Shown one piece after another: positions 1 to 64,000 of a stretch of 64,000 bases of DNA. Both the position numbers and the translations under genes were made by a program. This DNA is from Thraustochytrium sp. TN22 (Eukaryota; Sar; Bigyra; Thraustochytrida; Thraustochytriidae). A model generated the notes under the pieces. That model saw nothing but the letters and a program-made list of their open reading frames with translations. It ran no database searches and was not told where the DNA came from. How positions within the stretch are numbered: the stretch's first letter is position 1; every line of letters begins with the position of its first letter. Location of the stretch: the NCBI GenBank assembly GCA_013306675.1, contig JABLUY010000080.1, forward strand, positions 62,001 to 126,000. The letters run 5' to 3'.

Positions 1-1
1 C

Positions 2-769
2 GTGCGCGGCACCAAGACTATCGCGGACATGTTCACGGACGCTGCGCTCGACCCAGAGGAGTACGAGGATGGCCTCGCCCACGCCGGCTTCGTGCGCTCG
101 GCGCACTGGCTCAATGAGCTGCATTCGGAGCTGCTCAACGACATCTCCAGCCACGCCAAGCGCAAGGTCAAGTTTCGGCTCATTGGCCACTCGCTCGGCG
201 CCGGCATCGCCACCATCGCCGCCATGGAGATGAAGAAGGCAGGCTTCAAGAACGTCGAGGTCATCAACTTCGGCTGCCCCGCGCTCGTCAGCCAGGAGAT
301 CTCGGAGGCCTGCTCCGACTATATCACCACGGTCATCGCCGACAGCGACGTCATCCCGCGCAGCAGCGGCGCCACCATCGCCAACCTGGCGCTCGACCTC
401 ATCCAGTTTGACTTCACCGACCGCGCCAAGCGCGACATCCGCGAGGCCGTCGAGCAGATCCGCTGGCAGGTGCCTTTCTCGCTCTCGGACGAGACTGTCG
501 AGAGCTTTCTCAACGACGCTGACGCGCAGATTGATAAGCACCTCGGCCCTGCCGCGGAGAAGACCTCGGAACGCGCCGAGCCACAGCTCTTCCCGCCCGG
601 CGCCTGTCTGCATATTTACCGCGATGGCATGGGCGTCTCCTGCAGCTACGTGCCCTGCACCTTTTTCTCCGAGATCGACGTACAGCGCAGCATGATTGAC
701 GACCACCTCATCACCGGCTACGACAAGCTCATTGAGCAGCTACTCACTGACAACAGTCCATGGTTATGA
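2..769 (+). CDS. Lipase class 3 / sn1-type diacylglycerol lipase, C-terminal part
   Basis: This is the C-terminal 255 residues of an alpha/beta-hydrolase of the class 3 lipase family; the gene begins before the window and the first codon seen is GTG inside the protein. The opening motif VRGTKTIADM and the nucleophile elbow GHSLGAG (near residue 63) are typical of sn1-specific diacylglycerol lipases, which release a fatty acid from diacylglycerol at a membrane. A later DSDVIPR stretch fits the segment carrying the catalytic Asp, and a His occurs in the DDHLITGY tail. The C-terminus ends in the usual place for the family, so the stop looks genuine. A 40-codon frame starts at the overlapping ATG at 766, but it resembles nothing and is probably chance. 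No transmembrane segments are visible because the N-terminus is missing. Confidence 0.85.
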   Translation: MRGTKTIADMFTDAALDPEEYEDGLAHAGFVRSAHWLNELHSELLNDISSHAKRKVKFRLIGHSLGAGIATIAAMEMKKAGFKNVEVINFGCPALVSQEISEACSDYITTVIADSDVIPRSSGATIANLALDLIQFDFTDRAKRDIREAVEQIRWQVPFSLSDETVESFLNDADAQIDKHLGPAAEKTSERAEPQLFPPGACLHIYRDGMGVSCSYVPCTFFSEIDVQRSMIDDHLITGYDKLIEQLLTDNSPWL

Positions 770-1049
770 AATACGCCAAGTGCATCGCCAAGCGCGTCGA
801 GCAGCGCGATCGCTGTCCCGACGCACGCACGCTGTGGATCTGTGAAAACGACATGCTCATCAAGCTGCTGCTCGCTAGCTGGTGATCAAGCCCTCGTCTG
901 CGCTCCTTTGCTAAATTTCCACGCGACCAAGCCGCGCTGCGTCCGCAAGTACATTTAGCTCAAGAATTCGTAGAGATGATGACTCTCCCTTTTTTGTACA
1001 CTGATGACGCAAAGCAAATTCGCTCGAGAAAGGATCAAGCATGTATACA

Positions 1050-1167
1050 GATCATGCAATGGAAGAACGCTCGCCGGGGTGCAGACGGGCATCAGGATGA
1101 TCATGGATGATCATGCAATGGAAGAACGCTCGCCGAGGTGCAGACGCGCGTCGGGATGCAGGTCAGA
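1050..1167. repeat. 59-bp tandem duplication at the 3' end of the beta-mannosidase gene
   Basis: The string GATCATGCAATGGAAGAACG occurs at 1050 and again at 1109, so the period is 59 bp. The second copy contains the stop and last codons of the minus-strand beta-mannosidase gene (stop at 1111-1113); the first copy lies just beyond the stop. The rest of 770-1049 holds no gene that I can recognise. Confidence 0.8.
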
Positions 1168-4100
1168 AAAGGCCGCTTGTGCCATGTGCTGCACGTGGAT
1201 GGTGCTGGCGAGCACCTTGCGTGGGTCCTCTTTCGCGAAGTCAAAGGGCATAAAGTCGACCTCCAGGGCACAATCGTTGACCACGCCGTCGTCGCCGAGC
1301 GCCAAGCCGGCGGCGAGACAACCTACGAGCCCGCGCCCGGGGAGCACAGCGAAGCCATTTCGCGAAAAGCGGCCCTGCGCAAGCGTCGTAAGGTGTACGT
1401 AGAGGAGCGCTTGGTTTGGCTCACAGGCAGCAGGGACCTCGATGCGCACACGAAGAGGCCCGGAGGAATCGCCCACCCCGGCTGCGTCAGGCATCGAGGC
1501 GCCGAGGCGGCAGGATGCGGCATTCGCCGCAAGGCTACTGGACGCCAGCGTTCGAGGGAGGGCCATGAGCGTCTCGCTTTGTGCAACAAGCACACCGCCA
1601 CGCAGCAGACTCGCAACACGCAAGACAGGGCAGTCCTCCTCCTCCTCCTTCTCCTCCTCCTCCTCCTCCTCCTCCTCCTCCTCCTCCTCCTCCTCCTCCT
1701 CCTCCTCACGGGCCTGCGAGGGGACCTGAACGGCGACGGCTGTAAAGGGCGCTGGCGGTGCCATCTCCGCGCGAATCTTCTCGCGAAGGACGCCGCTGCA
1801 CACGTCCACGTCATGCACGACTAGCGTGAGCGTGCGATCCGGCGCGACGGCGTGGCGGTCGATGCGCACGACGCAGCGGTCGTCGCGGGCGCACGCAACG
1901 AAAGGGTCTGCAAAGAGCGAGTCGGCCATCCAGTGATGCAGGAGCTTCCAGCGACCGCCGAGGACCTGGCCACGCCTCGCACTGCCGTACTCGAGCGAGC
2001 CCCAGCCGCCCGTAGGCCAGATCTCGTTGAGCTGCCAGGTGAGCATGCCAAAGGAGCTGCTCGCGCGCAGCGCCTCAATCGTGCTCTTCATGTCCAGTGC
2101 CTGGGCAAGCATGCACAAGTAGAGCTGCGCGCGGAAGGCCGTGGATCCCGTTGCGTCGAGAGAAAGCTGCGGACCGAAAAAGGCCTCCAGGAGACTGTCA
2201 CACGGGTAGTTGCGCTCCGCCATGCTGTTGTTGCCCACGCAGGTGTTCTCGTAGATCTCGGAGCTGCACGCGTCGGGCGGTGCGCCACCGTGCAAGCCAT
2301 GGTGCGCCGGGTGGAGCGTGGGCGCGAGCGACTCAAACGAGCTCATGACCACCGTCCCAAACTCGGACACAAACTGGCTCGGCTTGGCGGGCCCGCCTCC
2401 GGCGTGTGCCGCGGGCGGCAGCGAGAATGGCATCTGCGGCAGGAAGGGCTCCAAGCGGGTGACCCCGTTCGTGGCCGGAAACCCGGTCCCGTGACGGTAC
2501 GGCCCGTGCTTCTCGATCTTGCGCAGCGCCAGCACGCGCGGCACGAGCGTCGCGTTCCGCGCCACCGGGAGAGAGGTGAGCCGGTGCACGCCGGAGACCC
2601 AGCCGTGCGAGGGACACGACGGCCAGACTGGCCGCGAAATATCCTCCAGAATGACCTGACGGATGACAAAGTCCGCGTAGATGGCTGTGGCCGTGTGCGG
2701 AATGACCACGCACTCGTTGCAGCTGTTCCACACGACGATGCTCGGGTGGTGCGCGAGGCGGCGCGCCTGGTGCCTGATCTCCTGCGCCTGCGTCTCGGTG
2801 CGCAGCGGCGCGTGACCCCGCTGTGCATACATCATGTCGTGAAAGACCATGAGGCCCGCCTCGTCGCAGGCCTCGTAGAAGGCGCGCGGCAAAAAGACGC
2901 CGCCGCCCCAGATGCGCACCAAGTTGAAGTGAGCGGCAACCGCGCTCTGCACCAGTTGCCGGTGCGCGTCGCCGCGATAGCGCGCCTCCTGGTTGTCCAT
3001 GGGGATCACGTTCGACCCGCGCGCCACCACAATGTGGCCGTTCACGCGGTAGTACATGCCGTGGTTGGAGTTGCCCTCCTTGTCGCGCGCCTGCCGCACG
3101 TACGCCGGGTCAGTATCATCGCCGGTGACGAGCGCCACGCTGCGAAAGCCAATGCGGCGCTGGACACAGGTGCGCGCGGCCGTCGGGGCTGCGGTGGTGG
3201 CCTCCAGACAGACCGTGATGTTGTACAGGGCGTTGCGCGGCGCGCTGCGTAGCCCGTTGGGCCACCAAAGGGAGACCTCAGCTGGACCCACCGGGTGCGG
3301 TGCGGCAAGGACCACAACGCCGGGTTCCGCAGGCGCACGGGCGAGCGCGGATGGTTGCCAATCGGCGTACAGCGCGACCTGGGTGTCTTGCGGCACATCT
3401 TGCGTCGCGGAGAGGTAGATGCGCGCTTCGAGGGAAAAGGCCCAGTCCGCGACGCACTCCGGCTCCATGCTGTCGTCCAAGCCGCCGGCCCCGCAGAGAG
3501 GCATGAGGTGCGGCTCGGTCGGCAGCACCTGCGGGACGACATCGGAGATGAGCAAGCCAGCCGTCGCGGTGACCACGTAGACGGACTTCCAGATGCCCTT
3601 GGACATGACGTGGGCGTCGCCCTTGTTGCGGCGCGTGAAGGGGGCCCAGTCCCAGCCGCCGGAGCAGGCCATGAAGCGGCCGTCTTCCTGGATTTCGTCA
3701 TCGAAAGAGACATCGATCTGCAGCTGGCCGGCCTCGTCGGTCTCGAGCGGAATCAGGTAGCGCAGGAACTGGTCCGTAATGACGGCCGCGGGCTGACCGT
3801 TCAGGCGAACCTCCGCGCCCATCTTGACGCCATCGAAGACGAGCCAGGCGTCGGTCTGCGCCGCGGCCGCCGCCACGGGCTCCGGCAGCGTCACCTGGAG
3901 CGTGTAGATCCAGGTCCCGGTCGCCCAGACCTCGCTCTGCGTGCGGAAGTTGACCTCGTACAGCGGGTCATCCAGCACGCCTGCGCGCTCCAGGTCGCTG
4001 AGCAGGTCGCCGGGGACCTGCGCGTCCAGCTCGCGGTCCCGCACGGTGCCCGCGCAGGCCGGGCCCTCGCAGTGCAGGCGCCAGCGGGCCGGGTCGCCGT

Positions 4101-4290
4101 CGCGGGCCTCGAGGTCCGCGCTGTCGAGCCCGAACTCGGCGTCGCCGCGCGGCCTCAAGTCGCGCAGCGCCGCGGCCCAGGCGTCCTCGGCTGCCAAGCC
4201 GCCGTCCGCGGCGCCGACCAGGGCCGCGGCCGCCGCCAGCGCGCCCGCGAGCAGCGCCGCGCGCGTGCCCGCCGCCATCGTCGTCGCCAT
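1111..4290 (-). CDS. Beta-mannosidase, glycoside hydrolase family 2, secreted or lysosomal
   Basis: This 1059-residue enzyme should remove terminal beta-mannose from N-glycan-derived or plant oligosaccharides. The ATG at 4290 is followed by an Ala-rich hydrophobic signal peptide (about residues 5-30). A GH2 sugar-binding domain (GGWDWAPF motif) and a TIM barrel follow, with RIWGGGVF, the acid/base Glu in WNSCNE (E526) and the nucleophile Glu in SEFG (E643). The acid/base motif is usually WNGNNE, so the SC pair is a small departure. The C-terminal third contains a run of about 20 Glu broken by one Lys, encoded by a CTC repeat on the + strand; this is odd for a secreted enzyme and could vary in length. 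An upstream GTG at 4320 is open but lacks support. It is divergent from the AAA ATPase gene, with starts 259 bp apart. Confidence 0.9.
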   Translation of the reverse strand: MATTMAAGTRAALLAGALAAAAALVGAADGGLAAEDAWAAALRDLRPRGDAEFGLDSADLEARDGDPARWRLHCEGPACAGTVRDRELDAQVPGDLLSDLERAGVLDDPLYEVNFRTQSEVWATGTWIYTLQVTLPEPVAAAAAQTDAWLVFDGVKMGAEVRLNGQPAAVITDQFLRYLIPLETDEAGQLQIDVSFDDEIQEDGRFMACSGGWDWAPFTRRNKGDAHVMSKGIWKSVYVVTATAGLLISDVVPQVLPTEPHLMPLCGAGGLDDSMEPECVADWAFSLEARIYLSATQDVPQDTQVALYADWQPSALARAPAEPGVVVLAAPHPVGPAEVSLWWPNGLRSAPRNALYNITVCLEATTAAPTAARTCVQRRIGFRSVALVTGDDTDPAYVRQARDKEGNSNHGMYYRVNGHIVVARGSNVIPMDNQEARYRGDAHRQLVQSAVAAHFNLVRIWGGGVFLPRAFYEACDEAGLMVFHDMMYAQRGHAPLRTETQAQEIRHQARRLAHHPSIVVWNSCNECVVIPHTATAIYADFVIRQVILEDISRPVWPSCPSHGWVSGVHRLTSLPVARNATLVPRVLALRKIEKHGPYRHGTGFPATNGVTRLEPFLPQMPFSLPPAAHAGGGPAKPSQFVSEFGTVVMSSFESLAPTLHPAHHGLHGGAPPDACSSEIYENTCVGNNSMAERNYPCDSLLEAFFGPQLSLDATGSTAFRAQLYLCMLAQALDMKSTIEALRASSSFGMLTWQLNEIWPTGGWGSLEYGSARRGQVLGGRWKLLHHWMADSLFADPFVACARDDRCVVRIDRHAVAPDRTLTLVVHDVDVCSGVLREKIRAEMAPPAPFTAVAVQVPSQAREEEEEEEEEEEEEEEEEEEKEEEEDCPVLRVASLLRGGVLVAQSETLMALPRTLASSSLAANAASCRLGASMPDAAGVGDSSGPLRVRIEVPAACEPNQALLYVHLTTLAQGRFSRNGFAVLPGRGLVGCLAAGLALGDDGVVNDCALEVDFMPFDFAKEDPRKVLASTIHVQHMAQAAFSDLHPDARLHLGERSSIA
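1634..1708. repeat. (CTC)n trinucleotide repeat coding for poly-Glu
   Basis: About 25 trinucleotide units with one CTT interruption lie inside the beta-mannosidase coding region and encode the poly-Glu tract on the minus strand. It is open in all frames, which produces spurious poly-Leu, poly-Ser and poly-Arg frames. Confidence 0.95.
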
Positions 4291-4549
4291 GCCCTCGCGC
4301 CCTCCCTGGCCGGGCAGCACGACGCAGCAGGGGGCGGCGGCGCGCGCGAGCGGCCGCGGCTGCCTCGCTGCGCGAGCGTTGGAAGATTGTAGGATGCGCG
4401 CGTGCAGGCAGGCAGGCAGGCAGGCAGGCGCAGCGGCGTGACAGTGATGAGATGAGTCGACTCACCTGGCAGACCTCTTTTTTCGAAATCTCCGCCGCGA
4501 CGGGCAGCGCAGCGCAGCGCAGCGCAGCGCGCGCGCGGCGGCGGCGGCG
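4291..4549. promoter_or_regulatory. Divergent promoter region between beta-mannosidase and the AAA ATPase
   Basis: This 259-bp spacer separates two divergent start codons and must hold both promoters. It contains a GCAGGCAGGC-type tetranucleotide run at about 4402-4430 and a GCAGCGCAGC run at about 4505-4530. No TATA box is evident. Confidence 0.4.
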
Positions 4550-6124
4550 ATGCGGCGCGGCGGCGGCGGAGGTGGCGGCGGTGGCGCGGCGCCAGGCACG
4601 GGCGCGAGCGCCGCGTTCGGGCGCGGCCACGTGGCGCTGGCGCGCGCGCTGGGGCTGGACGAGGCCGGCGAGCACGCCAAGGCGGCCTTCTGGTACGAGC
4701 AGTGCTGCGAGCACCTGCTGGTGGGACTGCGGCAGGAGCGCAATGCACGCAGGCGGCAGGAGATGCTGCGCAAGGTGTCGAACGTGATGGACCGCCTGGA
4801 GACTGTCAAGGCGCTCGTGCAGCAGGAGGCCGCGGACGCGGCGCCCGCCGCGGACGAGGCGGGCGAGGCCGAGGGCGAGGCCGCGGCCGCGGCCGCCGAG
4901 GCCTTCGACGAGGAGGGCCGCGAGTCGGGGCAGCGCGACGGCTTCGCCGGGGTCGCTGGCCTCAGCAGGGTCAAGGCCACCCTGCGCGAGGCCGTGGTGC
5001 TCCCGGTGCTGCAGCCGCAGCTCTTCACCGGCGAGCGCGCGCCGTGGAAGGGCGTCCTGCTGTACGGACCGCCCGGTACGGGCAAGTCGCACATCGCCGC
5101 GGCGCTGAGTCGCGAGACCAAGAGCACTTTCTTGACGCTGTCCTCCTCGGACATTATGTCCAAATACCAGGGCGAGTCGGAGCGCGCGATCCGCGACATC
5201 TTCGAGGAGGCGCGGCGCCGGCGACCGACGGTCATCTTCCTGGACGAGATCGACTCGATCGGGCGCTCGCGCAGCGATGGCGACGGCAGCAGTAGCGAGA
5301 GCGCGCGTCGTGTGCTGACGGAGCTGTTGCGGCAGATGGATGGCGTCGGCACGGACACGACCGGCATCACGGTGGTGGCGGCAACGAATCACCCGGACGA
5401 TATTGACGCGGCGCTGCGGCGCAGACTTGAGAAGCGCGTGTACGTGCCCATGCCGGGCCCGCGCGCGCGCGCGCGCATCCTCCGCCTGCACCTGGGCGCG
5501 GACGACTCGCTTGTGGCCATTCGCGCGCGCGAGATCAGGGCCTTTGCGGCGCAGCTCTCCGGGTTTAGTGGCGCGGACATTGCGAACCTGGCCAACGAGG
5601 CGCTCATGCTGCCCGTGCGCCGCTGCATGCGCGCGACGCACTTCCGCTACGTGCCGGAGGAGGCCGCGGCGAACCCAAGTGCGTGGGCCAGCGTCAAGGC
5701 GCGTGTCATGAGCTGGTTCACCAGCCCGCCGCAGGGCTTTGTCATCGTGCCCTGCGAGCCGGGCGACTCGGGTGCGTTTGCGATGCACATCATGCAGGAC
5801 GACTTTCCCGCGGACCTCTTGCGCGTGCCCGCCATTACGCGCGCCGAGCTCCAGGACGCCTTGCAGCGCATCAAACCGTCGGTGGACGAGGCGTCGCTGC
5901 GTCAGTACGCGGACTTCGCCGCCAAGTTCGGGACAAGCGCTGAAGATAAGGCCATCACGCTCGAGGACGACGAGCTGGACGCCGACGAGGAGATGGAGGA
6001 GGCCGAGGAGGAGGCCGAGGAGGCGGAGCAGAGGCGCGCCGCGAGCGCGCGGCGTCTGCGGCCCCTGTCGCAGCGACTTGGCTCCGGGCTCCGCAGCGAG
6101 CCTCGGCAAGCCTTGCCTGGGTGA
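4550..6124 (+). CDS. VPS4-like AAA ATPase with N-terminal MIT-like region
   Basis: The 524-residue protein has a Gly-rich leader, a helical MIT-like region (about residues 20-90) and a single AAA domain of the meiotic clade (VPS4/spastin/katanin). Walker A is GPPGTGKS at residues 173-180, Walker B is FLDEID near 230-235, and sensor 1 is in ATNHPDDID. The closing helix (KPSVDEASLRQYADFAAKFG) is the Vps4-type C-terminal helix, which favours VPS4, the ATPase that disassembles ESCRT-III at endosomes and the midbody. Two things are unusual: an inserted segment after the AAA small domain (about residues 360-405) and an acidic, Glu-rich tail of about 55 residues after the helix. It may therefore be a divergent VPS4 paralogue rather than the canonical one. 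It converges on the GAPDH gene, 199 bp away. Confidence 0.85.
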   Translation: MRRGGGGGGGGGAAPGTGASAAFGRGHVALARALGLDEAGEHAKAAFWYEQCCEHLLVGLRQERNARRRQEMLRKVSNVMDRLETVKALVQQEAADAAPAADEAGEAEGEAAAAAAEAFDEEGRESGQRDGFAGVAGLSRVKATLREAVVLPVLQPQLFTGERAPWKGVLLYGPPGTGKSHIAAALSRETKSTFLTLSSSDIMSKYQGESERAIRDIFEEARRRRPTVIFLDEIDSIGRSRSDGDGSSSESARRVLTELLRQMDGVGTDTTGITVVAATNHPDDIDAALRRRLEKRVYVPMPGPRARARILRLHLGADDSLVAIRAREIRAFAAQLSGFSGADIANLANEALMLPVRRCMRATHFRYVPEEAAANPSAWASVKARVMSWFTSPPQGFVIVPCEPGDSGAFAMHIMQDDFPADLLRVPAITRAELQDALQRIKPSVDEASLRQYADFAAKFGTSAEDKAITLEDDELDADEEMEEAEEEAEEAEQRRAASARRLRPLSQRLGSGLRSEPRQALPG

Positions 6125-6323
6125 CCCTGTCTCGGGCGCACAGCGTGTTTCGACGATCCGTGACCACAGAGTGAATGAACATCGTGTGTGTTGGTGTTTT
6201 CTTGATTGATTTCGTCGCTGACAATGAAGAAATAATAGGGTGTTACTTCGTGGCAGAGCGAAGACGCGCAGCGTCGACAAGCTCTGTCGCAGCCATGGGA
6301 CGAAGCACAAAGAGTGCTTGTTT

Positions 6324-7346
6324 TCAGGCAGTCATCTGGCGTGCCATGAGCTCAGCGAGGTCGCGCATGCGCGCGCTGTAGCCCATCTCGTTGTCGTACC
6401 ACGCAAGAATCTTAACGAGCTTGCCGTCCACCACCATCGTGGAGAGGGCATCGACGATGGAGGAGCGCGAGTCGTTGATGTAGTCCGTGGACACCAGGCC
6501 GCGCGTCTCGTAGCCAAGCACGTGGTCGTCGGCGGCCTTGGCGAGCGCCTCGTTGACCGCATCCACCGTGACGTCCTGCTTGAGCTCGAGCGAGAGGTCG
6601 GTGATGGAGGCGTTCTGCAGCGGCACGCGAATGGCAACGCCGTTGAGTTTGCCCTGCAGATGCGGGAAGATCATCGTGATGGCCTTGGCCGAGCCCGTCG
6701 AGGTGGGCGCCAGGTTGAGCATGCCGGCGCGGGCGCGGCGCGGGTCGTCCTTCTTGGTGTTGGGTGCGTCCATGATGCTCTGCGTGTTGGTCACGTTGTG
6801 CACCGTGTTGATGACACCGCGCTCGATGCCAAAGGTCTCGTCGATGCACTTGATCACCGGGCCGATGCAGTTGGTCGTGCAGCTTGCCGCGGTCACAAGC
6901 TTGATGTCCGGCTTCACCAGGTCGTCGTTGCAGCCCAGCACGACGTTGAGCGCGCCCTTGACCGGTGCGCTCACCAGCACGCGCTTGACGCCGGCGCCAA
7001 AGTACACCTGCAGCTTGTTCTCGTCGTTGAACTTGCCGGAGCACTCCAGCACCAGATCCACGCCTGCCTCGGCCCAGGCCACCTCGCCCGGCGTGCCGCA
7101 GCTCGAGTACGAGATGGTCAGCGCGCCCTCGCCCTCGCCAACGACGATCTTGCCATCCTGCACGTCCACCTTCTTCTGCAGCCGCCCATGAATCGAGTCG
7201 AACTCCAGCAGGTACGCCGACACCGTCACGTCCGCGTGCAGTTCGTTCACGTGCACCACCTCGCAGTCCTCCGACTCGAGCAGGAAGCGCGTCGCCAGCC
7301 GTCCGATGCGCCCAAACCCATTCACGCCCACGCGAACCTTGCCCAT
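6324..7346 (-). CDS. Glyceraldehyde-3-phosphate dehydrogenase, resembling the bacterial ArsJ-associated subfamily
   Basis: This complete 340-residue enzyme has the NAD-binding NGFGRIGR motif at the N-terminus, the active-site ASCTTNC with catalytic C156, and the C-terminal WYDNEMGY. It oxidises glyceraldehyde-3-phosphate with NAD(P) and phosphate or, in the ArsJ-associated group, arsenate. Several local motifs (LLEFDSIHGR, HNVTNTQ, PRRARAGMLNLAPTSTGSA) are closer to my memory of the ArsJ-associated bacterial GAPDHs than to the usual glycolytic eukaryotic form, which has HSxTATQ and a different NAD loop. I therefore suspect bacterial ancestry, but subgroup placement is an inference from motifs. 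No targeting peptide is joined in frame, so cytosolic location is the simplest reading. The gene lies between a convergent ATPase gene and the 3' end of the GCP2 gene. Confidence 0.9.
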   Translation of the reverse strand: MGKVRVGVNGFGRIGRLATRFLLESEDCEVVHVNELHADVTVSAYLLEFDSIHGRLQKKVDVQDGKIVVGEGEGALTISYSSCGTPGEVAWAEAGVDLVLECSGKFNDENKLQVYFGAGVKRVLVSAPVKGALNVVLGCNDDLVKPDIKLVTAASCTTNCIGPVIKCIDETFGIERGVINTVHNVTNTQSIMDAPNTKKDDPRRARAGMLNLAPTSTGSAKAITMIFPHLQGKLNGVAIRVPLQNASITDLSLELKQDVTVDAVNEALAKAADDHVLGYETRGLVSTDYINDSRSSIVDALSTMVVDGKLVKILAWYDNEMGYSARMRDLAELMARQMTA

Positions 7347-8072
7347 GTTGCCTGCCGCGACTGGCCTGCCAGTGACAGTGAGTAGCTAGCTATGTGCAGC
7401 TGGCCGTCGCCGCGGCGCCTCTGCGCTCGATGCACGCGCGGCCCCTCTCTCGCTGCTGCACAACGGAAGCGGGTTTGCTGCCGCGCGCTGCCGCCGCCGC
7501 CGACGCCAACCGGTGCAGGCAGTGCGCTGTCCAGAGCCTGCTCGGCGCCTTCCAAAGCACCGAGTCGCGCACCAGCAGCGAGGCCATGGCGGCCATGACC
7601 ACGAGCGCGCCTCGGCGCGGTGCGCTGCGCTGCGGGCGCGGGCCCGCCACCCCGACCGCTCCAGGGGCCGCGCCGCGCGACGCCGCGCCGCGCAATGCAG
7701 TGACGGCGGCGGCGGTGGCCATCATTGGCGTGAAGTGAAAGGTGGTGGCGTGCGGTCGCTGGTGCGCGCAGAAGATGCGATGCGCACGTGCCAATCTTCT
7801 TCCGTCGCGAAATTGGTGGTATTTTATTGCTTTGGGGCTCGCGGGCGACGTGGGCGTCGCGGACTTGGAGGCGGCAGGCGTTGGAGGCGGCAGGCGCTGC
7901 AGGCCGAGGCCGTGCGTGGCCCACGGTCGGTCGTCTTCTCCGTCACGGTCGCGGCCACCGTGACGGTCACAAGCCAAGCGTGGAGGCGAGGACTGCAGTG
8001 TTTGTCACACTGCCTGCCACAGGCTCTGCTGCAACGTTTTTCTTTGGAGTGAAAGTCAAAGTCCTTTCGTCT
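7347..8072. other. Intergenic spacer upstream of GAPDH
   Basis: This 726-bp spacer must contain the GAPDH promoter. Open frames of about 200 codons exist on the minus strand (7322-7924 and 7390-7977) but are Ala/Arg-rich and out of frame with GAPDH. A spliced targeting leader for GAPDH cannot be excluded, but nothing supports one. I see no RNA gene here. Confidence 0.4.
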
Positions 8073-11000
8073 TCACTTGTTGTAGTAGGCGTTAAAGTCG
8101 AGACGCGTGCACAGGTTGGTGAGGTGCGAGTGGTACTCGCCCTGGGATGCCTCGCGCACGAGCTCGTCCATGAACTGGCTGAGCATTTTGTCAAAGGTGT
8201 CTTGGGAGCGCAGAATCATCTGGCGGTAGCTGTCCTGTGTGACGACGCGGCGAATGTGCTGCTCCTGGACGCGGATGCGCGTCTTGCGCAGCGCGCGGCG
8301 GCGGGCAAACTCGGCGGCGGCATCGGCGTCTGGGTCGCGGGCTCTGGCCTGCGCGGCGTCGCGGCGACTGGGCTGCGGCTGCTTCTGCTGTTGATCGGAG
8401 ATGGCGGCGGCCATGGAAGCCTCGTCGACCTGGAGCTGGTCGGCGAAGCGGCCAATCTGCTCGGCGAAGAGAAGACAGGTGGTCATGAGCTTGGCAAGCG
8501 TCTTGAGGAGGCCCTGGTGCGTGAGCAGGCACTCGCGCAGGCAGGTGTCGAGGAACTCGTTGTGGTGTTTCATGAGCTCGTCGACGGTCTTGACGTGCTC
8601 GAGACGCTGCTCGAGCTCGTGCCAGCGCGGTTCGAGCACCTCGAACATGACATAGTACTCGAAGTTCTGCAAGAAGTGCAGCATGCGCTGGCGCAGGCAG
8701 TAGTCCGGGCCGAGCGCGGAGCGCAGGTTGAGCTCCTTGGTGGTCTGATGCGCGAGCCAGGTGGTGCACAATTGGCGCTCGACGTGCTTGCAAAAGAAGA
8801 GGTGACGGAAGATGAGCTGGTACTTGGTGAGCGACTGGCGCGAGAGCACGATGGAGAGCGGCCAGCGCACCTTGAAGTCGAGCGTGAAGGCGTCGATGCC
8901 ATGAAGGCCGGAGACGCCGCCCTTCTTGCGGGCCGCGCCGGTGCGCAGCATGTGCGCGGCGGCTGCGACGGCGGCCGAGCCGGCGCCGATGCCGCCCGAG
9001 GCGAAGTCGTGGATGGCCTCGACGTGCTCGATGAGCGCATACGGAATGAGCTCGCAGGCAAGGTCCTCCTGGAAGGGGTCGTTCACGTTGCGCATGCGCA
9101 GGCAGACGTCCAGAAGCGACTGCAGACGCGGGACAGCGATCTGCTCGAGCGGCTTTTGCAGCTCAGTGTGCGCCAGATCCATAAAGTGCACAAAGAAGTC
9201 GCCCTGGTCCAGCAGAAAGTAGTGCTTGAGCGAGCGCAGGCGCGGCACGAGCTTCTCCTCCTCGAGCAGGAGGTTGAGCAGCGTGCGCGAGGCGAAATCG
9301 TGCGCGCGCGAGACAATAAGCTCGAACGAGTGGCTCTCGTCGCTGTATGGGATGCGCTCCGTGCAGGTGTTTTCGACCCAGCGGCCGCACTCGCGCACGA
9401 CGTTCAGGTACTTGCCCGTGGTGAGGATCTTGTCGGCCAGGCGGCTGAGAAAGAAGGGCACCTGGTTGTGCGCGGCGGCCGCCACCTCCTCGGGCGGCGC
9501 CTCGGTGGCACCGTGCACCTGCGTGTGCCAGCTCACGCCGCGCGCGGTCTCGCGCAGCGTGTACCGCGAGTCCCAGTAGCGCGCGTTGAAGTCGTCGCGC
9601 AGCGTACGCTTGCTGGCCTCCTCGTCCACGTACACCATAAATTCATTGTACGGGTCGCGGATGATGCCCTGATAGATCCAAAGTTCCAGCATCTCCAGGT
9701 ACGGGACGGTGGCGTGCTGCACCAGGTAGCCATACACGGAGCGCGCCTTGGCGTCGCCGCCCCGCGACGCGAGGTCGTGCACGAGGTTCAGCAAGACACC
9801 GCCCGTGGCCACCTCCGCCTTGCGCGCCACATTCGCCAGCACCTGGAGGACGCGCATCGAGGGCTGGACGTAGAACCAGAGCTTTTGCAGCGAGAGGCGC
9901 CGGCCGCGCTTCTGGTGCTCCAGCTGCGCGACCAGGACGTCGTACTCACGCAAGAGGGCGCGCATGGCCGCCGACATGGCGTGCGAGACGCGCCCGTACT
10001 CGGGCCGCGCGCGCCGCTGCACGAAGCTCTTGGCTGCCTCGTAGTCGGCGCAGAGCGGCATCACGCGCGCCGCCAGCTGTTGCAGCGCGCGGTCCGGCAC
10101 GCGCGCCTCCTCCACCTCCCATGCCCCCGCCGCTGCGGGCCCGCTCCCGCTGTGGCCCCGCCGCACGATCAGGTCGCTCTCGAGGCCCTGCATCGCGAAG
10201 AGCACGGCTTCTACAAGGTCGTTCTCGGTTGCAGGTACGGCCGAGGTCGCGTCGCCTCCTTCAGGGGCCTTGGCCAGCCCGGCCTCCTCGTTGTCGGCGT
10301 CCTCCACGCCGACGCCGCCGAGAAGCGGTCGCTGGCGAGACCAGAGCGGCACGAAGGGCGCAGGGCACTTGACCAAGCACCAGTTGCAGGCCTCGTCGGC
10401 GGGCGGCGCGCGGAAGAGTCGCAGACGGCCGCGAGAGACGCCCAGAAAGAGGCCCTCCGCGTGCACCGAGCGCAGCAGGACCGCGTCGGAGGATCGCAAG
10501 GACACCTTGACGTCGCGCTTGTGGCGAGACGCCGCCTGCGCCTGCGCGCGCGCCATGCTGTAGCCGAGCTCGCCGGCGCGGCGGCTCATGCGCGCCGACA
10601 CCGCGGCCAGCCGCATGGCGCGCTCCGCCGCGCGGTCCGTCGTCTCATTTTCGATCTCCACGACCGTCCAGTGCTCGCGGCGCCCGGCCAGCTTGCGCCG
10701 CGGCACCACGTACCACTGCGGCTCGTGCATCGCAAAGCCAGACCCGCGCCCGCGCGACACGCCCACAGACGAGGCCGTAAGCGAGAGATCGGCCTCGTCA
10801 CCGGACGCGTAAAGGTCGTCGTCCGAATCCGAGTCCGGGTTGATGCCCTCCACGTTCTCCTGATCGCGGTTCACCACGCCCAGGTACCTCCCGCGCGCCT
10901 TGGACAGAATCGTCACGACGTCGCCGTGCTTGATCACGTTGCCGCCCGGCCGCAGGCTCGTGCCGAGGATGGCGAACTCACACGCGCTCTCGGTCGGGTT

Positions 11001-11870
11001 GCCGTCCACCTTGGCCACCAGGCCGGGTCCCTTGGTCCCGGGCGCCGGCCCGCCGGACGCGTTCGTGTCGATGGATGCCGTGCGTCCCTTGGCCGCCAGC
11101 GGGGGCACGCCTCCCTCGGCGGCCAGCTCCACGCCCTCGGTTATCGACACGTTCAGGTTTGCCTGGCCCTTGCGCTGCGGGCGCGCGACCGAGATGCACG
11201 TGCCACGGTGCGACCGGAGCACAACCTTGTCATCGTAGCACAGCACACACGGGTCCTGCATGAGCCGCACGTCGATCTCACGCTCGTCCGCCACGCCCAC
11301 GGCGTCCAGCAGCGCGCGGGCAGCCTCGGCGTCCGCCGCGCTGCGGCTGGATGCCGCCGTGCTCGCCCGCTCGCTCGGGCCCGTCGCAGCGGTCAGGCTC
11401 TCCAGCACACGCCGGGTCTCGGCTCCGGGTGAGGCGGCGCCTGGCGGCGCTGGCAGCGCCTCCTCCTGGTCATCGGGCCGCAGCAGCGCGGCGGCCTGGC
11501 GCTCTGCGAGCGGGACCCGCTTGCGACCCGTGCCCTTGGTGCCGGCGCCGGCCGGGCCCGTCGCCTCGTACTGGTACAGCCGCCGCGACGTCTCGGGCGA
11601 CAGCACCTCACTCATGGCGAACTCGCTCGTGGCGCCCAGTCCTGACGCTGCGACGTGGCTCTGGCCCGTGCTGGGCCGCCCTGGGCCGCTCCTGCCGCTG
11701 CTCTTGTCGCTGCCGCCGCCCGGCACGCTCGACAGCGCAGACAGCAGCTCATCCATGTCGTCGCTGTCGCCGCCGAGCCCGCTGCTGAAGCCACCGCCAC
11801 CGCCAAGGCCACGCGCCGCGCTGCGCGGCGCGCGCCGCGCCGACGACCGAGGGGCACGGCTCGGCTGCAT
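8073..11870 (-). CDS. Gamma-tubulin complex component 2 (GCP2/Spc97 family) with an N-terminal beta-trefoil-like extension
   Basis: The 1265-residue protein nucleates microtubules as part of the gamma-tubulin small complex. The C-terminal 700 residues carry clear GCP2 signatures: SLQKLWFYVQPSMR, YNEFMVYVDE, FFVHFMDLAHTEL and a closing LCTRLDFNAYYN tail. The N-terminus is unstructured and Ser/Gly-rich (residues 1-200). Residues of roughly 205-495 contain three similar blocks built on a pattern like VxLRSxxGxxLxV (VVLRSHRGTCISV, SKARGRYLGV, LLRSVHAEGLFLGV), each followed by a tryptophan-containing strand. This looks like a beta-trefoil of the MIR/fascin type. I know of no such domain in animal or yeast GCP2. 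The ATG at 11870 was chosen because the frame upstream has only a GTG. The 3' end lies 726 bp from GAPDH on the same strand. Confidence 0.9.
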   Translation of the reverse strand: MQPSRAPRSSARRAPRSAARGLGGGGGFSSGLGGDSDDMDELLSALSSVPGGGSDKSSGRSGPGRPSTGQSHVAASGLGATSEFAMSEVLSPETSRRLYQYEATGPAGAGTKGTGRKRVPLAERQAAALLRPDDQEEALPAPPGAASPGAETRRVLESLTAATGPSERASTAASSRSAADAEAARALLDAVGVADEREIDVRLMQDPCVLCYDDKVVLRSHRGTCISVARPQRKGQANLNVSITEGVELAAEGGVPPLAAKGRTASIDTNASGGPAPGTKGPGLVAKVDGNPTESACEFAILGTSLRPGGNVIKHGDVVTILSKARGRYLGVVNRDQENVEGINPDSDSDDDLYASGDEADLSLTASSVGVSRGRGSGFAMHEPQWYVVPRRKLAGRREHWTVVEIENETTDRAAERAMRLAAVSARMSRRAGELGYSMARAQAQAASRHKRDVKVSLRSSDAVLLRSVHAEGLFLGVSRGRLRLFRAPPADEACNWCLVKCPAPFVPLWSRQRPLLGGVGVEDADNEEAGLAKAPEGGDATSAVPATENDLVEAVLFAMQGLESDLIVRRGHSGSGPAAAGAWEVEEARVPDRALQQLAARVMPLCADYEAAKSFVQRRARPEYGRVSHAMSAAMRALLREYDVLVAQLEHQKRGRRLSLQKLWFYVQPSMRVLQVLANVARKAEVATGGVLLNLVHDLASRGGDAKARSVYGYLVQHATVPYLEMLELWIYQGIIRDPYNEFMVYVDEEASKRTLRDDFNARYWDSRYTLRETARGVSWHTQVHGATEAPPEEVAAAAHNQVPFFLSRLADKILTTGKYLNVVRECGRWVENTCTERIPYSDESHSFELIVSRAHDFASRTLLNLLLEEEKLVPRLRSLKHYFLLDQGDFFVHFMDLAHTELQKPLEQIAVPRLQSLLDVCLRMRNVNDPFQEDLACELIPYALIEHVEAIHDFASGGIGAGSAAVAAAAHMLRTGAARKKGGVSGLHGIDAFTLDFKVRWPLSIVLSRQSLTKYQLIFRHLFFCKHVERQLCTTWLAHQTTKELNLRSALGPDYCLRQRMLHFLQNFEYYVMFEVLEPRWHELEQRLEHVKTVDELMKHHNEFLDTCLRECLLTHQGLLKTLAKLMTTCLLFAEQIGRFADQLQVDEASMAAAISDQQQKQPQPSRRDAAQARARDPDADAAAEFARRRALRKTRIRVQEQHIRRVVTQDSYRQMILRSQDTFDKMLSQFMDELVREASQGEYHSHLTNLCTRLDFNAYYNK

Positions 11871-12232
11871 TCTTTGCAGCGCGCAAGCGATTTGGCTCGC
11901 GCGCCCGGGCCGTGGGTTGGCGTGGACGCCGTGGAGCCTAACCGCCGCCGCCGTCTCGCGTGCACGATAAAATCCATCATCACCACCACACTCACGCCAC
12001 ACACACTCCCTTTTTTTATCACTGCACGATGTTCAAGTTGTTGTCAGGTTGGCGGCGCGTGCACGCAGCAATGCGCAAGTGCACGCAAGCATGAGCGAAG
12101 CCTTTGAATCTTGTCTTGTGAAGAGACAATCGCAGCCTCGTGGTCCCTTGCGTATTTCTCTCGCTCGCGCGCGCTCGCTCGATGTACGTCACGGTGACAA
12201 GAGGACAAAGATAGATTACAGCAAGACTCACA
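11871..12232. other. Intergenic spacer between the GCP2 start and the Rictor 3' end
   Basis: 362 bp, locally less GC-rich than the genes (T-run near 12010, mixed sequence at 12040-12230). It should hold the GCP2 promoter and the Rictor 3' UTR. No gene or repeat was recognised. Confidence 0.4.
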
Positions 12233-15200
12233 TCAGGTTCGAAAGAGCGGGGTGTCGAACTCGGCCCAGACCTGCGGGCTCTCAAAGTCGATCTGGTTCT
12301 GGAATTTGCGGTGAATGAAGACGCGGGCCCATGGCTCGTAGCTGAAGTTGGCAAGGTATTCATGCACGAGGACGAAGAGGGTTGGCGAGGAAAGTAAGGC
12401 TGGCTTCTTGGTGCAGAGCCGGTTGAGGTCGCGACACGCGGTGCGGTGCGCAATGTGGTTCATGAGACTGGAGATGGCCTCGAGAAAAGCGCGGGCGTCC
12501 TCCTCGGCGACGCCAGGGATGTTGCGGAGGCGCTCGTCCATGTCGGTCTCGAAAAAAAGGGGGGCCAGGCCGTCCCAGGCGCGGTGCGGATCGTCGGGCA
12601 CTGTGAGCTGGCCGAAGAAGGAGGAGATCTGCTGCGGCACAACGTTGTAGCCAAAGGCCCCGTCATCGTGGCGTGCCGTGTCCCAGCCATAGGCCTTGAG
12701 CAGCTTGCGGCCCCGCGAGGTTTGCGCGAAGAGGCCCATGGCCATGATGGCGCTGCCGCGCAGCGCGATGCAGTCCGCGGACGCGGCGAGCCCGCAGATG
12801 ATGCGCAAAATGTCCGTGGGCTGGCCCTCGCGATCGCGCAGTGTCTCGGAGGCCTCCTCGAGCGCACGCAGGCCGCACTCGGAGGCTGCGACGTGGCTGA
12901 CGGCCCAGAGCGTGGCGCGCTTGTGCAGAAGAGGGCGGGTGTCGTCGAGCAGCTCGTCCATCATGACCGAGACATTGAGGCAGCCGTGCGCACGCAGGAG
13001 CGCCACCCCGGCGCTCGAGCGGGCCAGCTCGCCGTACAGATGACTCGGGATATAGGTGGCATTAGGGCAGTCCGGGCGGCACGTTAAGAAGAAGGACAAC
13101 TTGCGCAGCCGGGCCGGCCCGCGGAAGGCGCCCTCGTCCGCATCGGTCGCCGGGTCCGAGGCATCGTCGTCGTCGGCGGGCGAGACCGCGGCAGAGGCCA
13201 GCTTGTCGTCGTCGTTGGCCGCATCCCGCGGCGAGCGCTCAAACGCGAAGCTGGCCGGACAGTTCGCGCCAGGGCAAACCTCAAAGGTGTCGCGCGCGGC
13301 CATGGCCTCGTCCATGGCCCAGATGCGCAGGTGCTCCGGGCCGCACTTGATCCAGGTGACCTCGTCGTCCAGATTGGAGTGCACCTCGCGCGTGGTAAGC
13401 GCATAGTCTACGACCTGCATGGCAGCGTTGGCCGAGGCAGTGCTGTCGGAAGCGTCGCGGCCAACCGCCGAAGAGCGGTCCCCGAGACCGACCGCGGTGC
13501 GCGGCGCTTGCGCGGAGGACGGGTTGGTGCTGGACCGGCGCAGGCGGCCGTGGTCTGCCGAGACGCCGAAGCCGCCGTTGCCCTCGGGTGGTGGCTCGAC
13601 GATGCCATTACGGCGCACCGGGGCGCCGGCCAAGGTGAGGCTGGCGTACAGCGTGGCGCCCTCGGGCACCATGAGGCCAGAGGCGGCGCACGGCCGCGTC
13701 GTGATGGCCAGCCCGTGCAGGAGCGGGGGCATTCCGTCCTCGGAGAGCTCGTCGGCCACAGCCTGCGGCTCGTCGACGCCGAACTCGGGTCCGGACAGGA
13801 TGGAGCAGTCCAAGGAGGTGTCCGTCGGCACATAGATGAGCTCGCCGGTGGAGAGGCGCGCCCAGAGCTCGATGGCCCACGGCAGACGCGCGAGCGAGAG
13901 GACATCCGAGGCGACAAAGCCGGGCTCCGCCTTGGCTGTGGCCTCGAAGGCGCGCACGCGCACGTGGCGCGGGTGGAAGTTGAGCGACGGCGCCTGCAGG
14001 CGCTGCGCGGCGATGCGCGCCGCGGCGTCGTTGCCAAAGGCGCGCTCGTAGACCATCTTCTCGCTGGCGGCCGCGGCGCGGCCCGCGTCGCTCGAGGCGC
14101 CGGCGGCCGAGGCCGGCTCGTACGCGTCGTAGCAGCGAGGGATGGCGCTGAGCGGCTCGTCGCGGCCCAGCAGCTTGAGCGTCATGAGCGTCTCCATGCG
14201 CGCGGCGTATTTGAGGCACTGCTGCGAGCGCCACTCGCTGAGGACCGGGTCGATCCAGCCTGCGGCGCGGAGGCGGCGCAGGCCGCCGGGCGAGCTGGCC
14301 AGCTTGAGGATGAGCGGGCGCATGCTGCGCATGTTCACGAAGGGCTGCAGCGGCTCGAGCGGCATGTCGCTCAGCTCGCGCAGGTAGCTCGGGTAGTAGC
14401 ACACCTCGTTGAGCACGGAGAGCGCCGCGCTGGCCACCGGCTTGCTGGCGCCTAGGAGCGACATGAGAAGCTCGAGCAGCCAGCGCGCGAAGGACTCGTT
14501 CTCCTGCACGTGCGCACGGCGCAGCATGGCGCGCATGAAGCCGACAATGAAGGTGGTGAGCTCCTCGGAGATGGGTTGTTGCGTGAGCAGGTCCTGCAGC
14601 CAGTCGCGGCAGGCCACCGAGACGGCAAAGTCAAAGTTGAGCACGACGAGACGCAAGATGTAGTCCTTGGACCGGTCGCGGCTCAGCTGCGTCAAGGTGC
14701 TGAGCACGTTCTGCTCCTCGAGCAGCTGCATTCCGGTCGCGTGGGACGTGTAGGCGCCCAGGACTGCGAAGATCCCGCGCGTCATGGTGCGTGAGCAGGC
14801 GATGGGCGAGAAGATGCGGCCCATCTCGGGGATGCCGTTGGCGCTGGCGCCGCCTGGTCCCGCGCGGGACGGCGAGCTGGCACCGGGCCGCAGGCTGGCG
14901 CGACGGCCGGCGCGCGCCGCGGCGGCGCGGCGGGCCGAGTGTGGGCTGAGGGCCGGGTCCGGGCGGTCTCCTGGGGTCTTCCCTTTTGATGCCTCGTACA
15001 GGGCGGCGGCGGCGGCGGCGGCGGCGGACGCAGCGGCCCCGGGCTGCATGGCGCCCCGTGCGTCCCCGCGCGCATAGACGGCCTCCGGCCCAGTGGCTCC
15101 GCCACCGATGCAAAAGTAGCTCGATGCGAAGATGGCCGGGCTCGCCAGAGAGTCGCTGTCCCGCACATAGAGCTCATACTGCAGCGCCTCGGCGATCTGG

Positions 15201-17734
15201 CGGTGCAGACGGCCGCGGCGGTCCCTGCGCAGAAAGTCGACGCCCTCGCTGAAGGCGAGCAGCGCGCGCACGAGACCAACGGCGACGACCGTGAAGGTGA
15301 GGTTCTTTGCCTTCCAGGGGAACAGCACGAATTCGCCGCCAGCCATGACGCGGAAGAAGCCGAGAATGCGGCGCGCAAACTTGGTCTTGAGTACCTCGTG
15401 GCAGAGCCCCTCATGGCGCAGCGCGCCCGAGACGATCTGATCGACCACGACCCAGTCCCACTTGGACCAATCCTTGCCGAGCAGCACCTTGGACTGCGAC
15501 AGGAGCGCGTTCAGGTGCTCTGTGTCCCGGTACGCGTCGGCGGTGAGCAGCATCGTACGCACGTCGCGCTTGTGGCCGTGGTTGGCGAGCGCGAAGGTGG
15601 GGGTGCGTGGGATGGCCCCGCAGCGCAGCGTGCGCAGCAGCGCGCGGCCCGAGATGGACCCGGGGCCTTCCTCCTGGCCGTCGAGCAGACGCATAGCCAG
15701 GGCCGCCACGACAGCCTGCTGCTGGTCCGCGCTGCGCAGAGCGCGCTGCTCGTTGCGCTTGGCCTTTGATGATCCGAGCCCCATCGGGCTGAGCAGCGAG
15801 CGGCGGCGCAGCGACGAGCGTCGCTGGTTCTCGAGCGCGGGAAGCATGGCAAACGCGCTCGAGGCGCTCCCACTCCCACTGCCACCGGCGCCGGCGCCGG
15901 CGCCGCCGGCGGTGCTGCCCGCCACGGGCGTGCTCACCGCGGAGGGCTGGCCCGCGCCAAAGGACGAGGGCCCACTCTTGGCGCGGTCGCCAAGGGACTG
16001 CTCCAGGAGGAGGGTGGTGAGGAGCTGCGGCTCATAGGGCAGCGAGGCGATCTCCGAATGCGGCGCGACGCCCACATTCTGGCGCTCGCGCTCGCCGAGC
16101 GGCGCGAGCGCCAGCTCAAGTTCGGCACAGAGCGCAACAGCGTCCTTCTCCGTGTAACGCCTCCGGATGGTGGCGACCGTGGACTCGTAGGGCACGCCAA
16201 CGATCCGCGTGAGCAGCGCGATCATGCGGCCCGCGCGACGAGGCGCGAGTCTGAGCCCGGCCTCGACGCCGGCGTGGTCCACGCTCTGCGTGGCCTTGGC
16301 CACCAGGTCGGCCATGTTGAAGAGGCGCCAGTGGCGCTCCTCCGGCAGGAGGCGCTCGGAGAGGCGGCTCAGGAGCGCGAGGAGCTGCGCGGCCTTTTGC
16401 GCGAACGGCGGGTCCTCCTTGGCGATGATCTCTGCAAGCGCGTCCACGAGGCCGCGGCCCGTGAGTCCCAGAATCGTCATGGCGAGGAACTGGTTCATGA
16501 TGGCGTGCGGCTGCGTCTGGAAACGCGGGAAGAATTCGGACGACTCGCCCAGCTCCGTGAGCTCCCGCGCCGCCTGTGCGTTGGGCCCGAGGCCCCAGTA
16601 GTCCACGCGCGGCGGCTCCATGCTGAGTTCGACCGCGGACTTGCTGTTGAGCGCCGCGGGCGCCGCGGGCGTGGTGATGTCGTAGGGGCAGAGGTGCAGG
16701 ATGACGAGCAAGATGGTCTCCAGGACGGCCTCGCGCAGCTCCAGACTCACGGGCTGCACCAGCACCTCGACGAGCGAGCGAAAGCCGTTCGGGTCCGAGA
16801 TGAGCAGGTGCATGCCGGTCCAGGTCTTCATGAGCATTACGAGTGCCGTCTGACAGGCCTTCCACTGGGCGCGGCAGTCCGACTTGCCGGCGCTGTCCGC
16901 GTTGGTGAGCGGCGAGAGCAGCGGTGCCAGGTCGAGCGATGGCCGCAAGTACTGGCGCGACGACTCGCGACCCACCAGGTGCAGCATGGTGAGCGTGAGC
17001 GACTGCGCCAGCTCGCGCACGTCGGGGTCCACGATGGCACGCACTAACGCGCGGATGCCGTCGCACTGCGCGACCAGCCGCACGTTGCGCAGCGCCAGCT
17101 GCCGCAGCGTCTCAAGCGCCACGCGCCGGAAGTTGTCATCCGGCTTGCAGGCCGCTGCCACCAGGCTGCGCACCACGCCCTCCGGGACCAGCGTCGCGTC
17201 CACCTCCATCATGCGCCGGCACAGTTTGAGCGCCTCCATGCGCTCCAGCACGTGGCGTTGCTCCGTGTCGAACGACCTCGCCACGAAGATGTGCACGCGC
17301 AGCGCCTTGAGCTCATCCAGCGCCTCTTGTGCCAGCGCCAGGTGCCGCAGCACGCGGAAGCCGCTCGTGCGCACCAGCGAGTCCTCCGCCAGCAGTAGCG
17401 GCCGCAGCTTGCTGATGATGCCCGCGTAGTCGAGCCGCAGCTCGTCCAGGTGCTCTTGCACCACCTCCGAGCGCAGGATCTTCACCAGCCCCACCAGCTT
17501 CTGCAGCACCACCGCGCGCGTCAGCGGCGACTGCCCGCTCACCTCCAGCGCCTCGCAGTCGCGCATGATGCGCAGCCGCGCATGGTCCACGGCCGACAGC
17601 TCCGACGAGCTCGCCGAGTCGCCTCGCGTGCGCGAGCTGAGCGCCGACGCCTCGCGCCGCACCCGTGCGCCGCTCGCGCCGCCGCGCGCCGCGCCCGAGC
17701 TCGCGCCCGAGCTCGCGCCCTCCGAGTCCTCCAT
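12233..17734 (-). CDS. RICTOR: Rictor, TORC2 subunit
   Basis: This 1833-residue armadillo/HEAT-type protein is the defining scaffold of TOR complex 2, which phosphorylates AGC kinases such as Akt and controls actin and lipid homeostasis. The N-terminal conserved region starts near residue 70 and continues with helical repeats (EDSLVRTSGFRVLRHLAL and following). The central conserved region includes the LNEVCYYPSYL block, and the C-terminal Rictor-V-type region (HKRATLWAVSHVAASE, IALRGSAIMAMGLFAQTSRG) is unmistakable. Between these are low-complexity Ala/Ser-rich linkers that are longer than the folded core needs. The protein is intronless here. I chose the ATG at 17734 (MEDSEG) because the longer frame upstream to 18712 is Arg/Pro-rich low-complexity sequence with no conserved content. 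It is divergent from the FIST gene. Confidence 0.92.
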   Translation of the reverse strand: MEDSEGASSGASSGAARGGASGARVRREASALSSRTRGDSASSSELSAVDHARLRIMRDCEALEVSGQSPLTRAVVLQKLVGLVKILRSEVVQEHLDELRLDYAGIISKLRPLLLAEDSLVRTSGFRVLRHLALAQEALDELKALRVHIFVARSFDTEQRHVLERMEALKLCRRMMEVDATLVPEGVVRSLVAAACKPDDNFRRVALETLRQLALRNVRLVAQCDGIRALVRAIVDPDVRELAQSLTLTMLHLVGRESSRQYLRPSLDLAPLLSPLTNADSAGKSDCRAQWKACQTALVMLMKTWTGMHLLISDPNGFRSLVEVLVQPVSLELREAVLETILLVILHLCPYDITTPAAPAALNSKSAVELSMEPPRVDYWGLGPNAQAARELTELGESSEFFPRFQTQPHAIMNQFLAMTILGLTGRGLVDALAEIIAKEDPPFAQKAAQLLALLSRLSERLLPEERHWRLFNMADLVAKATQSVDHAGVEAGLRLAPRRAGRMIALLTRIVGVPYESTVATIRRRYTEKDAVALCAELELALAPLGERERQNVGVAPHSEIASLPYEPQLLTTLLLEQSLGDRAKSGPSSFGAGQPSAVSTPVAGSTAGGAGAGAGGSGSGSASSAFAMLPALENQRRSSLRRRSLLSPMGLGSSKAKRNEQRALRSADQQQAVVAALAMRLLDGQEEGPGSISGRALLRTLRCGAIPRTPTFALANHGHKRDVRTMLLTADAYRDTEHLNALLSQSKVLLGKDWSKWDWVVVDQIVSGALRHEGLCHEVLKTKFARRILGFFRVMAGGEFVLFPWKAKNLTFTVVAVGLVRALLAFSEGVDFLRRDRRGRLHRQIAEALQYELYVRDSDSLASPAIFASSYFCIGGGATGPEAVYARGDARGAMQPGAAASAAAAAAAALYEASKGKTPGDRPDPALSPHSARRAAAARAGRRASLRPGASSPSRAGPGGASANGIPEMGRIFSPIACSRTMTRGIFAVLGAYTSHATGMQLLEEQNVLSTLTQLSRDRSKDYILRLVVLNFDFAVSVACRDWLQDLLTQQPISEELTTFIVGFMRAMLRRAHVQENESFARWLLELLMSLLGASKPVASAALSVLNEVCYYPSYLRELSDMPLEPLQPFVNMRSMRPLILKLASSPGGLRRLRAAGWIDPVLSEWRSQQCLKYAARMETLMTLKLLGRDEPLSAIPRCYDAYEPASAAGASSDAGRAAAASEKMVYERAFGNDAAARIAAQRLQAPSLNFHPRHVRVRAFEATAKAEPGFVASDVLSLARLPWAIELWARLSTGELIYVPTDTSLDCSILSGPEFGVDEPQAVADELSEDGMPPLLHGLAITTRPCAASGLMVPEGATLYASLTLAGAPVRRNGIVEPPPEGNGGFGVSADHGRLRRSSTNPSSAQAPRTAVGLGDRSSAVGRDASDSTASANAAMQVVDYALTTREVHSNLDDEVTWIKCGPEHLRIWAMDEAMAARDTFEVCPGANCPASFAFERSPRDAANDDDKLASAAVSPADDDDASDPATDADEGAFRGPARLRKLSFFLTCRPDCPNATYIPSHLYGELARSSAGVALLRAHGCLNVSVMMDELLDDTRPLLHKRATLWAVSHVAASECGLRALEEASETLRDREGQPTDILRIICGLAASADCIALRGSAIMAMGLFAQTSRGRKLLKAYGWDTARHDDGAFGYNVVPQQISSFFGQLTVPDDPHRAWDGLAPLFFETDMDERLRNIPGVAEEDARAFLEAISSLMNHIAHRTACRDLNRLCTKKPALLSSPTLFVLVHEYLANFSYEPWARVFIHRKFQNQIDFESPQVWAEFDTPLFRT

Positions 17735-18547
17735 TATCCTCTGCCCGGCTGCCCGGCCGAGCGAAGCCGTTCTGGCGCTACCTTCGTTACGAGCCCACTG
17801 CACTTGACAAGACCGAGCTCGCCCGGCTGCAGTGGCCCCCGACAACTCAACTGCTGGCGACCTCGACGCTCGACCCTTGACGCTAGACCAGGCCCCTGCT
17901 GCCTGTTGCCCGCCGGCGGGACGCCTTCTCCTTCTCCACGCCGTCCACAAACGGCGCCTGTGTGTCCTTCTCCTATTCCTTCTCTTATTTCCTTGCCCTT
18001 GTCCGTGTCCTTGTCCTCCTCCTCGTCCTCCTCCTCGTCCTCCTCCTCGTCGTCCTCCGCGTCCTCCTCCTCGTCCTCCTCCTCCTGCTCCGAGCCTCCG
18101 CCTCCACGCCGTCCACGCCGTCCATGGCACAGACGGCGCCGGCGCGCGTGCCGGGCTTTGGTCAGTGGGCAAAGCGCGGCTGCCACAGTGAAGCAAAGCG
18201 CGGCTGCCACTGCGGCGGTGCAGGCTTCTCCTCTCCAGCGCAAGTGGCGAGCGGCGCCGCACTGGTGGCAGAGCCGAAACTAGCGCGGCGCGCGGCGACG
18301 CGGCGCGCGGCGGAGGCGGCGGAGGCGGCGGCGCGGCGGACGCGGCGGCGGGCGGCGGCGGCGGCCAGACGCGGCTACGCGCGGGCAGCGCGGCGCGAGC
18401 GAGCGAGCGAGCGAGCGAGGCCGAGCCCGCGGCGCGGGCTGGCGCGGCCGCTTCGGAGTCCATCAGGGGCTGCACAGCGCACCGCAGCGCTCCGCAGGAC
18501 GGCGCAGGACAGCGCGCGCGACGGCGGCCGGCGCGGGCGTGAGCAGG
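17735..18547. promoter_or_regulatory. Divergent spacer between Rictor and the F-box/FIST gene
   Basis: 813 bp holding both promoters. It contains a TCCTCCTCG-type repeat at about 18008-18090, a 21-bp direct duplication (AAAGCGCGGCTGCCAC at about 18171 and 18194), and a GCGAGCGAGCGAGC run near 18395-18420. Open frames here follow composition and are not genes. Confidence 0.4.
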
Positions 18548-20194
18548 ATGAAGCGGAGGCTTGAGGAGGAGGGGGAGGAGGAGTGCGCGGCCGCGGAAAA
18601 GGCAGAGGCGCTGGAGGAGGAGGCCGAGGCGGAGCCGCAGGTGCGGCGGCGGCCCGCGTGCAAGGCAGGTAGCGACGAACTGTCGAAGCTGCCGCGCTTC
18701 TTGGTGCTGCACAGCCTGTCTTTCCTGGCGTGCAGGGATGTGGGGCGCGCCATGGCGACGAGCAAGGAGATGCTGTACCTGCTGGCCGGCCTGCAGCGCA
18801 AGGCGTCCAAGCTGGCGGTGACGAGCGCGCTGAGCGCGAGCGAGGCGAGCACGGCCATGGATAGCGCGCTGCAGGGCCTGACCGCACGGCCCCTGTTCGG
18901 AATCGCGTTCTGCAGGGGCGCGGACTGCCAGGCGGCGCTTCTAGAGCAGGCCGAACGCAAGCTGCCCCCGGAGACGCCCGTGCTGGCGGTAGAGACGCAG
19001 GAGGACGTGCAGTCGTGCCAGGGCGGCCAGGTGCTGCGGAATGAGGCGCTTAGCATCATGATGGGTAACTTCCCGGACGCCACGTGCACCAGCGTGCTGC
19101 TGGAGATTGCCAACCAGAGCGGCACGCGGCGCCCGCGCCACGTGTACAAGCCGAAAATGAACGCGGCGCTGCCACCGGGCGAGACGGACGCGTACTGGAA
19201 GGTCTTTGTGGTGCTGGCGTGCGGCGGCTGGGGCGTCAACATGTGCGCGCAGCTGCTGAACGAGCTGCAGCGCGATTTCCCCGGGGCCACCGTGCTGGGC
19301 GGCATCAACACCAACGTGTCGCTGCGCCACCAAGGCGAGACGCACCACACCAACAACGGCGCGGTGATTCTCGTCATGGGCGGCAACACGCCCCTGCGCG
19401 CCTGCGTCTCACTCGGGCTGCTGCCCTGCTCGCCGCCCGTGCGTCTGCACGAGGCCCAACTTAGCGATCAGATGCGCAACGAGCTCCAGATCGGCTCGGT
19501 GCGTCTGGACCCACCCCGGGCGGCGGCGCTCCCGCCCGGCGCGGCTGCACCGGCTGCGGCGGAGGGCGGCAAGGTGATGTCCGTCATGGACTGGGCGCTC
19601 CTGCACCAGAATGAGACGACGCTGGGCATCCAGTTCCCTGGCGAGTCCGGCTTCTCGCTCGCGGAGCACGCCTCGGTGGAAGGCTCGACCATGCAGCTGG
19701 CTGTTGCGGAGATGCCTCCGGGGCTGACAAGCGAGGACCTTCGCGAGACGCGCATCGCCGCCTTTGTTGCCACGCCACGCGCCGCCGTCGATGATCTGAA
19801 CGCCATGCTGGACCGCCTGGGCAACCACCTCGATCGCAATGGCGAGCAGGTGCTGGGTGCGCTCATGTTCTCGTGCGCGGCCCGCGGCCCGGATATCATT
19901 GGCGACCCGCCGCAGGCGCGGCTCGACGCGGAGCAGTTCACGCGCCGCTTCCCTGTGCCGCTGGCTGGATTTTACGCGCGCGGCGAGATCGGCCCGCGCG
20001 CACGCGCTCTCGTCGAGGGCGACGCTTTTGAGACCCAGCGCTCCGTCGTGCAGGGCTACACGGTGGTCTACGGCGTCTTTGTTGTGCCGGTGCCTACCAG
20101 TTCGCCGCTGCAGCTCTATGGCGACACGGATGCGAACGACACCCTGCGCGACGACATTGCGGCCTTTCTCCAGGGTCGCAGGCGCCTCTTTTGA
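18548..20194 (+). CDS. F-box and FIST-C domain protein, FBXO22-like
   Basis: The 548-residue protein has a charged leader, an F-box-like segment (about residues 40-85; LPRFLVLHSLSFLACRDV) and then a FIST domain running to the C-terminus. The FIST-C part carries the characteristic GALMFSCAARGP, FPVPLAGFYARGEIGP sequence pattern shared by human FBXO22 and bacterial sensory FIST proteins. In animals FBXO22 is a substrate receptor of an SCF ubiquitin ligase that targets KDM4A and other nuclear proteins; the same class of role is inferred here. The initiating ATG at 18548 is preceded by an in-frame GTG at 18539. It is convergent with SNW1, whose 3' end is 378 bp away. Confidence 0.85.
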   Translation: MKRRLEEEGEEECAAAEKAEALEEEAEAEPQVRRRPACKAGSDELSKLPRFLVLHSLSFLACRDVGRAMATSKEMLYLLAGLQRKASKLAVTSALSASEASTAMDSALQGLTARPLFGIAFCRGADCQAALLEQAERKLPPETPVLAVETQEDVQSCQGGQVLRNEALSIMMGNFPDATCTSVLLEIANQSGTRRPRHVYKPKMNAALPPGETDAYWKVFVVLACGGWGVNMCAQLLNELQRDFPGATVLGGINTNVSLRHQGETHHTNNGAVILVMGGNTPLRACVSLGLLPCSPPVRLHEAQLSDQMRNELQIGSVRLDPPRAAALPPGAAAPAAAEGGKVMSVMDWALLHQNETTLGIQFPGESGFSLAEHASVEGSTMQLAVAEMPPGLTSEDLRETRIAAFVATPRAAVDDLNAMLDRLGNHLDRNGEQVLGALMFSCAARGPDIIGDPPQARLDAEQFTRRFPVPLAGFYARGEIGPRARALVEGDAFETQRSVVQGYTVVYGVFVVPVPTSSPLQLYGDTDANDTLRDDIAAFLQGRRRLF

Positions 20195-20473
20195 CGCGCC
20201 ATCTCTTAGAGAGATTGCTTGCTTTATTTGATTGGTTCGAAGAAGATAACTCATGTATACACATTTTGAGTCTCGCGCCGCCGCCGCGCACGGAGAAAAA
20301 AAGAACGAAAAGTAAAGAAGTCGATCACACTGGCAGCCCGCACTTTGTTTATCGCAACTACACCACCTTTCGCGCCATCTTTGACGACATGTGCGAGTGC
20401 GCCAAGCACCCACCAGCTGGCACGCGACCCCATCTCGCACTGCGGAGTGCATCTGGCCGAGTCCTTGCGCGTA

Positions 20474-20532
20474 CTGCCGGCGCGACGGCGGGCTACTGAG
20501 CTCCTCCACAGACCGCGAGGCGCCGCTCGGGC
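20474..20532 (-). repeat. Partial duplicate of the SNW1 3' end, downstream of its stop
   Basis: The block starting CTGCCGGCGCGACGGC at 20474 recurs at 20600 inside the last codons of SNW1; the two stay similar for about 59 bp. The offset is 126 bp (42 codons), so the downstream copy is in the same frame and re-encodes a close version of the C-terminal motif VEELSSQPSRRQ (as VEELSSPPSRRQ) after the stop. The rest of 20195-20473 holds no recognised feature. Confidence 0.8.
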
Positions 20533-20572
20533 GAGCACTCGCCCAGACCAAAACCACACACACAGGGGTCAA

Positions 20573-22600
20573 TCAGTCAGAGCCGCGCTCAAAGGCAATC
20601 TGCCGGCGCGACGGCTGGCTACTGAGCTCCTCCACAGTCCGCGAGGCGCCACCCGCCTGCACGGCGAGCGTCCCCTGGCCGGGCTTCCTCGAGGTGCCAA
20701 GCGCCTCGTCCATGCGCTGGCCCGGGCGGCGCGTCTCGCCGCCGGCCGCGAGCGCGCTAAATGGATCCTCCGGAGCCGCCGCCGCCGCCGCCGCCACCAC
20801 CTGCTTTTCAAATTGCACAGGGCCAGAGCGCGGGCCCGCGGTCTTGTCGTCAGTGCCCGCAAAGCCCCGCGCGGGCCGGAAGCGCTCCACCTGGCTCAGC
20901 TCGTCCAGCTGCTGATCCGCTGACCCGTAGGCCGACGCGGACTGGCGCGGACGGTAGATCTTGTCCATATCGCGGTTGAAAAGAGGCTTCGAGTATGCCA
21001 TGTCGTCGTCCTCGCCGCCAAAGCCCGCCGACAGCCCCCCGGACTGGTTGAAGAGGCGCGAGTCGAACTGCGCCTCGCCCGCCATGGCGGCCGCCTTGGG
21101 CACTGGCATGCCTAGCGCGATCTTCTCACTCACGTCGCGCTCCAAGTCGCGCGAGAGCTTCGACTTCTTGCCGGCCGCCTCGAGGCGCAGGTCGCGCTCA
21201 CGCTCGCGCTTGCGCTCGCGCCGCAGCCGCTCGCGCTCCAGGGCGGCCCGTGCCTCGGTGGTGCCGTCGCCGCCGCGGTCGTCTCTCCGCCCCTCGCCCT
21301 CCTCGTCCGAGGCGCGTCCACCTGGCCTCGCGTCGCGCTTCGCCGACGACCGGCCAAGGCGCCGCCGCTCGCGCCGTCGTGCGCGCTCGCCCGAGCTGAG
21401 TGTGCTCGCGGTGGAGCGCGAGCTGCCGGACGAACTGGACCCGGTCGAGGCGGCCGACCCGGTGGACGCTGCCGACCCCGAGCGCGCGCGGGCCGGCCGC
21501 CGCGGCGCCGCGGAGGCCGCGCTGGCCGGCTCGGCCGCGGAGGTCGCTGCTGCGGCGGCGGGCGCCGCAACGGGCCGGCGCAGCTCCGTGTCGCGCTCCC
21601 TGCGCGCCTGGTCCGCCAGCACGCGCAGCTCATCCTCGCGCTTCTCCTTGGCCTTGGCAAGCAGAAACTGCTTCTCGGCGTTGCGCGCCTCCACCTCGGC
21701 GCGCGCCTGATTCTCGGCGATGTACAGCGCCTCAGAGAACTTGGCAAACTTGTCGTTGAGCGGCGTCTCCTCGAGCCCGTGGCCACTAGCGGCCAGGCGC
21801 TTGTCGAGGCCGATCGTAAAAGCGTGCGTGTTCTTCCAGTTGGACACGCTGGGCGGGATCTTCCAGTCGGCCTGCTCCTGCGCCGTGGGTTTCTTGGTCG
21901 GCGCCTGCAGAATCGGCACCAAGTCCCGGTTCGCAGCGCGCGGCTGCTTCTTGTGCTTGAACTTGGGCAGCTCGAGCGGGTCGGTGGGCGCCTCCACCAT
22001 GCGAATGACGCGCGTCTTGGCCTTGCCGCCGTCCGTGCCCTCGCCGCCGGCCGGCGTGTAGTTGATGTACTTGGGCTTGGCCAGCGACTCGTTCGCCGCG
22101 CGGTTGTCCACGAGCTTCACGTTGCGCGCCGCCTCGCGCTTGCGGTCCACGATCAGCCCGAGCGCCTCCTGCGTCTTGCGCGCCGTCTCGTCCTCCTCGT
22201 CCTCGGTCGGCGCGCGCAGAGCCTCGTTCTTGGCGGCCGTCGAGTTGCGCTGCAGCGTGTCCTCGTGCCGCGAGTACACGAGCGCCGTGCTGCCCGCGCC
22301 GCCGGCCTCGTGCTTGATGATGGCATCAAAGTTCACCTTGCCGTCCTCGCCCACCGTGGCTGCCAGCGCCTTGGTCTGCTTCGCCTTCTTGCGCCCCATG
22401 TCCAGCGGGTACTGCGCCACGTGCACCTCCGGGAAGGCGCCGCCGTCCCCGTGGTCTTCCGGCCTGCGCGGCACGAACCCGGCGCGCCGTCGGTACCGCG
22501 GCACGCCCTCGTTGCGCCGCGCCGCGGCCGGCGCTGGGCCCTTGACGTCCACCTCATCGTGCACCACGTACTCGCGCTGCGGCGCCGGCAGCGACAGCAT
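20573..22600 (-). CDS. SNW1: SNW1/SKIP/Prp45 splicing and transcription coregulator
   Basis: This 675-residue nuclear protein is a core component of the activated spliceosome and also a transcription coregulator. It contains the full SKIP/SNW domain: PEDHGDGGAFPEVHVAQYPL and the DMGRKK block near residues 50-75, IMKH-like IIKHEAGG, the KYINYTPA element, and the name-giving SNWKN motif near residue 253. The tail has charged RERE/RKRERERD repeats and ends with a short Ser/Arg motif. I chose the ATG at 22600 (MLSLPAPQRE) because it starts the conserved N-terminus; the frame stays open for a further 390 codons of low-complexity sequence. The terminal 42-codon unit is duplicated downstream. It is divergent from the cation channel gene. 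Confidence 0.93.
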   Translation of the reverse strand: MLSLPAPQREYVVHDEVDVKGPAPAAARRNEGVPRYRRRAGFVPRRPEDHGDGGAFPEVHVAQYPLDMGRKKAKQTKALAATVGEDGKVNFDAIIKHEAGGAGSTALVYSRHEDTLQRNSTAAKNEALRAPTEDEEDETARKTQEALGLIVDRKREAARNVKLVDNRAANESLAKPKYINYTPAGGEGTDGGKAKTRVIRMVEAPTDPLELPKFKHKKQPRAANRDLVPILQAPTKKPTAQEQADWKIPPSVSNWKNTHAFTIGLDKRLAASGHGLEETPLNDKFAKFSEALYIAENQARAEVEARNAEKQFLLAKAKEKREDELRVLADQARRERDTELRRPVAAPAAAAATSAAEPASAASAAPRRPARARSGSAASTGSAASTGSSSSGSSRSTASTLSSGERARRRERRRLGRSSAKRDARPGGRASDEEGEGRRDDRGGDGTTEARAALERERLRRERKRERERDLRLEAAGKKSKLSRDLERDVSEKIALGMPVPKAAAMAGEAQFDSRLFNQSGGLSAGFGGEDDDMAYSKPLFNRDMDKIYRPRQSASAYGSADQQLDELSQVERFRPARGFAGTDDKTAGPRSGPVQFEKQVVAAAAAAAPEDPFSALAAGGETRRPGQRMDEALGTSRKPGQGTLAVQAGGASRTVEELSSQPSRRQIAFERGSD

Positions 22601-23522
22601 CCTCGCCGCGTGCCGCGCCGCCAGGCCAGGGCAGGCCAGGCCAGGCCAGGCCAGGCCAGGCCACGCCGCCACGCCGCCGAGCCGCGCGCCCGGAGCCCGA
22701 TGCCGACGGTGCTGCGATTCGACTCCGCCGCGTCCAGGCGCGCCGCGCCCTCCGCCACCGCGACGACCCGCGCCTTGCTGACTGACCGGTCTATTCGGGC
22801 TTTGATCCTCTTTTCGTTCTTCTTCTTCTTCTTCTTCTTCTTGCACGACATGTGTCGTCCGCATCGCCGCAGTTGAATTCAATTTTCGAACGCGCAGCCT
22901 GCGCTGACGCAGCCCCGCTTTCAAATTCGAAATTGGAGAGCGCGCGCGCCAAGCAAGCCGAGGCTCCGCACGCCGCGCTCGCGCCGCGCTGCGCGTGTGG
23001 GACGGGCCGGGCGGGCCGGGCCGGGCCGGGCCGCCCGCTGGAGGGTGATGGGGAGAAGAGCCTCGAACGAGCCCCCCCCTCTGGCCGCCGGCCACGGCGC
23101 CCGGCGGGGCATTCATTCCCTTCGCTCGGCCAGGGCGCTCGCCCGCCGTCGCGCGCCGCGGTAGGGCGCGAGCCTGCTCGCGGCGGCGCGAGCGGCGGCG
23201 CCCCGGGTCTGCGGCCGAAGAACTACAGCACAGCTCAGCTCGCGAGTTGGTAGCGCCCGAGGAGTAGCAGAGAGCTAGGGTCAGAGTGACGGTGGCGCTC
23301 GGAGCCCCGCGCCCGTGCAGTCTGACAGAGACGAGCGTCGGCGTCGGCGGCGACGCGCGGCGCTGCGCTGCGCGGCACGGCGTGGCGTGGCGCTGCGCGG
23401 CGCGGCGCTGCGCGGCGCGGCGCGGCACGGCACGGCACGGCACAGCACGGCACGGCACGGCACAGCACGGCGGCGCGACGCGGTGCGCGCTGGCGGCACC
23501 GAGCTGACCAACCGCGCCGCGC
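22601..23522. promoter_or_regulatory. Divergent spacer between SNW1 and the cation channel, with simple repeats
   Basis: 922 bp. It holds a CCAGG pentanucleotide array (about 22621-22667) directly upstream of SNW1, a TTC run (22815-22842) and a CGGCA pentanucleotide array (about 23400-23470) just upstream of the channel ATG. These lie where 5' UTRs should be. No gene is supported. Confidence 0.5.
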
Positions 23523-26500
23523 ATGATCCCGCTCAGCGACGTGCGCAAGTCCGCCTCCTTCGTGGGCACGGGCACGGGCACGGGCACAGGCGCAGATGCA
23601 GGCACGGGCGCAAGCGGGCCTGCGGCCGAGCCCATCAGCTTTTCCCTCGGCCAGGGCGCCACGGCTGCCGCGGAGAAGCAGGCCGTTGAGGAGAGGGACT
23701 TAAAGACGGAGACCAAGCACCAGAGCCGCGTTACAGGCGGCGCGTCGACACACAGACGACGCGATTCGCAAGTGTCCTCAGTGAGCACCGACTCAGAGTC
23801 GGGTCCGCGCCACCCGAAGATTGACTCGTACTATGAGGGCCGCTTCGGGTTCGGGCAATACCCGATCGTGTTTAGTCCTGTAGTCCTCGGGTGCGTCGGG
23901 CGCGAAAACCCGGTGCGGCGCGTCTGCATTGCGGCGGTGCGCACGCTGGCCTTTGAGTCCTTCATCCTGCTCCTGATCCTTGCCAACACCGTCCTCATGG
24001 CGCTCTGGGACCCGGTGGACGACATCCTGGGCATCGAGTCGTCGCTCAATCGCGGCATTCAGATCATGGAGTGGGTGTTCTTGCCAGCCTTCACGCTCGA
24101 GGCCGTCATCAAAATTATGGCGCAGGGCGCCTACGTGCGGCCATCCGGGTACTTTCGCGAGGTGTGGAACTGGCTCGACTTTGGCATCGTCCTCCTTGGC
24201 TGGATTCCTGTGGTGGTCATGGCCATCTCGCCGAGCACGGACTCGTCGGTCACCTCGGCACTCACCATCTTCCGTATGGTGCGCGTGCTGCGGCCGCTGC
24301 GTGCGCTACAGTTCTTCCCAGACCTCAGGAACCTGGTCAAGACCATCCTGGGCGCGGCGCTCTCCATTGGCGCCGTCCTCCTGCTGTGCGTCTCGGTGCT
24401 CACAGTCTTCGCCATCATCGGCATCACGCTCTTCAAAGGTAAGCTGCGCCAGCACTGCGGCGTGCTGTCGGACCCGGTCACGGGGACCTGGGCGGTGCCG
24501 AGCGACGAGGTCGACCAGTTCTGCAGCATGGACCCGGACAGTCACGGCCGCGCGTGTCCAGACGGTCTGCAATGCATCGTGACGGACTTCAACCCGAACG
24601 GCGGTCTGCAGAGTTTCGACAACCTCGGTGTGGCACTCCTCACGGTCCTGCAGATCATCACGCAGGAAGGCTGGTCCGACATCATGTTCTCGCTGTTTGA
24701 CACGACCTACTCCATCGTCGGCGTCTACTTTCTGCTCCTGGTACTCTTCGGCTCGTACATCATGGTCAACCTCATTGTCTCGGCACTCAGCGTCAACTAC
24801 ATGCTGGTGCGCAAGCAGGACGCGCACAAGTCGGGCCTCGAGAAGGAGCGCAGCAGCTTCATGGAGACACTCGTGGCGCACGCCGAGTCGCGCAACCGCT
24901 CGCTCATACGATTCCTCTCCCTCGACCTGCGCTCGCAGATCCGGCAGATGGAGATGCGCCTCATGTACTCGTACGAGCAGCACCGCGACGACCCCAGCTA
25001 CACCCTCGTCACAGACGAGATGTACGCCCGCTATTACTCGCGCAACCTCGCGCAGTACGCGCGCTTTCGCCACCGCCTCGACAAGAACCTGCGGCGTCAC
25101 GCCATGGTCCGCCATCGCACCTCTACCGTGCAGTACCGCATTGATGGCCTGCTGCCGCCCGGATTCACCTCGACCTCCCCCACTCGAACGGACAGTGAGG
25201 AGGACGACCTTGGCGGCGCGGGAACCGCCACGGTGGCGGACGACGGCGACCCGCAGGCGGCGCGCCACATCAGAAAGCGGAGCAGTCACGACCAGGGTTT
25301 CAGCGACGCCCACGCCACGCTGCACGGTATTTACGAGTCCTTTCCGGGCTCGGGCGACCTGGAGGCGGGTGGCGTTCCCTCTCTGCCGCCTTTGCCTTTG
25401 CCTTTGCCGCCACCGCAGCCTTCCAAGGAGGACTCCTTTTCGTCGTTGCCGTCCGAGTCCGTCGCCAAGGAGGCCGGGCTCGCAATGGTTGCCGAGGAGG
25501 AAAGCGTGGGGCCCGCTGCGGAGGCCAATGGCGCGCACGCGGCCGGGGCGCGCCGCCCGCGCCTCTCCGTGGGGAGCAGCTACTCGAGCCTCTCAGGGTA
25601 CCACGACGCCCTGGAGGAACGACGCGACTCGCTCGCGTCCGGGAGCGAGCGCAGTGGCGAGAGCGAGAGCGCCGCGACGGCGCCCGCGCGCGGCCTTGCT
25701 GCCGCGCGGCGCGGCAGGGACCTGCGCGTGCAGACGTCGGGCTTGCAGCGGCCGGCGCTGGGGTTGTCCCCATACGCGTCCGCCTCGACGGAGATGGCGG
25801 CGAACGCCACGGACGCCGAGGAGACGGTAAACTCGCCCGAAGCGGCGTCCTCGTCGGGGACGTCCGAGGAGACGAGCAGCCCAGACGTGCCGCCATGGCG
25901 CCTCGCGCTCTACAACTACGTGGTGCGGCGGCTGTGGTTCAAGCTGGCCGTCATGGTGCTCATTCTGCTCAACACTGTCATTCTGGCGTCCGAGCACTTT
26001 TTGCAGTCCGACTGGCTGACCAACTTCCAGGAGACGTCCAACCTTGTGTTCTTGGCGCTCTTCTCGCTCGAAGTCGTGCTGCGTCTTGTCGCGGAGGGCT
26101 GCGAGCACTACTTCCGGCCGTGGTTCAACCGCTTCGACTGCGTCGTCATTCTCTTTGGCTACGTGGAGCTCTTTATCGAGGGCAACATCGCGTCGGTCTT
26201 TCGCCTGCTGCGCATCCTGCGCTTCTTCAAGCTCGCGCGGTATTGGCCGAGCTTCATCGACCTCCTGCGCTCCGTGGACGCTACCGTGAAGCAGCTCTGC
26301 CCCTTCCTCGTCTTCTTTGGCATCTTTTTGTACATCTTCACGGTGTCCGGCCTGCAGCTTCTGGGCGGCCGGCTCGTGATTGACCTGGAGATCCAGGAGG
26401 CCGCCTTTGTGTATCCGGAGGGCGTCGCGGTGCCGGACGACGTGCTGTCGCCGCCGGAGCGCAATCCTGATTTCGACTGCACGGTCCAGGCCGGCAACTT

Positions 26501-29500
26501 TTGGCGCGCGCTGCCCAATGGCACGCACGTCTGGCACTGCCCGGAGCGCGCCAACTACGACAACTTTCTGTGGGCGCTGGTGACCAGCTTCCAGGTCATC
26601 TCGGGCGAGGACTGGAACGGGGTCATGGCTTCAGCCGTGGAGCAGACGGGCCACCGCTGGATCATTCTGTACTTTGCCTTTCTGGTGCTCTTTGGCACCT
26701 TTATCGTGCTCAACTTTTTCCTCGCCATTCTCGTCGACACCTTTGTGGAGTTGCACATGAAGCGCAAGGAGAAGAAGGAGAAAAAATCGCGCCGCAATCG
26801 CATCATGCGCATTCTCACGGGCCGAGGGTCGAGCGAGGGCGCCGCCACGAGAAACGGCGACGGCGAGGGCGACGGCGACGACAACGCCACCGAGCACGGA
26901 TCCGAGGCGAGCAGCGCCAGTCGCCTCCGCGACGTCCTGCCCGCGCACCGCCAGCTCTCGGGAGCGGCCGCTGGTCATGGTGGCGGTGGCGGCGAACCCG
27001 CGCCTGGCGACGTGCGGCCGGCCGTCCTTCGCCCGCTCACGCGCACGCCACCGCCCGGGGCGGACGCCGGTTCGGACTCGACCGAGTCCACCACGCCGAG
27101 CCCAGGCTCCTCGGCAACCATGATGACCGCGCCGGTGCTGCCGGCGTCGGCATCGCCATCGAGCCTGCTGCGGCCGCTGGACCGATCCACGAGCCTCAGC
27201 GTCAAGCTGCCCGAGGTGACCTCGGGCAAGACGCCGCCAGCGTCGAGCCGGGCCGCCGCCTTGCGCGATGAGGGCGCCGCGCTGGACTCGGAGGCGGCGA
27301 CGCAGCGGCGGGCGCGCCAGCAGCGCAAGATGTCCTCCCTCAAGGACGTCCTGGACAAGGAGACGCAGCATATCTACGATCTCTCGGAGGATGAGATTCT
27401 CGAGCTGGACGCGTACCAGCACAACTCGCTCTTTGTCATCCCGCCGCGCAGTCAGCTCCGGGTTCGAGTGGGTGTGCTCGTGCACAAGGCGTGGTTCGAT
27501 GTCTTTATCCTCGTCGTCATCTTTGTGAGCTGCCTGTTGCTGGCCATCGACACGCCGCAGTCGGACCTGAACCGCCAGGCGCTGGATGCAATCAACTTGG
27601 TCATCACCATCATCTTTGCGCTGGAATCGGCGCTCAAGATCTTTGCCTTTGGCTTTGTGCGCGGGCGCGGCGCCTACCTGCGGGACCCGTGGAATGTGCT
27701 GGACTTCTTCATCGTCGTCATCTCGCTCGTGGACGTGAGCCTGCCGAGCGCTGACACGGGCAGCCTGCAGGTGTTGCGCGCGCTGCGCGCGCTGCGGCCC
27801 CTGCGTACGATTCGCAAGTTTGAGGGGCTGCGAATCGTGTTCTCCTCCTTTACGCTCGCCATTGTGCCCTGCATGCAAGTGCTTGCGCTCTGCGTTGTCT
27901 TTTATGTGGTCTTTTCCATTTGCAGCACGACCTTCTTTTTGGGCCGCCTGCACGCGTGCTACACGTGCACGCCGGACGGGGACTCCGAGGTGTGCGCGCG
28001 CAACTACACGGGCGGCGCGCCCAACTGCTACCTGTACCCGGAGTACGGCGTTACGGAGGAGAACTGTCCGATGTCGCGCCAGTGCGTGGGCGCGGTGACT
28101 TTGGCGGACGGGAGCAACGGCACGCTGCGTTGGCTCAACCCGACATACGGGAGCCTGACGTACTATTCCGAGGAGACGCGGCCGTACTCCTTCGACAACT
28201 TCTTGGAGTCCTTCATGCTGCTCTTTGAGATCTCCTCGATGGAGATTTGGATGGAGCCCATGTACTTGGCGACGGACACCACGGAGATCGGCTTTGAGCC
28301 CGTGCGCGGGAGCAACGACGCGGCTTCGGTCTTCTTCATCGTCTTCATCTTCGTGTTGCAGTTCTTCATGCTGCAGGTTTTCGTGGCGGTGCTCATTGAC
28401 ACTTACTTTGACTCGGCCGACGCGGAGCGCGGCGACGCCTTCATGACGACCGAGCAGCGTGCCTGGGTCGACTACACGCGGCGTGCGCTGGCGCGGCCGT
28501 TCAAGCCGCATGCGCGGCTCAAGGTGCCTTCGGGCGGGCGCCTGCGCGTGCTGTGCCACCGCATCGTGACGAGCGAGCGCTTCGAGCTGGCGATTTTGGC
28601 GGTCATCTCCCTCAACACGATCCTGCTCATGACGGACCACGCGCCGGCATCCGAGGGCTACGAGGTGGCCATGACGGTGCTTGACTCCATCTTTGGCGTC
28701 ATTTACGTCCTGGAGGCGATGCTCAAGATCGTGGGGCTCGGTCCGCGCGAGTACTTTGGGTCGCGCAGCAACATCTTTGACTTTGTGATTGTGCTGGCGG
28801 TGCTGGTGAATTGGTGCGTGACGCTCGTGCCGGCCACAGCGAACGAGGCCGGCCAGCTGCTGCAGGCCATCGAGACGGTGCGCGTGCTGCGCGTGATGCG
28901 GCTTCTGTCCAAGTTGCGGCCCGTCAAGCCGCTGCTGTCGACGCTCGTGTACACGTTTTATCCGCTGCTCAACACGCTCGGCATCATCATGCTCTTTGAC
29001 TTTATCTACGCCATCCTCGGCATCCAGCTCTTTGGCGCCATTGACCTCGACGCGTATCCGGCGGACCGTATGGAGTACGTGAATGGCCACATCAACTTTA
29101 GCACCTTTCCGCGCGCCTTCATGACGCTCTTCGTGATGAGCACGGGCGAGAGTTGGAACGGCATCATGCACGACCTCGCCTTCATTTCGCGGCACGCAGT
29201 TTGGTACTGCATCAGCTATGTGGTCATCATGCAGCTGCTGCTGCTCAACCTCTTTGTGGCGGTGGTGCTCGCCAGCTTCGCCTCGCAGTTCGAGCGCGGC
29301 AAGAACAAGGGCGGCGCCAAGGAGCACATTGACGAGAACGCGCTCCGGGACTACAATGTGCAGTGGAACCACGTGCACCTGGCCTACGTGCGCGACCTGG
29401 AGACCATGTACAAAGTGGAGCAGAGGCGGCTCACGGCGGACACCGGACCGGCTGCACTGGAAAAGGCTGCCAAGATGCTGGACCGCGCGCGAAGGCACGC

Positions 29501-29819
29501 CTTCTTCTTGCCGGCCACCAAGTTCCCGGACCTCATGCTGCGGCTCAAGGTGCCGCTCGGCTTTCGGAAACGGACCAAGAAGGCCTACTTTTCCGCTGGC
29601 GACGTCATGCGCTACGTGCGGGACCGCCACATTCCGGTCACGCGCGACGGCATGATCCATTTCCACGCGACGCTGCGCGCGCTCATCAACATCAACGTGC
29701 TGCAGGGCCAGGTGCCGGAGGACGTGGAGAAGTTTTTGCAAATCAAGCTCTCCGCATACACGCGCGGCGTGGACTTTGGATCGCTGGATCCCGACAGCAA
29801 GGCGCAGTTGCAGCCGTCT

Positions 29820-29857
<38 letters not shown>

Positions 29858-30188
29858 GCGCCTCAACGCGCTGGCTCATGTCAACAAGCTCTCCCGGTCC
29901 CCGCCGTTCCGCAAGCGCGGTAATGACTCGGGCGCGGTCGACGCGACCGACACCGAGGCCACGGACGTGAGCTCCGTCACCTCGGAGCCTTCGCTCTCGC
30001 GCATCCTTGCGCGGCAGCAAATCAAGAAGCTCATCCACAACTATGCCACGGTTTGGCGCATTCGCCGCATGCGCAAGAACGGCGCTAGCGAGGCGTCCAT
30101 TCGTGCCTGGGTCACGCAGAACGACGCGGAGTTCTCCAGTGCCAACGCGCCCGATATCCCGGGCCTCAGCTATCCCATTGTAGACTGA
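23523..30188 (+). CDS. Four-domain voltage-gated cation channel with an EEEE selectivity filter
   Basis: The 2221-residue protein has four six-helix domains at about residues 130-430, 797-1076, 1317-1629 and 1684-1926. Each has an S4 helix with regularly spaced Arg/Lys (for example RMVRVLRPLRAL and LRALRALRPLRTIRKF). The pore loops carry Glu two residues before Trp in all four domains (E382, E1029, E1574, E1876), the pattern of Ca2+-selective channels. Domain III is divergent: its filter reads SSMEIW after LLFEI, resembling the SLEGW context of fungal Cch1 or NALCN more than TGEGW of animal CaV. Long disordered loops join I-II and II-III, and the III-IV linker is short as in CaV/NaV. The C-tail has a post-S6 helical region, a poly-Gln run and an IQ-like segment near residue 2180. 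It probably carries Ca2+ at the plasma membrane or flagellum. Confidence 0.92.
29820..29856. repeat. (CAG)n repeat coding for poly-Gln
   Basis: About 12 CAG/GCA units encode a poly-Gln run in the channel C-terminal tail. Confidence 0.9.
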
Positions 30189-30269
30189 TTGTGCAGCCGA
30201 GACTCATGCAAGAACAACGTTGCGCAGCAGTCTCGGTCGCCAGCCATCTGAGTCATGCAAAAGATCCTC

Positions 30270-31890
30270 GATCTTGATCCATTGCTCTCTTGGACAAAAA
30301 GAGAGCCTCTTCTCGTGATGTATTCGTCATTACTGCAGGGAAAGCGAACGCGGGATGTGATCCCTCTCGAGCGCTGACACGCGCACAGCGTCGGGATCTC
30401 GATCTTGATCCATTGCTCTCTTGGACAAAAAAAGAGACCCTTCTCGTGTTGTAGTCGTCATTGCACTGCAGGGAAAGCGAACGCGGAAATGTGATCCATC
30501 TCGACCGCCAACACGCGCACAGCGTCGATCTTGATCCATTGCTCTCTTGGACAAACAAAGAAGCCCTTCTCGTGTTGTAGTCGTCATTACACTGCAGGGA
30601 AAGCGAACGCGGAAATATGATCCAATTCAAGCGCCGACACGCGCAGAGGTGACGACGCCGCGATGCATGGTCTCCAGGGTGATCTCGGATGCGCGCATGT
30701 CGATCCACGCCGTCATCTGGTTGCGCTCCAGGCCTTGGGAGAGGTCCTTGACGATGCCCGCAGCCTGCGACTGCATGTGAGAAAAGAAGAAGTGGTAAGT
30801 TGGGAGCTCCATCAGCTCCAGACGGAGCGGCTCGTACGCCCAGGCTTCAAGGCTGGAGCTCTGATCGGGGCACGGATGCATGGCCCGTCGGATCAGGCTG
30901 AAGCGGTTCGAGGAGTTCCTCTCCCGGAGCACTCTCCAGTGCACGCGCAGCAGCCGGTTCGACAAACGCTTTTGCTTTTCGACGGGCTGCATCCACTTAT
31001 CATGGCGACCTGGGCGGAGAGGTTTGAAGTCATTCTCATCATCGGCCCACTCGCTATCGCCCGGTTCTGCATGCTTCACGTGCGCTACGGGGTCCACTCG
31101 TGCGACTCCATCCTCCTGAACCGCGCCCTCCATGGCGTCCCAGAAAGGGTGCTGGAGAAGCTCTCCAAGACTGATGCGCTCAGCCGGGTCCCCGCGCAGG
31201 CAGAGCCGGACCAGGTCCTGGGCCGCCTCGATCTCGTCGTCCGTCCCGTCGAGGCCAAAGGCCTGCTGCTTGCCCGCCCTGGCGCGCGAGCGGCTCGAGC
31301 GACGCTTCCTCGAGGTGGCAAGAACATCCTTCGGGGCCCTGCGGATCCGGCCCAGGCGTTCCTCATCCAGCCCGAGCCAGTTCATGAGCTCCACCTGGTC
31401 GCGCGAGAGGACGAGGTTGTCGTCCGACTCGTCCACCATGAAGAGCTTGGTGCCGGACAGCATCTGGAACAGGACCGCGCCGAAGCTCCACACGTCCAGC
31501 GCCGCCGTGCCCTCGACCTGAGAGCTCTCCCCGTCTGCGGAAAACAGCCTCTTTGCCACCTCCGGCGCAGCGTAGCCAGAGCTCGTCTTCTCGCTCAAAG
31601 GCTGGCCGAGTGGCACTGAGGCGTCCAGGTCGATCAACATCCAGCGCTCGGCAGCTTGGTTGCCCGCACCCGCTTCACCTGATCGCCAGGCGCCCGCGAC
31701 GCGAAGACCGCCTTTGTCATCGTCTTCGAAGGTGCGCGATAGCGATGCAGAAATGCGGACCACGTTCCGCGGCTTGATATCGCCGTGGATTCGATTGCTC
31801 GATCTTGATCCATTGCTCTCTTGGACAAAAAAAGAGCCTATTCTCGTGATGTATTCGTCATTACTGCAGGGAAAGCGAACGCAGGATGCT
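30270..31890. repeat. Array of ~130-bp repeats interrupted by a kinase-TIR fragment
   Basis: The marker GATCTTGATCCATTGCTCTC occurs at 30270, 30401, 30527 and 31801, all in the same orientation. The first three units are spaced 131 and 126 bp apart. Each unit continues with TTGGACAAAA, a variable stretch, CTGCAGGGAAAGCGAACGC and ACACGCGCA. The third unit is complete up to about 30652; the next marker appears only after 1.15 kb of kinase-TIR sequence. The last unit runs into the 3' end of the TMEM131-like gene, whose final codons (RSLSLQ and stop) are the CTGCAGGGAAAGCGAACGC element read on the minus strand. The array therefore repeats the tail and 3' flank of that gene. Confidence 0.85.
30653..31798 (-). 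pseudogene. Kinase C-lobe plus partial TIR domain, gene fragment inside the repeat array
   Basis: The frame is open throughout (about 382 codons). It begins abruptly at the kinase catalytic loop HGDIKPRNVV, with the N-lobe absent, continues with LIDLDAS in place of the usual DFG, the GYAAPEV activation-segment motif, DVWSFG, and an end-of-kinase helix. After a linker it enters a TIR domain: YHFFFSHMQ, then AWIDMRASEITLETMHRGV. The TIR stops there and repeat sequence follows, so about half the TIR domain is missing. DLDA-type kinases joined to such TIR domains are, as I recall, found in stramenopile and other algal genomes. Both ends coincide with repeat-unit sequence, so I treat it as a captured fragment, not a functional gene, although the uninterrupted frame suggests the event is recent or the piece is still used. 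Confidence 0.75.
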
Positions 31891-34800
31891 AAAGTGCTCC
31901 TCGGGGATTTCGTCTGCATCCTCGCCTTGCTGCTGCTCCTGCTGCTGCTGCTGCACGTGCTGCTGCGTGTCGAGGTGACTGAGGGAAGACAAGACAAAGT
32001 CCTGTGGTACAACGCCCTCCAATCCCGGAGGCGGAGGCAAAACAGTGCCGGATGACGAGGAAGAAGGAACGCGCGTAGGCCAGGCGAAAGCAGCGGTGGA
32101 CACGGGCGCCTCGTTGGGGTCTGTGGTAAAGTCCGGCAGGCCAAAGAAGTCACCACCAGCGCTACTGCCGCGGCTTGGAGGCTGCGGAATGGGTGCCGGA
32201 GCTGGGCTAAAGTAGGTGCTTTGGCTGGGTGTGGAGCCAAAGGGGGCGTTGGCCTGTGGGTCCAAGAGACTCGCGCCGAAGATGCTGCCGTTGATGTTGG
32301 TGCTGGGGGTTGGTCCGAGCAGCGAGCTGGGGCCCGGCGGGTCGCGCCACATGTGTGAGAGCGCCTCGTCACCCATGGCGCGCGGCGAAGGCTGCTGCAG
32401 CGGCGGCGCATCCGCCATGTGCGAGCCGTAGCGGGTCGGGACTTCAGGCTGCGACGGGCGCCGCTCCCGCGTGCGCCACGAGTAGCGCGTGGGCGAGTCC
32501 CAGACGGAGGCGGGCGAGGCGTCGGACCTCGGCGAGGAGGCGGGCGGGGGCAGACGAGGCCGGTCTGCCGTCGCGCTACGATGCAGGAGATTTCGCGCAG
32601 CGGGACCAGCTTGGGTCGGCGCGACGGGCGGCCGGCCGTCGCTCAGGTCCTGAGAACCCCCACGCTTCCACGGTGCCTCACGTGGCCACCGCGGCGGCGG
32701 CACGGAGGACACGGAGGGCGGTGCGGCGATCTCCTCATGACCGCGCGAAGAGCGTCCCAAGGAAGCGCTCGATGACGTCGAGGCCCAGCGTGGTGGTGGC
32801 GGTGGTAGCACGCGGCCCCCGGCCCCGGCCGGCCTGAACGGCGACGCTGCAGTCCGCGACGCGGGTGCGGGCGGCGCCGGCGCCGGGCTCGGACCCACTG
32901 CGTGCGGCGGTTCCTCCAGCTTGATGCTGCTGGATTTTTTGCGGCGGCTGCGCTTCTTCTTGCTGGTGGCTTTGAGCTCGGTCTCACCGAGTGGCGAGGA
33001 TCCCGATTCGGACGATGCGGACGCGCGTGGTGCTGTGGCACTCCCAGGGGGGTCTTCGGCCTGCGCGTCAAGGTCCTCGGGCCGCAGTAACTTGGGTGGC
33101 GAGCGATGCTTGGGTGTCGGCGCAGGCACTCGCTCTCGCGAAGAGGCTGCGGGCGACGACGGCAGCGGCGAATCCTCCTGGAGTCCTGGTGTGTCAGGCG
33201 TTGCAGGCGCCGTGGACGGTTGAGGCGTTCCAGGGTGTGTTGTCGGCGGGCTTTGGTTTCCTGGCGTTCCACCAGGCCCTGTCGAGGTGCTGCTTGGCGT
33301 TCTCGGTGTTCCAGGTGCTTGTGATGGGCCAGACCCAGGCTCCGTGCCAGGCGCTGTCTCCTCTGGGCAGGGTGGCTCGCTCTCCACTTCAGGCGTGTGG
33401 CCTCGTTGGAGCGTCGCCGGAGCAGAATCAGCAGGAGCAGGGACGGATGTCGCAGGGTGGAGGGTCTGAGTCTTGATGTGCATGATGGATTTGAGTGGGG
33501 CGGCCCGCATGTGCTGCGAAGAAAGCCAGGCGAAACTGGCAAGGAAAAGCACGCCAAAGAGAATCGTGGTGCGATTCTCGAATAGAGGGTCGAGCGGAGC
33601 CCAGAAGAGTCTGCGCTCCTCCTCTGCGCAGGCTCGAAAGACGTCACTGTGGGCGCCGACATGAAGGCCCAAACGGATGCGTTGGTCGCCATTGGCAATC
33701 ACCTCGATAAAGGCGCTCTGGTTCCCCGCGGCGCATGCGAGATACTGATCGACGTCCACGTTAAGACTCCCAAGCGGGTGGAGCACGAGCGGAAGGGGCT
33801 CAGCGCTGCGGATGTCCAGGTGCAACGGGCCGTCGTCGTCCGCGGCGGTGCGAGGCGACGGGACAAGTCCGCGCACCTCGATGGACTCGGTCTCGAGATT
33901 CCAGAGGACGAGGCGCCGAGAGGCGCGCAAGGTGACGGAGCGGCCATCCGCGAGCACATGAAAGCGCTCCGCAATGGCTGGGTCGGCAGTGAGGTCTAGG
34001 TCGAGGGCCGGGCACATTTGGCGCCATGGCGCAAAGGCTGGTGGGTCGTCCATGATGGTGGCGGAAGTCGACGGCGCCGCGAGGAGCATGGCGGCCCGCG
34101 TGCCCCGACCCGTGAGGTTGGCGCGGAGCGTGCGCGTGAGGTTGGTGGCGAGCTGGAGGCTGCCACGCACGTCGCGGTACGCATGCGCGTCCTTGGGAAG
34201 GAATTGAATGGGGCCAAACTCGTGCGCGCCTTGCGGGGGGATGACGAGGCTCTGGTCGCGCAGGTCCGAGGGAAGCAAAAACGGTGAGGGAGCGTCGGCG
34301 TCCGCCTCGAGGGCAATGAAACGAACCTCCATGGCACGCTGCTTGGACGGGTTCCGCAAGAGGATGGTGTGGGCGGCGTGGGATCCGACGAGCGTCTCGG
34401 AAAAGTCGATCTGCGAAAGGGGCACGAGCGGACAGGAGACGGCGTCGATGGTGACAGGGAGCGCGAAGCGCAGGCCCGTGAGGTTGGAGGCGATGGCGAC
34501 GTCGAGGTGGACGTCCGTGGCGAGAACGTCTGCCGTCTCGGCGACAGCCTGCAGGTCGTGGCAGTCGTGCACGAGACGGCTGCAGGCAAGCGAGGCAGAG
34601 GCAGAGGCAGAGGCGGCGGAGTCGCCGCAGCGACTCATGTTGATGACAAGGTCGCCCAGCGTAGTGGTGGTGAGCGGTTGCAGGACGAGCGGGTCGGGCA
34701 TGGACAGCAAGACGCGCGGGTCGTTGGCGGCGGCCCAGTGGATGGCCACTGGGACGCGAAAGGTGCTTTGAATCTCGATGGGGCCAAAGCGCGCCTCGTC

Positions 34801-36927
34801 GCCAAGCACGAGGTCCTTGACGTGCAGCGGCGCTGGGAGGCTGAGCAGGAGCTCGCCCGGCACGATGTCGGCCTCGATGACAATGGTGAGCGCGAAGCCG
34901 TCGCTGGTTCGCAGCACCCAGGTCTCGGACACGTGGTCGGCGCCGGGCTGCACGAATTCGCGTAAGAAGAGGATGTCGAGATCGACCTCGGCGCGCGAAT
35001 GCGGCGGCAGCGTCTCGGGGAAGACTGCGCCGCGGGCGAGGCGCACGACGCTCTCGGCGGCGCCCGGCAGGCGCTCGCGCTTGTGCACATGCAGCGGGGT
35101 GGCGTTGTCGTTGGCGATGATGAGGCGCACCTGCGTGCGGGAGTCGAGCGCGCAGTTGGCGAGGTGGATCTCGACGCGGTCCCAGGCGAAGGGGGCCAGC
35201 AGGGCGGCGTCCGGAAGACGGATCGCCGAGGCGCGTAGGCGGCCGTGGTGCAGCAAAATGGGAACGACGACGCGCGTGAGATTGGTGTGAATGAGCACGG
35301 CGCGCGTCTTTTGGGCGCCGGTGCTGCAGAGGACGTCGCGCTCGCTGAGCTGTGCGAGCGGCGCGGCCGAGAGCGGGATGGGTGGAAGGGGGTCGCCGGG
35401 CGCCACGACGGTGCCAACGACGCTGGCCGGGTTCCACCCGTCGCGAAAGCCGACCCAGTCGAGTGGTGGTGGTGGTGGTGGTGGTGGCGGCGGCGGCGGC
35501 GTTGGCGTTGGCGGCGTCCCCGCGTCGGCGCAGGGCGACTCGTGCGCGTAGGGCGCTCCGTGGTGCTCGAGCGCGACGATCTCGACGTCAAGAAGTAGCA
35601 GGGGCTCCTGAAAGGTGTTCCAGGACTGGAGCGGCTTCATGGCGGTGCTGTGCGCCGCGGCGGCCAAGGTCAGCGTGAAGGAGGCCGGCTCGGTCTCGAT
35701 GCTGCCGGTCCGCAGCCGGGCTTCCACCGGTGTGCGCACGATAACCTCGGTGGTGACATCGTGGTGTGAAGGGTCGGCGAAGAAGAAGGCGACCTCCCCC
35801 AGAAGGTCGCCGTCCTCTTGCGCGGCGCCGGCGAGGCTGACGAGCGCGGCCGCCGGCAGCCATGCCCCGGGCTCGAGCAAGGCGGGCACGGGGACAATCT
35901 CGGCACGCAAAGAGTCCTGGTGGCTCGCGCCCGTGTCGAGAAGAGGCGTGATGCGATGTATGGAGGTGATGACGTTGGATAGGACTCGAGGCGCGGGGCT
36001 GAGGTTGTGCAGCGCCAGGACTTGGTGGTTTGGCAGGGCGAAGGCGTAGGGCTCGGACGCGTTGCGGCGTGTGAGTGTCCCAAAGGAGATGGCGGGTGGG
36101 TCGACCGCGACGCCGCTCGGGGTGGTGGCCAAGACCTCGACTTCGAGCGGCACGAGGAGCTGCGGCACCGGGCGGTGGTCCTCGGCGGCGGCGAGTTTGA
36201 TACGTACGAAGCCGCGATAGACGCCCGGGGTGAACGACTGGAAGGACAGGTCGGCGAGGCGGCGGCGCTCACGCGGAGGCACGGTCCACGACTCTGCGGC
36301 CTCGGGCGGCACGCGCAGATGCCAGACGCCTTCGGTGGTGAAGACTTCGTCCACGACGAGGGTGCGGTCTGGGTCCGGGTTGAGCAGCGAGAGCGAGGGC
36401 CGCCAGAGCATGCCCTTGCCGAGCAGTGCGCCGACGAGGGGCTCGAGGCCGTAGCGGCTGGGAACGGCGCGCGCCGCGATGCGAACCAAGAAGCTGCCCT
36501 CGGACGTGTTGATGTACAGCGCGGACCTGAGCGGGCCCGTGCGCCAAGGCAGCAGTGACACGCGCAGCTCGACCTGGTCGCCTGGCGTGAGCACCGTGCG
36601 CGAGAAGAGCGGCACATGCACCTGCGGGTCTGCGGCCTCCCAGTCCACGAGCTCGACGTTGCCGCCGCCTGCGGCCAGGTCCAGCGCCAGCACCACGGTC
36701 TGGAAGCTCGGCTCGCACAGCTCCACCTCGCCGAAGTCCAGGTCGCCCTCGCTCAGCCGCAGCGCGCCGCCCGTCGTCGCGCTCGTCGCGCTCGCGCCCG
36801 CCGCCGTCGTGCTCACGCCCGGCGCCGCGCACCCGGGCGCCAGCAGCGCCAGCGCGGTCGCCAGCGCCGCCAGCGCCAGCGCTGCTGCGCCGCCGCGGCC
36901 GCGCCGCCGCCGCCGCCCTGCCGCCAT
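31861..36927 (-). CDS. TMEM131-like secretory-pathway membrane protein
   Basis: The 1688-residue type I membrane protein starts with an Arg-rich leader and a hydrophobic signal peptide (about residues 13-35; ATG at 36927). The lumenal part contains TMEM131-type PapD-like modules: GDLDFGEVELCEPSFQTV, then INTSEGSFLVRIAARAVPSRYGLEPLVGA and a VDPPAISFGTLT repeat. A single transmembrane helix (about residue 1120; LFGVLFLASFAWL) precedes a Pro/Ser-rich cytosolic tail of about 560 residues. In animals TMEM131 recruits procollagen and binds TRAPPC8 through its tail; a general role in cargo export is inferred. A poly-Pro run (about 35463-35500) interrupts the lumenal part. The last six codons belong to the adjoining repeat unit. 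It is divergent from the kinesin gene. Confidence 0.85.
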   Translation of the reverse strand: MAAGRRRRRGRGGAAALALAALATALALLAPGCAAPGVSTTAAGASATSATTGGALRLSEGDLDFGEVELCEPSFQTVVLALDLAAGGGNVELVDWEAADPQVHVPLFSRTVLTPGDQVELRVSLLPWRTGPLRSALYINTSEGSFLVRIAARAVPSRYGLEPLVGALLGKGMLWRPSLSLLNPDPDRTLVVDEVFTTEGVWHLRVPPEAAESWTVPPRERRRLADLSFQSFTPGVYRGFVRIKLAAAEDHRPVPQLLVPLEVEVLATTPSGVAVDPPAISFGTLTRRNASEPYAFALPNHQVLALHNLSPAPRVLSNVITSIHRITPLLDTGASHQDSLRAEIVPVPALLEPGAWLPAAALVSLAGAAQEDGDLLGEVAFFFADPSHHDVTTEVIVRTPVEARLRTGSIETEPASFTLTLAAAAHSTAMKPLQSWNTFQEPLLLLDVEIVALEHHGAPYAHESPCADAGTPPTPTPPPPPPPPPPPPLDWVGFRDGWNPASVVGTVVAPGDPLPPIPLSAAPLAQLSERDVLCSTGAQKTRAVLIHTNLTRVVVPILLHHGRLRASAIRLPDAALLAPFAWDRVEIHLANCALDSRTQVRLIIANDNATPLHVHKRERLPGAAESVVRLARGAVFPETLPPHSRAEVDLDILFLREFVQPGADHVSETWVLRTSDGFALTIVIEADIVPGELLLSLPAPLHVKDLVLGDEARFGPIEIQSTFRVPVAIHWAAANDPRVLLSMPDPLVLQPLTTTTLGDLVINMSRCGDSAASASASASLACSRLVHDCHDLQAVAETADVLATDVHLDVAIASNLTGLRFALPVTIDAVSCPLVPLSQIDFSETLVGSHAAHTILLRNPSKQRAMEVRFIALEADADAPSPFLLPSDLRDQSLVIPPQGAHEFGPIQFLPKDAHAYRDVRGSLQLATNLTRTLRANLTGRGTRAAMLLAAPSTSATIMDDPPAFAPWRQMCPALDLDLTADPAIAERFHVLADGRSVTLRASRRLVLWNLETESIEVRGLVPSPRTAADDDGPLHLDIRSAEPLPLVLHPLGSLNVDVDQYLACAAGNQSAFIEVIANGDQRIRLGLHVGAHSDVFRACAEEERRLFWAPLDPLFENRTTILFGVLFLASFAWLSSQHMRAAPLKSIMHIKTQTLHPATSVPAPADSAPATLQRGHTPEVESEPPCPEETAPGTEPGSGPSQAPGTPRTPSSTSTGPGGTPGNQSPPTTHPGTPQPSTAPATPDTPGLQEDSPLPSSPAASSRERVPAPTPKHRSPPKLLRPEDLDAQAEDPPGSATAPRASASSESGSSPLGETELKATSKKKRSRRKKSSSIKLEEPPHAVGPSPAPAPPAPASRTAASPFRPAGAGGRVLPPPPPRWASTSSSASLGRSSRGHEEIAAPPSVSSVPPPRWPREAPWKRGGSQDLSDGRPPVAPTQAGPAARNLLHRSATADRPRLPPPASSPRSDASPASVWDSPTRYSWRTRERRPSQPEVPTRYGSHMADAPPLQQPSPRAMGDEALSHMWRDPPGPSSLLGPTPSTNINGSIFGASLLDPQANAPFGSTPSQSTYFSPAPAPIPQPPSRGSSAGGDFFGLPDFTTDPNEAPVSTAAFAWPTRVPSSSSSGTVLPPPPGLEGVVPQDFVLSSLSHLDTQQHVQQQQQEQQQGEDADEIPEEHFSILRSLSLQ

Positions 36928-37547
36928 TGCCTCGTCTGCGTTTGGGTTTGCCAACTTTGCCCGTCTGCGTCTGCGCTTGCGCGCACACGGTGAGCATGGA
37001 TGGCCTCGTTGGCAACGTCGGCGCGCGCGCGACAGAGAGAGCACTGGCAGGCACCAAAGAAGAAGCATGGGATAGTTTTGTCAGGAGAGCGCCCCCAAGG
37101 ACGCAAAAAGTTTACGTCATGCCTGCCGGCGCTGCGAGAAAAGCCGGAGAGTACCAAAGGGCGAGGAACTTCATCATGATGCCAGCACCAGCAACAGCAC
37201 CTGCGCCAGCACCAGCACTCTTGTCCCTTTTTTCTTGTTTCTCTGTCACTCGCTGCCACTCTCACCCGCCAGGCTTGGCCCCGGCTGAATCACTCTCTCT
37301 GTGAGTCAGAGTCAGAGTCAACGTCTGTGGGGAGAATGATTTACCAACATTCGTTCGTCCCGCAGGCAGGAACCTCTGTAACCTGCGGAACGCATTGTGT
37401 CAACGGATCTAGCAGTTAGTTTTTCGTGGCGGCGGCGCCGGTAGCAGATAAAATGCAAGATCGAGGTCGAAGGAGGCGGCGGTGGCCGCGCAAGAGCACG
37501 GCACGGCGCAGTGGCAGAGCGATAGATTGCCAAGGACGGCCGCAAGC
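36928..37547. promoter_or_regulatory. Divergent spacer between the TMEM131-like and kinesin genes
   Basis: 620 bp with mixed composition, a CAGCACCAGCAACAGCACC-type run near 37184-37220 and a GAGTCAGAGTCAGAGTCAA triplication near 37302-37320. It should contain both promoters. No gene was seen. Confidence 0.4.
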
Positions 37548-40016
37548 ATGTCGCGGCACGAGGCGGTGCAGGTCGCGGTGCGCGTGCGTCCGATGGTGGG
37601 ACGCGAGCAGCTGCGCGGTGCTGGGAAAAACCGCAGCCGCAGCGTGGTGAGCGTGGAGGAGGAGACGGCTACGGTGCACGTGTGCAACACGGACCTGGTC
37701 CCGGAGGAGCTGGCGCAGGAGTCGAGCGAGGCGCGCGGCGAGGACTCTACGAGCCATGGGCAGTCGACCCGCCAGCGCAAGTTCCGGTTCAAGGAACGCA
37801 ACCTGAGCTGCGCGTATGACCGCGCGTTTGGGCCGGAGGCGTCGCAGGAGGAGGTGTACGCCGGCACGGTGGCGCCGTGCGTCCGTTCGGTGGTGGAGGG
37901 CATCAACTGCACGGTGTTTGCATACGGCCAGACTGGCACGGGCAAGACGTACACGATCCTGGGGGAGGGCCCGGAGATGCGGCGGGGATCGAGTGAGGAG
38001 GACAGCGAGGCAGACGCAGACTTGGCAAAAGACCAGGAGCACGTGGGGCCGACGGCCAAGGCCCGGCGCGGCATCATCCCGCGCGCCGTGATGCAGCTGT
38101 TTGACATCCTGGAGGAGCAACGCGAGGGGGATGATGCGCAGGAGGCGGAGGGGCCGGAGGCGGGGGGCGACGGTCCGGAGTCGCAGCAGGCACGGCTGCT
38201 GTCGAGCACGGTGTACTGCTCGTACCTGCAAATTTACAACGAGCAGCTGTACGACCTGTTGCAGGACCAGAAGCGGCAGTTCCCGCTTCGCATTCGTGTG
38301 ACCAAGAAGAAGCAAAACTACGTGCAAGGGCTGTCGGAGATTCGCGTGTCGGGCCTGAACGACGTGTTTGAGGTGCTGCAGCGCGGGGCGCGCAATCGCG
38401 CGATCCGTGCGACCTCGTACAACGAGGCGAGCAGCCGCAGTCACGCGATTTTGCAGCTGCGCGTGGAGACGGAGGAGCAGCTGGGCGGTATCTCGGAGTC
38501 GCGCGTGCTGCGGTCCGCGAAGCTGAACTTTGTGGACCTGGCCGGCTCGGAGAAGTGGGAGGACGACCATCCAATGTCCGGCAAGCACCTCAAGGAGATG
38601 CGGCGCATCAACCGGAGCCTGTCGGCACTGGGCAACGTGGTACAGGCACTGGGCGAGAAGCACCGGCCGCACGTGCCGTACCGCGACTCGAAGCTGACGC
38701 ATCTGCTGCAGGATAGCCTGGGCGGAAATACCCGCACGACGATCATTTGCACGCTGTCGCCGGCGGCGGACTCGACGGAAGAGTCGGTCTCGACGCTGCA
38801 GTTCGCGGACCGGGCCAAGCAGGTCATGGTGCACGTCAAGGCCAACGAGGTGGTGGACGACTCGATTCTGCTGGCGCGCGCGCAGGCGGAGATTGCGCGG
38901 CTGCGCCGTTTGTTACGCGAGCAGCAGGAGGCCACGGAGGAGCCTGTTGCAGAGCTGCAAGCGGCCAATGCGCGTCTGCAGCGCGAGGTGGAGGATCTCC
39001 GGGCGGAGAACGAGGCTCTGCGCGGCCTTGCTGCTGCTGCTGCTGCTGCGCCCGAGACGCTCACTGCGCGAACCGGCGTGACAACGAGCACGGAGCAGCA
39101 GCAGGAGGAGGAGGAGGACGACGACGACGAAGAGGACGAGGAGGTCGAAGACGATGCGCAGGCCGAGGAGCCTGCGCCGAGCGACATTACCCGCGCACTC
39201 AAGGATGACCTCGCGGCCCACGCGGATGCGGACGAAAATGAGGAGATGGGCGGCGCGGAGGAGTATGCAAGCGCCGAGCAGGCTGATGTGCATGCGCGCA
39301 ACTTGCGTCAGCTGGCTGCGGAGGAGGCCAAGGCGCGCAACGAGGTGGAGCACGAGATGCAGCAGCTGGAGGACATCCAACGCGAGCGGCGCAAGCTCGA
39401 GGAAGCGATGCGCCTGCTGCGCAGCAGGCCTGCGGCCAAGAAGCGGACCAAGAAGCCGCAGCAGCCTCCGCCCAAGAAGGCTGCCGTGCTGCCGAAGCCG
39501 CCTCCACCGACGGAGAAGCTCCGATTCAGTGCCGAGGACGTGGGCCGCATCCTGAGTTTGTACCAGTGCCGCGTGGACGCTTGGTATGAGATTACGGTGG
39601 TGGGCTTTGATGGCAAGTCCGGCATGCACTTGGTGCGGTACGAGGATGACGGCACGAAGCAGTGGCACCAGATGGAGGGCCGCAAGTACCGCATGGTGGG
39701 TGCGGCGCCGGCTGCGAGTGTGGGTCGCGTGTTGACCAACAAGACTGGCAAGGCCAAGTCTGCCCGCAAGAAGAGTGCTGGGTCCAAGGCCAAGATTGCT
39801 GGCAAGGTGCAGATGGTGCGTGCCGTCTACGGCAACAGCCAGCAGCCAGTGCGAAAGGCGCCTTCGAACAAGGTGGCGGCTGAGCCGGAGGCGTGCGAGG
39901 AGCATCGTGAGGACGATTTGGACTTGGATGAGGAAGCGGACATTTTGGCGTCTCTGGAGGAGGAGGGCCTCCGTTATGTGGCAACTGCGGCGGCTGGCAA
40001 CCAGCAGCACGAGTAA
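37548..40016 (+). CDS. Kinesin with N-terminal motor and C-terminal Tudor-like domain
   Basis: The 822-residue protein is a plus-end-type N-kinesin. The motor opens with VQVAVRVRPM, the form common in kinesin-4 and relatives. P-loop GQTGTGKT is at residues 127-134, switch I NEASSRSH at 292-299 and switch II VDLAGSE at 329-335, followed by YRDSKLTHLLQDSLGG. A loop rich in Glu/Asp/Ala is inserted between the P-loop and the next strand. A coiled coil (about 440-500), an acidic run, a second helix and a basic linker follow. Residues of roughly 661-719 form a Tudor-like barrel: VGRILSLY, DAWYEITVVGFD, MHLVRYEDDGTKQWHQM. Such barrels bind methylated Lys/Arg or DNA-associated proteins, which suggests chromosomal cargo as for chromokinesins. 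The ATG at 37548 is used; upstream only an in-frame GTG exists. Confidence 0.9.
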   Translation: MSRHEAVQVAVRVRPMVGREQLRGAGKNRSRSVVSVEEETATVHVCNTDLVPEELAQESSEARGEDSTSHGQSTRQRKFRFKERNLSCAYDRAFGPEASQEEVYAGTVAPCVRSVVEGINCTVFAYGQTGTGKTYTILGEGPEMRRGSSEEDSEADADLAKDQEHVGPTAKARRGIIPRAVMQLFDILEEQREGDDAQEAEGPEAGGDGPESQQARLLSSTVYCSYLQIYNEQLYDLLQDQKRQFPLRIRVTKKKQNYVQGLSEIRVSGLNDVFEVLQRGARNRAIRATSYNEASSRSHAILQLRVETEEQLGGISESRVLRSAKLNFVDLAGSEKWEDDHPMSGKHLKEMRRINRSLSALGNVVQALGEKHRPHVPYRDSKLTHLLQDSLGGNTRTTIICTLSPAADSTEESVSTLQFADRAKQVMVHVKANEVVDDSILLARAQAEIARLRRLLREQQEATEEPVAELQAANARLQREVEDLRAENEALRGLAAAAAAAPETLTARTGVTTSTEQQQEEEEDDDDEEDEEVEDDAQAEEPAPSDITRALKDDLAAHADADENEEMGGAEEYASAEQADVHARNLRQLAAEEAKARNEVEHEMQQLEDIQRERRKLEEAMRLLRSRPAAKKRTKKPQQPPPKKAAVLPKPPPPTEKLRFSAEDVGRILSLYQCRVDAWYEITVVGFDGKSGMHLVRYEDDGTKQWHQMEGRKYRMVGAAPAASVGRVLTNKTGKAKSARKKSAGSKAKIAGKVQMVRAVYGNSQQPVRKAPSNKVAAEPEACEEHREDDLDLDEEADILASLEEEGLRYVATAAAGNQQHE

Positions 40017-40214
40017 CGAAGAGATACAGCGGCTGGCAGAGTGTGCGTGAGCGACCACCGCGCATCAAGAGCACGAACATGGCGGCAGTGCAAGAAGCAC
40101 GCAAGGCGGCCGGCATCGCATTGTAACATGGAGTTTTGTTGGAATACCAGACAGAGAGGCAAGGAAAAAACAACAACAAAAAAACTACTGGTACAGGTTT
40201 TCCGGAGGTCTTCT

Positions 40215-42065
40215 TCAAAGGTGCGCGTGCGCCGTCAGAGGCGACTTGGTCTCTACGGGCGGGACGCGCTCGAGAAAGAGCAAGTAGACGGAAGACGTGT
40301 CGATGTTGTCGGGCTCAATCTTGGTGACGCGATCGTCGTTAAAGTTGTGCCAGACGTTGGTCCGGACGTGGCGTGCATTGGCCGTGTAGTGGCCGCCGGA
40401 GAGCGTGCCCATGTGGTTAACCATGCCGACAAGGCGGTACTCGAGGGGCTCAAAGGGGGAGGAGGAGGCAGCGGCAGTGGACTTGTGGCAGTAGGGCGTG
40501 AGATCGAGGTGCGAGTCGAGGGGAAGGGCGACGCGCGTCTGCAGCTTGGAGCGGCGAAAGGCGGACTCTTGCGCGAAGCGCTTGAGATGCACGACGAGCA
40601 CCTCGGGGGCGCGATAGATTTGCAGCGAGCGCGTGGAGGGCTGGTGGGACTTGCAGGCGCGGCAGTAGCAGGCGTTGTCGCCGTCCAGCGTCTCCTCGGC
40701 CACCATGGCGGCGAGGCAGTCCTGCAGCGAGACGCGTGGCTTGTCCGGCGTGGCAATGGGCACGGAGAGGTCGAGCACTGGGTCGAACGCGCGGCTCTGG
40801 TTGCCGCAGGTCTTGCAAGTGACGAGCGAGTAGAGCTGGCCGCCAAAGACGTCCTTGACGTGCGAGTCGTTGCGGCGCTCGTAGTGCGCCCACCAGCGGC
40901 GCGCGGTGTCGTCGAGCTTCTCTCCGTCCACGTCCTTGATCTCCTCGTAGGGCACCTTGTCGCGGACGCGGTTGACGTCCTCGTGGATGGCGTCGAGCAG
41001 GCAACGCAGGAGCTCCTGGGCGTCGTGTTGCTCGTAGCCATCAAAGTAGCTGGCGACTTGGCCGATGATTTTTTTTACCTTGGAGGGGCGGATAGCGGAG
41101 TCGTCCTTTTTGGTCCACATGGACTGCATGAGCTTGCCAAAGGCGAGCGCCATGTCGCCTTTGGCGCCGATGTTGTCGGTGTTGAGGTCGGTTTCGTGCG
41201 TGCCGCGCAAAAAGTACTGGGCGAAGGGGCCACACTGAGAGAGGCACTGCAGGCAGGCGTTCATGTAGCAGGTGTTGCCAAGGTTGCGCAGGCCGCGCGT
41301 GCCGTTGGCAAAGAGGTCGCGGTCGATGGGAGCGAGCTGCAGCTGTTTGCAAAAGGCGCGCGCCAGGTCTGTGTCGGTGTCCAGCGAGGTGCGCGATTTC
41401 TTGGCGGCGCAGTGCTGCGGCGACAGGTGCGCTGGGATGCGCTTTTGTGCGTTGCCGCCGGGGCGTGCCTGCGGTGAGCCCGGGACGAGCGGCGGCAGCA
41501 GGCCGCTGGCTGTGGACACGGACAGCGGGCTCACCTCGAGGTGGGCACCGCTATCGTCCTCGTCGTCCCCCGCTTTGGCCTCTTCATCCTCTTCTTCTTC
41601 TTCTTCTTTCAGGTCGTTCTCCGCCTTGAGTGGCACGAGAGATTCGTTCCGGATTTGCTGTAGCGGGCTTTGCTTGCCACGCGTTACGCGCTCCTCGCTC
41701 GGATCGCCATTTTCGCTGTTGTTGTTGTTGTTGTTGCCTGGTGCAAGAGGAGACAGTGGCGCGAGCGACCGGGGCGACGACGGTGACAGGGGTGTCAGCG
41801 ACACGAGGTGGTCGCTGCGCTCGCCGTCACTTTCCGGGCCGTCCTGCTGCTGTTCTTGTTGCTGCTGCCTCTGCTGAAGTGGCTGCATGTGCGAGAGCAG
41901 GAGGAGTACGGCGTACACGCCAAAGAGCCCGACGTTCAAGCTCTCCTGCCACCACGAACCAGAGGCCAGCGCCGTGGCTTGCAGCACCGCTTCGGTCTCC
42001 GTCGGCAGTAGCACACCGACCGGGAGGATGGCAAGCGCGGGCCCGACGCCACCGCTTGCGCTCAT
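40215..42065 (-). CDS. Ubiquitin-specific protease with N-terminal membrane segment
   Basis: The 616-residue deubiquitinase has a complete USP domain (about residues 255-605): Cys box GNTCYMN with C266, the QHDAQELL block, a zinc-ribbon pair (CKTCG and CYCRACK), and the His box GTLSGGHYTA with H559, then WHNFNDDRV. The N-terminus has two hydrophobic stretches, the second (NVGLFGVYAVLLLLSH) long enough for a membrane helix, followed by a Gln-rich run and disordered acidic linker. An N-terminal anchor with a cytosolic USP domain recalls USP30 on mitochondria, but the target membrane cannot be told. The ATG at 42065 (MSASGG) is the first in the frame. It converges on the kinesin gene, 198 bp away. 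Confidence 0.9.
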   Translation of the reverse strand: MSASGGVGPALAILPVGVLLPTETEAVLQATALASGSWWQESLNVGLFGVYAVLLLLSHMQPLQQRQQQQEQQQDGPESDGERSDHLVSLTPLSPSSPRSLAPLSPLAPGNNNNNNSENGDPSEERVTRGKQSPLQQIRNESLVPLKAENDLKEEEEEEDEEAKAGDDEDDSGAHLEVSPLSVSTASGLLPPLVPGSPQARPGGNAQKRIPAHLSPQHCAAKKSRTSLDTDTDLARAFCKQLQLAPIDRDLFANGTRGLRNLGNTCYMNACLQCLSQCGPFAQYFLRGTHETDLNTDNIGAKGDMALAFGKLMQSMWTKKDDSAIRPSKVKKIIGQVASYFDGYEQHDAQELLRCLLDAIHEDVNRVRDKVPYEEIKDVDGEKLDDTARRWWAHYERRNDSHVKDVFGGQLYSLVTCKTCGNQSRAFDPVLDLSVPIATPDKPRVSLQDCLAAMVAEETLDGDNACYCRACKSHQPSTRSLQIYRAPEVLVVHLKRFAQESAFRRSKLQTRVALPLDSHLDLTPYCHKSTAAASSSPFEPLEYRLVGMVNHMGTLSGGHYTANARHVRTNVWHNFNDDRVTKIEPDNIDTSSVYLLFLERVPPVETKSPLTAHAHL

Positions 42066-42822
42066 GAAAATGAGCAATGTGCGCGATTGATCGAGAGTTG
42101 TGCGAGACACTCCTGCGAGAGTGCTGCTTCGCTCTGCTTCCGAGCCGCCGCCGCCTCACGGCCCGCGCCGCGTCGCGCCGTGCCGCTCGCCGCTCTGCCC
42201 CTCTGTCTCGCGCGCGACCCCGCGACTGCTGCGCCGCGCGGCGTTTCGTCTCCCGCGGGACTCTGTGCGCGCTCCCGGCGCGAACCTTTTGAGGATGAAG
42301 GAGACGAAGCGAGACGAATCTGTCTCGGCGCCACGACGTTTGCCTCCACGTCGCGCGTCTCGGGCCGTGCCGCGCGCCTGCAATGCCGCTGCGTCGCCAC
42401 GAGCGCGCTCGCGCCGCCTCGCACCGCCCCGCGCCGCCTCGCGCCGCCTCGCACCGCCTCGCGCCGCCTCGCGCCGCTGCTGCTTGGGTTCTGGACTCCA
42501 CGAGGTGACTTTGGTCGATGCGCAGAGCGCGCAGTCCAGTTTTTTCGAGCCAGGCGCGCCGCGGGTCAACCTGAAGGGGACAAGAGCGAGGCGATACACA
42601 GCGTGGCCTTGGTCAGGGGGGCAAGAGCGAGGCGATGCGCAGCGTGACCTTGGTCAACGTGCAGGAGGCTAGAGCAAGGCGATGCGCAGCGTAACCTTGG
42701 TCAACTTGCAGGAGGCTAGAGCGAGGCGATGCGCAGCGTGACCTTGGTCAAGGCCACACGTGCCGCGCGAGGCGACTTCCCATACACCACTGATAAGGCG
42801 AGTTCAATGTCGAGATTTGCTT
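42066..42822. other. Spacer upstream of the USP gene with degenerate tandem repeats
   Basis: 757 bp. At 42405-42480 a CCGCCTCGCG-type decamer is repeated several times. At about 42580-42752 a ~50-bp unit built on GAGCGAGGCGATGCGCAGCG and CCTTGGTCAA occurs about four times with small changes. Overlapping open frames on both strands result from these repeats. No gene is supported. Confidence 0.6.
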
Positions 42823-43767
42823 TCAAAGGGAAGGAAAGGGCGTAGCGCCAGGATATTGAAGCCAGTTCTTGTCGCTCCATGAAATGCCCTTGGTTGGACC
42901 CTCAATGAGGTGGAGCTGAAAGGTGTGGCGCTGGTGATCCGACTCATTGCGCAGGGAGAGGTGCTCAACCTGGCCGTGAATAAGGACGAGGTCACCAGCC
43001 TTGCACTCGACAGAGACGAAGCCAGCGTCGCGTAGGCGCTGATGCGTGTCGGCTCCAATGTCAGGTAGCGAGGCGCCCTCGAGCGGGGTCATTTGGTCGT
43101 CGGGCACGAGCTGCTTAAAGGCCATGCGAGTCTCGCCGTCGTCGTCGACGACGCGCTGGAAGTGACGGCGCACGGGCTCCTTGTGCGAGCCCGGGCGGAA
43201 CCAGAGCGCGCCGTTCTGGAGCGTGGCGTCGTCGAGCGCGAGCCAAAGCCCAAGGCAGGTGGGCCGCGGCTCCGTGTAGAGAAAGGTGGAGTCCTGGTGC
43301 GCCGTGACCTCGCCGCCGATGCGCGGATTCTTGAGAATGTACATGGACTGCGGCAAGACGGGCGCCTCCCATCCCAGGGCGCGCACGAGCGTGGAGACCT
43401 TGCCGCTCTCGGAGTAGGTGCGAAAGACCGGGTCCACGACGTGGAGGCCGTGGCCGATCTTGTTGATTTTGGCCATGGTGGCGGCCGGGTCGTCCTTGAC
43501 GACGGTCTTGTCGGAGCCGCTCTCCCAAAAGCAGCGCACCTCGCGCGCGCTGCTGATGAAGTAGTCATCGCTGCCTTGGGCGGACGTCTGGCCAGCGTCC
43601 GTGCGGAACTCCGTGGTGGTGAGGCCGTCCCAGGCCGCGACGATCTCGAGCGCGCGCGCCTTCATGGCGGCCACCTCCTCGGGCGACGCGAAGTGCGGCA
43701 CGACGGCGCAGCCGTCGCGCGCAAAGGCATCGCGCACGGCCACGTACGTGTCTGACGCCTGCGACAT
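42823..43767 (-). CDS. Phytanoyl-CoA dioxygenase domain protein, PHYHD1-like
   Basis: The 314-residue protein is an Fe(II)/2-oxoglutarate-dependent oxygenase. The HxD metal motif is H157-Q-D159 (HQDSTFLYTEP), followed by LGLWLALDDAT and NGALWFRPGSH, all standard for the PhyH family. The distal metal His lies in VEHLSLRNESDHQRHTF, a pattern matching PHYHD1 rather than peroxisomal phytanoyl-CoA hydroxylase. No N-terminal PTS2-like leader is seen and the C-terminus (FPSL) is not a PTS1, so cytosolic location is likely. The substrate is unknown; PHYHD1 itself has no settled physiological substrate. The ATG at 43767 fits the family start. Confidence 0.88.
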   Translation of the reverse strand: MSQASDTYVAVRDAFARDGCAVVPHFASPEEVAAMKARALEIVAAWDGLTTTEFRTDAGQTSAQGSDDYFISSAREVRCFWESGSDKTVVKDDPAATMAKINKIGHGLHVVDPVFRTYSESGKVSTLVRALGWEAPVLPQSMYILKNPRIGGEVTAHQDSTFLYTEPRPTCLGLWLALDDATLQNGALWFRPGSHKEPVRRHFQRVVDDDGETRMAFKQLVPDDQMTPLEGASLPDIGADTHQRLRDAGFVSVECKAGDLVLIHGQVEHLSLRNESDHQRHTFQLHLIEGPTKGISWSDKNWLQYPGATPFPSL

Positions 43768-43962
43768 GCTTTTGCGAGTCAGTCAGTCGCCAACAAGGCT
43801 TTGATTTTGTTGAGCACGCGTGCTGCCGTCCGCGTCGGTCTATTCGTGCCTGAATAGGCCCTTTTTGGCCTTTGGGAGAACTGAAAGGGCATCGAACAAG
43901 AAAAGCAAACTGCGCGACTCGTGCGCAATGACTCCTCGCGAGATGACTTTCCTTTTAGGCTG

Positions 43963-45507
43963 TTAGTCGAGGTGGTTTTGGTCGAACCAACGCTTGAGAC
44001 GATCGTCGTCGCGGTCGAGGGCAAAGATGGGAAAGTCATAGCCAAAGTTGAGCTCGAGGAGCGTGCGTAGGTTCAAGAGACGCGCGGAGGTGGGCGCAAA
44101 GGTGCCGGAGTTATTGTCGATGATGAGAGCGGGCGTTTGCGTGCGCTGGAAACGCTCTGAATTCATGTCAATGAACATCTCGCCGGCGTAGATGACGTGC
44201 TTGCTGCAGTTGGAGTGCAGGGCGTGTTTGGAGAGCAGGTCCTGACCCGTCTTCTTGCTGGTCTCTGAAAAGTGCAAGACGCCGTCGGGCATGATGACGT
44301 AGGTGTAGCGCACGCTGTGGCCTTTGACCTTGCCATAGTCGAGCTGGTCGAAGAAGTCGCGAATGCCCTGCACGTGCGAGAGGCGGTACTGACCGCCTTC
44401 ACTGTCATTCTTGGAGTAGAGCCAGCGGTGCTGGAGGCGTATGCCGGCGCGCACAAGGGCGGCGGCCATTCCAGGCCCGTAGATGCGCTGGCCCTTGGTG
44501 TATGATTCCTTCCATGGGCAGGTCTGACAGTTGAAGGTGTTGGCAACCTCCCAGAGCGCGATTTGATAGGTGCGAAAGGTCTTGAAGGTGCCGCCGTCCA
44601 TGAGCTTCCGCATGATGCCGGCGCGGTAGTTCCAGTTGACAACCATGCGCAGCTTGGGTAGGGGAAAGGGGACGACGTCACGCAGGGAGAGGCGCGCACC
44701 CTGGGTGACGGTGGCTGGCCACTCGTAGGCCTCGTACCATAGTTCGAGAAGGACGAGGCCGCCCTTTTTTGTGCGCTTCGTAAAGGTGCCCTTGCGCGTG
44801 AGCTTGTACCAGCCGCGGCTGGGGCGCACCGAGGTGGCGTCACGGAAGACGGTGGGCTCGGGCGCACATGTTCCGATGAGATCGTCGCGTGTATAGGTAT
44901 CGTGGTCTAGCACAGAGATGATGAGTCCTGGTGCGCTGGACGACTTATGCACCGGAAATTTGGCGGTCCAGTCGAAGCGCAGTTCGCGGCCCGCCTCGTG
45001 ATGGATGTCGGAGAAGCTGACATTGTCGCCAACGCGGATGACGACGTACGGGTCGTTCTTGGAAAAGCGGTCTCGGTCCGAGAGCTCTTTGGCTTCCAGG
45101 ACGCGCACGCAGAGCAGTTTGCCTGGCTGCCTGCTGGTCAGGCCGCCGTCCATGGAGAGGGCTTGCCGGAACATGGTGAGCCCTGCCGGTTGTTCGGTTC
45201 TGTGTGCTTGCTCCTGTTGTTGGTGGCTGTGTAGATGCGGGTGGATGGGTGGGCCGGCCCGCTCGCCGTGCTCCTCCGCGAACTCATTGATGCTGTCCTT
45301 TGCTGGAGCCGGCACGTGGGACATTTCATAGTGCGCTGCGAGGTTTTGCACCGATTGCGCCTCGGGCAGCGCTGCGTTGTTGCTGAGCAGGTGTTCCTCC
45401 TGGTCACGCATGGACGACGCGATCGGTAGTGACGGGCCGTGTGCTGTAAAGACGTCCGACGGCAGCGCGCCCGCCAGCCCGGCGCGGTGATCCATGTCGG
45501 CCTTCAT
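43963..45507 (-). CDS. C2-domain protein with a conserved C-terminal domain of unknown function
   Basis: The 514-residue protein has a disordered N-terminus, one C2 domain (about residues 125-250; LCVRVLEAKELSDRDRFSKN, then DHDTYTRDDLIG with acidic Ca2+-loop residues) and a C-terminal region of 250 residues. That region contains YTYVIMPDGVLHFSET, a SNCSKHVIYAGEM element and a closing ALIIDNNSGTFAP segment. I recall the same arrangement, including the IDNNSGT block near the C-terminus, in uncharacterised fungal and oomycete C2 proteins. The function is unknown; Ca2+-dependent membrane binding is inferred from the C2 part. It lies 195 bp upstream of the dioxygenase gene on the same strand. Confidence 0.75.
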   Translation of the reverse strand: MKADMDHRAGLAGALPSDVFTAHGPSLPIASSMRDQEEHLLSNNAALPEAQSVQNLAAHYEMSHVPAPAKDSINEFAEEHGERAGPPIHPHLHSHQQQEQAHRTEQPAGLTMFRQALSMDGGLTSRQPGKLLCVRVLEAKELSDRDRFSKNDPYVVIRVGDNVSFSDIHHEAGRELRFDWTAKFPVHKSSSAPGLIISVLDHDTYTRDDLIGTCAPEPTVFRDATSVRPSRGWYKLTRKGTFTKRTKKGGLVLLELWYEAYEWPATVTQGARLSLRDVVPFPLPKLRMVVNWNYRAGIMRKLMDGGTFKTFRTYQIALWEVANTFNCQTCPWKESYTKGQRIYGPGMAAALVRAGIRLQHRWLYSKNDSEGGQYRLSHVQGIRDFFDQLDYGKVKGHSVRYTYVIMPDGVLHFSETSKKTGQDLLSKHALHSNCSKHVIYAGEMFIDMNSERFQRTQTPALIIDNNSGTFAPTSARLLNLRTLLELNFGYDFPIFALDRDDDRLKRWFDQNHLD

Positions 45508-45755
45508 GCGAGAGCTACGAAAGCAAGGCGCCGCGCAGGCGTGCGAGCGAGCGAGCAGGCGTGCGAGTGAGCGAGCAGCCCCGCCCTCGCCCCGCCCTTA
45601 TCCCGCCCTCCCCCCAACCCCACCCCCTCGAGCAGGCCGCGCGTCGTAGAGCCGGAGTTCTACGTTTGTCGCAGTGCTTCGTCTTGAGCCGGCTGGCTCA
45701 GGCTGCTCAAGACGGCCAGGTCACACAAGACTGGTGCAATTACTTAGGAGCTAAC

Positions 45756-48491
45756 TTAGTTGAGGAATACATTGGCATTGTGCATGACGTCAGAGATGGC
45801 AGTAATGAGCGTGTCCTCTGACTTGTTGATCTTCTCGCGAAGCCACACCTCAGCTTTTTCATCGGAGAGTGTGAGCTCGAGACGGTCGCGGACACTGGTG
45901 AAAACCTCATCGTCCTTTTCAAAGACGGTATTGACCTTGGAGTGCTTCATGAGGTGTAAGAGGTTGAGGATGAGAGTGGCATTCTTGCGGAGGATTCGGT
46001 AGGCCTCGCAGCAGTGCGAGACGAACTTTTCAAAGCCTGGGCTGCCACGGCCGCCCATGGTCTCGATCATGTCCTTGGTGAGGCGAATGGGCCCGACGGC
46101 CCAGGAGCGAGGGTCATGGCCCATGATGAAGCCAAAGTCGATGTGGAAGAGCGCGCCGTTGTCGCTGCGCACCATGATGTTGTCCAGATGGCGGTCGCCG
46201 ACGGAGAGCACGTAGGTGCACATGCAGTAGCCAGCACATGATTTGATGAACTTGGAGACCATCTCCTCGTAAATCTCCTGCTCCGAGCGTGCATGGCGCA
46301 CGGCGCGAGTCGTCGCTTGAGACTGGGACGATGGTGGTGTGGGCGGCGAGGCGGGCGTGGAAGCGGGCGCGTCGGACGCAGTTGCGTTTGCAGCGTCGGC
46401 GGCGTTGGCGGCGTTGGCGTCAACGGCGTCGCGTTGGGCGCCGCGCTCGGTTGCAGCGACCTCTTTGGCGCGGGCGTGAAAGAAGGAGCTGATGGTGCCA
46501 TGGTTGCGCTGTATCTGCGTGAGGGAGCAAGAGTTGTTGATGAACTCCATCATGCCCTCGTCCTTGGAGAAGGGCAGCACGCGGTAGAGCGTGAGGTGGA
46601 GGTCCAGGTTGACATCCTTGAAGAGCTTGTCCATGACGCCGAGCAGCTGGAGCATGAGCTGGTCCTGGCGCAGGTCGTCGCCGACCTTGACAAAGGCCGG
46701 GGAGGCGACGGGTCTTGCAGAGGCGGCGTCGGGGTGCTTGGGGGCGAGGAGGAGGTCGATCTTAAAGGGCTGGGTCTTGCTGCTAAAGACCTTGAGGGAG
46801 GCCGGGTCGACGCCAATGATGGCCTCGTCGGGCCAGAGCGGGTGTATGACGGGCGTCTCGAGGGCGCACAGGTCGTGGAAGCGGCCGTCGGGCTGGCGCA
46901 TCATGCGCTGCATGTAGTTTTGGCGCGTGACGGCGCGACCGCGGCCGTCCTTGCCCATTTCGACGAGGCGGTCGACAAAGGCGACCTGGGCGCGCAGGCG
47001 CTTGGCGAGGTGCGCGCCGCGCGGTGATCGCTGGAGTTGGCGCAGCAGCTCGTCGCGCACCTCGCCAAAGAGCTCGCTGCTGTGGCGCTCCGTGTTGAGG
47101 TACCACATGAAGAAGGAGACGAGGGTCTCGCTGGCCATGGCGCGGCGGATGAGGAAGCGCGCGAGGAGGCCGAGCGGGCGCGAGGTGGTGGGCCCGGTGG
47201 CGGCGGCGGCGGCGGCCACGGCGTCTGCTTCGGAGGGCAAGGGCTGCGGGGCGGCCTCGCGGTCGGCGACGGGCGCGTCGGCGCGGTCCGAGGGCAGCGC
47301 GGCGGCAGCCTCGTGCTCGGCGGCCGCGGCGTCGAGGAGCTCGAGGTCGTCGTAGCGCAGCGCCTGCACGAGCTGCAGGAGGTAGAGTTGGAGCTCGGCG
47401 TCGCTGGCCTGGTCGAGGATGCGAATGGCGTGGCCACGCACGACCGGGTTGCGAAAGGTGCCCTCGTCGCCGAGCAGGCGCAAGGCGTCGGCGATGTCAA
47501 TCTGCGCCCAGGACTCGAGCAGCTCTGCGGCAAGTGCGGTTTCGCGCGGGTTCTCCCAGTCGACGCTCATGACGAATTTGATGAGGGCTTTGCGGTCGCT
47601 CGTGAGGGAGAAGCAGAACTTCCAGAGCACGTCCTGATCCTTGGTGGTGAGCTGGTGCGAGGAGGCGAGGAGGCGGCGGATGTGCTCCTTCTCGTCCTTG
47701 TCGGGTTTGAGGTCGCGGTCCACGACGCCGCGCACGGCGCTCGGGTGCAGTTTGCGATACTTTTCCTCGACTGGGTTGGGCAGCTCCTTGCCATCGCGCA
47801 GGAGTGAGCGCGAGCCGGACATCATCTCCGGGTCTTGCACGGGCGCCTCGTCGCGCTGCTGCACGATGCGTTCCGAGATGTACGGCATCTCTTCAAAGAG
47901 CACGGGGTGTTCAAAGTACGGGAACTCCAGCGTGAGGAGCGACTTGCGGCCGGCCTCGCGGTGCGTCAGGGCACGCGTGCGGTGGCGCGCCAGCTCGTCC
48001 AGCCAGCCGACGCGAGCCACCTTGCCCATGTTGTACTTTTCGCCGTTTTGCCAGAGTCGTGACGCCTCCGTGAGCTGCCCGTTGAGCAGGACTTGCGTGC
48101 GCCCACGCCGCAGTCTACCGTGCTCATCGAAGAGAGACACTACGCCGACGCCCACGTGGCCCTTGGCTGCGCTCCACACGGAGACGACCACGCAGGCGTC
48201 CAGCTGCAGGTCGCAGTAGCGCACGGGGAGCGTGAGCCACCTGCCCCACTGCACACGTCCGCGTTTCGCGACGGACAGCCGCGTGCTCTGCTCCACTTGG
48301 TGTGTGGAGAACCCGCCGCAGTGCACTTGCGCCGTCACCACGAACTCGTCGTCCTCTGTTGCCGCCGCCGTCGAGCTCGTCGCCCACGCCCGCGCATCCA
48401 AGCTGCGGACCTTGACGGCCACATCCAGCTTTAAGCTCCAGCTCAGCAGGTACGCGTACTCTAGGCAGGGCAGCCCATCCACTACTGGCAT
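45756..48491 (-). CDS. VPS34: Class III phosphatidylinositol 3-kinase Vps34
   Basis: The 911-residue enzyme makes PI3P on endosomes and autophagic membranes, working with Vps15 and Beclin/Vps30. In order it has a C2 domain (about 20-210), a helical PIK domain (about 330-530, with an inserted Ala/Glu-rich loop near 450-480) and a lipid-kinase domain. The kinase has DDLRQDQLMLQLL (near 605), the catalytic loop GDRHLDN (near 764) and the metal motif HIDFGF. A second low-complexity insertion of about 60 residues precedes the catalytic loop (near 690-740). It ends with the amphipathic C-terminal helix typical of Vps34. The ATG at 48491 (MPVVDG) was chosen because it directly precedes the C2 domain; upstream frame is Pro/Arg-rich. 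It is divergent from the permease gene. Confidence 0.94.
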   Translation of the reverse strand: MPVVDGLPCLEYAYLLSWSLKLDVAVKVRSLDARAWATSSTAAATEDDEFVVTAQVHCGGFSTHQVEQSTRLSVAKRGRVQWGRWLTLPVRYCDLQLDACVVVSVWSAAKGHVGVGVVSLFDEHGRLRRGRTQVLLNGQLTEASRLWQNGEKYNMGKVARVGWLDELARHRTRALTHREAGRKSLLTLEFPYFEHPVLFEEMPYISERIVQQRDEAPVQDPEMMSGSRSLLRDGKELPNPVEEKYRKLHPSAVRGVVDRDLKPDKDEKEHIRRLLASSHQLTTKDQDVLWKFCFSLTSDRKALIKFVMSVDWENPRETALAAELLESWAQIDIADALRLLGDEGTFRNPVVRGHAIRILDQASDAELQLYLLQLVQALRYDDLELLDAAAAEHEAAAALPSDRADAPVADREAAPQPLPSEADAVAAAAAATGPTTSRPLGLLARFLIRRAMASETLVSFFMWYLNTERHSSELFGEVRDELLRQLQRSPRGAHLAKRLRAQVAFVDRLVEMGKDGRGRAVTRQNYMQRMMRQPDGRFHDLCALETPVIHPLWPDEAIIGVDPASLKVFSSKTQPFKIDLLLAPKHPDAASARPVASPAFVKVGDDLRQDQLMLQLLGVMDKLFKDVNLDLHLTLYRVLPFSKDEGMMEFINNSCSLTQIQRNHGTISSFFHARAKEVAATERGAQRDAVDANAANAADAANATASDAPASTPASPPTPPSSQSQATTRAVRHARSEQEIYEEMVSKFIKSCAGYCMCTYVLSVGDRHLDNIMVRSDNGALFHIDFGFIMGHDPRSWAVGPIRLTKDMIETMGGRGSPGFEKFVSHCCEAYRILRKNATLILNLLHLMKHSKVNTVFEKDDEVFTSVRDRLELTLSDEKAEVWLREKINKSEDTLITAISDVMHNANVFLN

Positions 48492-49000
48492 CCTCTCCTG
48501 TCCGCCACGCAGCAGCAGCAGCAGCAGCGGCAGCGGCAGCGGCAGCGGCAGCGCGGCGCGGCGCGCGACCTCTTCAAGCACTTGCCGCTTTGCCGCGCCG
48601 GCGCCTCGCCCAAAAAGACCCAACGTGAAAACGACCGCGGCCGGCTGCGCAAGTAGAACTTTCCGGCATGGCAGCCTCTGACAGGTCGCTTTGATTTTGC
48701 GATGGTCGACGTTGGCTCGCCGAGCAAAACCCTTTCGCGCAGATCGGCGCGCGGCGCGCGCGCGCGTGCGTGGCAGGCACAACGGAGCCACAGGATCTGA
48801 CGGGGGCGGCGTCCGCGTCGGCGCAGGGCCTGACGGCGGCGTCCGTGTCGGCGCAGGATTTGACGCCGGCGGTCGCGTGGACGAGTAGCACGACGAACTG
48901 GAGCACGTCAAGTACGCCGACCGGCGTACGGCACCGACGGCGGCGCAATAGTGCGGTGGCAGTGGTCGCTCGCGGACGTGCGCTGTCGCAAGGCGCGCCC
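48492..49000. promoter_or_regulatory. Divergent spacer between Vps34 and the AI-2E-type permease
   Basis: 509 bp with a GGCAGC/CGGCAG run at about 48515-48556 and a partial internal duplication (GGCGTCCGTGTCGGCGCAGG near 48838 and a similar block near 48808). It contains both promoters; no gene is supported. Confidence 0.4.
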
Positions 49001-50857
49001 ATGATGGAGGAGGACGAGAAGACGACGGCACGGCTGGGCGTGGGCAGGAGGAGCAACAGCAGCTTTGGGGCGCCAGATGCGCGCGATGACATGCAGCGCG
49101 AGAGCAGTCGACCGTTTAGTCCAGTGCAGTCGTACGACCTGGACCTGGATGCTTTTGAGACGGTGCTGCGGCAACGAGGCATTCTGCGGCAGATCGAAGC
49201 GACGTTCAACCTGATTGCCATCCCACTGCTGATCGTGGCGGTGCTGGGCGTGGGGTTCATTCTGGTGTGGGCGGAGGAGATTTTGGTGCCGTTCGTGATC
49301 GCGCTGTTCTTCACGTACCTGCTGAAGCCACTGGTGAACCTGCTGACGACACCGCTGCACTCGTGCACGAACGTGTCGTGCTTGAACTTTTTCCAGCCGA
49401 ACGCGTGTCTCGGGCGGCGCGGCGCGGCAACGCCGGCGTATACGTCGGCGACGCTGCGCAAGAACCACTCGGGCGAGCTGCGCGCGTCCTTTGACCACGT
49501 ACAGGTGCCGTTTTCGGGGGAGGATGAGCCCGGAGGCGCGGACATGGGCAATGCGTTGCAGAACGATGGCATGGGCAGCGCGAGCGGCAGCGGCAGCGGC
49601 AGCGGCAGCGGCAAGACCAGCGGGAGTAGCCTAGGCACGGGTTCCGGCGGCGTGGGCGGTGCAAGTGGCGGCGGCGGCGGCGGCGGCGGCGTTTTGGGCA
49701 CAACGAGCGGCGCAGGCAGCGGGCAAGTGGAGCTCACGGCGCTCTTGGAGAGCACAAACAAGCCGTCGCTGGAGAGCGACCTGCGGTCGCGCGCAGGCGC
49801 GCGGTCAAGCCTGCGCAAGCACTCGTCAGGCACGGCGAGTGCGGCCGGGATGGGCGGTGGCAGCGGCAGCGGCGGCGTTGGCGCGACGGGCGGCAGCGTG
49901 GTGGAGGCCAAGGCGATGTGCTGGCGGTGCAGGCACTGCCGGTGCCCGCGATGGATGGCAATTCTGGTGTGTATGCTGCTCGTGTGCAGCTTCTTTGCCG
50001 GGATTGTCATCATCATCGCGGACGCGATCCAGACGTTTGAGGCGGAGGACATTGAGCAGTTCGAGGAACGCACCGTGCTGCTGGCGTCCTCCCTCAAGGA
50101 CTGGATGCGGCGTGTCTTTGGCATTGACATCGCGTCGCTCCTGCAGGAGTTCCGCAAGGGCTTCCACTGGGTCTCGCTGACGCAGACGCTGGTGTTTGGC
50201 GTCATCAATGCGCTCGAGTACGTCTTCATCATCTTCTTGTTCGTGCTGTACATGCTCTTTGAGGACCCGGAGGCGGGTCACGGCGTGGAGCCCGTGCGGC
50301 TGAGCTCGGCGCACTCTCGCGCGCGCGACCTTCGGCGACAGATCGACATGCAGATCCAGCGCTACATTGTCATCAAGGTGCTCATCTCGCTCGCCGTGGG
50401 CCTGAGCGTCTACGTGGTCTTGGGCCCGTTGCTCAACGTCAAGATGGCGCACGTCTTTGGCTTGGCCACCTTTCTGTGCAACATGGTGCCGACGGTGGGC
50501 GCCATGCTGGCCACGCTTCTGCCCATTCCCATGGTGCTTTTGGACCCGGACCAGAACACCATCAGCATGATTCTCGCCATTGCGTTGCCTTCTCTGGTCC
50601 ACCTCCTGCTTGGCAACGTGATTGAGCCCATGATCTTTGGTCACACGCTCGAGCTGCACGCTGTGGTCATCCTCGTCAGCCTCTCCTTTTGGTACACGGT
50701 CTGGGGTGTGGCGGGTGCCATCTTGTCCGTGCCCATCACCGCGGTCATGCGCATTGTCCTGTCTCACATCAAGCATCCCTATGCCGAGGTCGTGCTCTCT
50801 CTGCTCGAGGGCAAGCTCCCAGGTTCGAGGGCATTTCATCAGCCAGATCGAAAGTAA
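49001..50857 (+). CDS. AI-2E family (UPF0118) membrane transporter
   Basis: The 618-residue protein has the hydrophobic profile of AI-2E/UPF0118 permeases: two helices near the N-terminus (LLIVAVLGVGFILVW and VPFVIALFFTYLLKPLV) and five to six in the C-terminal half. The C-terminal half includes conserved NMVPTVGAMLATLLP, GNVIEPMIFG and WGVAGAILSVPITAV. Bacterial members export small molecules or ions; eukaryotic members (TMEM245 group and algal proteins) are poorly characterised. An inserted loop of about 190 residues rich in Gly and Ser separates the two halves, with a Cys-rich motif (CWRCRHCRCPRW) just before the third helix. The first ATG (49001) is followed at once by a second. A minisatellite begins a few bases after the stop codon. 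Confidence 0.85.
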   Translation: MMEEDEKTTARLGVGRRSNSSFGAPDARDDMQRESSRPFSPVQSYDLDLDAFETVLRQRGILRQIEATFNLIAIPLLIVAVLGVGFILVWAEEILVPFVIALFFTYLLKPLVNLLTTPLHSCTNVSCLNFFQPNACLGRRGAATPAYTSATLRKNHSGELRASFDHVQVPFSGEDEPGGADMGNALQNDGMGSASGSGSGSGSGKTSGSSLGTGSGGVGGASGGGGGGGGVLGTTSGAGSGQVELTALLESTNKPSLESDLRSRAGARSSLRKHSSGTASAAGMGGGSGSGGVGATGGSVVEAKAMCWRCRHCRCPRWMAILVCMLLVCSFFAGIVIIIADAIQTFEAEDIEQFEERTVLLASSLKDWMRRVFGIDIASLLQEFRKGFHWVSLTQTLVFGVINALEYVFIIFLFVLYMLFEDPEAGHGVEPVRLSSAHSRARDLRRQIDMQIQRYIVIKVLISLAVGLSVYVVLGPLLNVKMAHVFGLATFLCNMVPTVGAMLATLLPIPMVLLDPDQNTISMILAIALPSLVHLLLGNVIEPMIFGHTLELHAVVILVSLSFWYTVWGVAGAILSVPITAVMRIVLSHIKHPYAEVVLSLLEGKLPGSRAFHQPDRK

Positions 50858-50860
50858 TGG

Positions 50861-51550
50861 CCAGGCCGTGTGGCCGGCCAACTATGTGGCCAACAACGGA
50901 GAATGGCCAACAAGAAAAGGCCGCGCCGTATGGCCAACAAGAAAAGACCGCGCCGTATGGCCAACAAGGAAAAGGCCGCGCCGCATGGCCACAACGAAAG
51001 GCCGCGCCGTATGGCCGGCCAACAAGAAAAAGGCCGCGCCGTATGGCCGGCCAACAAGGAAAAGGCCGCGCCGTATGGCCAACAACGAAAGGCCGCGCCG
51101 TATGGCCAACAACGAAACGCCGCGCCGTATGGCCAACATGGAAACGCCGTATGGCCAACAAGAAAAGGTCGCGCCGTATGGCCAACAAGGAAAGGCCGCG
51201 CCGTATGGCCAACAAGGAAAAGGCCGCGCCGTATGGCCAACAACGAAAGGCCGCGCCGTATGGCCAACAAGGAAAAGGCCGCGCCGTATGGCCAACAACG
51301 AAAGGCCGCGCCGTATGGCCAACAAGAAAAAGGCCGCGCCGTATGGCCAACAACGAAAGGCCGCGCCGTATGGCCAACAACGAAAGGCCGCGCCGTATGG
51401 CCAACAAGGAAACGCCGCGCCGTATGGCCAACAACGAAAAGGCCGCGCCGTATGGCCAACAAGGAAACGACGCGCGTCATCAGTTTATGGCCAGGCCGCA
51501 GGGCCAACAAGGAAAAGCCGCGCGTCATTTCAGTATGGCCAACATGTAAG
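50861..51550. repeat. 27-29-bp minisatellite, about 20 units
   Basis: The unit contains GCCGCGCCGTATGGCCAACA followed by A/C/G-rich AGGAAA or ACGAAA. About 20 copies follow each other from about 50920 to 51470, with unit lengths of 27-30 bp and occasional GGCC duplications; both borders contain degenerate TATGGCCAGGCCG. The array lacks stop codons in five reading frames, giving long frames such as runs of Ala-Pro-Tyr-Gly-Gln-Gln. I regard these as by-products. There are no spacers, so it is not CRISPR. Confidence 0.92.
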
Positions 51551-51564
51551 AGTGAGACTGTGCC

Positions 51565-52515
51565 AGTGCTTTGCTTTTGGAGTTGGTCGTGCGTGAGACG
51601 TGCGCAACGCTAATCACGAGGACTGTCACCGTTCGAAGCGCTGCCTGCTCGTCCCATCGCGAGCCTTTCGCCAAGTACAGCTCTATCGTCCCGCTTTACA
51701 ACGACCCCGCACCTGAGGTCAAGCGAGGCGGACGCGTCCGGGTCACCGAAAGAAGCGGCGTCGAGAAGAGTGTCCTTGAGATTGACGGCGTCGACACTGT
51801 CATCCAAGGTGCGCGCACGAATGTTGGCGTCGGTGCTCAGAGAAGCTTACGACGCGCGGAAGCGCAACCGGCAGCAAGCGTGGCATTGACATCAAAGCCG
51901 CCGTCGTAGCAAGGAGCGTGGCATTGACATCAAAGCCGCCGTCGTAGCAAGGAGCGTGGCATTGACATCAAAGCCCCCGTCGTAGCAAGGAGCGTGGCAT
52001 TGACATCAAAGCCGCCGTCGTAGCAAGGAGCGTGGCATTGACATCAAAGCCGCCGTCGTAGCAAGGAGCGTGGCATTGACATCAAAGCCGCCGTCGTAGC
52101 AAGGAGCGTGGCATTGACATCAAAGCCGCCGTCGTAGCAAGGAGCGTGGCATTGACATCAAAGCCGCCGTCGTAGCAAGGAGCGTGGCATTGACATCAAA
52201 GCCGCCGTCGTAGCAAGGAGCGTGGCATTGACATCAAAGCCGCCGTCGTAGCAAGGACTAGGTTTGGTGGGTCGATGGTCGCAGATGTCAAACGGGCTTG
52301 GTAGCCTTGTGGAGGGCGCCGGACTTGCCAAAGCCGCGGTGGTTCTTTCTTGCTGGTGGTGCTGTTGTTGGAGATGTCGCCGAGAGCGCGTCGCCGCACG
52401 GTACTGGGCCCGCCAAGGGTCTTCTTGGCGGCGCTCCCAGCGGCGCGCTGCGCGCAGACGTGGCATCCATGGTTTGAGCAAGGACCGACTGTGTCCGTGC
52501 AATGCCGCGTTTTGC
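51565..52515 (-). pseudogene. Decayed duplicate of the D-box (securin-like) gene
   Basis: The segment is a degraded tandem copy of the gene at 52763-53326. Shared blocks occur in the same order: the 3' flank (TTTTGCTTTTGGAG and ACGTGCGC), the acidic C-terminal code (51717-51840), the middle code, then the code for the D-box end (RRxALGDISNN, about 52365-52395) and the CATGGTTTGAGCAAGGACCG 5' flank. The middle has been replaced by a 38-bp minisatellite; since 38 is not a multiple of three, and other blocks are missing, no full protein can be read. Confidence 0.75.
51879..52257. repeat. 38-bp minisatellite inside the decayed D-box gene copy
   Basis: About ten almost identical copies of a 38-bp unit (GTAGCAAGGAGCGTGGCATT plus GACATCAAAGCCGCCGTC) follow without spacers; one unit carries a G-to-C change. 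The unit corresponds to the code for the YDGGFDV-ATL motif of the intact gene. Confidence 0.95.
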
Positions 52516-52762
52516 TTTTGGAGGGGCCTCCACTTTGTAGTGCGCGAGACGTGCGCTACGCTAATCGCGCGAGGACTGTCAAGGGCACGCGTGATGGCGG
52601 CAATTCATGCGCTTCTTCCATTCGAAGTGCTGCGTCCAGTGCGGCCTACTCGTCCCATCGTGAGCCTATCGCCATATCGCCAAGTCTTCTTTGCAAGGAC
52701 GGCCAACCCTTGCACTCCGCACCCGAAAACCATTGGTATGCTGGCAAATGCTCTTCTTTACA

Positions 52763-53326
52763 TTAGAACTCAAGGTCCTCACAAAGATCGCTGAGGTCAA
52801 GCGAGGCGGACGCGTCCGGGTCACCGAGAGAAGCGGCGTCGAGAAGGTTGTCCTTGAGATTGACGACGGCATCGAGGACATCGTCGACACTGTCATCCAT
52901 GGTGCGCGCACGAATGTTGGCGTCGGTGCTGAGAAGCTTGCGACGCGCGGAAGCGCGGCCGGCAGCAAGCGTGGCATCGACATCAAAGCCGCCGTCATAG
53001 CAAGGGCTAGGTTTGGTGGGCCGACGGTCGCAGGTGTCAAACTCAAAGTCGTCATGCATCGCCGAGGCACGCGCCGGCTTGGCGGCGATCTTGGAGCGCG
53101 GCGCCGACGCATCCTCCAGGACGACGAGGCCCTTGGGCTTGGTGGCCTTTTGGAGGGCGCCGGACTTGCCAAAGCCGCGGTGGTTCTTGGTGGTGGTGCT
53201 GTTGTTGGAGATGTCGCCGAGAGCGCGTCGGCGCGCGGTGCTGGGCCCGCCGAGGGTCTTCTTGGCGGCGCTCTCTGCGGCGCGCGGCGCGCGAACGCCA
53301 ACCCCGGCATCCTGATAGATCTCCAT
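52763..53326 (-). CDS. Small D-box protein, securin-like candidate
   Basis: The 187-residue protein is basic in its N-terminal half and acidic at the end. Near the N-terminus it carries RRRALGDISNN (residues 32-42), a textbook RxxL destruction box of the form found in securins, plant Patronus proteins and B-type cyclins. A central motif (DTCDRRPTKPSPCYDGGFDVD) and an acidic end (SLDLSDLCEDLEF) complete it. No cyclin box is present, and the size and layout (D-box first, acidic tail last) fit securin, the separase inhibitor destroyed by APC/C. Securins are poorly conserved, so this is a candidate only; an unrelated APC/C substrate is the main alternative. The ATG at 53326 is the first in the frame. 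A decayed copy lies just downstream. Confidence 0.55.
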   Translation of the reverse strand: MEIYQDAGVGVRAPRAAESAAKKTLGGPSTARRRALGDISNNSTTTKNHRGFGKSGALQKATKPKGLVVLEDASAPRSKIAAKPARASAMHDDFEFDTCDRRPTKPSPCYDGGFDVDATLAAGRASARRKLLSTDANIRARTMDDSVDDVLDAVVNLKDNLLDAASLGDPDASASLDLSDLCEDLEF

Positions 53327-53336
53327 GGCTTGAGCA

Positions 53337-53440
53337 AGGACCGCGCGCACGCGCGCGCGCGCGCGCGCGCGTCGCCGCTGCTGCTGCCGCTGCCGCTGCC
53401 GCTGCCGCTGCTGCCGCTACCGCTGCCGCTGCTGTGCTAG
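53337..53440. repeat. (GC)n and (CTGCCG)n microsatellites upstream of the D-box gene
   Basis: An alternating CG/GC run at about 53341-53374 with Z-DNA potential is followed by CTGCCG hexanucleotides to about 53432. The spacer 53441-53681 is mixed sequence with an AAAAAAGAAGAAG run near 53623-53647 and no recognised gene. Confidence 0.9.
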
Positions 53441-53681
53441 GCGCGCGCGCACGCGGCGAGCGATGGATTGGTTTGATCGCGAGCCTCGCGGCCGCCGCCG
53501 CTGCTCAAGGTCGTTACATTTCTGTGCTCGCCTCTGGTCTTCCCCACTCAACGGCGGCCCGAGTCGGACCCGACCGTGAAGAAAAGCGGCAATCGGCGCC
53601 CAATCCAATCCAATGATTGCAAAAAAAGAAGAAGAAAAAGAAGAAGACACTGTCTGTTTTACTTCGACGAGGCTGGGCCTG

Positions 53682-54728
53682 TCACGCCTTGGAGGTCACA
53701 TCATTTGTGGGCAGCTTGGAGTAGGTGCTGTCCTGTGGCGGGTACTTGCCGTAAATGTAGACGGCGAAGATGACAAAGGCGGCACCAAAAACGAAGAGGC
53801 CGGTGATGGGAACCTCAAAGAGGTACGAGGAAAGGATGGATGCGAGGACAATGGAGAGGGAGGTGGCAAAGCCCTTGAGGATGTTGTCCGCGTACTTCAT
53901 CACGACGGCAACGAGCAGGCCGCCGACTGCCTGGGTGAGGATGGGGATCATGACGGGCCAGCCGTAGCCCTGGAAGAAACCGCCCTCCATGACGCGGTCA
54001 GCGTCATTGAGCGCAACGGTGATGAGGCCGATGACAGTGCCGAAAAAGCCGAGCTGCACATTGCGAATGTAGAGCGAGACCTTGCGGCCACGCTTGAGGA
54101 TCTTCTCAAAGTAGACGCCGGCAAAGCCGGAGGTGAGGCAGGCCGAGAGCACGGCGGCCAGGCCAACCATCTGGTTCATGTTCTCGTTGGTGACGGAGGG
54201 CTTGGCCGAGGCCTGCTGCACGGCCACCTGCACGATGCCAACGCCGCCGGTGAGCATAAAGAGCGAGACGGTCTGGAGCGGCGAGATGCGCTTGCCGAGC
54301 ATGATGACGGAGAAGACGGCGGTGGTGAGGATCTTGAGCTGCGCCGTGACCTGGTAGGTGGCCGCAGTGAGGTTTGTCAAGGCGACGAAGAGCATGTTGT
54401 TTTGAAAGGTGTAGAGCAGGCCCGGCACGGAGAGCTTCACCGTGTCGATGTTGAAGAACTCGTCGCGCATCTTTTCCGTAAAGGACTCGTTGGGCCCCGT
54501 CTCCAGCGTGTACTCGAGGATCAAGGACGCGGCAAACTTAAGGAACTCGGACACGACCACGGCCGTCGACGACACGTACGCGCCGTCCTCCATTTGATAG
54601 ATGCGCGAGTACCGGATCGACAGCACGAGGCACACATTCTGCGCCACGAGCAGCAGTAGACTCAGGTACTTGAGTTCCACCTTGGTGTCTGTGCAAGGGA
54701 TCTGCACACTGCGCGACGGGTCGCTCAT
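53682..54728 (-). CDS. Nucleotide-sugar transporter, SLC35A family
   Basis: The 348-residue Golgi protein has about ten membrane helices and the SLC35A signatures VTAQLKILTTAVFS, SGFAGVYFEKILK and KYADNILKGFATSLSIVL. This family exchanges UDP-galactose, UDP-GlcNAc or CMP-sialic acid for the nucleoside monophosphate; motifs favour the UDP-galactose/UDP-GlcNAc branch (SLC35A2/A3) but do not fix the substrate. A short C-terminal tail rich in Thr and Ser follows the last helix. The ATG at 54728 (MSDPSRS) is used; the frame continues upstream through low-complexity Arg/Ala-rich sequence with no conservation. Confidence 0.9.
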   Translation of the reverse strand: MSDPSRSVQIPCTDTKVELKYLSLLLLVAQNVCLVLSIRYSRIYQMEDGAYVSSTAVVVSEFLKFAASLILEYTLETGPNESFTEKMRDEFFNIDTVKLSVPGLLYTFQNNMLFVALTNLTAATYQVTAQLKILTTAVFSVIMLGKRISPLQTVSLFMLTGGVGIVQVAVQQASAKPSVTNENMNQMVGLAAVLSACLTSGFAGVYFEKILKRGRKVSLYIRNVQLGFFGTVIGLITVALNDADRVMEGGFFQGYGWPVMIPILTQAVGGLLVAVVMKYADNILKGFATSLSIVLASILSSYLFEVPITGLFVFGAAFVIFAVYIYGKYPPQDSTYSKLPTNDVTSKA

Positions 54729-55283
54729 GGTGCCGGGGTTGGAGGTTCTTGGCCGCCGCGCGCGACGCCACGCGATGCCACGTGCGAGCGCTACGCGCGA
54801 CGCGATGCCGCGTGCGGCTGCCGCGCGCGCCGCCACGCCCCGCCCCGCGCCGCCGCGCCGCCTGCTTGCCTTTTCTGCTATGCTGCGCTGCCCAGGCCGC
54901 GCCGCGCCGCGTGCACTCTGCCTGCCAGCGCAGCCAAGTAGACCTCGCCGAGCAAAAGCCAGCCTGTCGCCGGGCCCAGACGCGCGACTTGGGTACCGCA
55001 AACGGGTACCTCTGCGCATGTAACAGACGGCAGGCACTGCACGCGGGGAAACGCTCGATGCAAGAGAGCAGAAGCCGTCAGAAGCTACTTAAGTTCCGCG
55101 TGATGGATGGTGGTCATCCATCACGAAGCCGAGCGCCGCAAGATGGAGCAGAAATGGGGGCGGGCAGCAGAGCAGCGCAAATTGGGCGTAACTCAAGCAC
55201 TGCTCACCCCGATGGACGCCGTGCGCACGCCTCGGAGTGCGAAGTCACCACCAGCATCAGGACAATGACAATACAATCCAATC
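54729..55283. other. Spacer between the nucleotide-sugar transporter start and Zim17 3' end
   Basis: 555 bp. The first 200 bp next to the transporter are very GC-rich with CGCGACGCGATGCCACG-type imperfect repeats (54755-54840). The rest is mixed; a short inverted repeat (GGATGGTGGTCATCCATC) lies near 55103. No gene or RNA is supported. Confidence 0.4.
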
Positions 55284-55811
55284 TTATTCCTTACGTGGTG
55301 TCGTCGGCTCATTGTCAATGTCAACAAGGTCCTGCGCAGACAAATGTTGAACCTCGTCACCACGAGCGCGTAGAATCTCTTCAATGTTGCGCTCCTCCCC
55401 AAACCAACCAAGGTTGTCAGCGATGAGGTGAAGATGTTCACAAGGGCATTTGACGAGGACCACACCCTCTTGGTACGAGCGCTTGGAGATGAGCTTGACG
55501 ACTCGACGGTCAGCTTCGCTGTGCTGCTGGCAAGGGCCTGCGTAGGAACAAGTGAAGGCGAGTGCGAGGCGCTCCTCGCCGCTGCGCACAGAGCGCTTCT
55601 CCATCTGCGTCTTGATGTTTTGCAGGATGGAGCGCAGGCGAGCGTCAGCCTCTGCATCCTCCTCGTCGCCGCCGCCGCCATTCTGCTGGCCTGTCGCGAA
55701 ACCGCGCTGGCCCAGCTGAGGACGGAGCGCGCGCTCAGGAAGAGCCCCGCGCTCAGCAAGGACTCGCACCGGGCGCGGCCGGCGGCCCAACAAAGACGCC
55801 GCGCGCATCAT
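55284..55811 (-). CDS. Zim17/Tim15-type DNL zinc-finger protein, mitochondrial Hsp70 escort
   Basis: The 175-residue protein has a basic, Arg-rich N-terminus consistent with mitochondrial import (MMRAASLLGRRPRPVRVL) and a C-terminal DNL domain with the signature HLIADNLGWF. In yeast, Zim17 keeps matrix Hsp70 soluble. The zinc ligands are unusual: the usual FTCxxC is FTCSYAGPC (C-x5-C) with a longer loop, and the usual CPGC is CPC. Four cysteines remain, but their spacing departs from the family, so zinc binding may be altered. There are two adjacent ATGs at 55811 and 55808; the longer frame upstream has only a TTG. Confidence 0.8.
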   Translation of the reverse strand: MMRAASLLGRRPRPVRVLAERGALPERALRPQLGQRGFATGQQNGGGGDEEDAEADARLRSILQNIKTQMEKRSVRSGEERLALAFTCSYAGPCQQHSEADRRVVKLISKRSYQEGVVLVKCPCEHLHLIADNLGWFGEERNIEEILRARGDEVQHLSAQDLVDIDNEPTTPRKE

Positions 55812-56970
55812 GATGGAGAGACCGCCGCGCCGAGCGCTTTTGCTGGTTGGTTTGCTCCGAGTCCGCGTCGTCCCTGCCAAGTAGCCTGAGAAAGTGGAAC
55901 GCGTTCTTGCACGACAACAGAACGATTTGCAAAAGAACGATCGGAACTTCGTCTACCTTTCGAAAAAGGGCCTCTTAGCGAGATTTCGGCCACCTCCGAG
56001 CGAAACTCGGCGCCTGACCGAGGAATCTCGGCTGGGGCCGACGAAACCTCGGCGAGACCGGCCGAAGCTCGGCTGGGGCCGACCAAACCTCGGCGAGACC
56101 GAGCGAAGCTCGGCTGAGACCGAGAGCGCCGCCGGAGCGAGGGACGGCCCGGGAGGGTCCCTTTCGACGGGGCGGCGGAGCAAACGATCGTGGAGGTGGC
56201 CGTGGTGATATGTTGGAGCATGGTGGCGCCGCTCAGGCGGGCGGGGAGGTCCAAGCTGCTGTCGTCCGAGGAGCCGAGGACAGTGGGCGACACCGTCCCA
56301 GGCTCGTCCGCTGAGTTGGCAAGGGTGATCTGCTCGAACCCCGTCGGGGAAGCGTAGTTCTGGCCCGCATGCTGCGAGACCCGCATGCCCACTCGGGTCC
56401 ACGCGACTGGTCCAAGTGCTCGCCAGTCGCGCTCGCGCTCGCTCGCTCGCTTCGTCGCCGCGGCGCGGCGCACCGCGCCGCGCTTGTTGTCAAGGCGGCC
56501 GTGACCAAGGAGTCGGCCGGTAAGATGCACAAGGTGCAGCTCGTGCGCGGCGCGGAATCGAGCGCCTAGCGGCGAAGGCGAGGCGAGGTCCAGAAACTCA
56601 CCTTCGCGACACGGCCTTTCAATGGGTGATGGAGCAGAGGAAGCCCTTGTGGCGTTGGCCGCAGGTTTGCTGGGCCACGGCGATGCGCAGGACTCCACAT
56701 TGATTTTGCCAGCTGAAGAGCTGCACGTGGTGTGCAACACCATCGCGCGAACGTCCACAGAGATGATTGTATAGATCTGTTTGAAGCTCGCCGCCGCTTC
56801 AGCATGCGAGGGCGAGCTGTCAACGGCGAGGAAGTACACGCTGGACCCGCAATCCGGTCCACGCGCGCTTTGCTCGCATAGCGGGCATCGTCACAGCCTT
56901 CAAGTGCTCGCAAACGATGCTCGCGGCAGCTTGTCTGAGCCTTCGTCGCGTCGCGCCTCGTCTACGAGCG
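55812..56970. other. Spacer with short repeats and unassigned open frames
   Basis: The region contains the ~45-bp repeat at 56018-56125 and a minus-strand frame of about 340 codons (55808-56839) that runs into Zim17 in another frame. Parts of the minus strand at 56560-56850 read like protein in short stretches that change frame, which may mean a decayed gene. I recognise no family. Confidence 0.35.
56018..56125. repeat. About 42-45-bp imperfect tandem repeat
   Basis: Two and a half copies of a unit containing CTCGGCTGGGGCCGAC and AAACCTCGGCGAGACCG occur in a row. The unit has internal dyad symmetry (CTCGGC..GCCGAG). Confidence 0.75.
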
Positions 56971-57822
56971 GGAGGAGGACGGCGACAGGGATTAGGTGGC
57001 GAGCATAGCCACGTCGATGGGCGCCAAGACGCACGAGGTGCCGATCGTGCGCTGCGTGCAGGCGCGCAGCCCGCGGCAGAAGCTAAGCAAGGTGGGTGTG
57101 ACGGCCTCCATGACCTGGTTGCGGCTCGTGTGTTTGGGTTTGAGTGCCATCAGCCTGAGGTGCTTCGCGGCGGCCTGGAACTTTTCGCGGTGGTCCCTCA
57201 TGTGATGGTCAGCAGGCTAGTCGCGCCGACGCTCCTATTGATGTACGCGGCGGGCACGAGGACGGCGACAGGGATTAGGTGGCGAGCATAGCCACGGCGA
57301 TGGGCGCCAAGACGCACGAGGTGCCGATCGTGCGCTGCGTGCAGGCGCGCAGCCCGCGGCAGAAGCTAAGCAAGGTGGGTGTGACGGCCTCCATGACCTG
57401 GTTGCGGCTCGTGTGTTTGGGTTTGAGTGCCATCAGCCTGAGGTGCTTCGCGGCGGCCTGGAACTCTTCGCGGTGCTCCCTCATGTGATGGTCAGCAGGC
57501 TAGTCGCGCCGACGCTCCTATTGATGTACGCGGCGGGCACGAGGACGGCGACAGGGATTAGGTGGCGAGCATAGCCACGGCGATGGGCGCCAAGACGCAC
57601 GAGGTGCCGATCGTGCGCTGCGTGCAGGCGCGCAGCCCGCGGCAGAAGCTAAGCAAGGTGGGTGTGACGGCCTCCATGACCTAGTCGCGGCTCGTGTGTT
57701 CGGGTTTGAGTGCCATCAGCCTGAGGTGCTTCGCGGCGGCCTGGAACTCTTCGCGGTGCTCCCTCATGTGATGGTCAGCAGGCTAGTAGCGCCGACGCTC
57801 CTTTTGATGTACGCAGCGGGCA
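56971..57822. repeat. 283-bp tandem triplicate
   Basis: Three almost identical 283-bp units follow head to tail; the landmark ATTAGGTGGCGAGCATAG lies at 56991, 57274 and 57557. On the minus strand units 1 and 2 carry the same 69-codon frame (starting MREHREEFQAAAKHLRLM), while unit 3 has acquired a stop and other changes. The frame does not run from one unit into the next. I do not recognise the peptide. Confidence 0.92.
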
Positions 57823-58169
57823 CGAACGACGCGCGCTGAGTGTCTGTGTGTGTTTAAAGGGAATTCTCGAACAGGGCCAAAACCGAGTCGACGCCGCTAA
57901 GACGCCGCGGCGTCCCGCATGGCGTGGCGCTCTCCAGGAGAGAAATGCCGTCTCGTGTGTGTACCTGCTGGTTGATCACTACATCCACGACGGTGTCACG
58001 CTGTCAGGGAGTCTGCAGCTGTGGTCAGACGCGTGCTTCTCGAAGGTGCGACCGGCGCAGCACGCGCCGCTGGAGTGCCGCCGCACATCGCGAGTCTGAT
58101 GCGGGCCAAAGCCTGCCTCGCGTGCCGCACCCCTGCAACGCCTCTCCTTGCACGCTAGTAGGAGGCTGC
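57823..58169. other. Spacer before the TIR-NACHT-like relic
   Basis: 347 bp of mixed sequence with short open frames on the + strand (57848-58099) and nothing recognisable. It may be the remains of the 5' part of the TIR gene. Confidence 0.3.
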
Positions 58170-60050
58170 ACCGCGCGGAATCTCTGACTGAGACGTCTTC
58201 GTCTCCTACACCGCCAACGACACGGAAACAACCAAGGCTCGGAAATCCAGCTCGAGCGCGAGCACGGTCTACGCGTCTGGCTCGACCAAACCCTTCCCGA
58301 CGGCAACCTCAATACGGAGGACGTGGCCAGGTCCGAGGTCTTCCTCATCCTGGCATTTCAGGCATGGAACGTCGGTACGGCGCCGAGCACCGGGCAGATG
58401 CCATGGTTGTCGCCGCCCTCGAGCCTTCCATGCTGCACATCGCGTCCCACGGTGAGGGCATCTTCGAATCCAGAGGCAGCACGACGACCCTCGTCGTTGA
58501 CCTGACCATCGTGGACGAGGCTGCCGTGAAAAGGCTCGCTGACGCCATCGTGCAGCGCCTCGTGGCAAGCAGCAACGTGGACGGCCTGACCCAATCGCGA
58601 GCTCTTCGCGCGGCTTCGGCCGCCTGTGGGCTCATCCTCTTGCCGCTCGAAGTGCATAGTTTCGCGGAGCGCTCGCGGCGGAGCGCGTCCTCGTGGTGCA
58701 GGGCGACGAGGGCGCCGACACGTCTACCGCGCTGGTCGAGCTGCGCCAGCGGGTGCCCGTCACGGCGGTGCCCTTTTTCCGGCGCGACGAGCCGACCACC
58801 GCAGCGGACGCGATCCGAAGCATCGCGTGGCAGCTTTGTCAGGCCGTACCCGGCTTCGACGACACGCTCGAGCAGACGCTTCGGTCGATGGGGGGGGGCT
58901 GCGCCCGCCCCGCGAACCTCTTCGACCCCGTTGTGACGCGCCCGGCGAGCATGGTGGACCCCTCGCTCGAGCGCCAAATCATCCTCCTCGACGCGCTGGA
59001 CGCGCGCGAGACCTTTGGCGTCAAAGACGTCATCCAAAAGGCTGTCATGGAGGGCTGGTACGAGCTGCCATCTTGGCTGTGCCTCGTGCTGGCCACACGC
59101 ACGGAGCCGCGCTACGTGAAGCCCCGTGCCCGCCGCCGGCTGCGCCGCATCAAGCTACGCTGTAGCTCTAAACGGGTGCCATTTCAGGCCGTGTCGACCT
59201 AGGCCGCGACGAGGCAGAGTCAAAGCGCACTGGCGGCGGCGCGGCGCTCGAGCTGTCGTCGAGTCGGCGCCAGACAATGTCGTCTTGCCCGCCAACCTTG
59301 CGGTCGTCATCGTTCGCGCACAGACGGACCTCGGTCATGCGAAGAAGGTGCAAAGGAAGCTGCAACCTCACCTTCAGACCGAGGTGGAGGCGTCCGGCGG
59401 AAGCGAGGCTGATGTGGTGTGCAAGCTTGCAGGTGGCGCCGACGCGGTGCTGGTGCTCGTACTCGTGAGCAACGACATGCAGCTGGAGACCCAAAAAGGG
59501 CATCACCGAGGCCTTCGAGATGGCGTGCACGCTTCTACCGGACGCCCTCGTGCCCATTGTCGTGGACCCGCGCATGAAGAACGCAAAAGGCTGGACCAGC
59601 AAGCTCAGCTTCTGCATGGCTAACGAGCTCTTCGTCGACTTCTGCGAGCCGGACGAGGTCGGTGGCGCCGAGGTCGCTTCGTCGGTCAAGAAGAAGCCCC
59701 AAGGCCACGGCGACGACCGAGACTGGGACGTCTTTCTCTCCCATGAGTGGGGCGTCCACGACGACGCCAAGGCGTTCGCAGCGTCTCTGGATAAACACCA
59801 CGACCTCAGGGCCTGGCTTGACGAGGAGCGGATCCGCGCCAACATGGGCGAGGCCACGGCCAAGGGCATGGTCATCTCGCGCTGGTCACCAAGAGGTACC
59901 CGGACATGGTCTCCCAGGCACGCGCGAGGACAACTGCTACAGCTTACTGTTACCAGAGGAGCTGGAGAGAAGGTGGGCAAAGACGTCTCGTGCGCACGTT
60001 CGCGGTGCTCCTACATCAGAGCAGGCGAAGCCGCGTGGTTCATAGGGCTA
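58170..60050 (+). pseudogene. Decayed TIR - NACHT-like ATPase - TIR gene
   Basis: Domain pieces occur in one order on one strand but in several reading frames. First a TIR-like piece (VFVSYTAND, then HGLRVWLDQ and SEVFLILAF, 58180-58370); then a P-loop ATPase-like piece (58690-59130) with VVQGDEGADTSTA where GxxGxGKST is expected and Walker-B-like IILLDALDA; then a second TIR-like piece (ADAVLVLVLVSNDMQ, ALVPIVVDPRM, 59270-59640); and last a third TIR (WDVFLSHEW, RAWLDEERI, 59720-59880). The arrangement is that of an intracellular immune or signalling receptor. The Walker A lysine is absent and frame changes separate the pieces, so it is a relic. Its 3' end is abutted by the transposon at 60051. 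Confidence 0.7.
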
Positions 60051-63000
60051 CACTGCAGGGCAAGTAATGACCAAGCAAACTTACTTTTGTTTGGATACAT
60101 GAGCTGCGATGTTCTTGAATGTGACGTCTTCGCTTTGTTTTCCGGCGCCGGCGGCTGTTCGGCGGCGCTTCTTGCCAGTCTCCCCGAAGCGCATGGCCAT
60201 GTAGTGCCTAACGCAATCGGCAAAGATGCCGCGGTCGTCGTAAAGGTTACCGGGCTCCGGCGCCCCTCCTGATATTGGACTCGACGAGAAAGGCCTCTCC
60301 TCTTGCCACTCGTGGAAAGGGTGACTTGCCCACGCCGGTAACGCCAGGCTGCCCTTCGGCCAGAAGACGACCTTGCTGTTGCGACGGTCGCATCGCTTGG
60401 CCCAGTGCGTGTCCCCAGCAGCCAGATCTTCGAGCTTGCATAGCGCGAGACTGTTCTTGTTGGCCAGGGCCAAGTCGCTGACGAGGAAGCCGCTAAGCAT
60501 CTCGCCACTGTACATGGATGCTCTCAGGGTCTGTGCACTTGAGACGTCATCTTCAAGCTGTACAGTGAGTGCCCACCCGCCAGTTGTTGCTGGCGGCATT
60601 CCGTCATTCCAAAGACAGAAGAAGCCAAGCGCTACATGAGGGCGGCAATCCCCGTCAATGAGGATGGAGGGTGGCGTTGACATCTGTGCGCGCCTGGTCG
60701 ACCTGACGCGGTTATTTCCGAGAAGGTCCGCTTTGTGGTACATGTACACGCCGCTGGCCTCCGCGAAGTGTCGCAGGAGCACTTCGAGAACGGTGCATCT
60801 ATAGAGTGTCCATAGGCCCAGGTCGTCCACCGATCGAATGACCTCGTCCACGAGAGCGTCCATCTTGAGCGGCCCAATATCGCGGCTACGCGTGCATGTT
60901 GCCGCTGGTGTGCCCTTCTTGCCTCCAACCAGACGCGCATGCGGAGTCGGCAGTGGAATCGAGGGAGGCGATACGAGGAGCGCCATGTCCTGTTCGATGC
61001 TGCGGTCAAGTAGACTCGACTGGTCCGCGTCAATGCCGTGGTTCACCGAGCGAGCTAGGCGCCCAATCCCATGGTGGGAGCGCTCCAGCATGCTGGTGTC
61101 AGTAACATCAAAGCCACCATATTGCTCAAGCTGGTCGACCATGTGGAGCAGCGCGTGAGTTTTGAGCGTTGAGACGTTGGCGAAACCATGGAGCAGACGA
61201 GCGCGTTGCACGGCGTGGACGGTATGAGCGAACTCGCGCCGAAGCTTCTCCAAGTCCTCGCGTCTGACTCGCCTCAGGCTGACATAGTACTCGGCTCGGA
61301 CCAGAGCAGCGAGCGCCCAGACTATGACGAAAACCTCGCTCTCGATGTCCACTACCTTGGACTCCTCGGGGAAGATGAGGTCACCAACGAAGGCAGTAAT
61401 CAGGGCTTTCGCGATCTTGGGATTGTCCTTCGCCACATACTTGGCCTGCTCAAGACAGTCGGCGGTGAGACCTGCTGCGTCAGCGAGCTGGTCCTGTGCG
61501 CGCTGCGTTTCCAACACGTGCCGTGGCATATGCGATACCGCGCAGCCCTTCAATGCACTGTAGAATTTCGCCACTGGCCGACCGATTGCAGCTACGAGCG
61601 CGACGGTCAGGTCCTTGAGGGGCCCGAGGGAGAGCGTATGAAGTTTGTCAAAGGGGAAGAGGAAGAACGCTCGCTGCGCGGGCCGAAGCAGCAGCAATGG
61701 TGTGTGCAGCAGCATGTTCCGCTCAAGCGGTCGGTGGGCGTGCAGGCCGTGCGATGCCTCGAAGTCCAAGCCACTTTTGCTTGGAACCAACGTCGCACTC
61801 TCCTCGACGAGCTCAAACTGGATCTTGAGGGCATCCACATCGTGTGGCGCCTTGCGCGGCATAAACAAGAGCTCGTGCGAGTCGAACTCATGCTGCTTGC
61901 TAGGGCACAGTCGGCAAACAACATTGCGCTTCGCGCCGGCGAGTGCTTGCAACTCTGCAGAGTCGCCGCAGACTAGCAGAAGAGCAGGGATAAGGCGCAG
62001 AGCCCCGTCGTTGGCAGCTTTGAACCTTAGCCCGCCTTGTCGCAGCGCGGCTTGCTGCCAGCTTGCGATATAGGCTGCGACTGCCTGCAGCACGCACTGG
62101 CGCTGCGCTCGAGCGATCACTGTGCCCAGGCCAGAGCGCTTGGAGATGGGCTCCAGCTGGAGGTAGCCTATGACGCGGGTCGATCCATCGCGCATGAGGG
62201 CATTGCGCGGCAGGTTGAGCGAGAAGATGACGATAGGGCATCGAGCGAGCTTGCCAGTCTTTGAGATAAGCGTCTCATCGATGAAAAGCCCGAGGCCAAG
62301 GACAGCTAGGCTCTCTTCGAGATCCACACCCAGCCATGGATTCACGGCGTCGGCTGCACGCTCAGACGCAGCGCGCGCGTGCTCTCGCGCAAGGCGTTGC
62401 GCGTCGCGTAGCGCGTCGCCGTCGACGACGTCAAAGAGCTCCTGCGAATCACGAGTAAAAAACTGCAAGGTCTCGCCCCGCGCCAGAACATTCGAGTTTA
62501 GAATATCGTGCACGCAGGCAACTGGGTCGCGGAGCGTCACGACAAACTCTTCCTTGACGTCGACGCCATTGTAGAGTCTGAACTTCTCTTGGTCGAAGAC
62601 AAAGTCGACCGTCATGCCCAGGTAGCTCTCGCCTGCACGCCGCAAGCCAGCACGGCTTGTTCGAGCACGAGCGCTCTTGAGTCGCCTAATAAGCAGCTCG
62701 GCATCGGTGCATCCTCGAACGAACCTGCCATCTCGCGCGAAGTCATACGCGACAGACTTGACCTCCTCGGCGAAGAGGTCACACAAACTGTCGAACGCGA
62801 CCTGCGTGATGCCGAGCTTGCTGCACAGAGCCACGCCTTTAGAGCTGAACTCGCGCAAGCATTCAGCATCAAGCTTCGCAGCTATCCGCATATCATCCAG
62901 GCCGGAACATGGGAGCGAGTCTGCGAGCATGCGGTGCAGCACCTCGCCCTCAGAGATCCCTTCGGCACTCGACTTGTCCATCAGAACCCTCCTTGGCATC

Positions 63001-64000
63001 GTGGCAACGAAAGGGAGCGCGTCATGGCCAGAGGCAGCCACCGGAATGTCTGCTACGCTCGTCCCTGGCAGTGCGTCGCTGCCTGCGCTCGCTCTGTGAT
63101 GCGCCTGTCCGTCTGTCTCGTCATACGGCTTGGATTCGTCGTGCAAGGTAGGCACGGCGTGCTCGTCCGCAGCTTCCGCGTCACCTGTCGTCATGGTAGC
63201 GTGCTCTGCGTACGGTGTTGCATCATGGTCCTCGCGTTGGGTGTTGTCACGCTCGTCCTCATCGCTCCGCTCGCCCTGCTCCAGCACGAAGCTCGCTTGC
63301 ACGTCCTCGTGCTGGGGGGCCTCCGCCACCAAGATCGATGGCGGCTCAGAGGCCAGACGAGTTGGGGCGTTGGCGCTCTGCGCTGCGTCGACCTCCGCGC
63401 CTGTACGCTGTGCTCCATCCGCACGGCTCGCGTCTGCCGCTGCCGCCGCGGCTGCCGCCTCACGCAGCCTCTCACGCTCACGCACGGTCTCCGCAGGTGA
63501 GAGCCACCCCTGGATCTCTCCAAGGGGCCGTAAGAGCGTCATTCGAAGCTCTTGGACTCTAGCTATGTCCTCGGAGTGCTCAGTGTGCTCGCGCTCGAGG
63601 TGCCGCACGATGTAGTCCTCATGAGGAGTCATATATTCACATACAAGGGCCGGACAACAGTACACCACTCCTTGAAAGGCCTCTATCATCCGCTCTGCGC
63701 AAGCGTCTTGGTTGTTGCATTGTCTCCATGCTACTCGACAAAAGCGACAGAAGGGCTCCAGCGACGCAGAGGTTGCGAGCTCAAGCCCGACTCGTCGCCG
63801 GAAAAGGACCGCTCGTGTCGGTCGCCCGGCGCGACCGAGCGAGAGAGGCCTTCTTTCAGGCGCGTAGAGGCTCTCGATAGGCCTCTTGCGTCGACGGCCC
63901 ATCAGAGTACAGGGTCTGTCACTTGGCAGGGCTGCGCAAACAGGCGTATTTCCGCTTCCACGCATCGACTCGCGACACAGCACTGGAGCACTGGCACCCG
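60051..64000 (-). mobile_element. KDZ/Plavaka-like (CACTA-related) DNA transposon, one end in the window
   Basis: The element ends at about 60051 with CACTGCAGGGCAAGTAATG, 30 bp beyond the transposase stop. CACTG/CACTA termini are typical of CMC-superfamily transposons. The other end is not in the window, so neither the inverted repeat nor the target-site duplication can be confirmed. It lies against the 3' end of the TIR relic. Confidence 0.65.
60081..63965 (-). CDS. KDZ/Plavaka-like transposase, frame open to the window edge
   Basis: The frame encodes at least 1294 residues from the ATG at 63965 and is open to the window edge, so the true start may lie outside. The N-terminus has a Cys/His cluster (CRFCRVAW, then CCPALVCEYM and HLEREH) like a DNA-binding zinc finger, followed by a disordered acidic region of about 200 residues. 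The catalytic core resembles Plavaka-type RNase-H-fold transposases: FIDETLISKTG (Asp near 563), PIVIFSLNLP, GYLQLEP, then ALLLVCGDSAE, CRLCPSKQ, HTLSLGPLKDL and TSMLERSHHGIGRL (candidate catalytic Glu). No stop or frameshift interrupts it, so the copy may be intact and young. The basic C-terminus (GKKRRRT) could be a nuclear localisation signal. Confidence 0.75.
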   Translation of the reverse strand: MRGSGNTPVCAALPSDRPCTLMGRRRKRPIESLYAPERRPLSLGRAGRPTRAVLFRRRVGLELATSASLEPFCRFCRVAWRQCNNQDACAERMIEAFQGVVYCCPALVCEYMTPHEDYIVRHLEREHTEHSEDIARVQELRMTLLRPLGEIQGWLSPAETVRERERLREAAAAAAAADASRADGAQRTGAEVDAAQSANAPTRLASEPPSILVAEAPQHEDVQASFVLEQGERSDEDERDNTQREDHDATPYAEHATMTTGDAEAADEHAVPTLHDESKPYDETDGQAHHRASAGSDALPGTSVADIPVAASGHDALPFVATMPRRVLMDKSSAEGISEGEVLHRMLADSLPCSGLDDMRIAAKLDAECLREFSSKGVALCSKLGITQVAFDSLCDLFAEEVKSVAYDFARDGRFVRGCTDAELLIRRLKSARARTSRAGLRRAGESYLGMTVDFVFDQEKFRLYNGVDVKEEFVVTLRDPVACVHDILNSNVLARGETLQFFTRDSQELFDVVDGDALRDAQRLAREHARAASERAADAVNPWLGVDLEESLAVLGLGLFIDETLISKTGKLARCPIVIFSLNLPRNALMRDGSTRVIGYLQLEPISKRSGLGTVIARAQRQCVLQAVAAYIASWQQAALRQGGLRFKAANDGALRLIPALLLVCGDSAELQALAGAKRNVVCRLCPSKQHEFDSHELLFMPRKAPHDVDALKIQFELVEESATLVPSKSGLDFEASHGLHAHRPLERNMLLHTPLLLLRPAQRAFFLFPFDKLHTLSLGPLKDLTVALVAAIGRPVAKFYSALKGCAVSHMPRHVLETQRAQDQLADAAGLTADCLEQAKYVAKDNPKIAKALITAFVGDLIFPEESKVVDIESEVFVIVWALAALVRAEYYVSLRRVRREDLEKLRREFAHTVHAVQRARLLHGFANVSTLKTHALLHMVDQLEQYGGFDVTDTSMLERSHHGIGRLARSVNHGIDADQSSLLDRSIEQDMALLVSPPSIPLPTPHARLVGGKKGTPAATCTRSRDIGPLKMDALVDEVIRSVDDLGLWTLYRCTVLEVLLRHFAEASGVYMYHKADLLGNNRVRSTRRAQMSTPPSILIDGDCRPHVALGFFCLWNDGMPPATTGGWALTVQLEDDVSSAQTLRASMYSGEMLSGFLVSDLALANKNSLALCKLEDLAAGDTHWAKRCDRRNSKVVFWPKGSLALPAWASHPFHEWQEERPFSSSPISGGAPEPGNLYDDRGIFADCVRHYMAMRFGETGKKRRRTAAGAGKQSEDVTFKNIAAHVSKQK

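Follow-up and report, generated by a model that had tools for sequence, protein, structure and literature searches.

A stretch of about 1.15 kb that looks like an internal piece of a kinase-TIR signalling gene lies within a short tandem-repeat array in the window (the whole 64-kb stretch of DNA that was analysed). We consider it likely that this piece, which would be non-functional, was captured into the array recently, during break repair or template switching. We favor capture because no transposon ends were found at the insert edges, no second match to the fragment and no further repeat unit were found in the window, and the fragment itself combines truncated domains with a coding-like open frame.

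The window has a GC content of 65.6% and, judging from its genes, is eukaryotic DNA. A thraustochytrid-like stramenopile would be compatible as its source. Pfam scans of 19 ORF-derived proteins identified eukaryotic genes for RICTOR, a gamma-tubulin complex component, SKIP/SNW, a kinesin, and a PI3-kinase, together with a ubiquitin hydrolase, a Vps4-like AAA protein, an Ion_trans channel, and a TMEM131-like protein; 227 ORFs of at least 100 amino acids were listed, and the scans covered 23 of them overall as well as sub-pieces. Several of the Pfam-identified genes run for more than 1,000 codons without a stop, suggesting that genes in the window have few introns. The array and its insert are intergenic, flanked by two genes that converge on them: the ion-channel gene on the left (23523 to 30188, plus strand; Pfam Ion_trans in four stretches, E = 2e-202) and the TMEM131-like gene on the right (translation at 31861 to 37068, minus strand; Pfam TMEM131_like_N, E = 6.4e-9). 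Immediately 3' of the channel-gene stop codon is an imperfect inverted repeat with 13-nt arms that are 85% complementary (30197 to 30236). Other tandem repeats in the window include a 27-bp unit in about 21 copies with 88% matches (50903 to 51475), a 38-bp unit in ten copies with 99% matches (51877 to 52257), and a 283-bp unit in three copies with 98% matches (56968 to 57825).

To describe the array, we listed repeats over positions 28500 to 33500 and inspected the sequence over 29400 to 33000. The initial annotation had described three direct units of about 130 bp followed by a split unit. We recovered the three units and a fourth, partial copy in the same orientation, starting at 30267, 30398, 30524, and 31798 on the plus strand. 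Unit 1 (U1; 30267 to 30397, 131 bp) opens the array on its left side, 78 bp past the end of the channel gene, and is followed by U2 (30398 to 30523, 126 bp) and U3 (30524 to about 30646), which is complete except for its last few bases. These three units measure 123 to 131 bp, with start-to-start spacings of 131 and 126, and are reported by Tandem Repeats Finder as 2.9 copies of period 126. U4 (31798 to 31888) consists of the first 91 nt of the unit. With up to three mismatches allowed, a 30-nt core of the repeat occurs four times in the window, each time exactly, compared with a mean of 0.00 in 100 shuffled sequences. A relaxed blastn search with U1 to U3 as queries found no further copy of the unit in the 64 kb, only short weak matches, and two exact pieces of the repeat were absent from the viral contig collection searched.

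We also considered, and rejected, coding and RNA readings of the repeat. A minus-strand ORF of 151 amino acids crosses the array (30253 to 30708); its Pfam matches have E values of 0.1 or worse, and codon log-odds for 30190 to 30645 are negative in all six frames. A search of the whole window against Rfam returned nothing at the gathering score. Permissive Rfam settings over 30180 to 31950 gave one match at chance level (E = 0.92), located within the fragment and outside the repeats. Whichever strand is folded, the predicted RNA stability of U1, U2, and U3 does not stand out from that of shuffled sequences (z from -0.76 to +1.67).

The insert occupies 30647 to 31797, with edges accurate to within a few bases, and is bordered on both sides by repeat sequence in the same orientation, as first described: U3 abuts it on the left at about 30646 to 30648 and U4 on the right. 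An insert of about 1.15 kb within the repeat run is thus borne out, but the proposal that it splits the fourth unit is not. Because U3 is missing no more than the last few bases of the unit and U4 opens at its first base, the insert sits at the junction between the two and splits neither. Close to the right junction lies a 7-nt match, which we considered as the scar of a templated insertion and discarded, as 2,354 of 4,000 random places have such a match on one strand or the other.

The insert edges also bear on whether a DNA transposon carried the gene fragment in, in the manner of the captures known from Pack-MULE or Helitron elements. We regard this as very unlikely. Comparison of the 60-nt insert ends revealed no terminal inverted repeat better than chance (80 of 300 shuffles score equally well), and no direct duplication of at least 3 bases, as a target-site duplication would leave, was found at the edges when these were varied by 3. 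An 8-nt direct match between the same 60-nt ends is equaled in 20 of the 300 shuffles. At least 24 inverted pairs occur over 30180 to 32000, and none of those listed lies at the insert edges; one pair inside the insert, 15 nt long and 80% complementary, would favor a transposon, but it is not terminal, its arms lying 56 and 7 nt from the edges. The direct repeats on either side belong to the local array. A further point in favor of a transposon is a long minus-strand ORF about 28 kb away (60081 to 63983) with a match to a Plavaka transposase that falls below threshold (E = 4.8e-5; 23.2 bits against a cut-off of 26.3).

Read on the minus strand, the roughly 1,151 bases of the insert between U3 and U4 contain an open stretch of 383 codons, consistent with the uninterrupted frame noted at the outset. 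The encoded protein starts with RIHGDIKPRN, which we take to be the catalytic-loop motif of protein kinases. A 404-amino-acid translation matches Pfam Pkinase over profile positions 121 to 262 of 263 (E = 6.6e-13), and CLK1 is the top match among the best 60 of 468 PDB sequences matched at E ≤ 1 (E = 1.4e-7). The kinase catalytic loop and C-lobe are followed by about 50 residues that are tentatively TIR-like. When the last 72 amino acids are searched alone, Pfam TIR_2 gives a weak match over profile positions 1 to 54 of 122 (E = 0.063; 14.2 bits against a cut-off of 28), and the TIR protein 7uxr is the sole PDB chain matched at E ≤ 10 (E = 0.042). The TIR_2 match has an E value of 0.14 with the last 103 amino acids; Pfam gave no TIR match for the 404-amino-acid translation at E ≤ 10 or for the whole 594-amino-acid ORF at E ≤ 1. 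The TIR label depends on two weak matches, to TIR_2 and 7uxr, which agree in register.

The coding homology is therefore probably truncated at both ends within domains, clearly so on the kinase side and, on the TIR side, by way of a sub-threshold match that ends at position 54 of 122. The insert had been proposed to begin exactly at the kinase catalytic loop and to end inside a TIR domain; the kinase start holds, a few codons before the loop, whereas the TIR end is weak. The kinase N-lobe and the remainder of the TIR domain are absent from the insert, suggesting that neither domain should work as the fragment stands. When ATG is considered as the only start codon, the nearest upstream in-frame start (31919) lies inside the TMEM131-like coding sequence, in a frame other than that of the gene, and the first within the insert (31640) lies behind the catalytic loop. 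No sign of function was found in its sequence. Single-sequence fold prediction was uninformative (mean pLDDT of 33.6).

The fragment has a coding-like composition. In its open frame, codon log-odds average +0.298 bits per codon, within the range of +0.20 to +0.45 for eight genes of the window scored by leave-one-out; its other five frames are negative or close to zero, reaching 0.004 at most. None of the 382 codons scored is a stop. In simulations of neutral decay (400 runs per step), 66% of runs remained free of stops at 1% divergence, 16% at 5%, and 2% at 10%. With one indel assumed for every ten substitutions, the frame stayed free of both stops and indels in 21% of runs at 1% and in 4% at 2%. 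Because neutral decay in these simulations rarely leaves the frame stop-free at higher divergence, the open frame points to a young fragment or, with lower probability, to one under selection. An open frame taken alone can reflect selection instead of youth, which counts against reading the insert as a recent capture.

We consider it very unlikely that the fragment belongs to a genuine spliced gene whose other exons lie elsewhere. In favor of such a gene, the minus-strand frame is open through U4 into the TMEM131-like gene, in another frame of that gene. Against it, both neighbors are long uninterrupted ORFs of other families with no Pfam match to a kinase or TIR domain at E ≤ 1, and the same is true of four further ORFs of 129 to 318 amino acids in or across the interval.

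The initial annotation also raised a more elaborate role, that of a donor cassette for diversifying immune receptors through repeat-mediated recombination. The open frame, the ends within domains, and the flanking repeats of equal orientation would suit such a role, but here a single fragment accompanies a single array, and the 64 kb contain no second match to the fragment that could represent an acceptor gene or another donor, nor any additional unit. Moreover, the piece would encode signalling domains, not a ligand-binding region, the expected target of diversification. The proposal gained no positive support within the 64 kb, and we consider it exceedingly unlikely. In the collection of genome contigs, 29 stretches matched the search patterns and 3 were relatives, all from prokaryote records and aligned over residues 10 to 141, the kinase part. 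The fragment was not found in the viral contig collection: one pattern had no match, and the other had two pattern matches, neither of them a relative. Equally improbable is a wider version in which the 126-bp unit would be a dispersed recombination sequence bordering many signalling-gene fragments and thus a reservoir for shuffling kinase-TIR genes. If receptor fragments elsewhere in the genome proved to have the same repeat at their borders, this would point to an undescribed diversification system for immune-type proteins in a microbial eukaryote.

The relationships among the units provide a second view of how the site arose. In a plain tandem array, neighboring units are expected to be most alike. 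Instead, the outermost units are the closest pair: U1 and U4 differ in 3 of 91 columns (97% identity over 91 nt), U2 and U3 differ in 6 of 94, and the remaining pairs differ in 9 to 14 of 94, counted over the columns shared with U4. All six informative columns, comprising four substitutions and two gap columns, group U1 with U4 against U2 with U3, suggesting that the repeats probably recombined or were duplicated around the insert. The pairing may reflect a native segment that was duplicated or recombined around the insert, or gene conversion at a later time, and one locus is compatible with each. We read it as a hint that the site once underwent repeat-mediated recombination, not receptor diversification.

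The right end of the array further overlaps the neighboring gene. U4 lacks the last 39 or so nt of the unit, and TMEM131-like coding sequence takes their place; the stop codon and last eight codons of that gene fall inside U4 (31861 to 31888, 28 bases including one base of the ninth codon). With these codons inside the repeat, either the C terminus of the TMEM131-like protein is derived from the repeat or the repeat is derived from the TMEM131-like gene.

These features would also fit the integration of a cassette composed of the tail of U1, U2, U3, and the fragment. Homologous recombination would have placed this cassette, carried for instance on an extrachromosomal circle, in a single native copy of the 91-bp segment, with U1 and U4 remaining as its direct-repeat borders. 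The close kinship of U1 and U4, their distance from U2 and U3, and the agreement of all informative columns fit this scheme, as do the starting base shared by U1 and U4 and the TMEM131-like stop within U4, which would suit a native segment. An identical pattern would follow from gene conversion between the two units or from a different sequence of duplications, however; the evidence comes from one locus, and two of the six columns are gaps. We judge integration of a cassette to be unlikely. The right edge of the fragment is in phase with the left edge of the array to about 1 nt; by our estimate, a random break would produce such agreement only a few times in 126, which counts against capture at a break, the explanation that we prefer.

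Under that preferred explanation, a piece of a kinase-TIR gene, probably from the same organism, would have been copied or ligated into the short tandem array at a unit junction, either by end-joining capture at a double-strand break or by template switching during repair. Recombination or duplication of the repeats, at the time of the capture or afterward, would explain why the outermost units are the closest pair. The capture would be recent enough for no stop to have arisen. Two further points count against this explanation: a parent gene was not found in the window, and the TIR half falls short of its curated cut-off and is lost when longer pieces are used as queries. A simple recent capture was the other reading offered initially, and it is supported by the neighbor-like codon usage, the stop-free frame, the truncation within the kinase domain, and the probable truncation of the TIR domain. 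The locus would then be one more example of gene-fragment capture, and the fragment is a hint of a kinase-TIR gene in this eukaryote, now or in the past. Literature searches for a kinase and TIR domain in thraustochytrids, or for TIR domains in labyrinthulomycetes genomes, found no reports.

The site can be compared with three kinds of known system. The vls, pilS, and VLR gene-conversion cassettes comprise many donors and an expression site. Here too a truncated coding piece lies beside repeats, but there is one fragment, and an acceptor was not found in the window. Proteins with both Pkinase and TIR domains have been named "Kinase TIRs" in choanoflagellates, and those that lack a transmembrane domain are described as unique to choanoflagellates within the data set of that study (PMC6040629). 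The fragment resembles them in having a kinase followed by a probable TIR domain, but its kinase part is limited to the C-lobe and its TIR part to half a domain. The long uninterrupted ORFs of the window make it doubtful that the present organism is a choanoflagellate. Our preferred explanation has its counterpart in the capture of DNA at breaks, as filler DNA or through repair mediated by reverse-transcribed products. Breaks are described as capturing pieces of genomic DNA and of reverse-transcribed mRNA in mouse zygotes and cell lines (PMC4516963), and natural breaks as being filled with mitochondrial DNA in primates (PMC2567098). Like the captures described in these reports, the insert is a gene piece whose ends are arbitrary and at which transposon ends were not detected; unlike them, it is surrounded by a tandem repeat.
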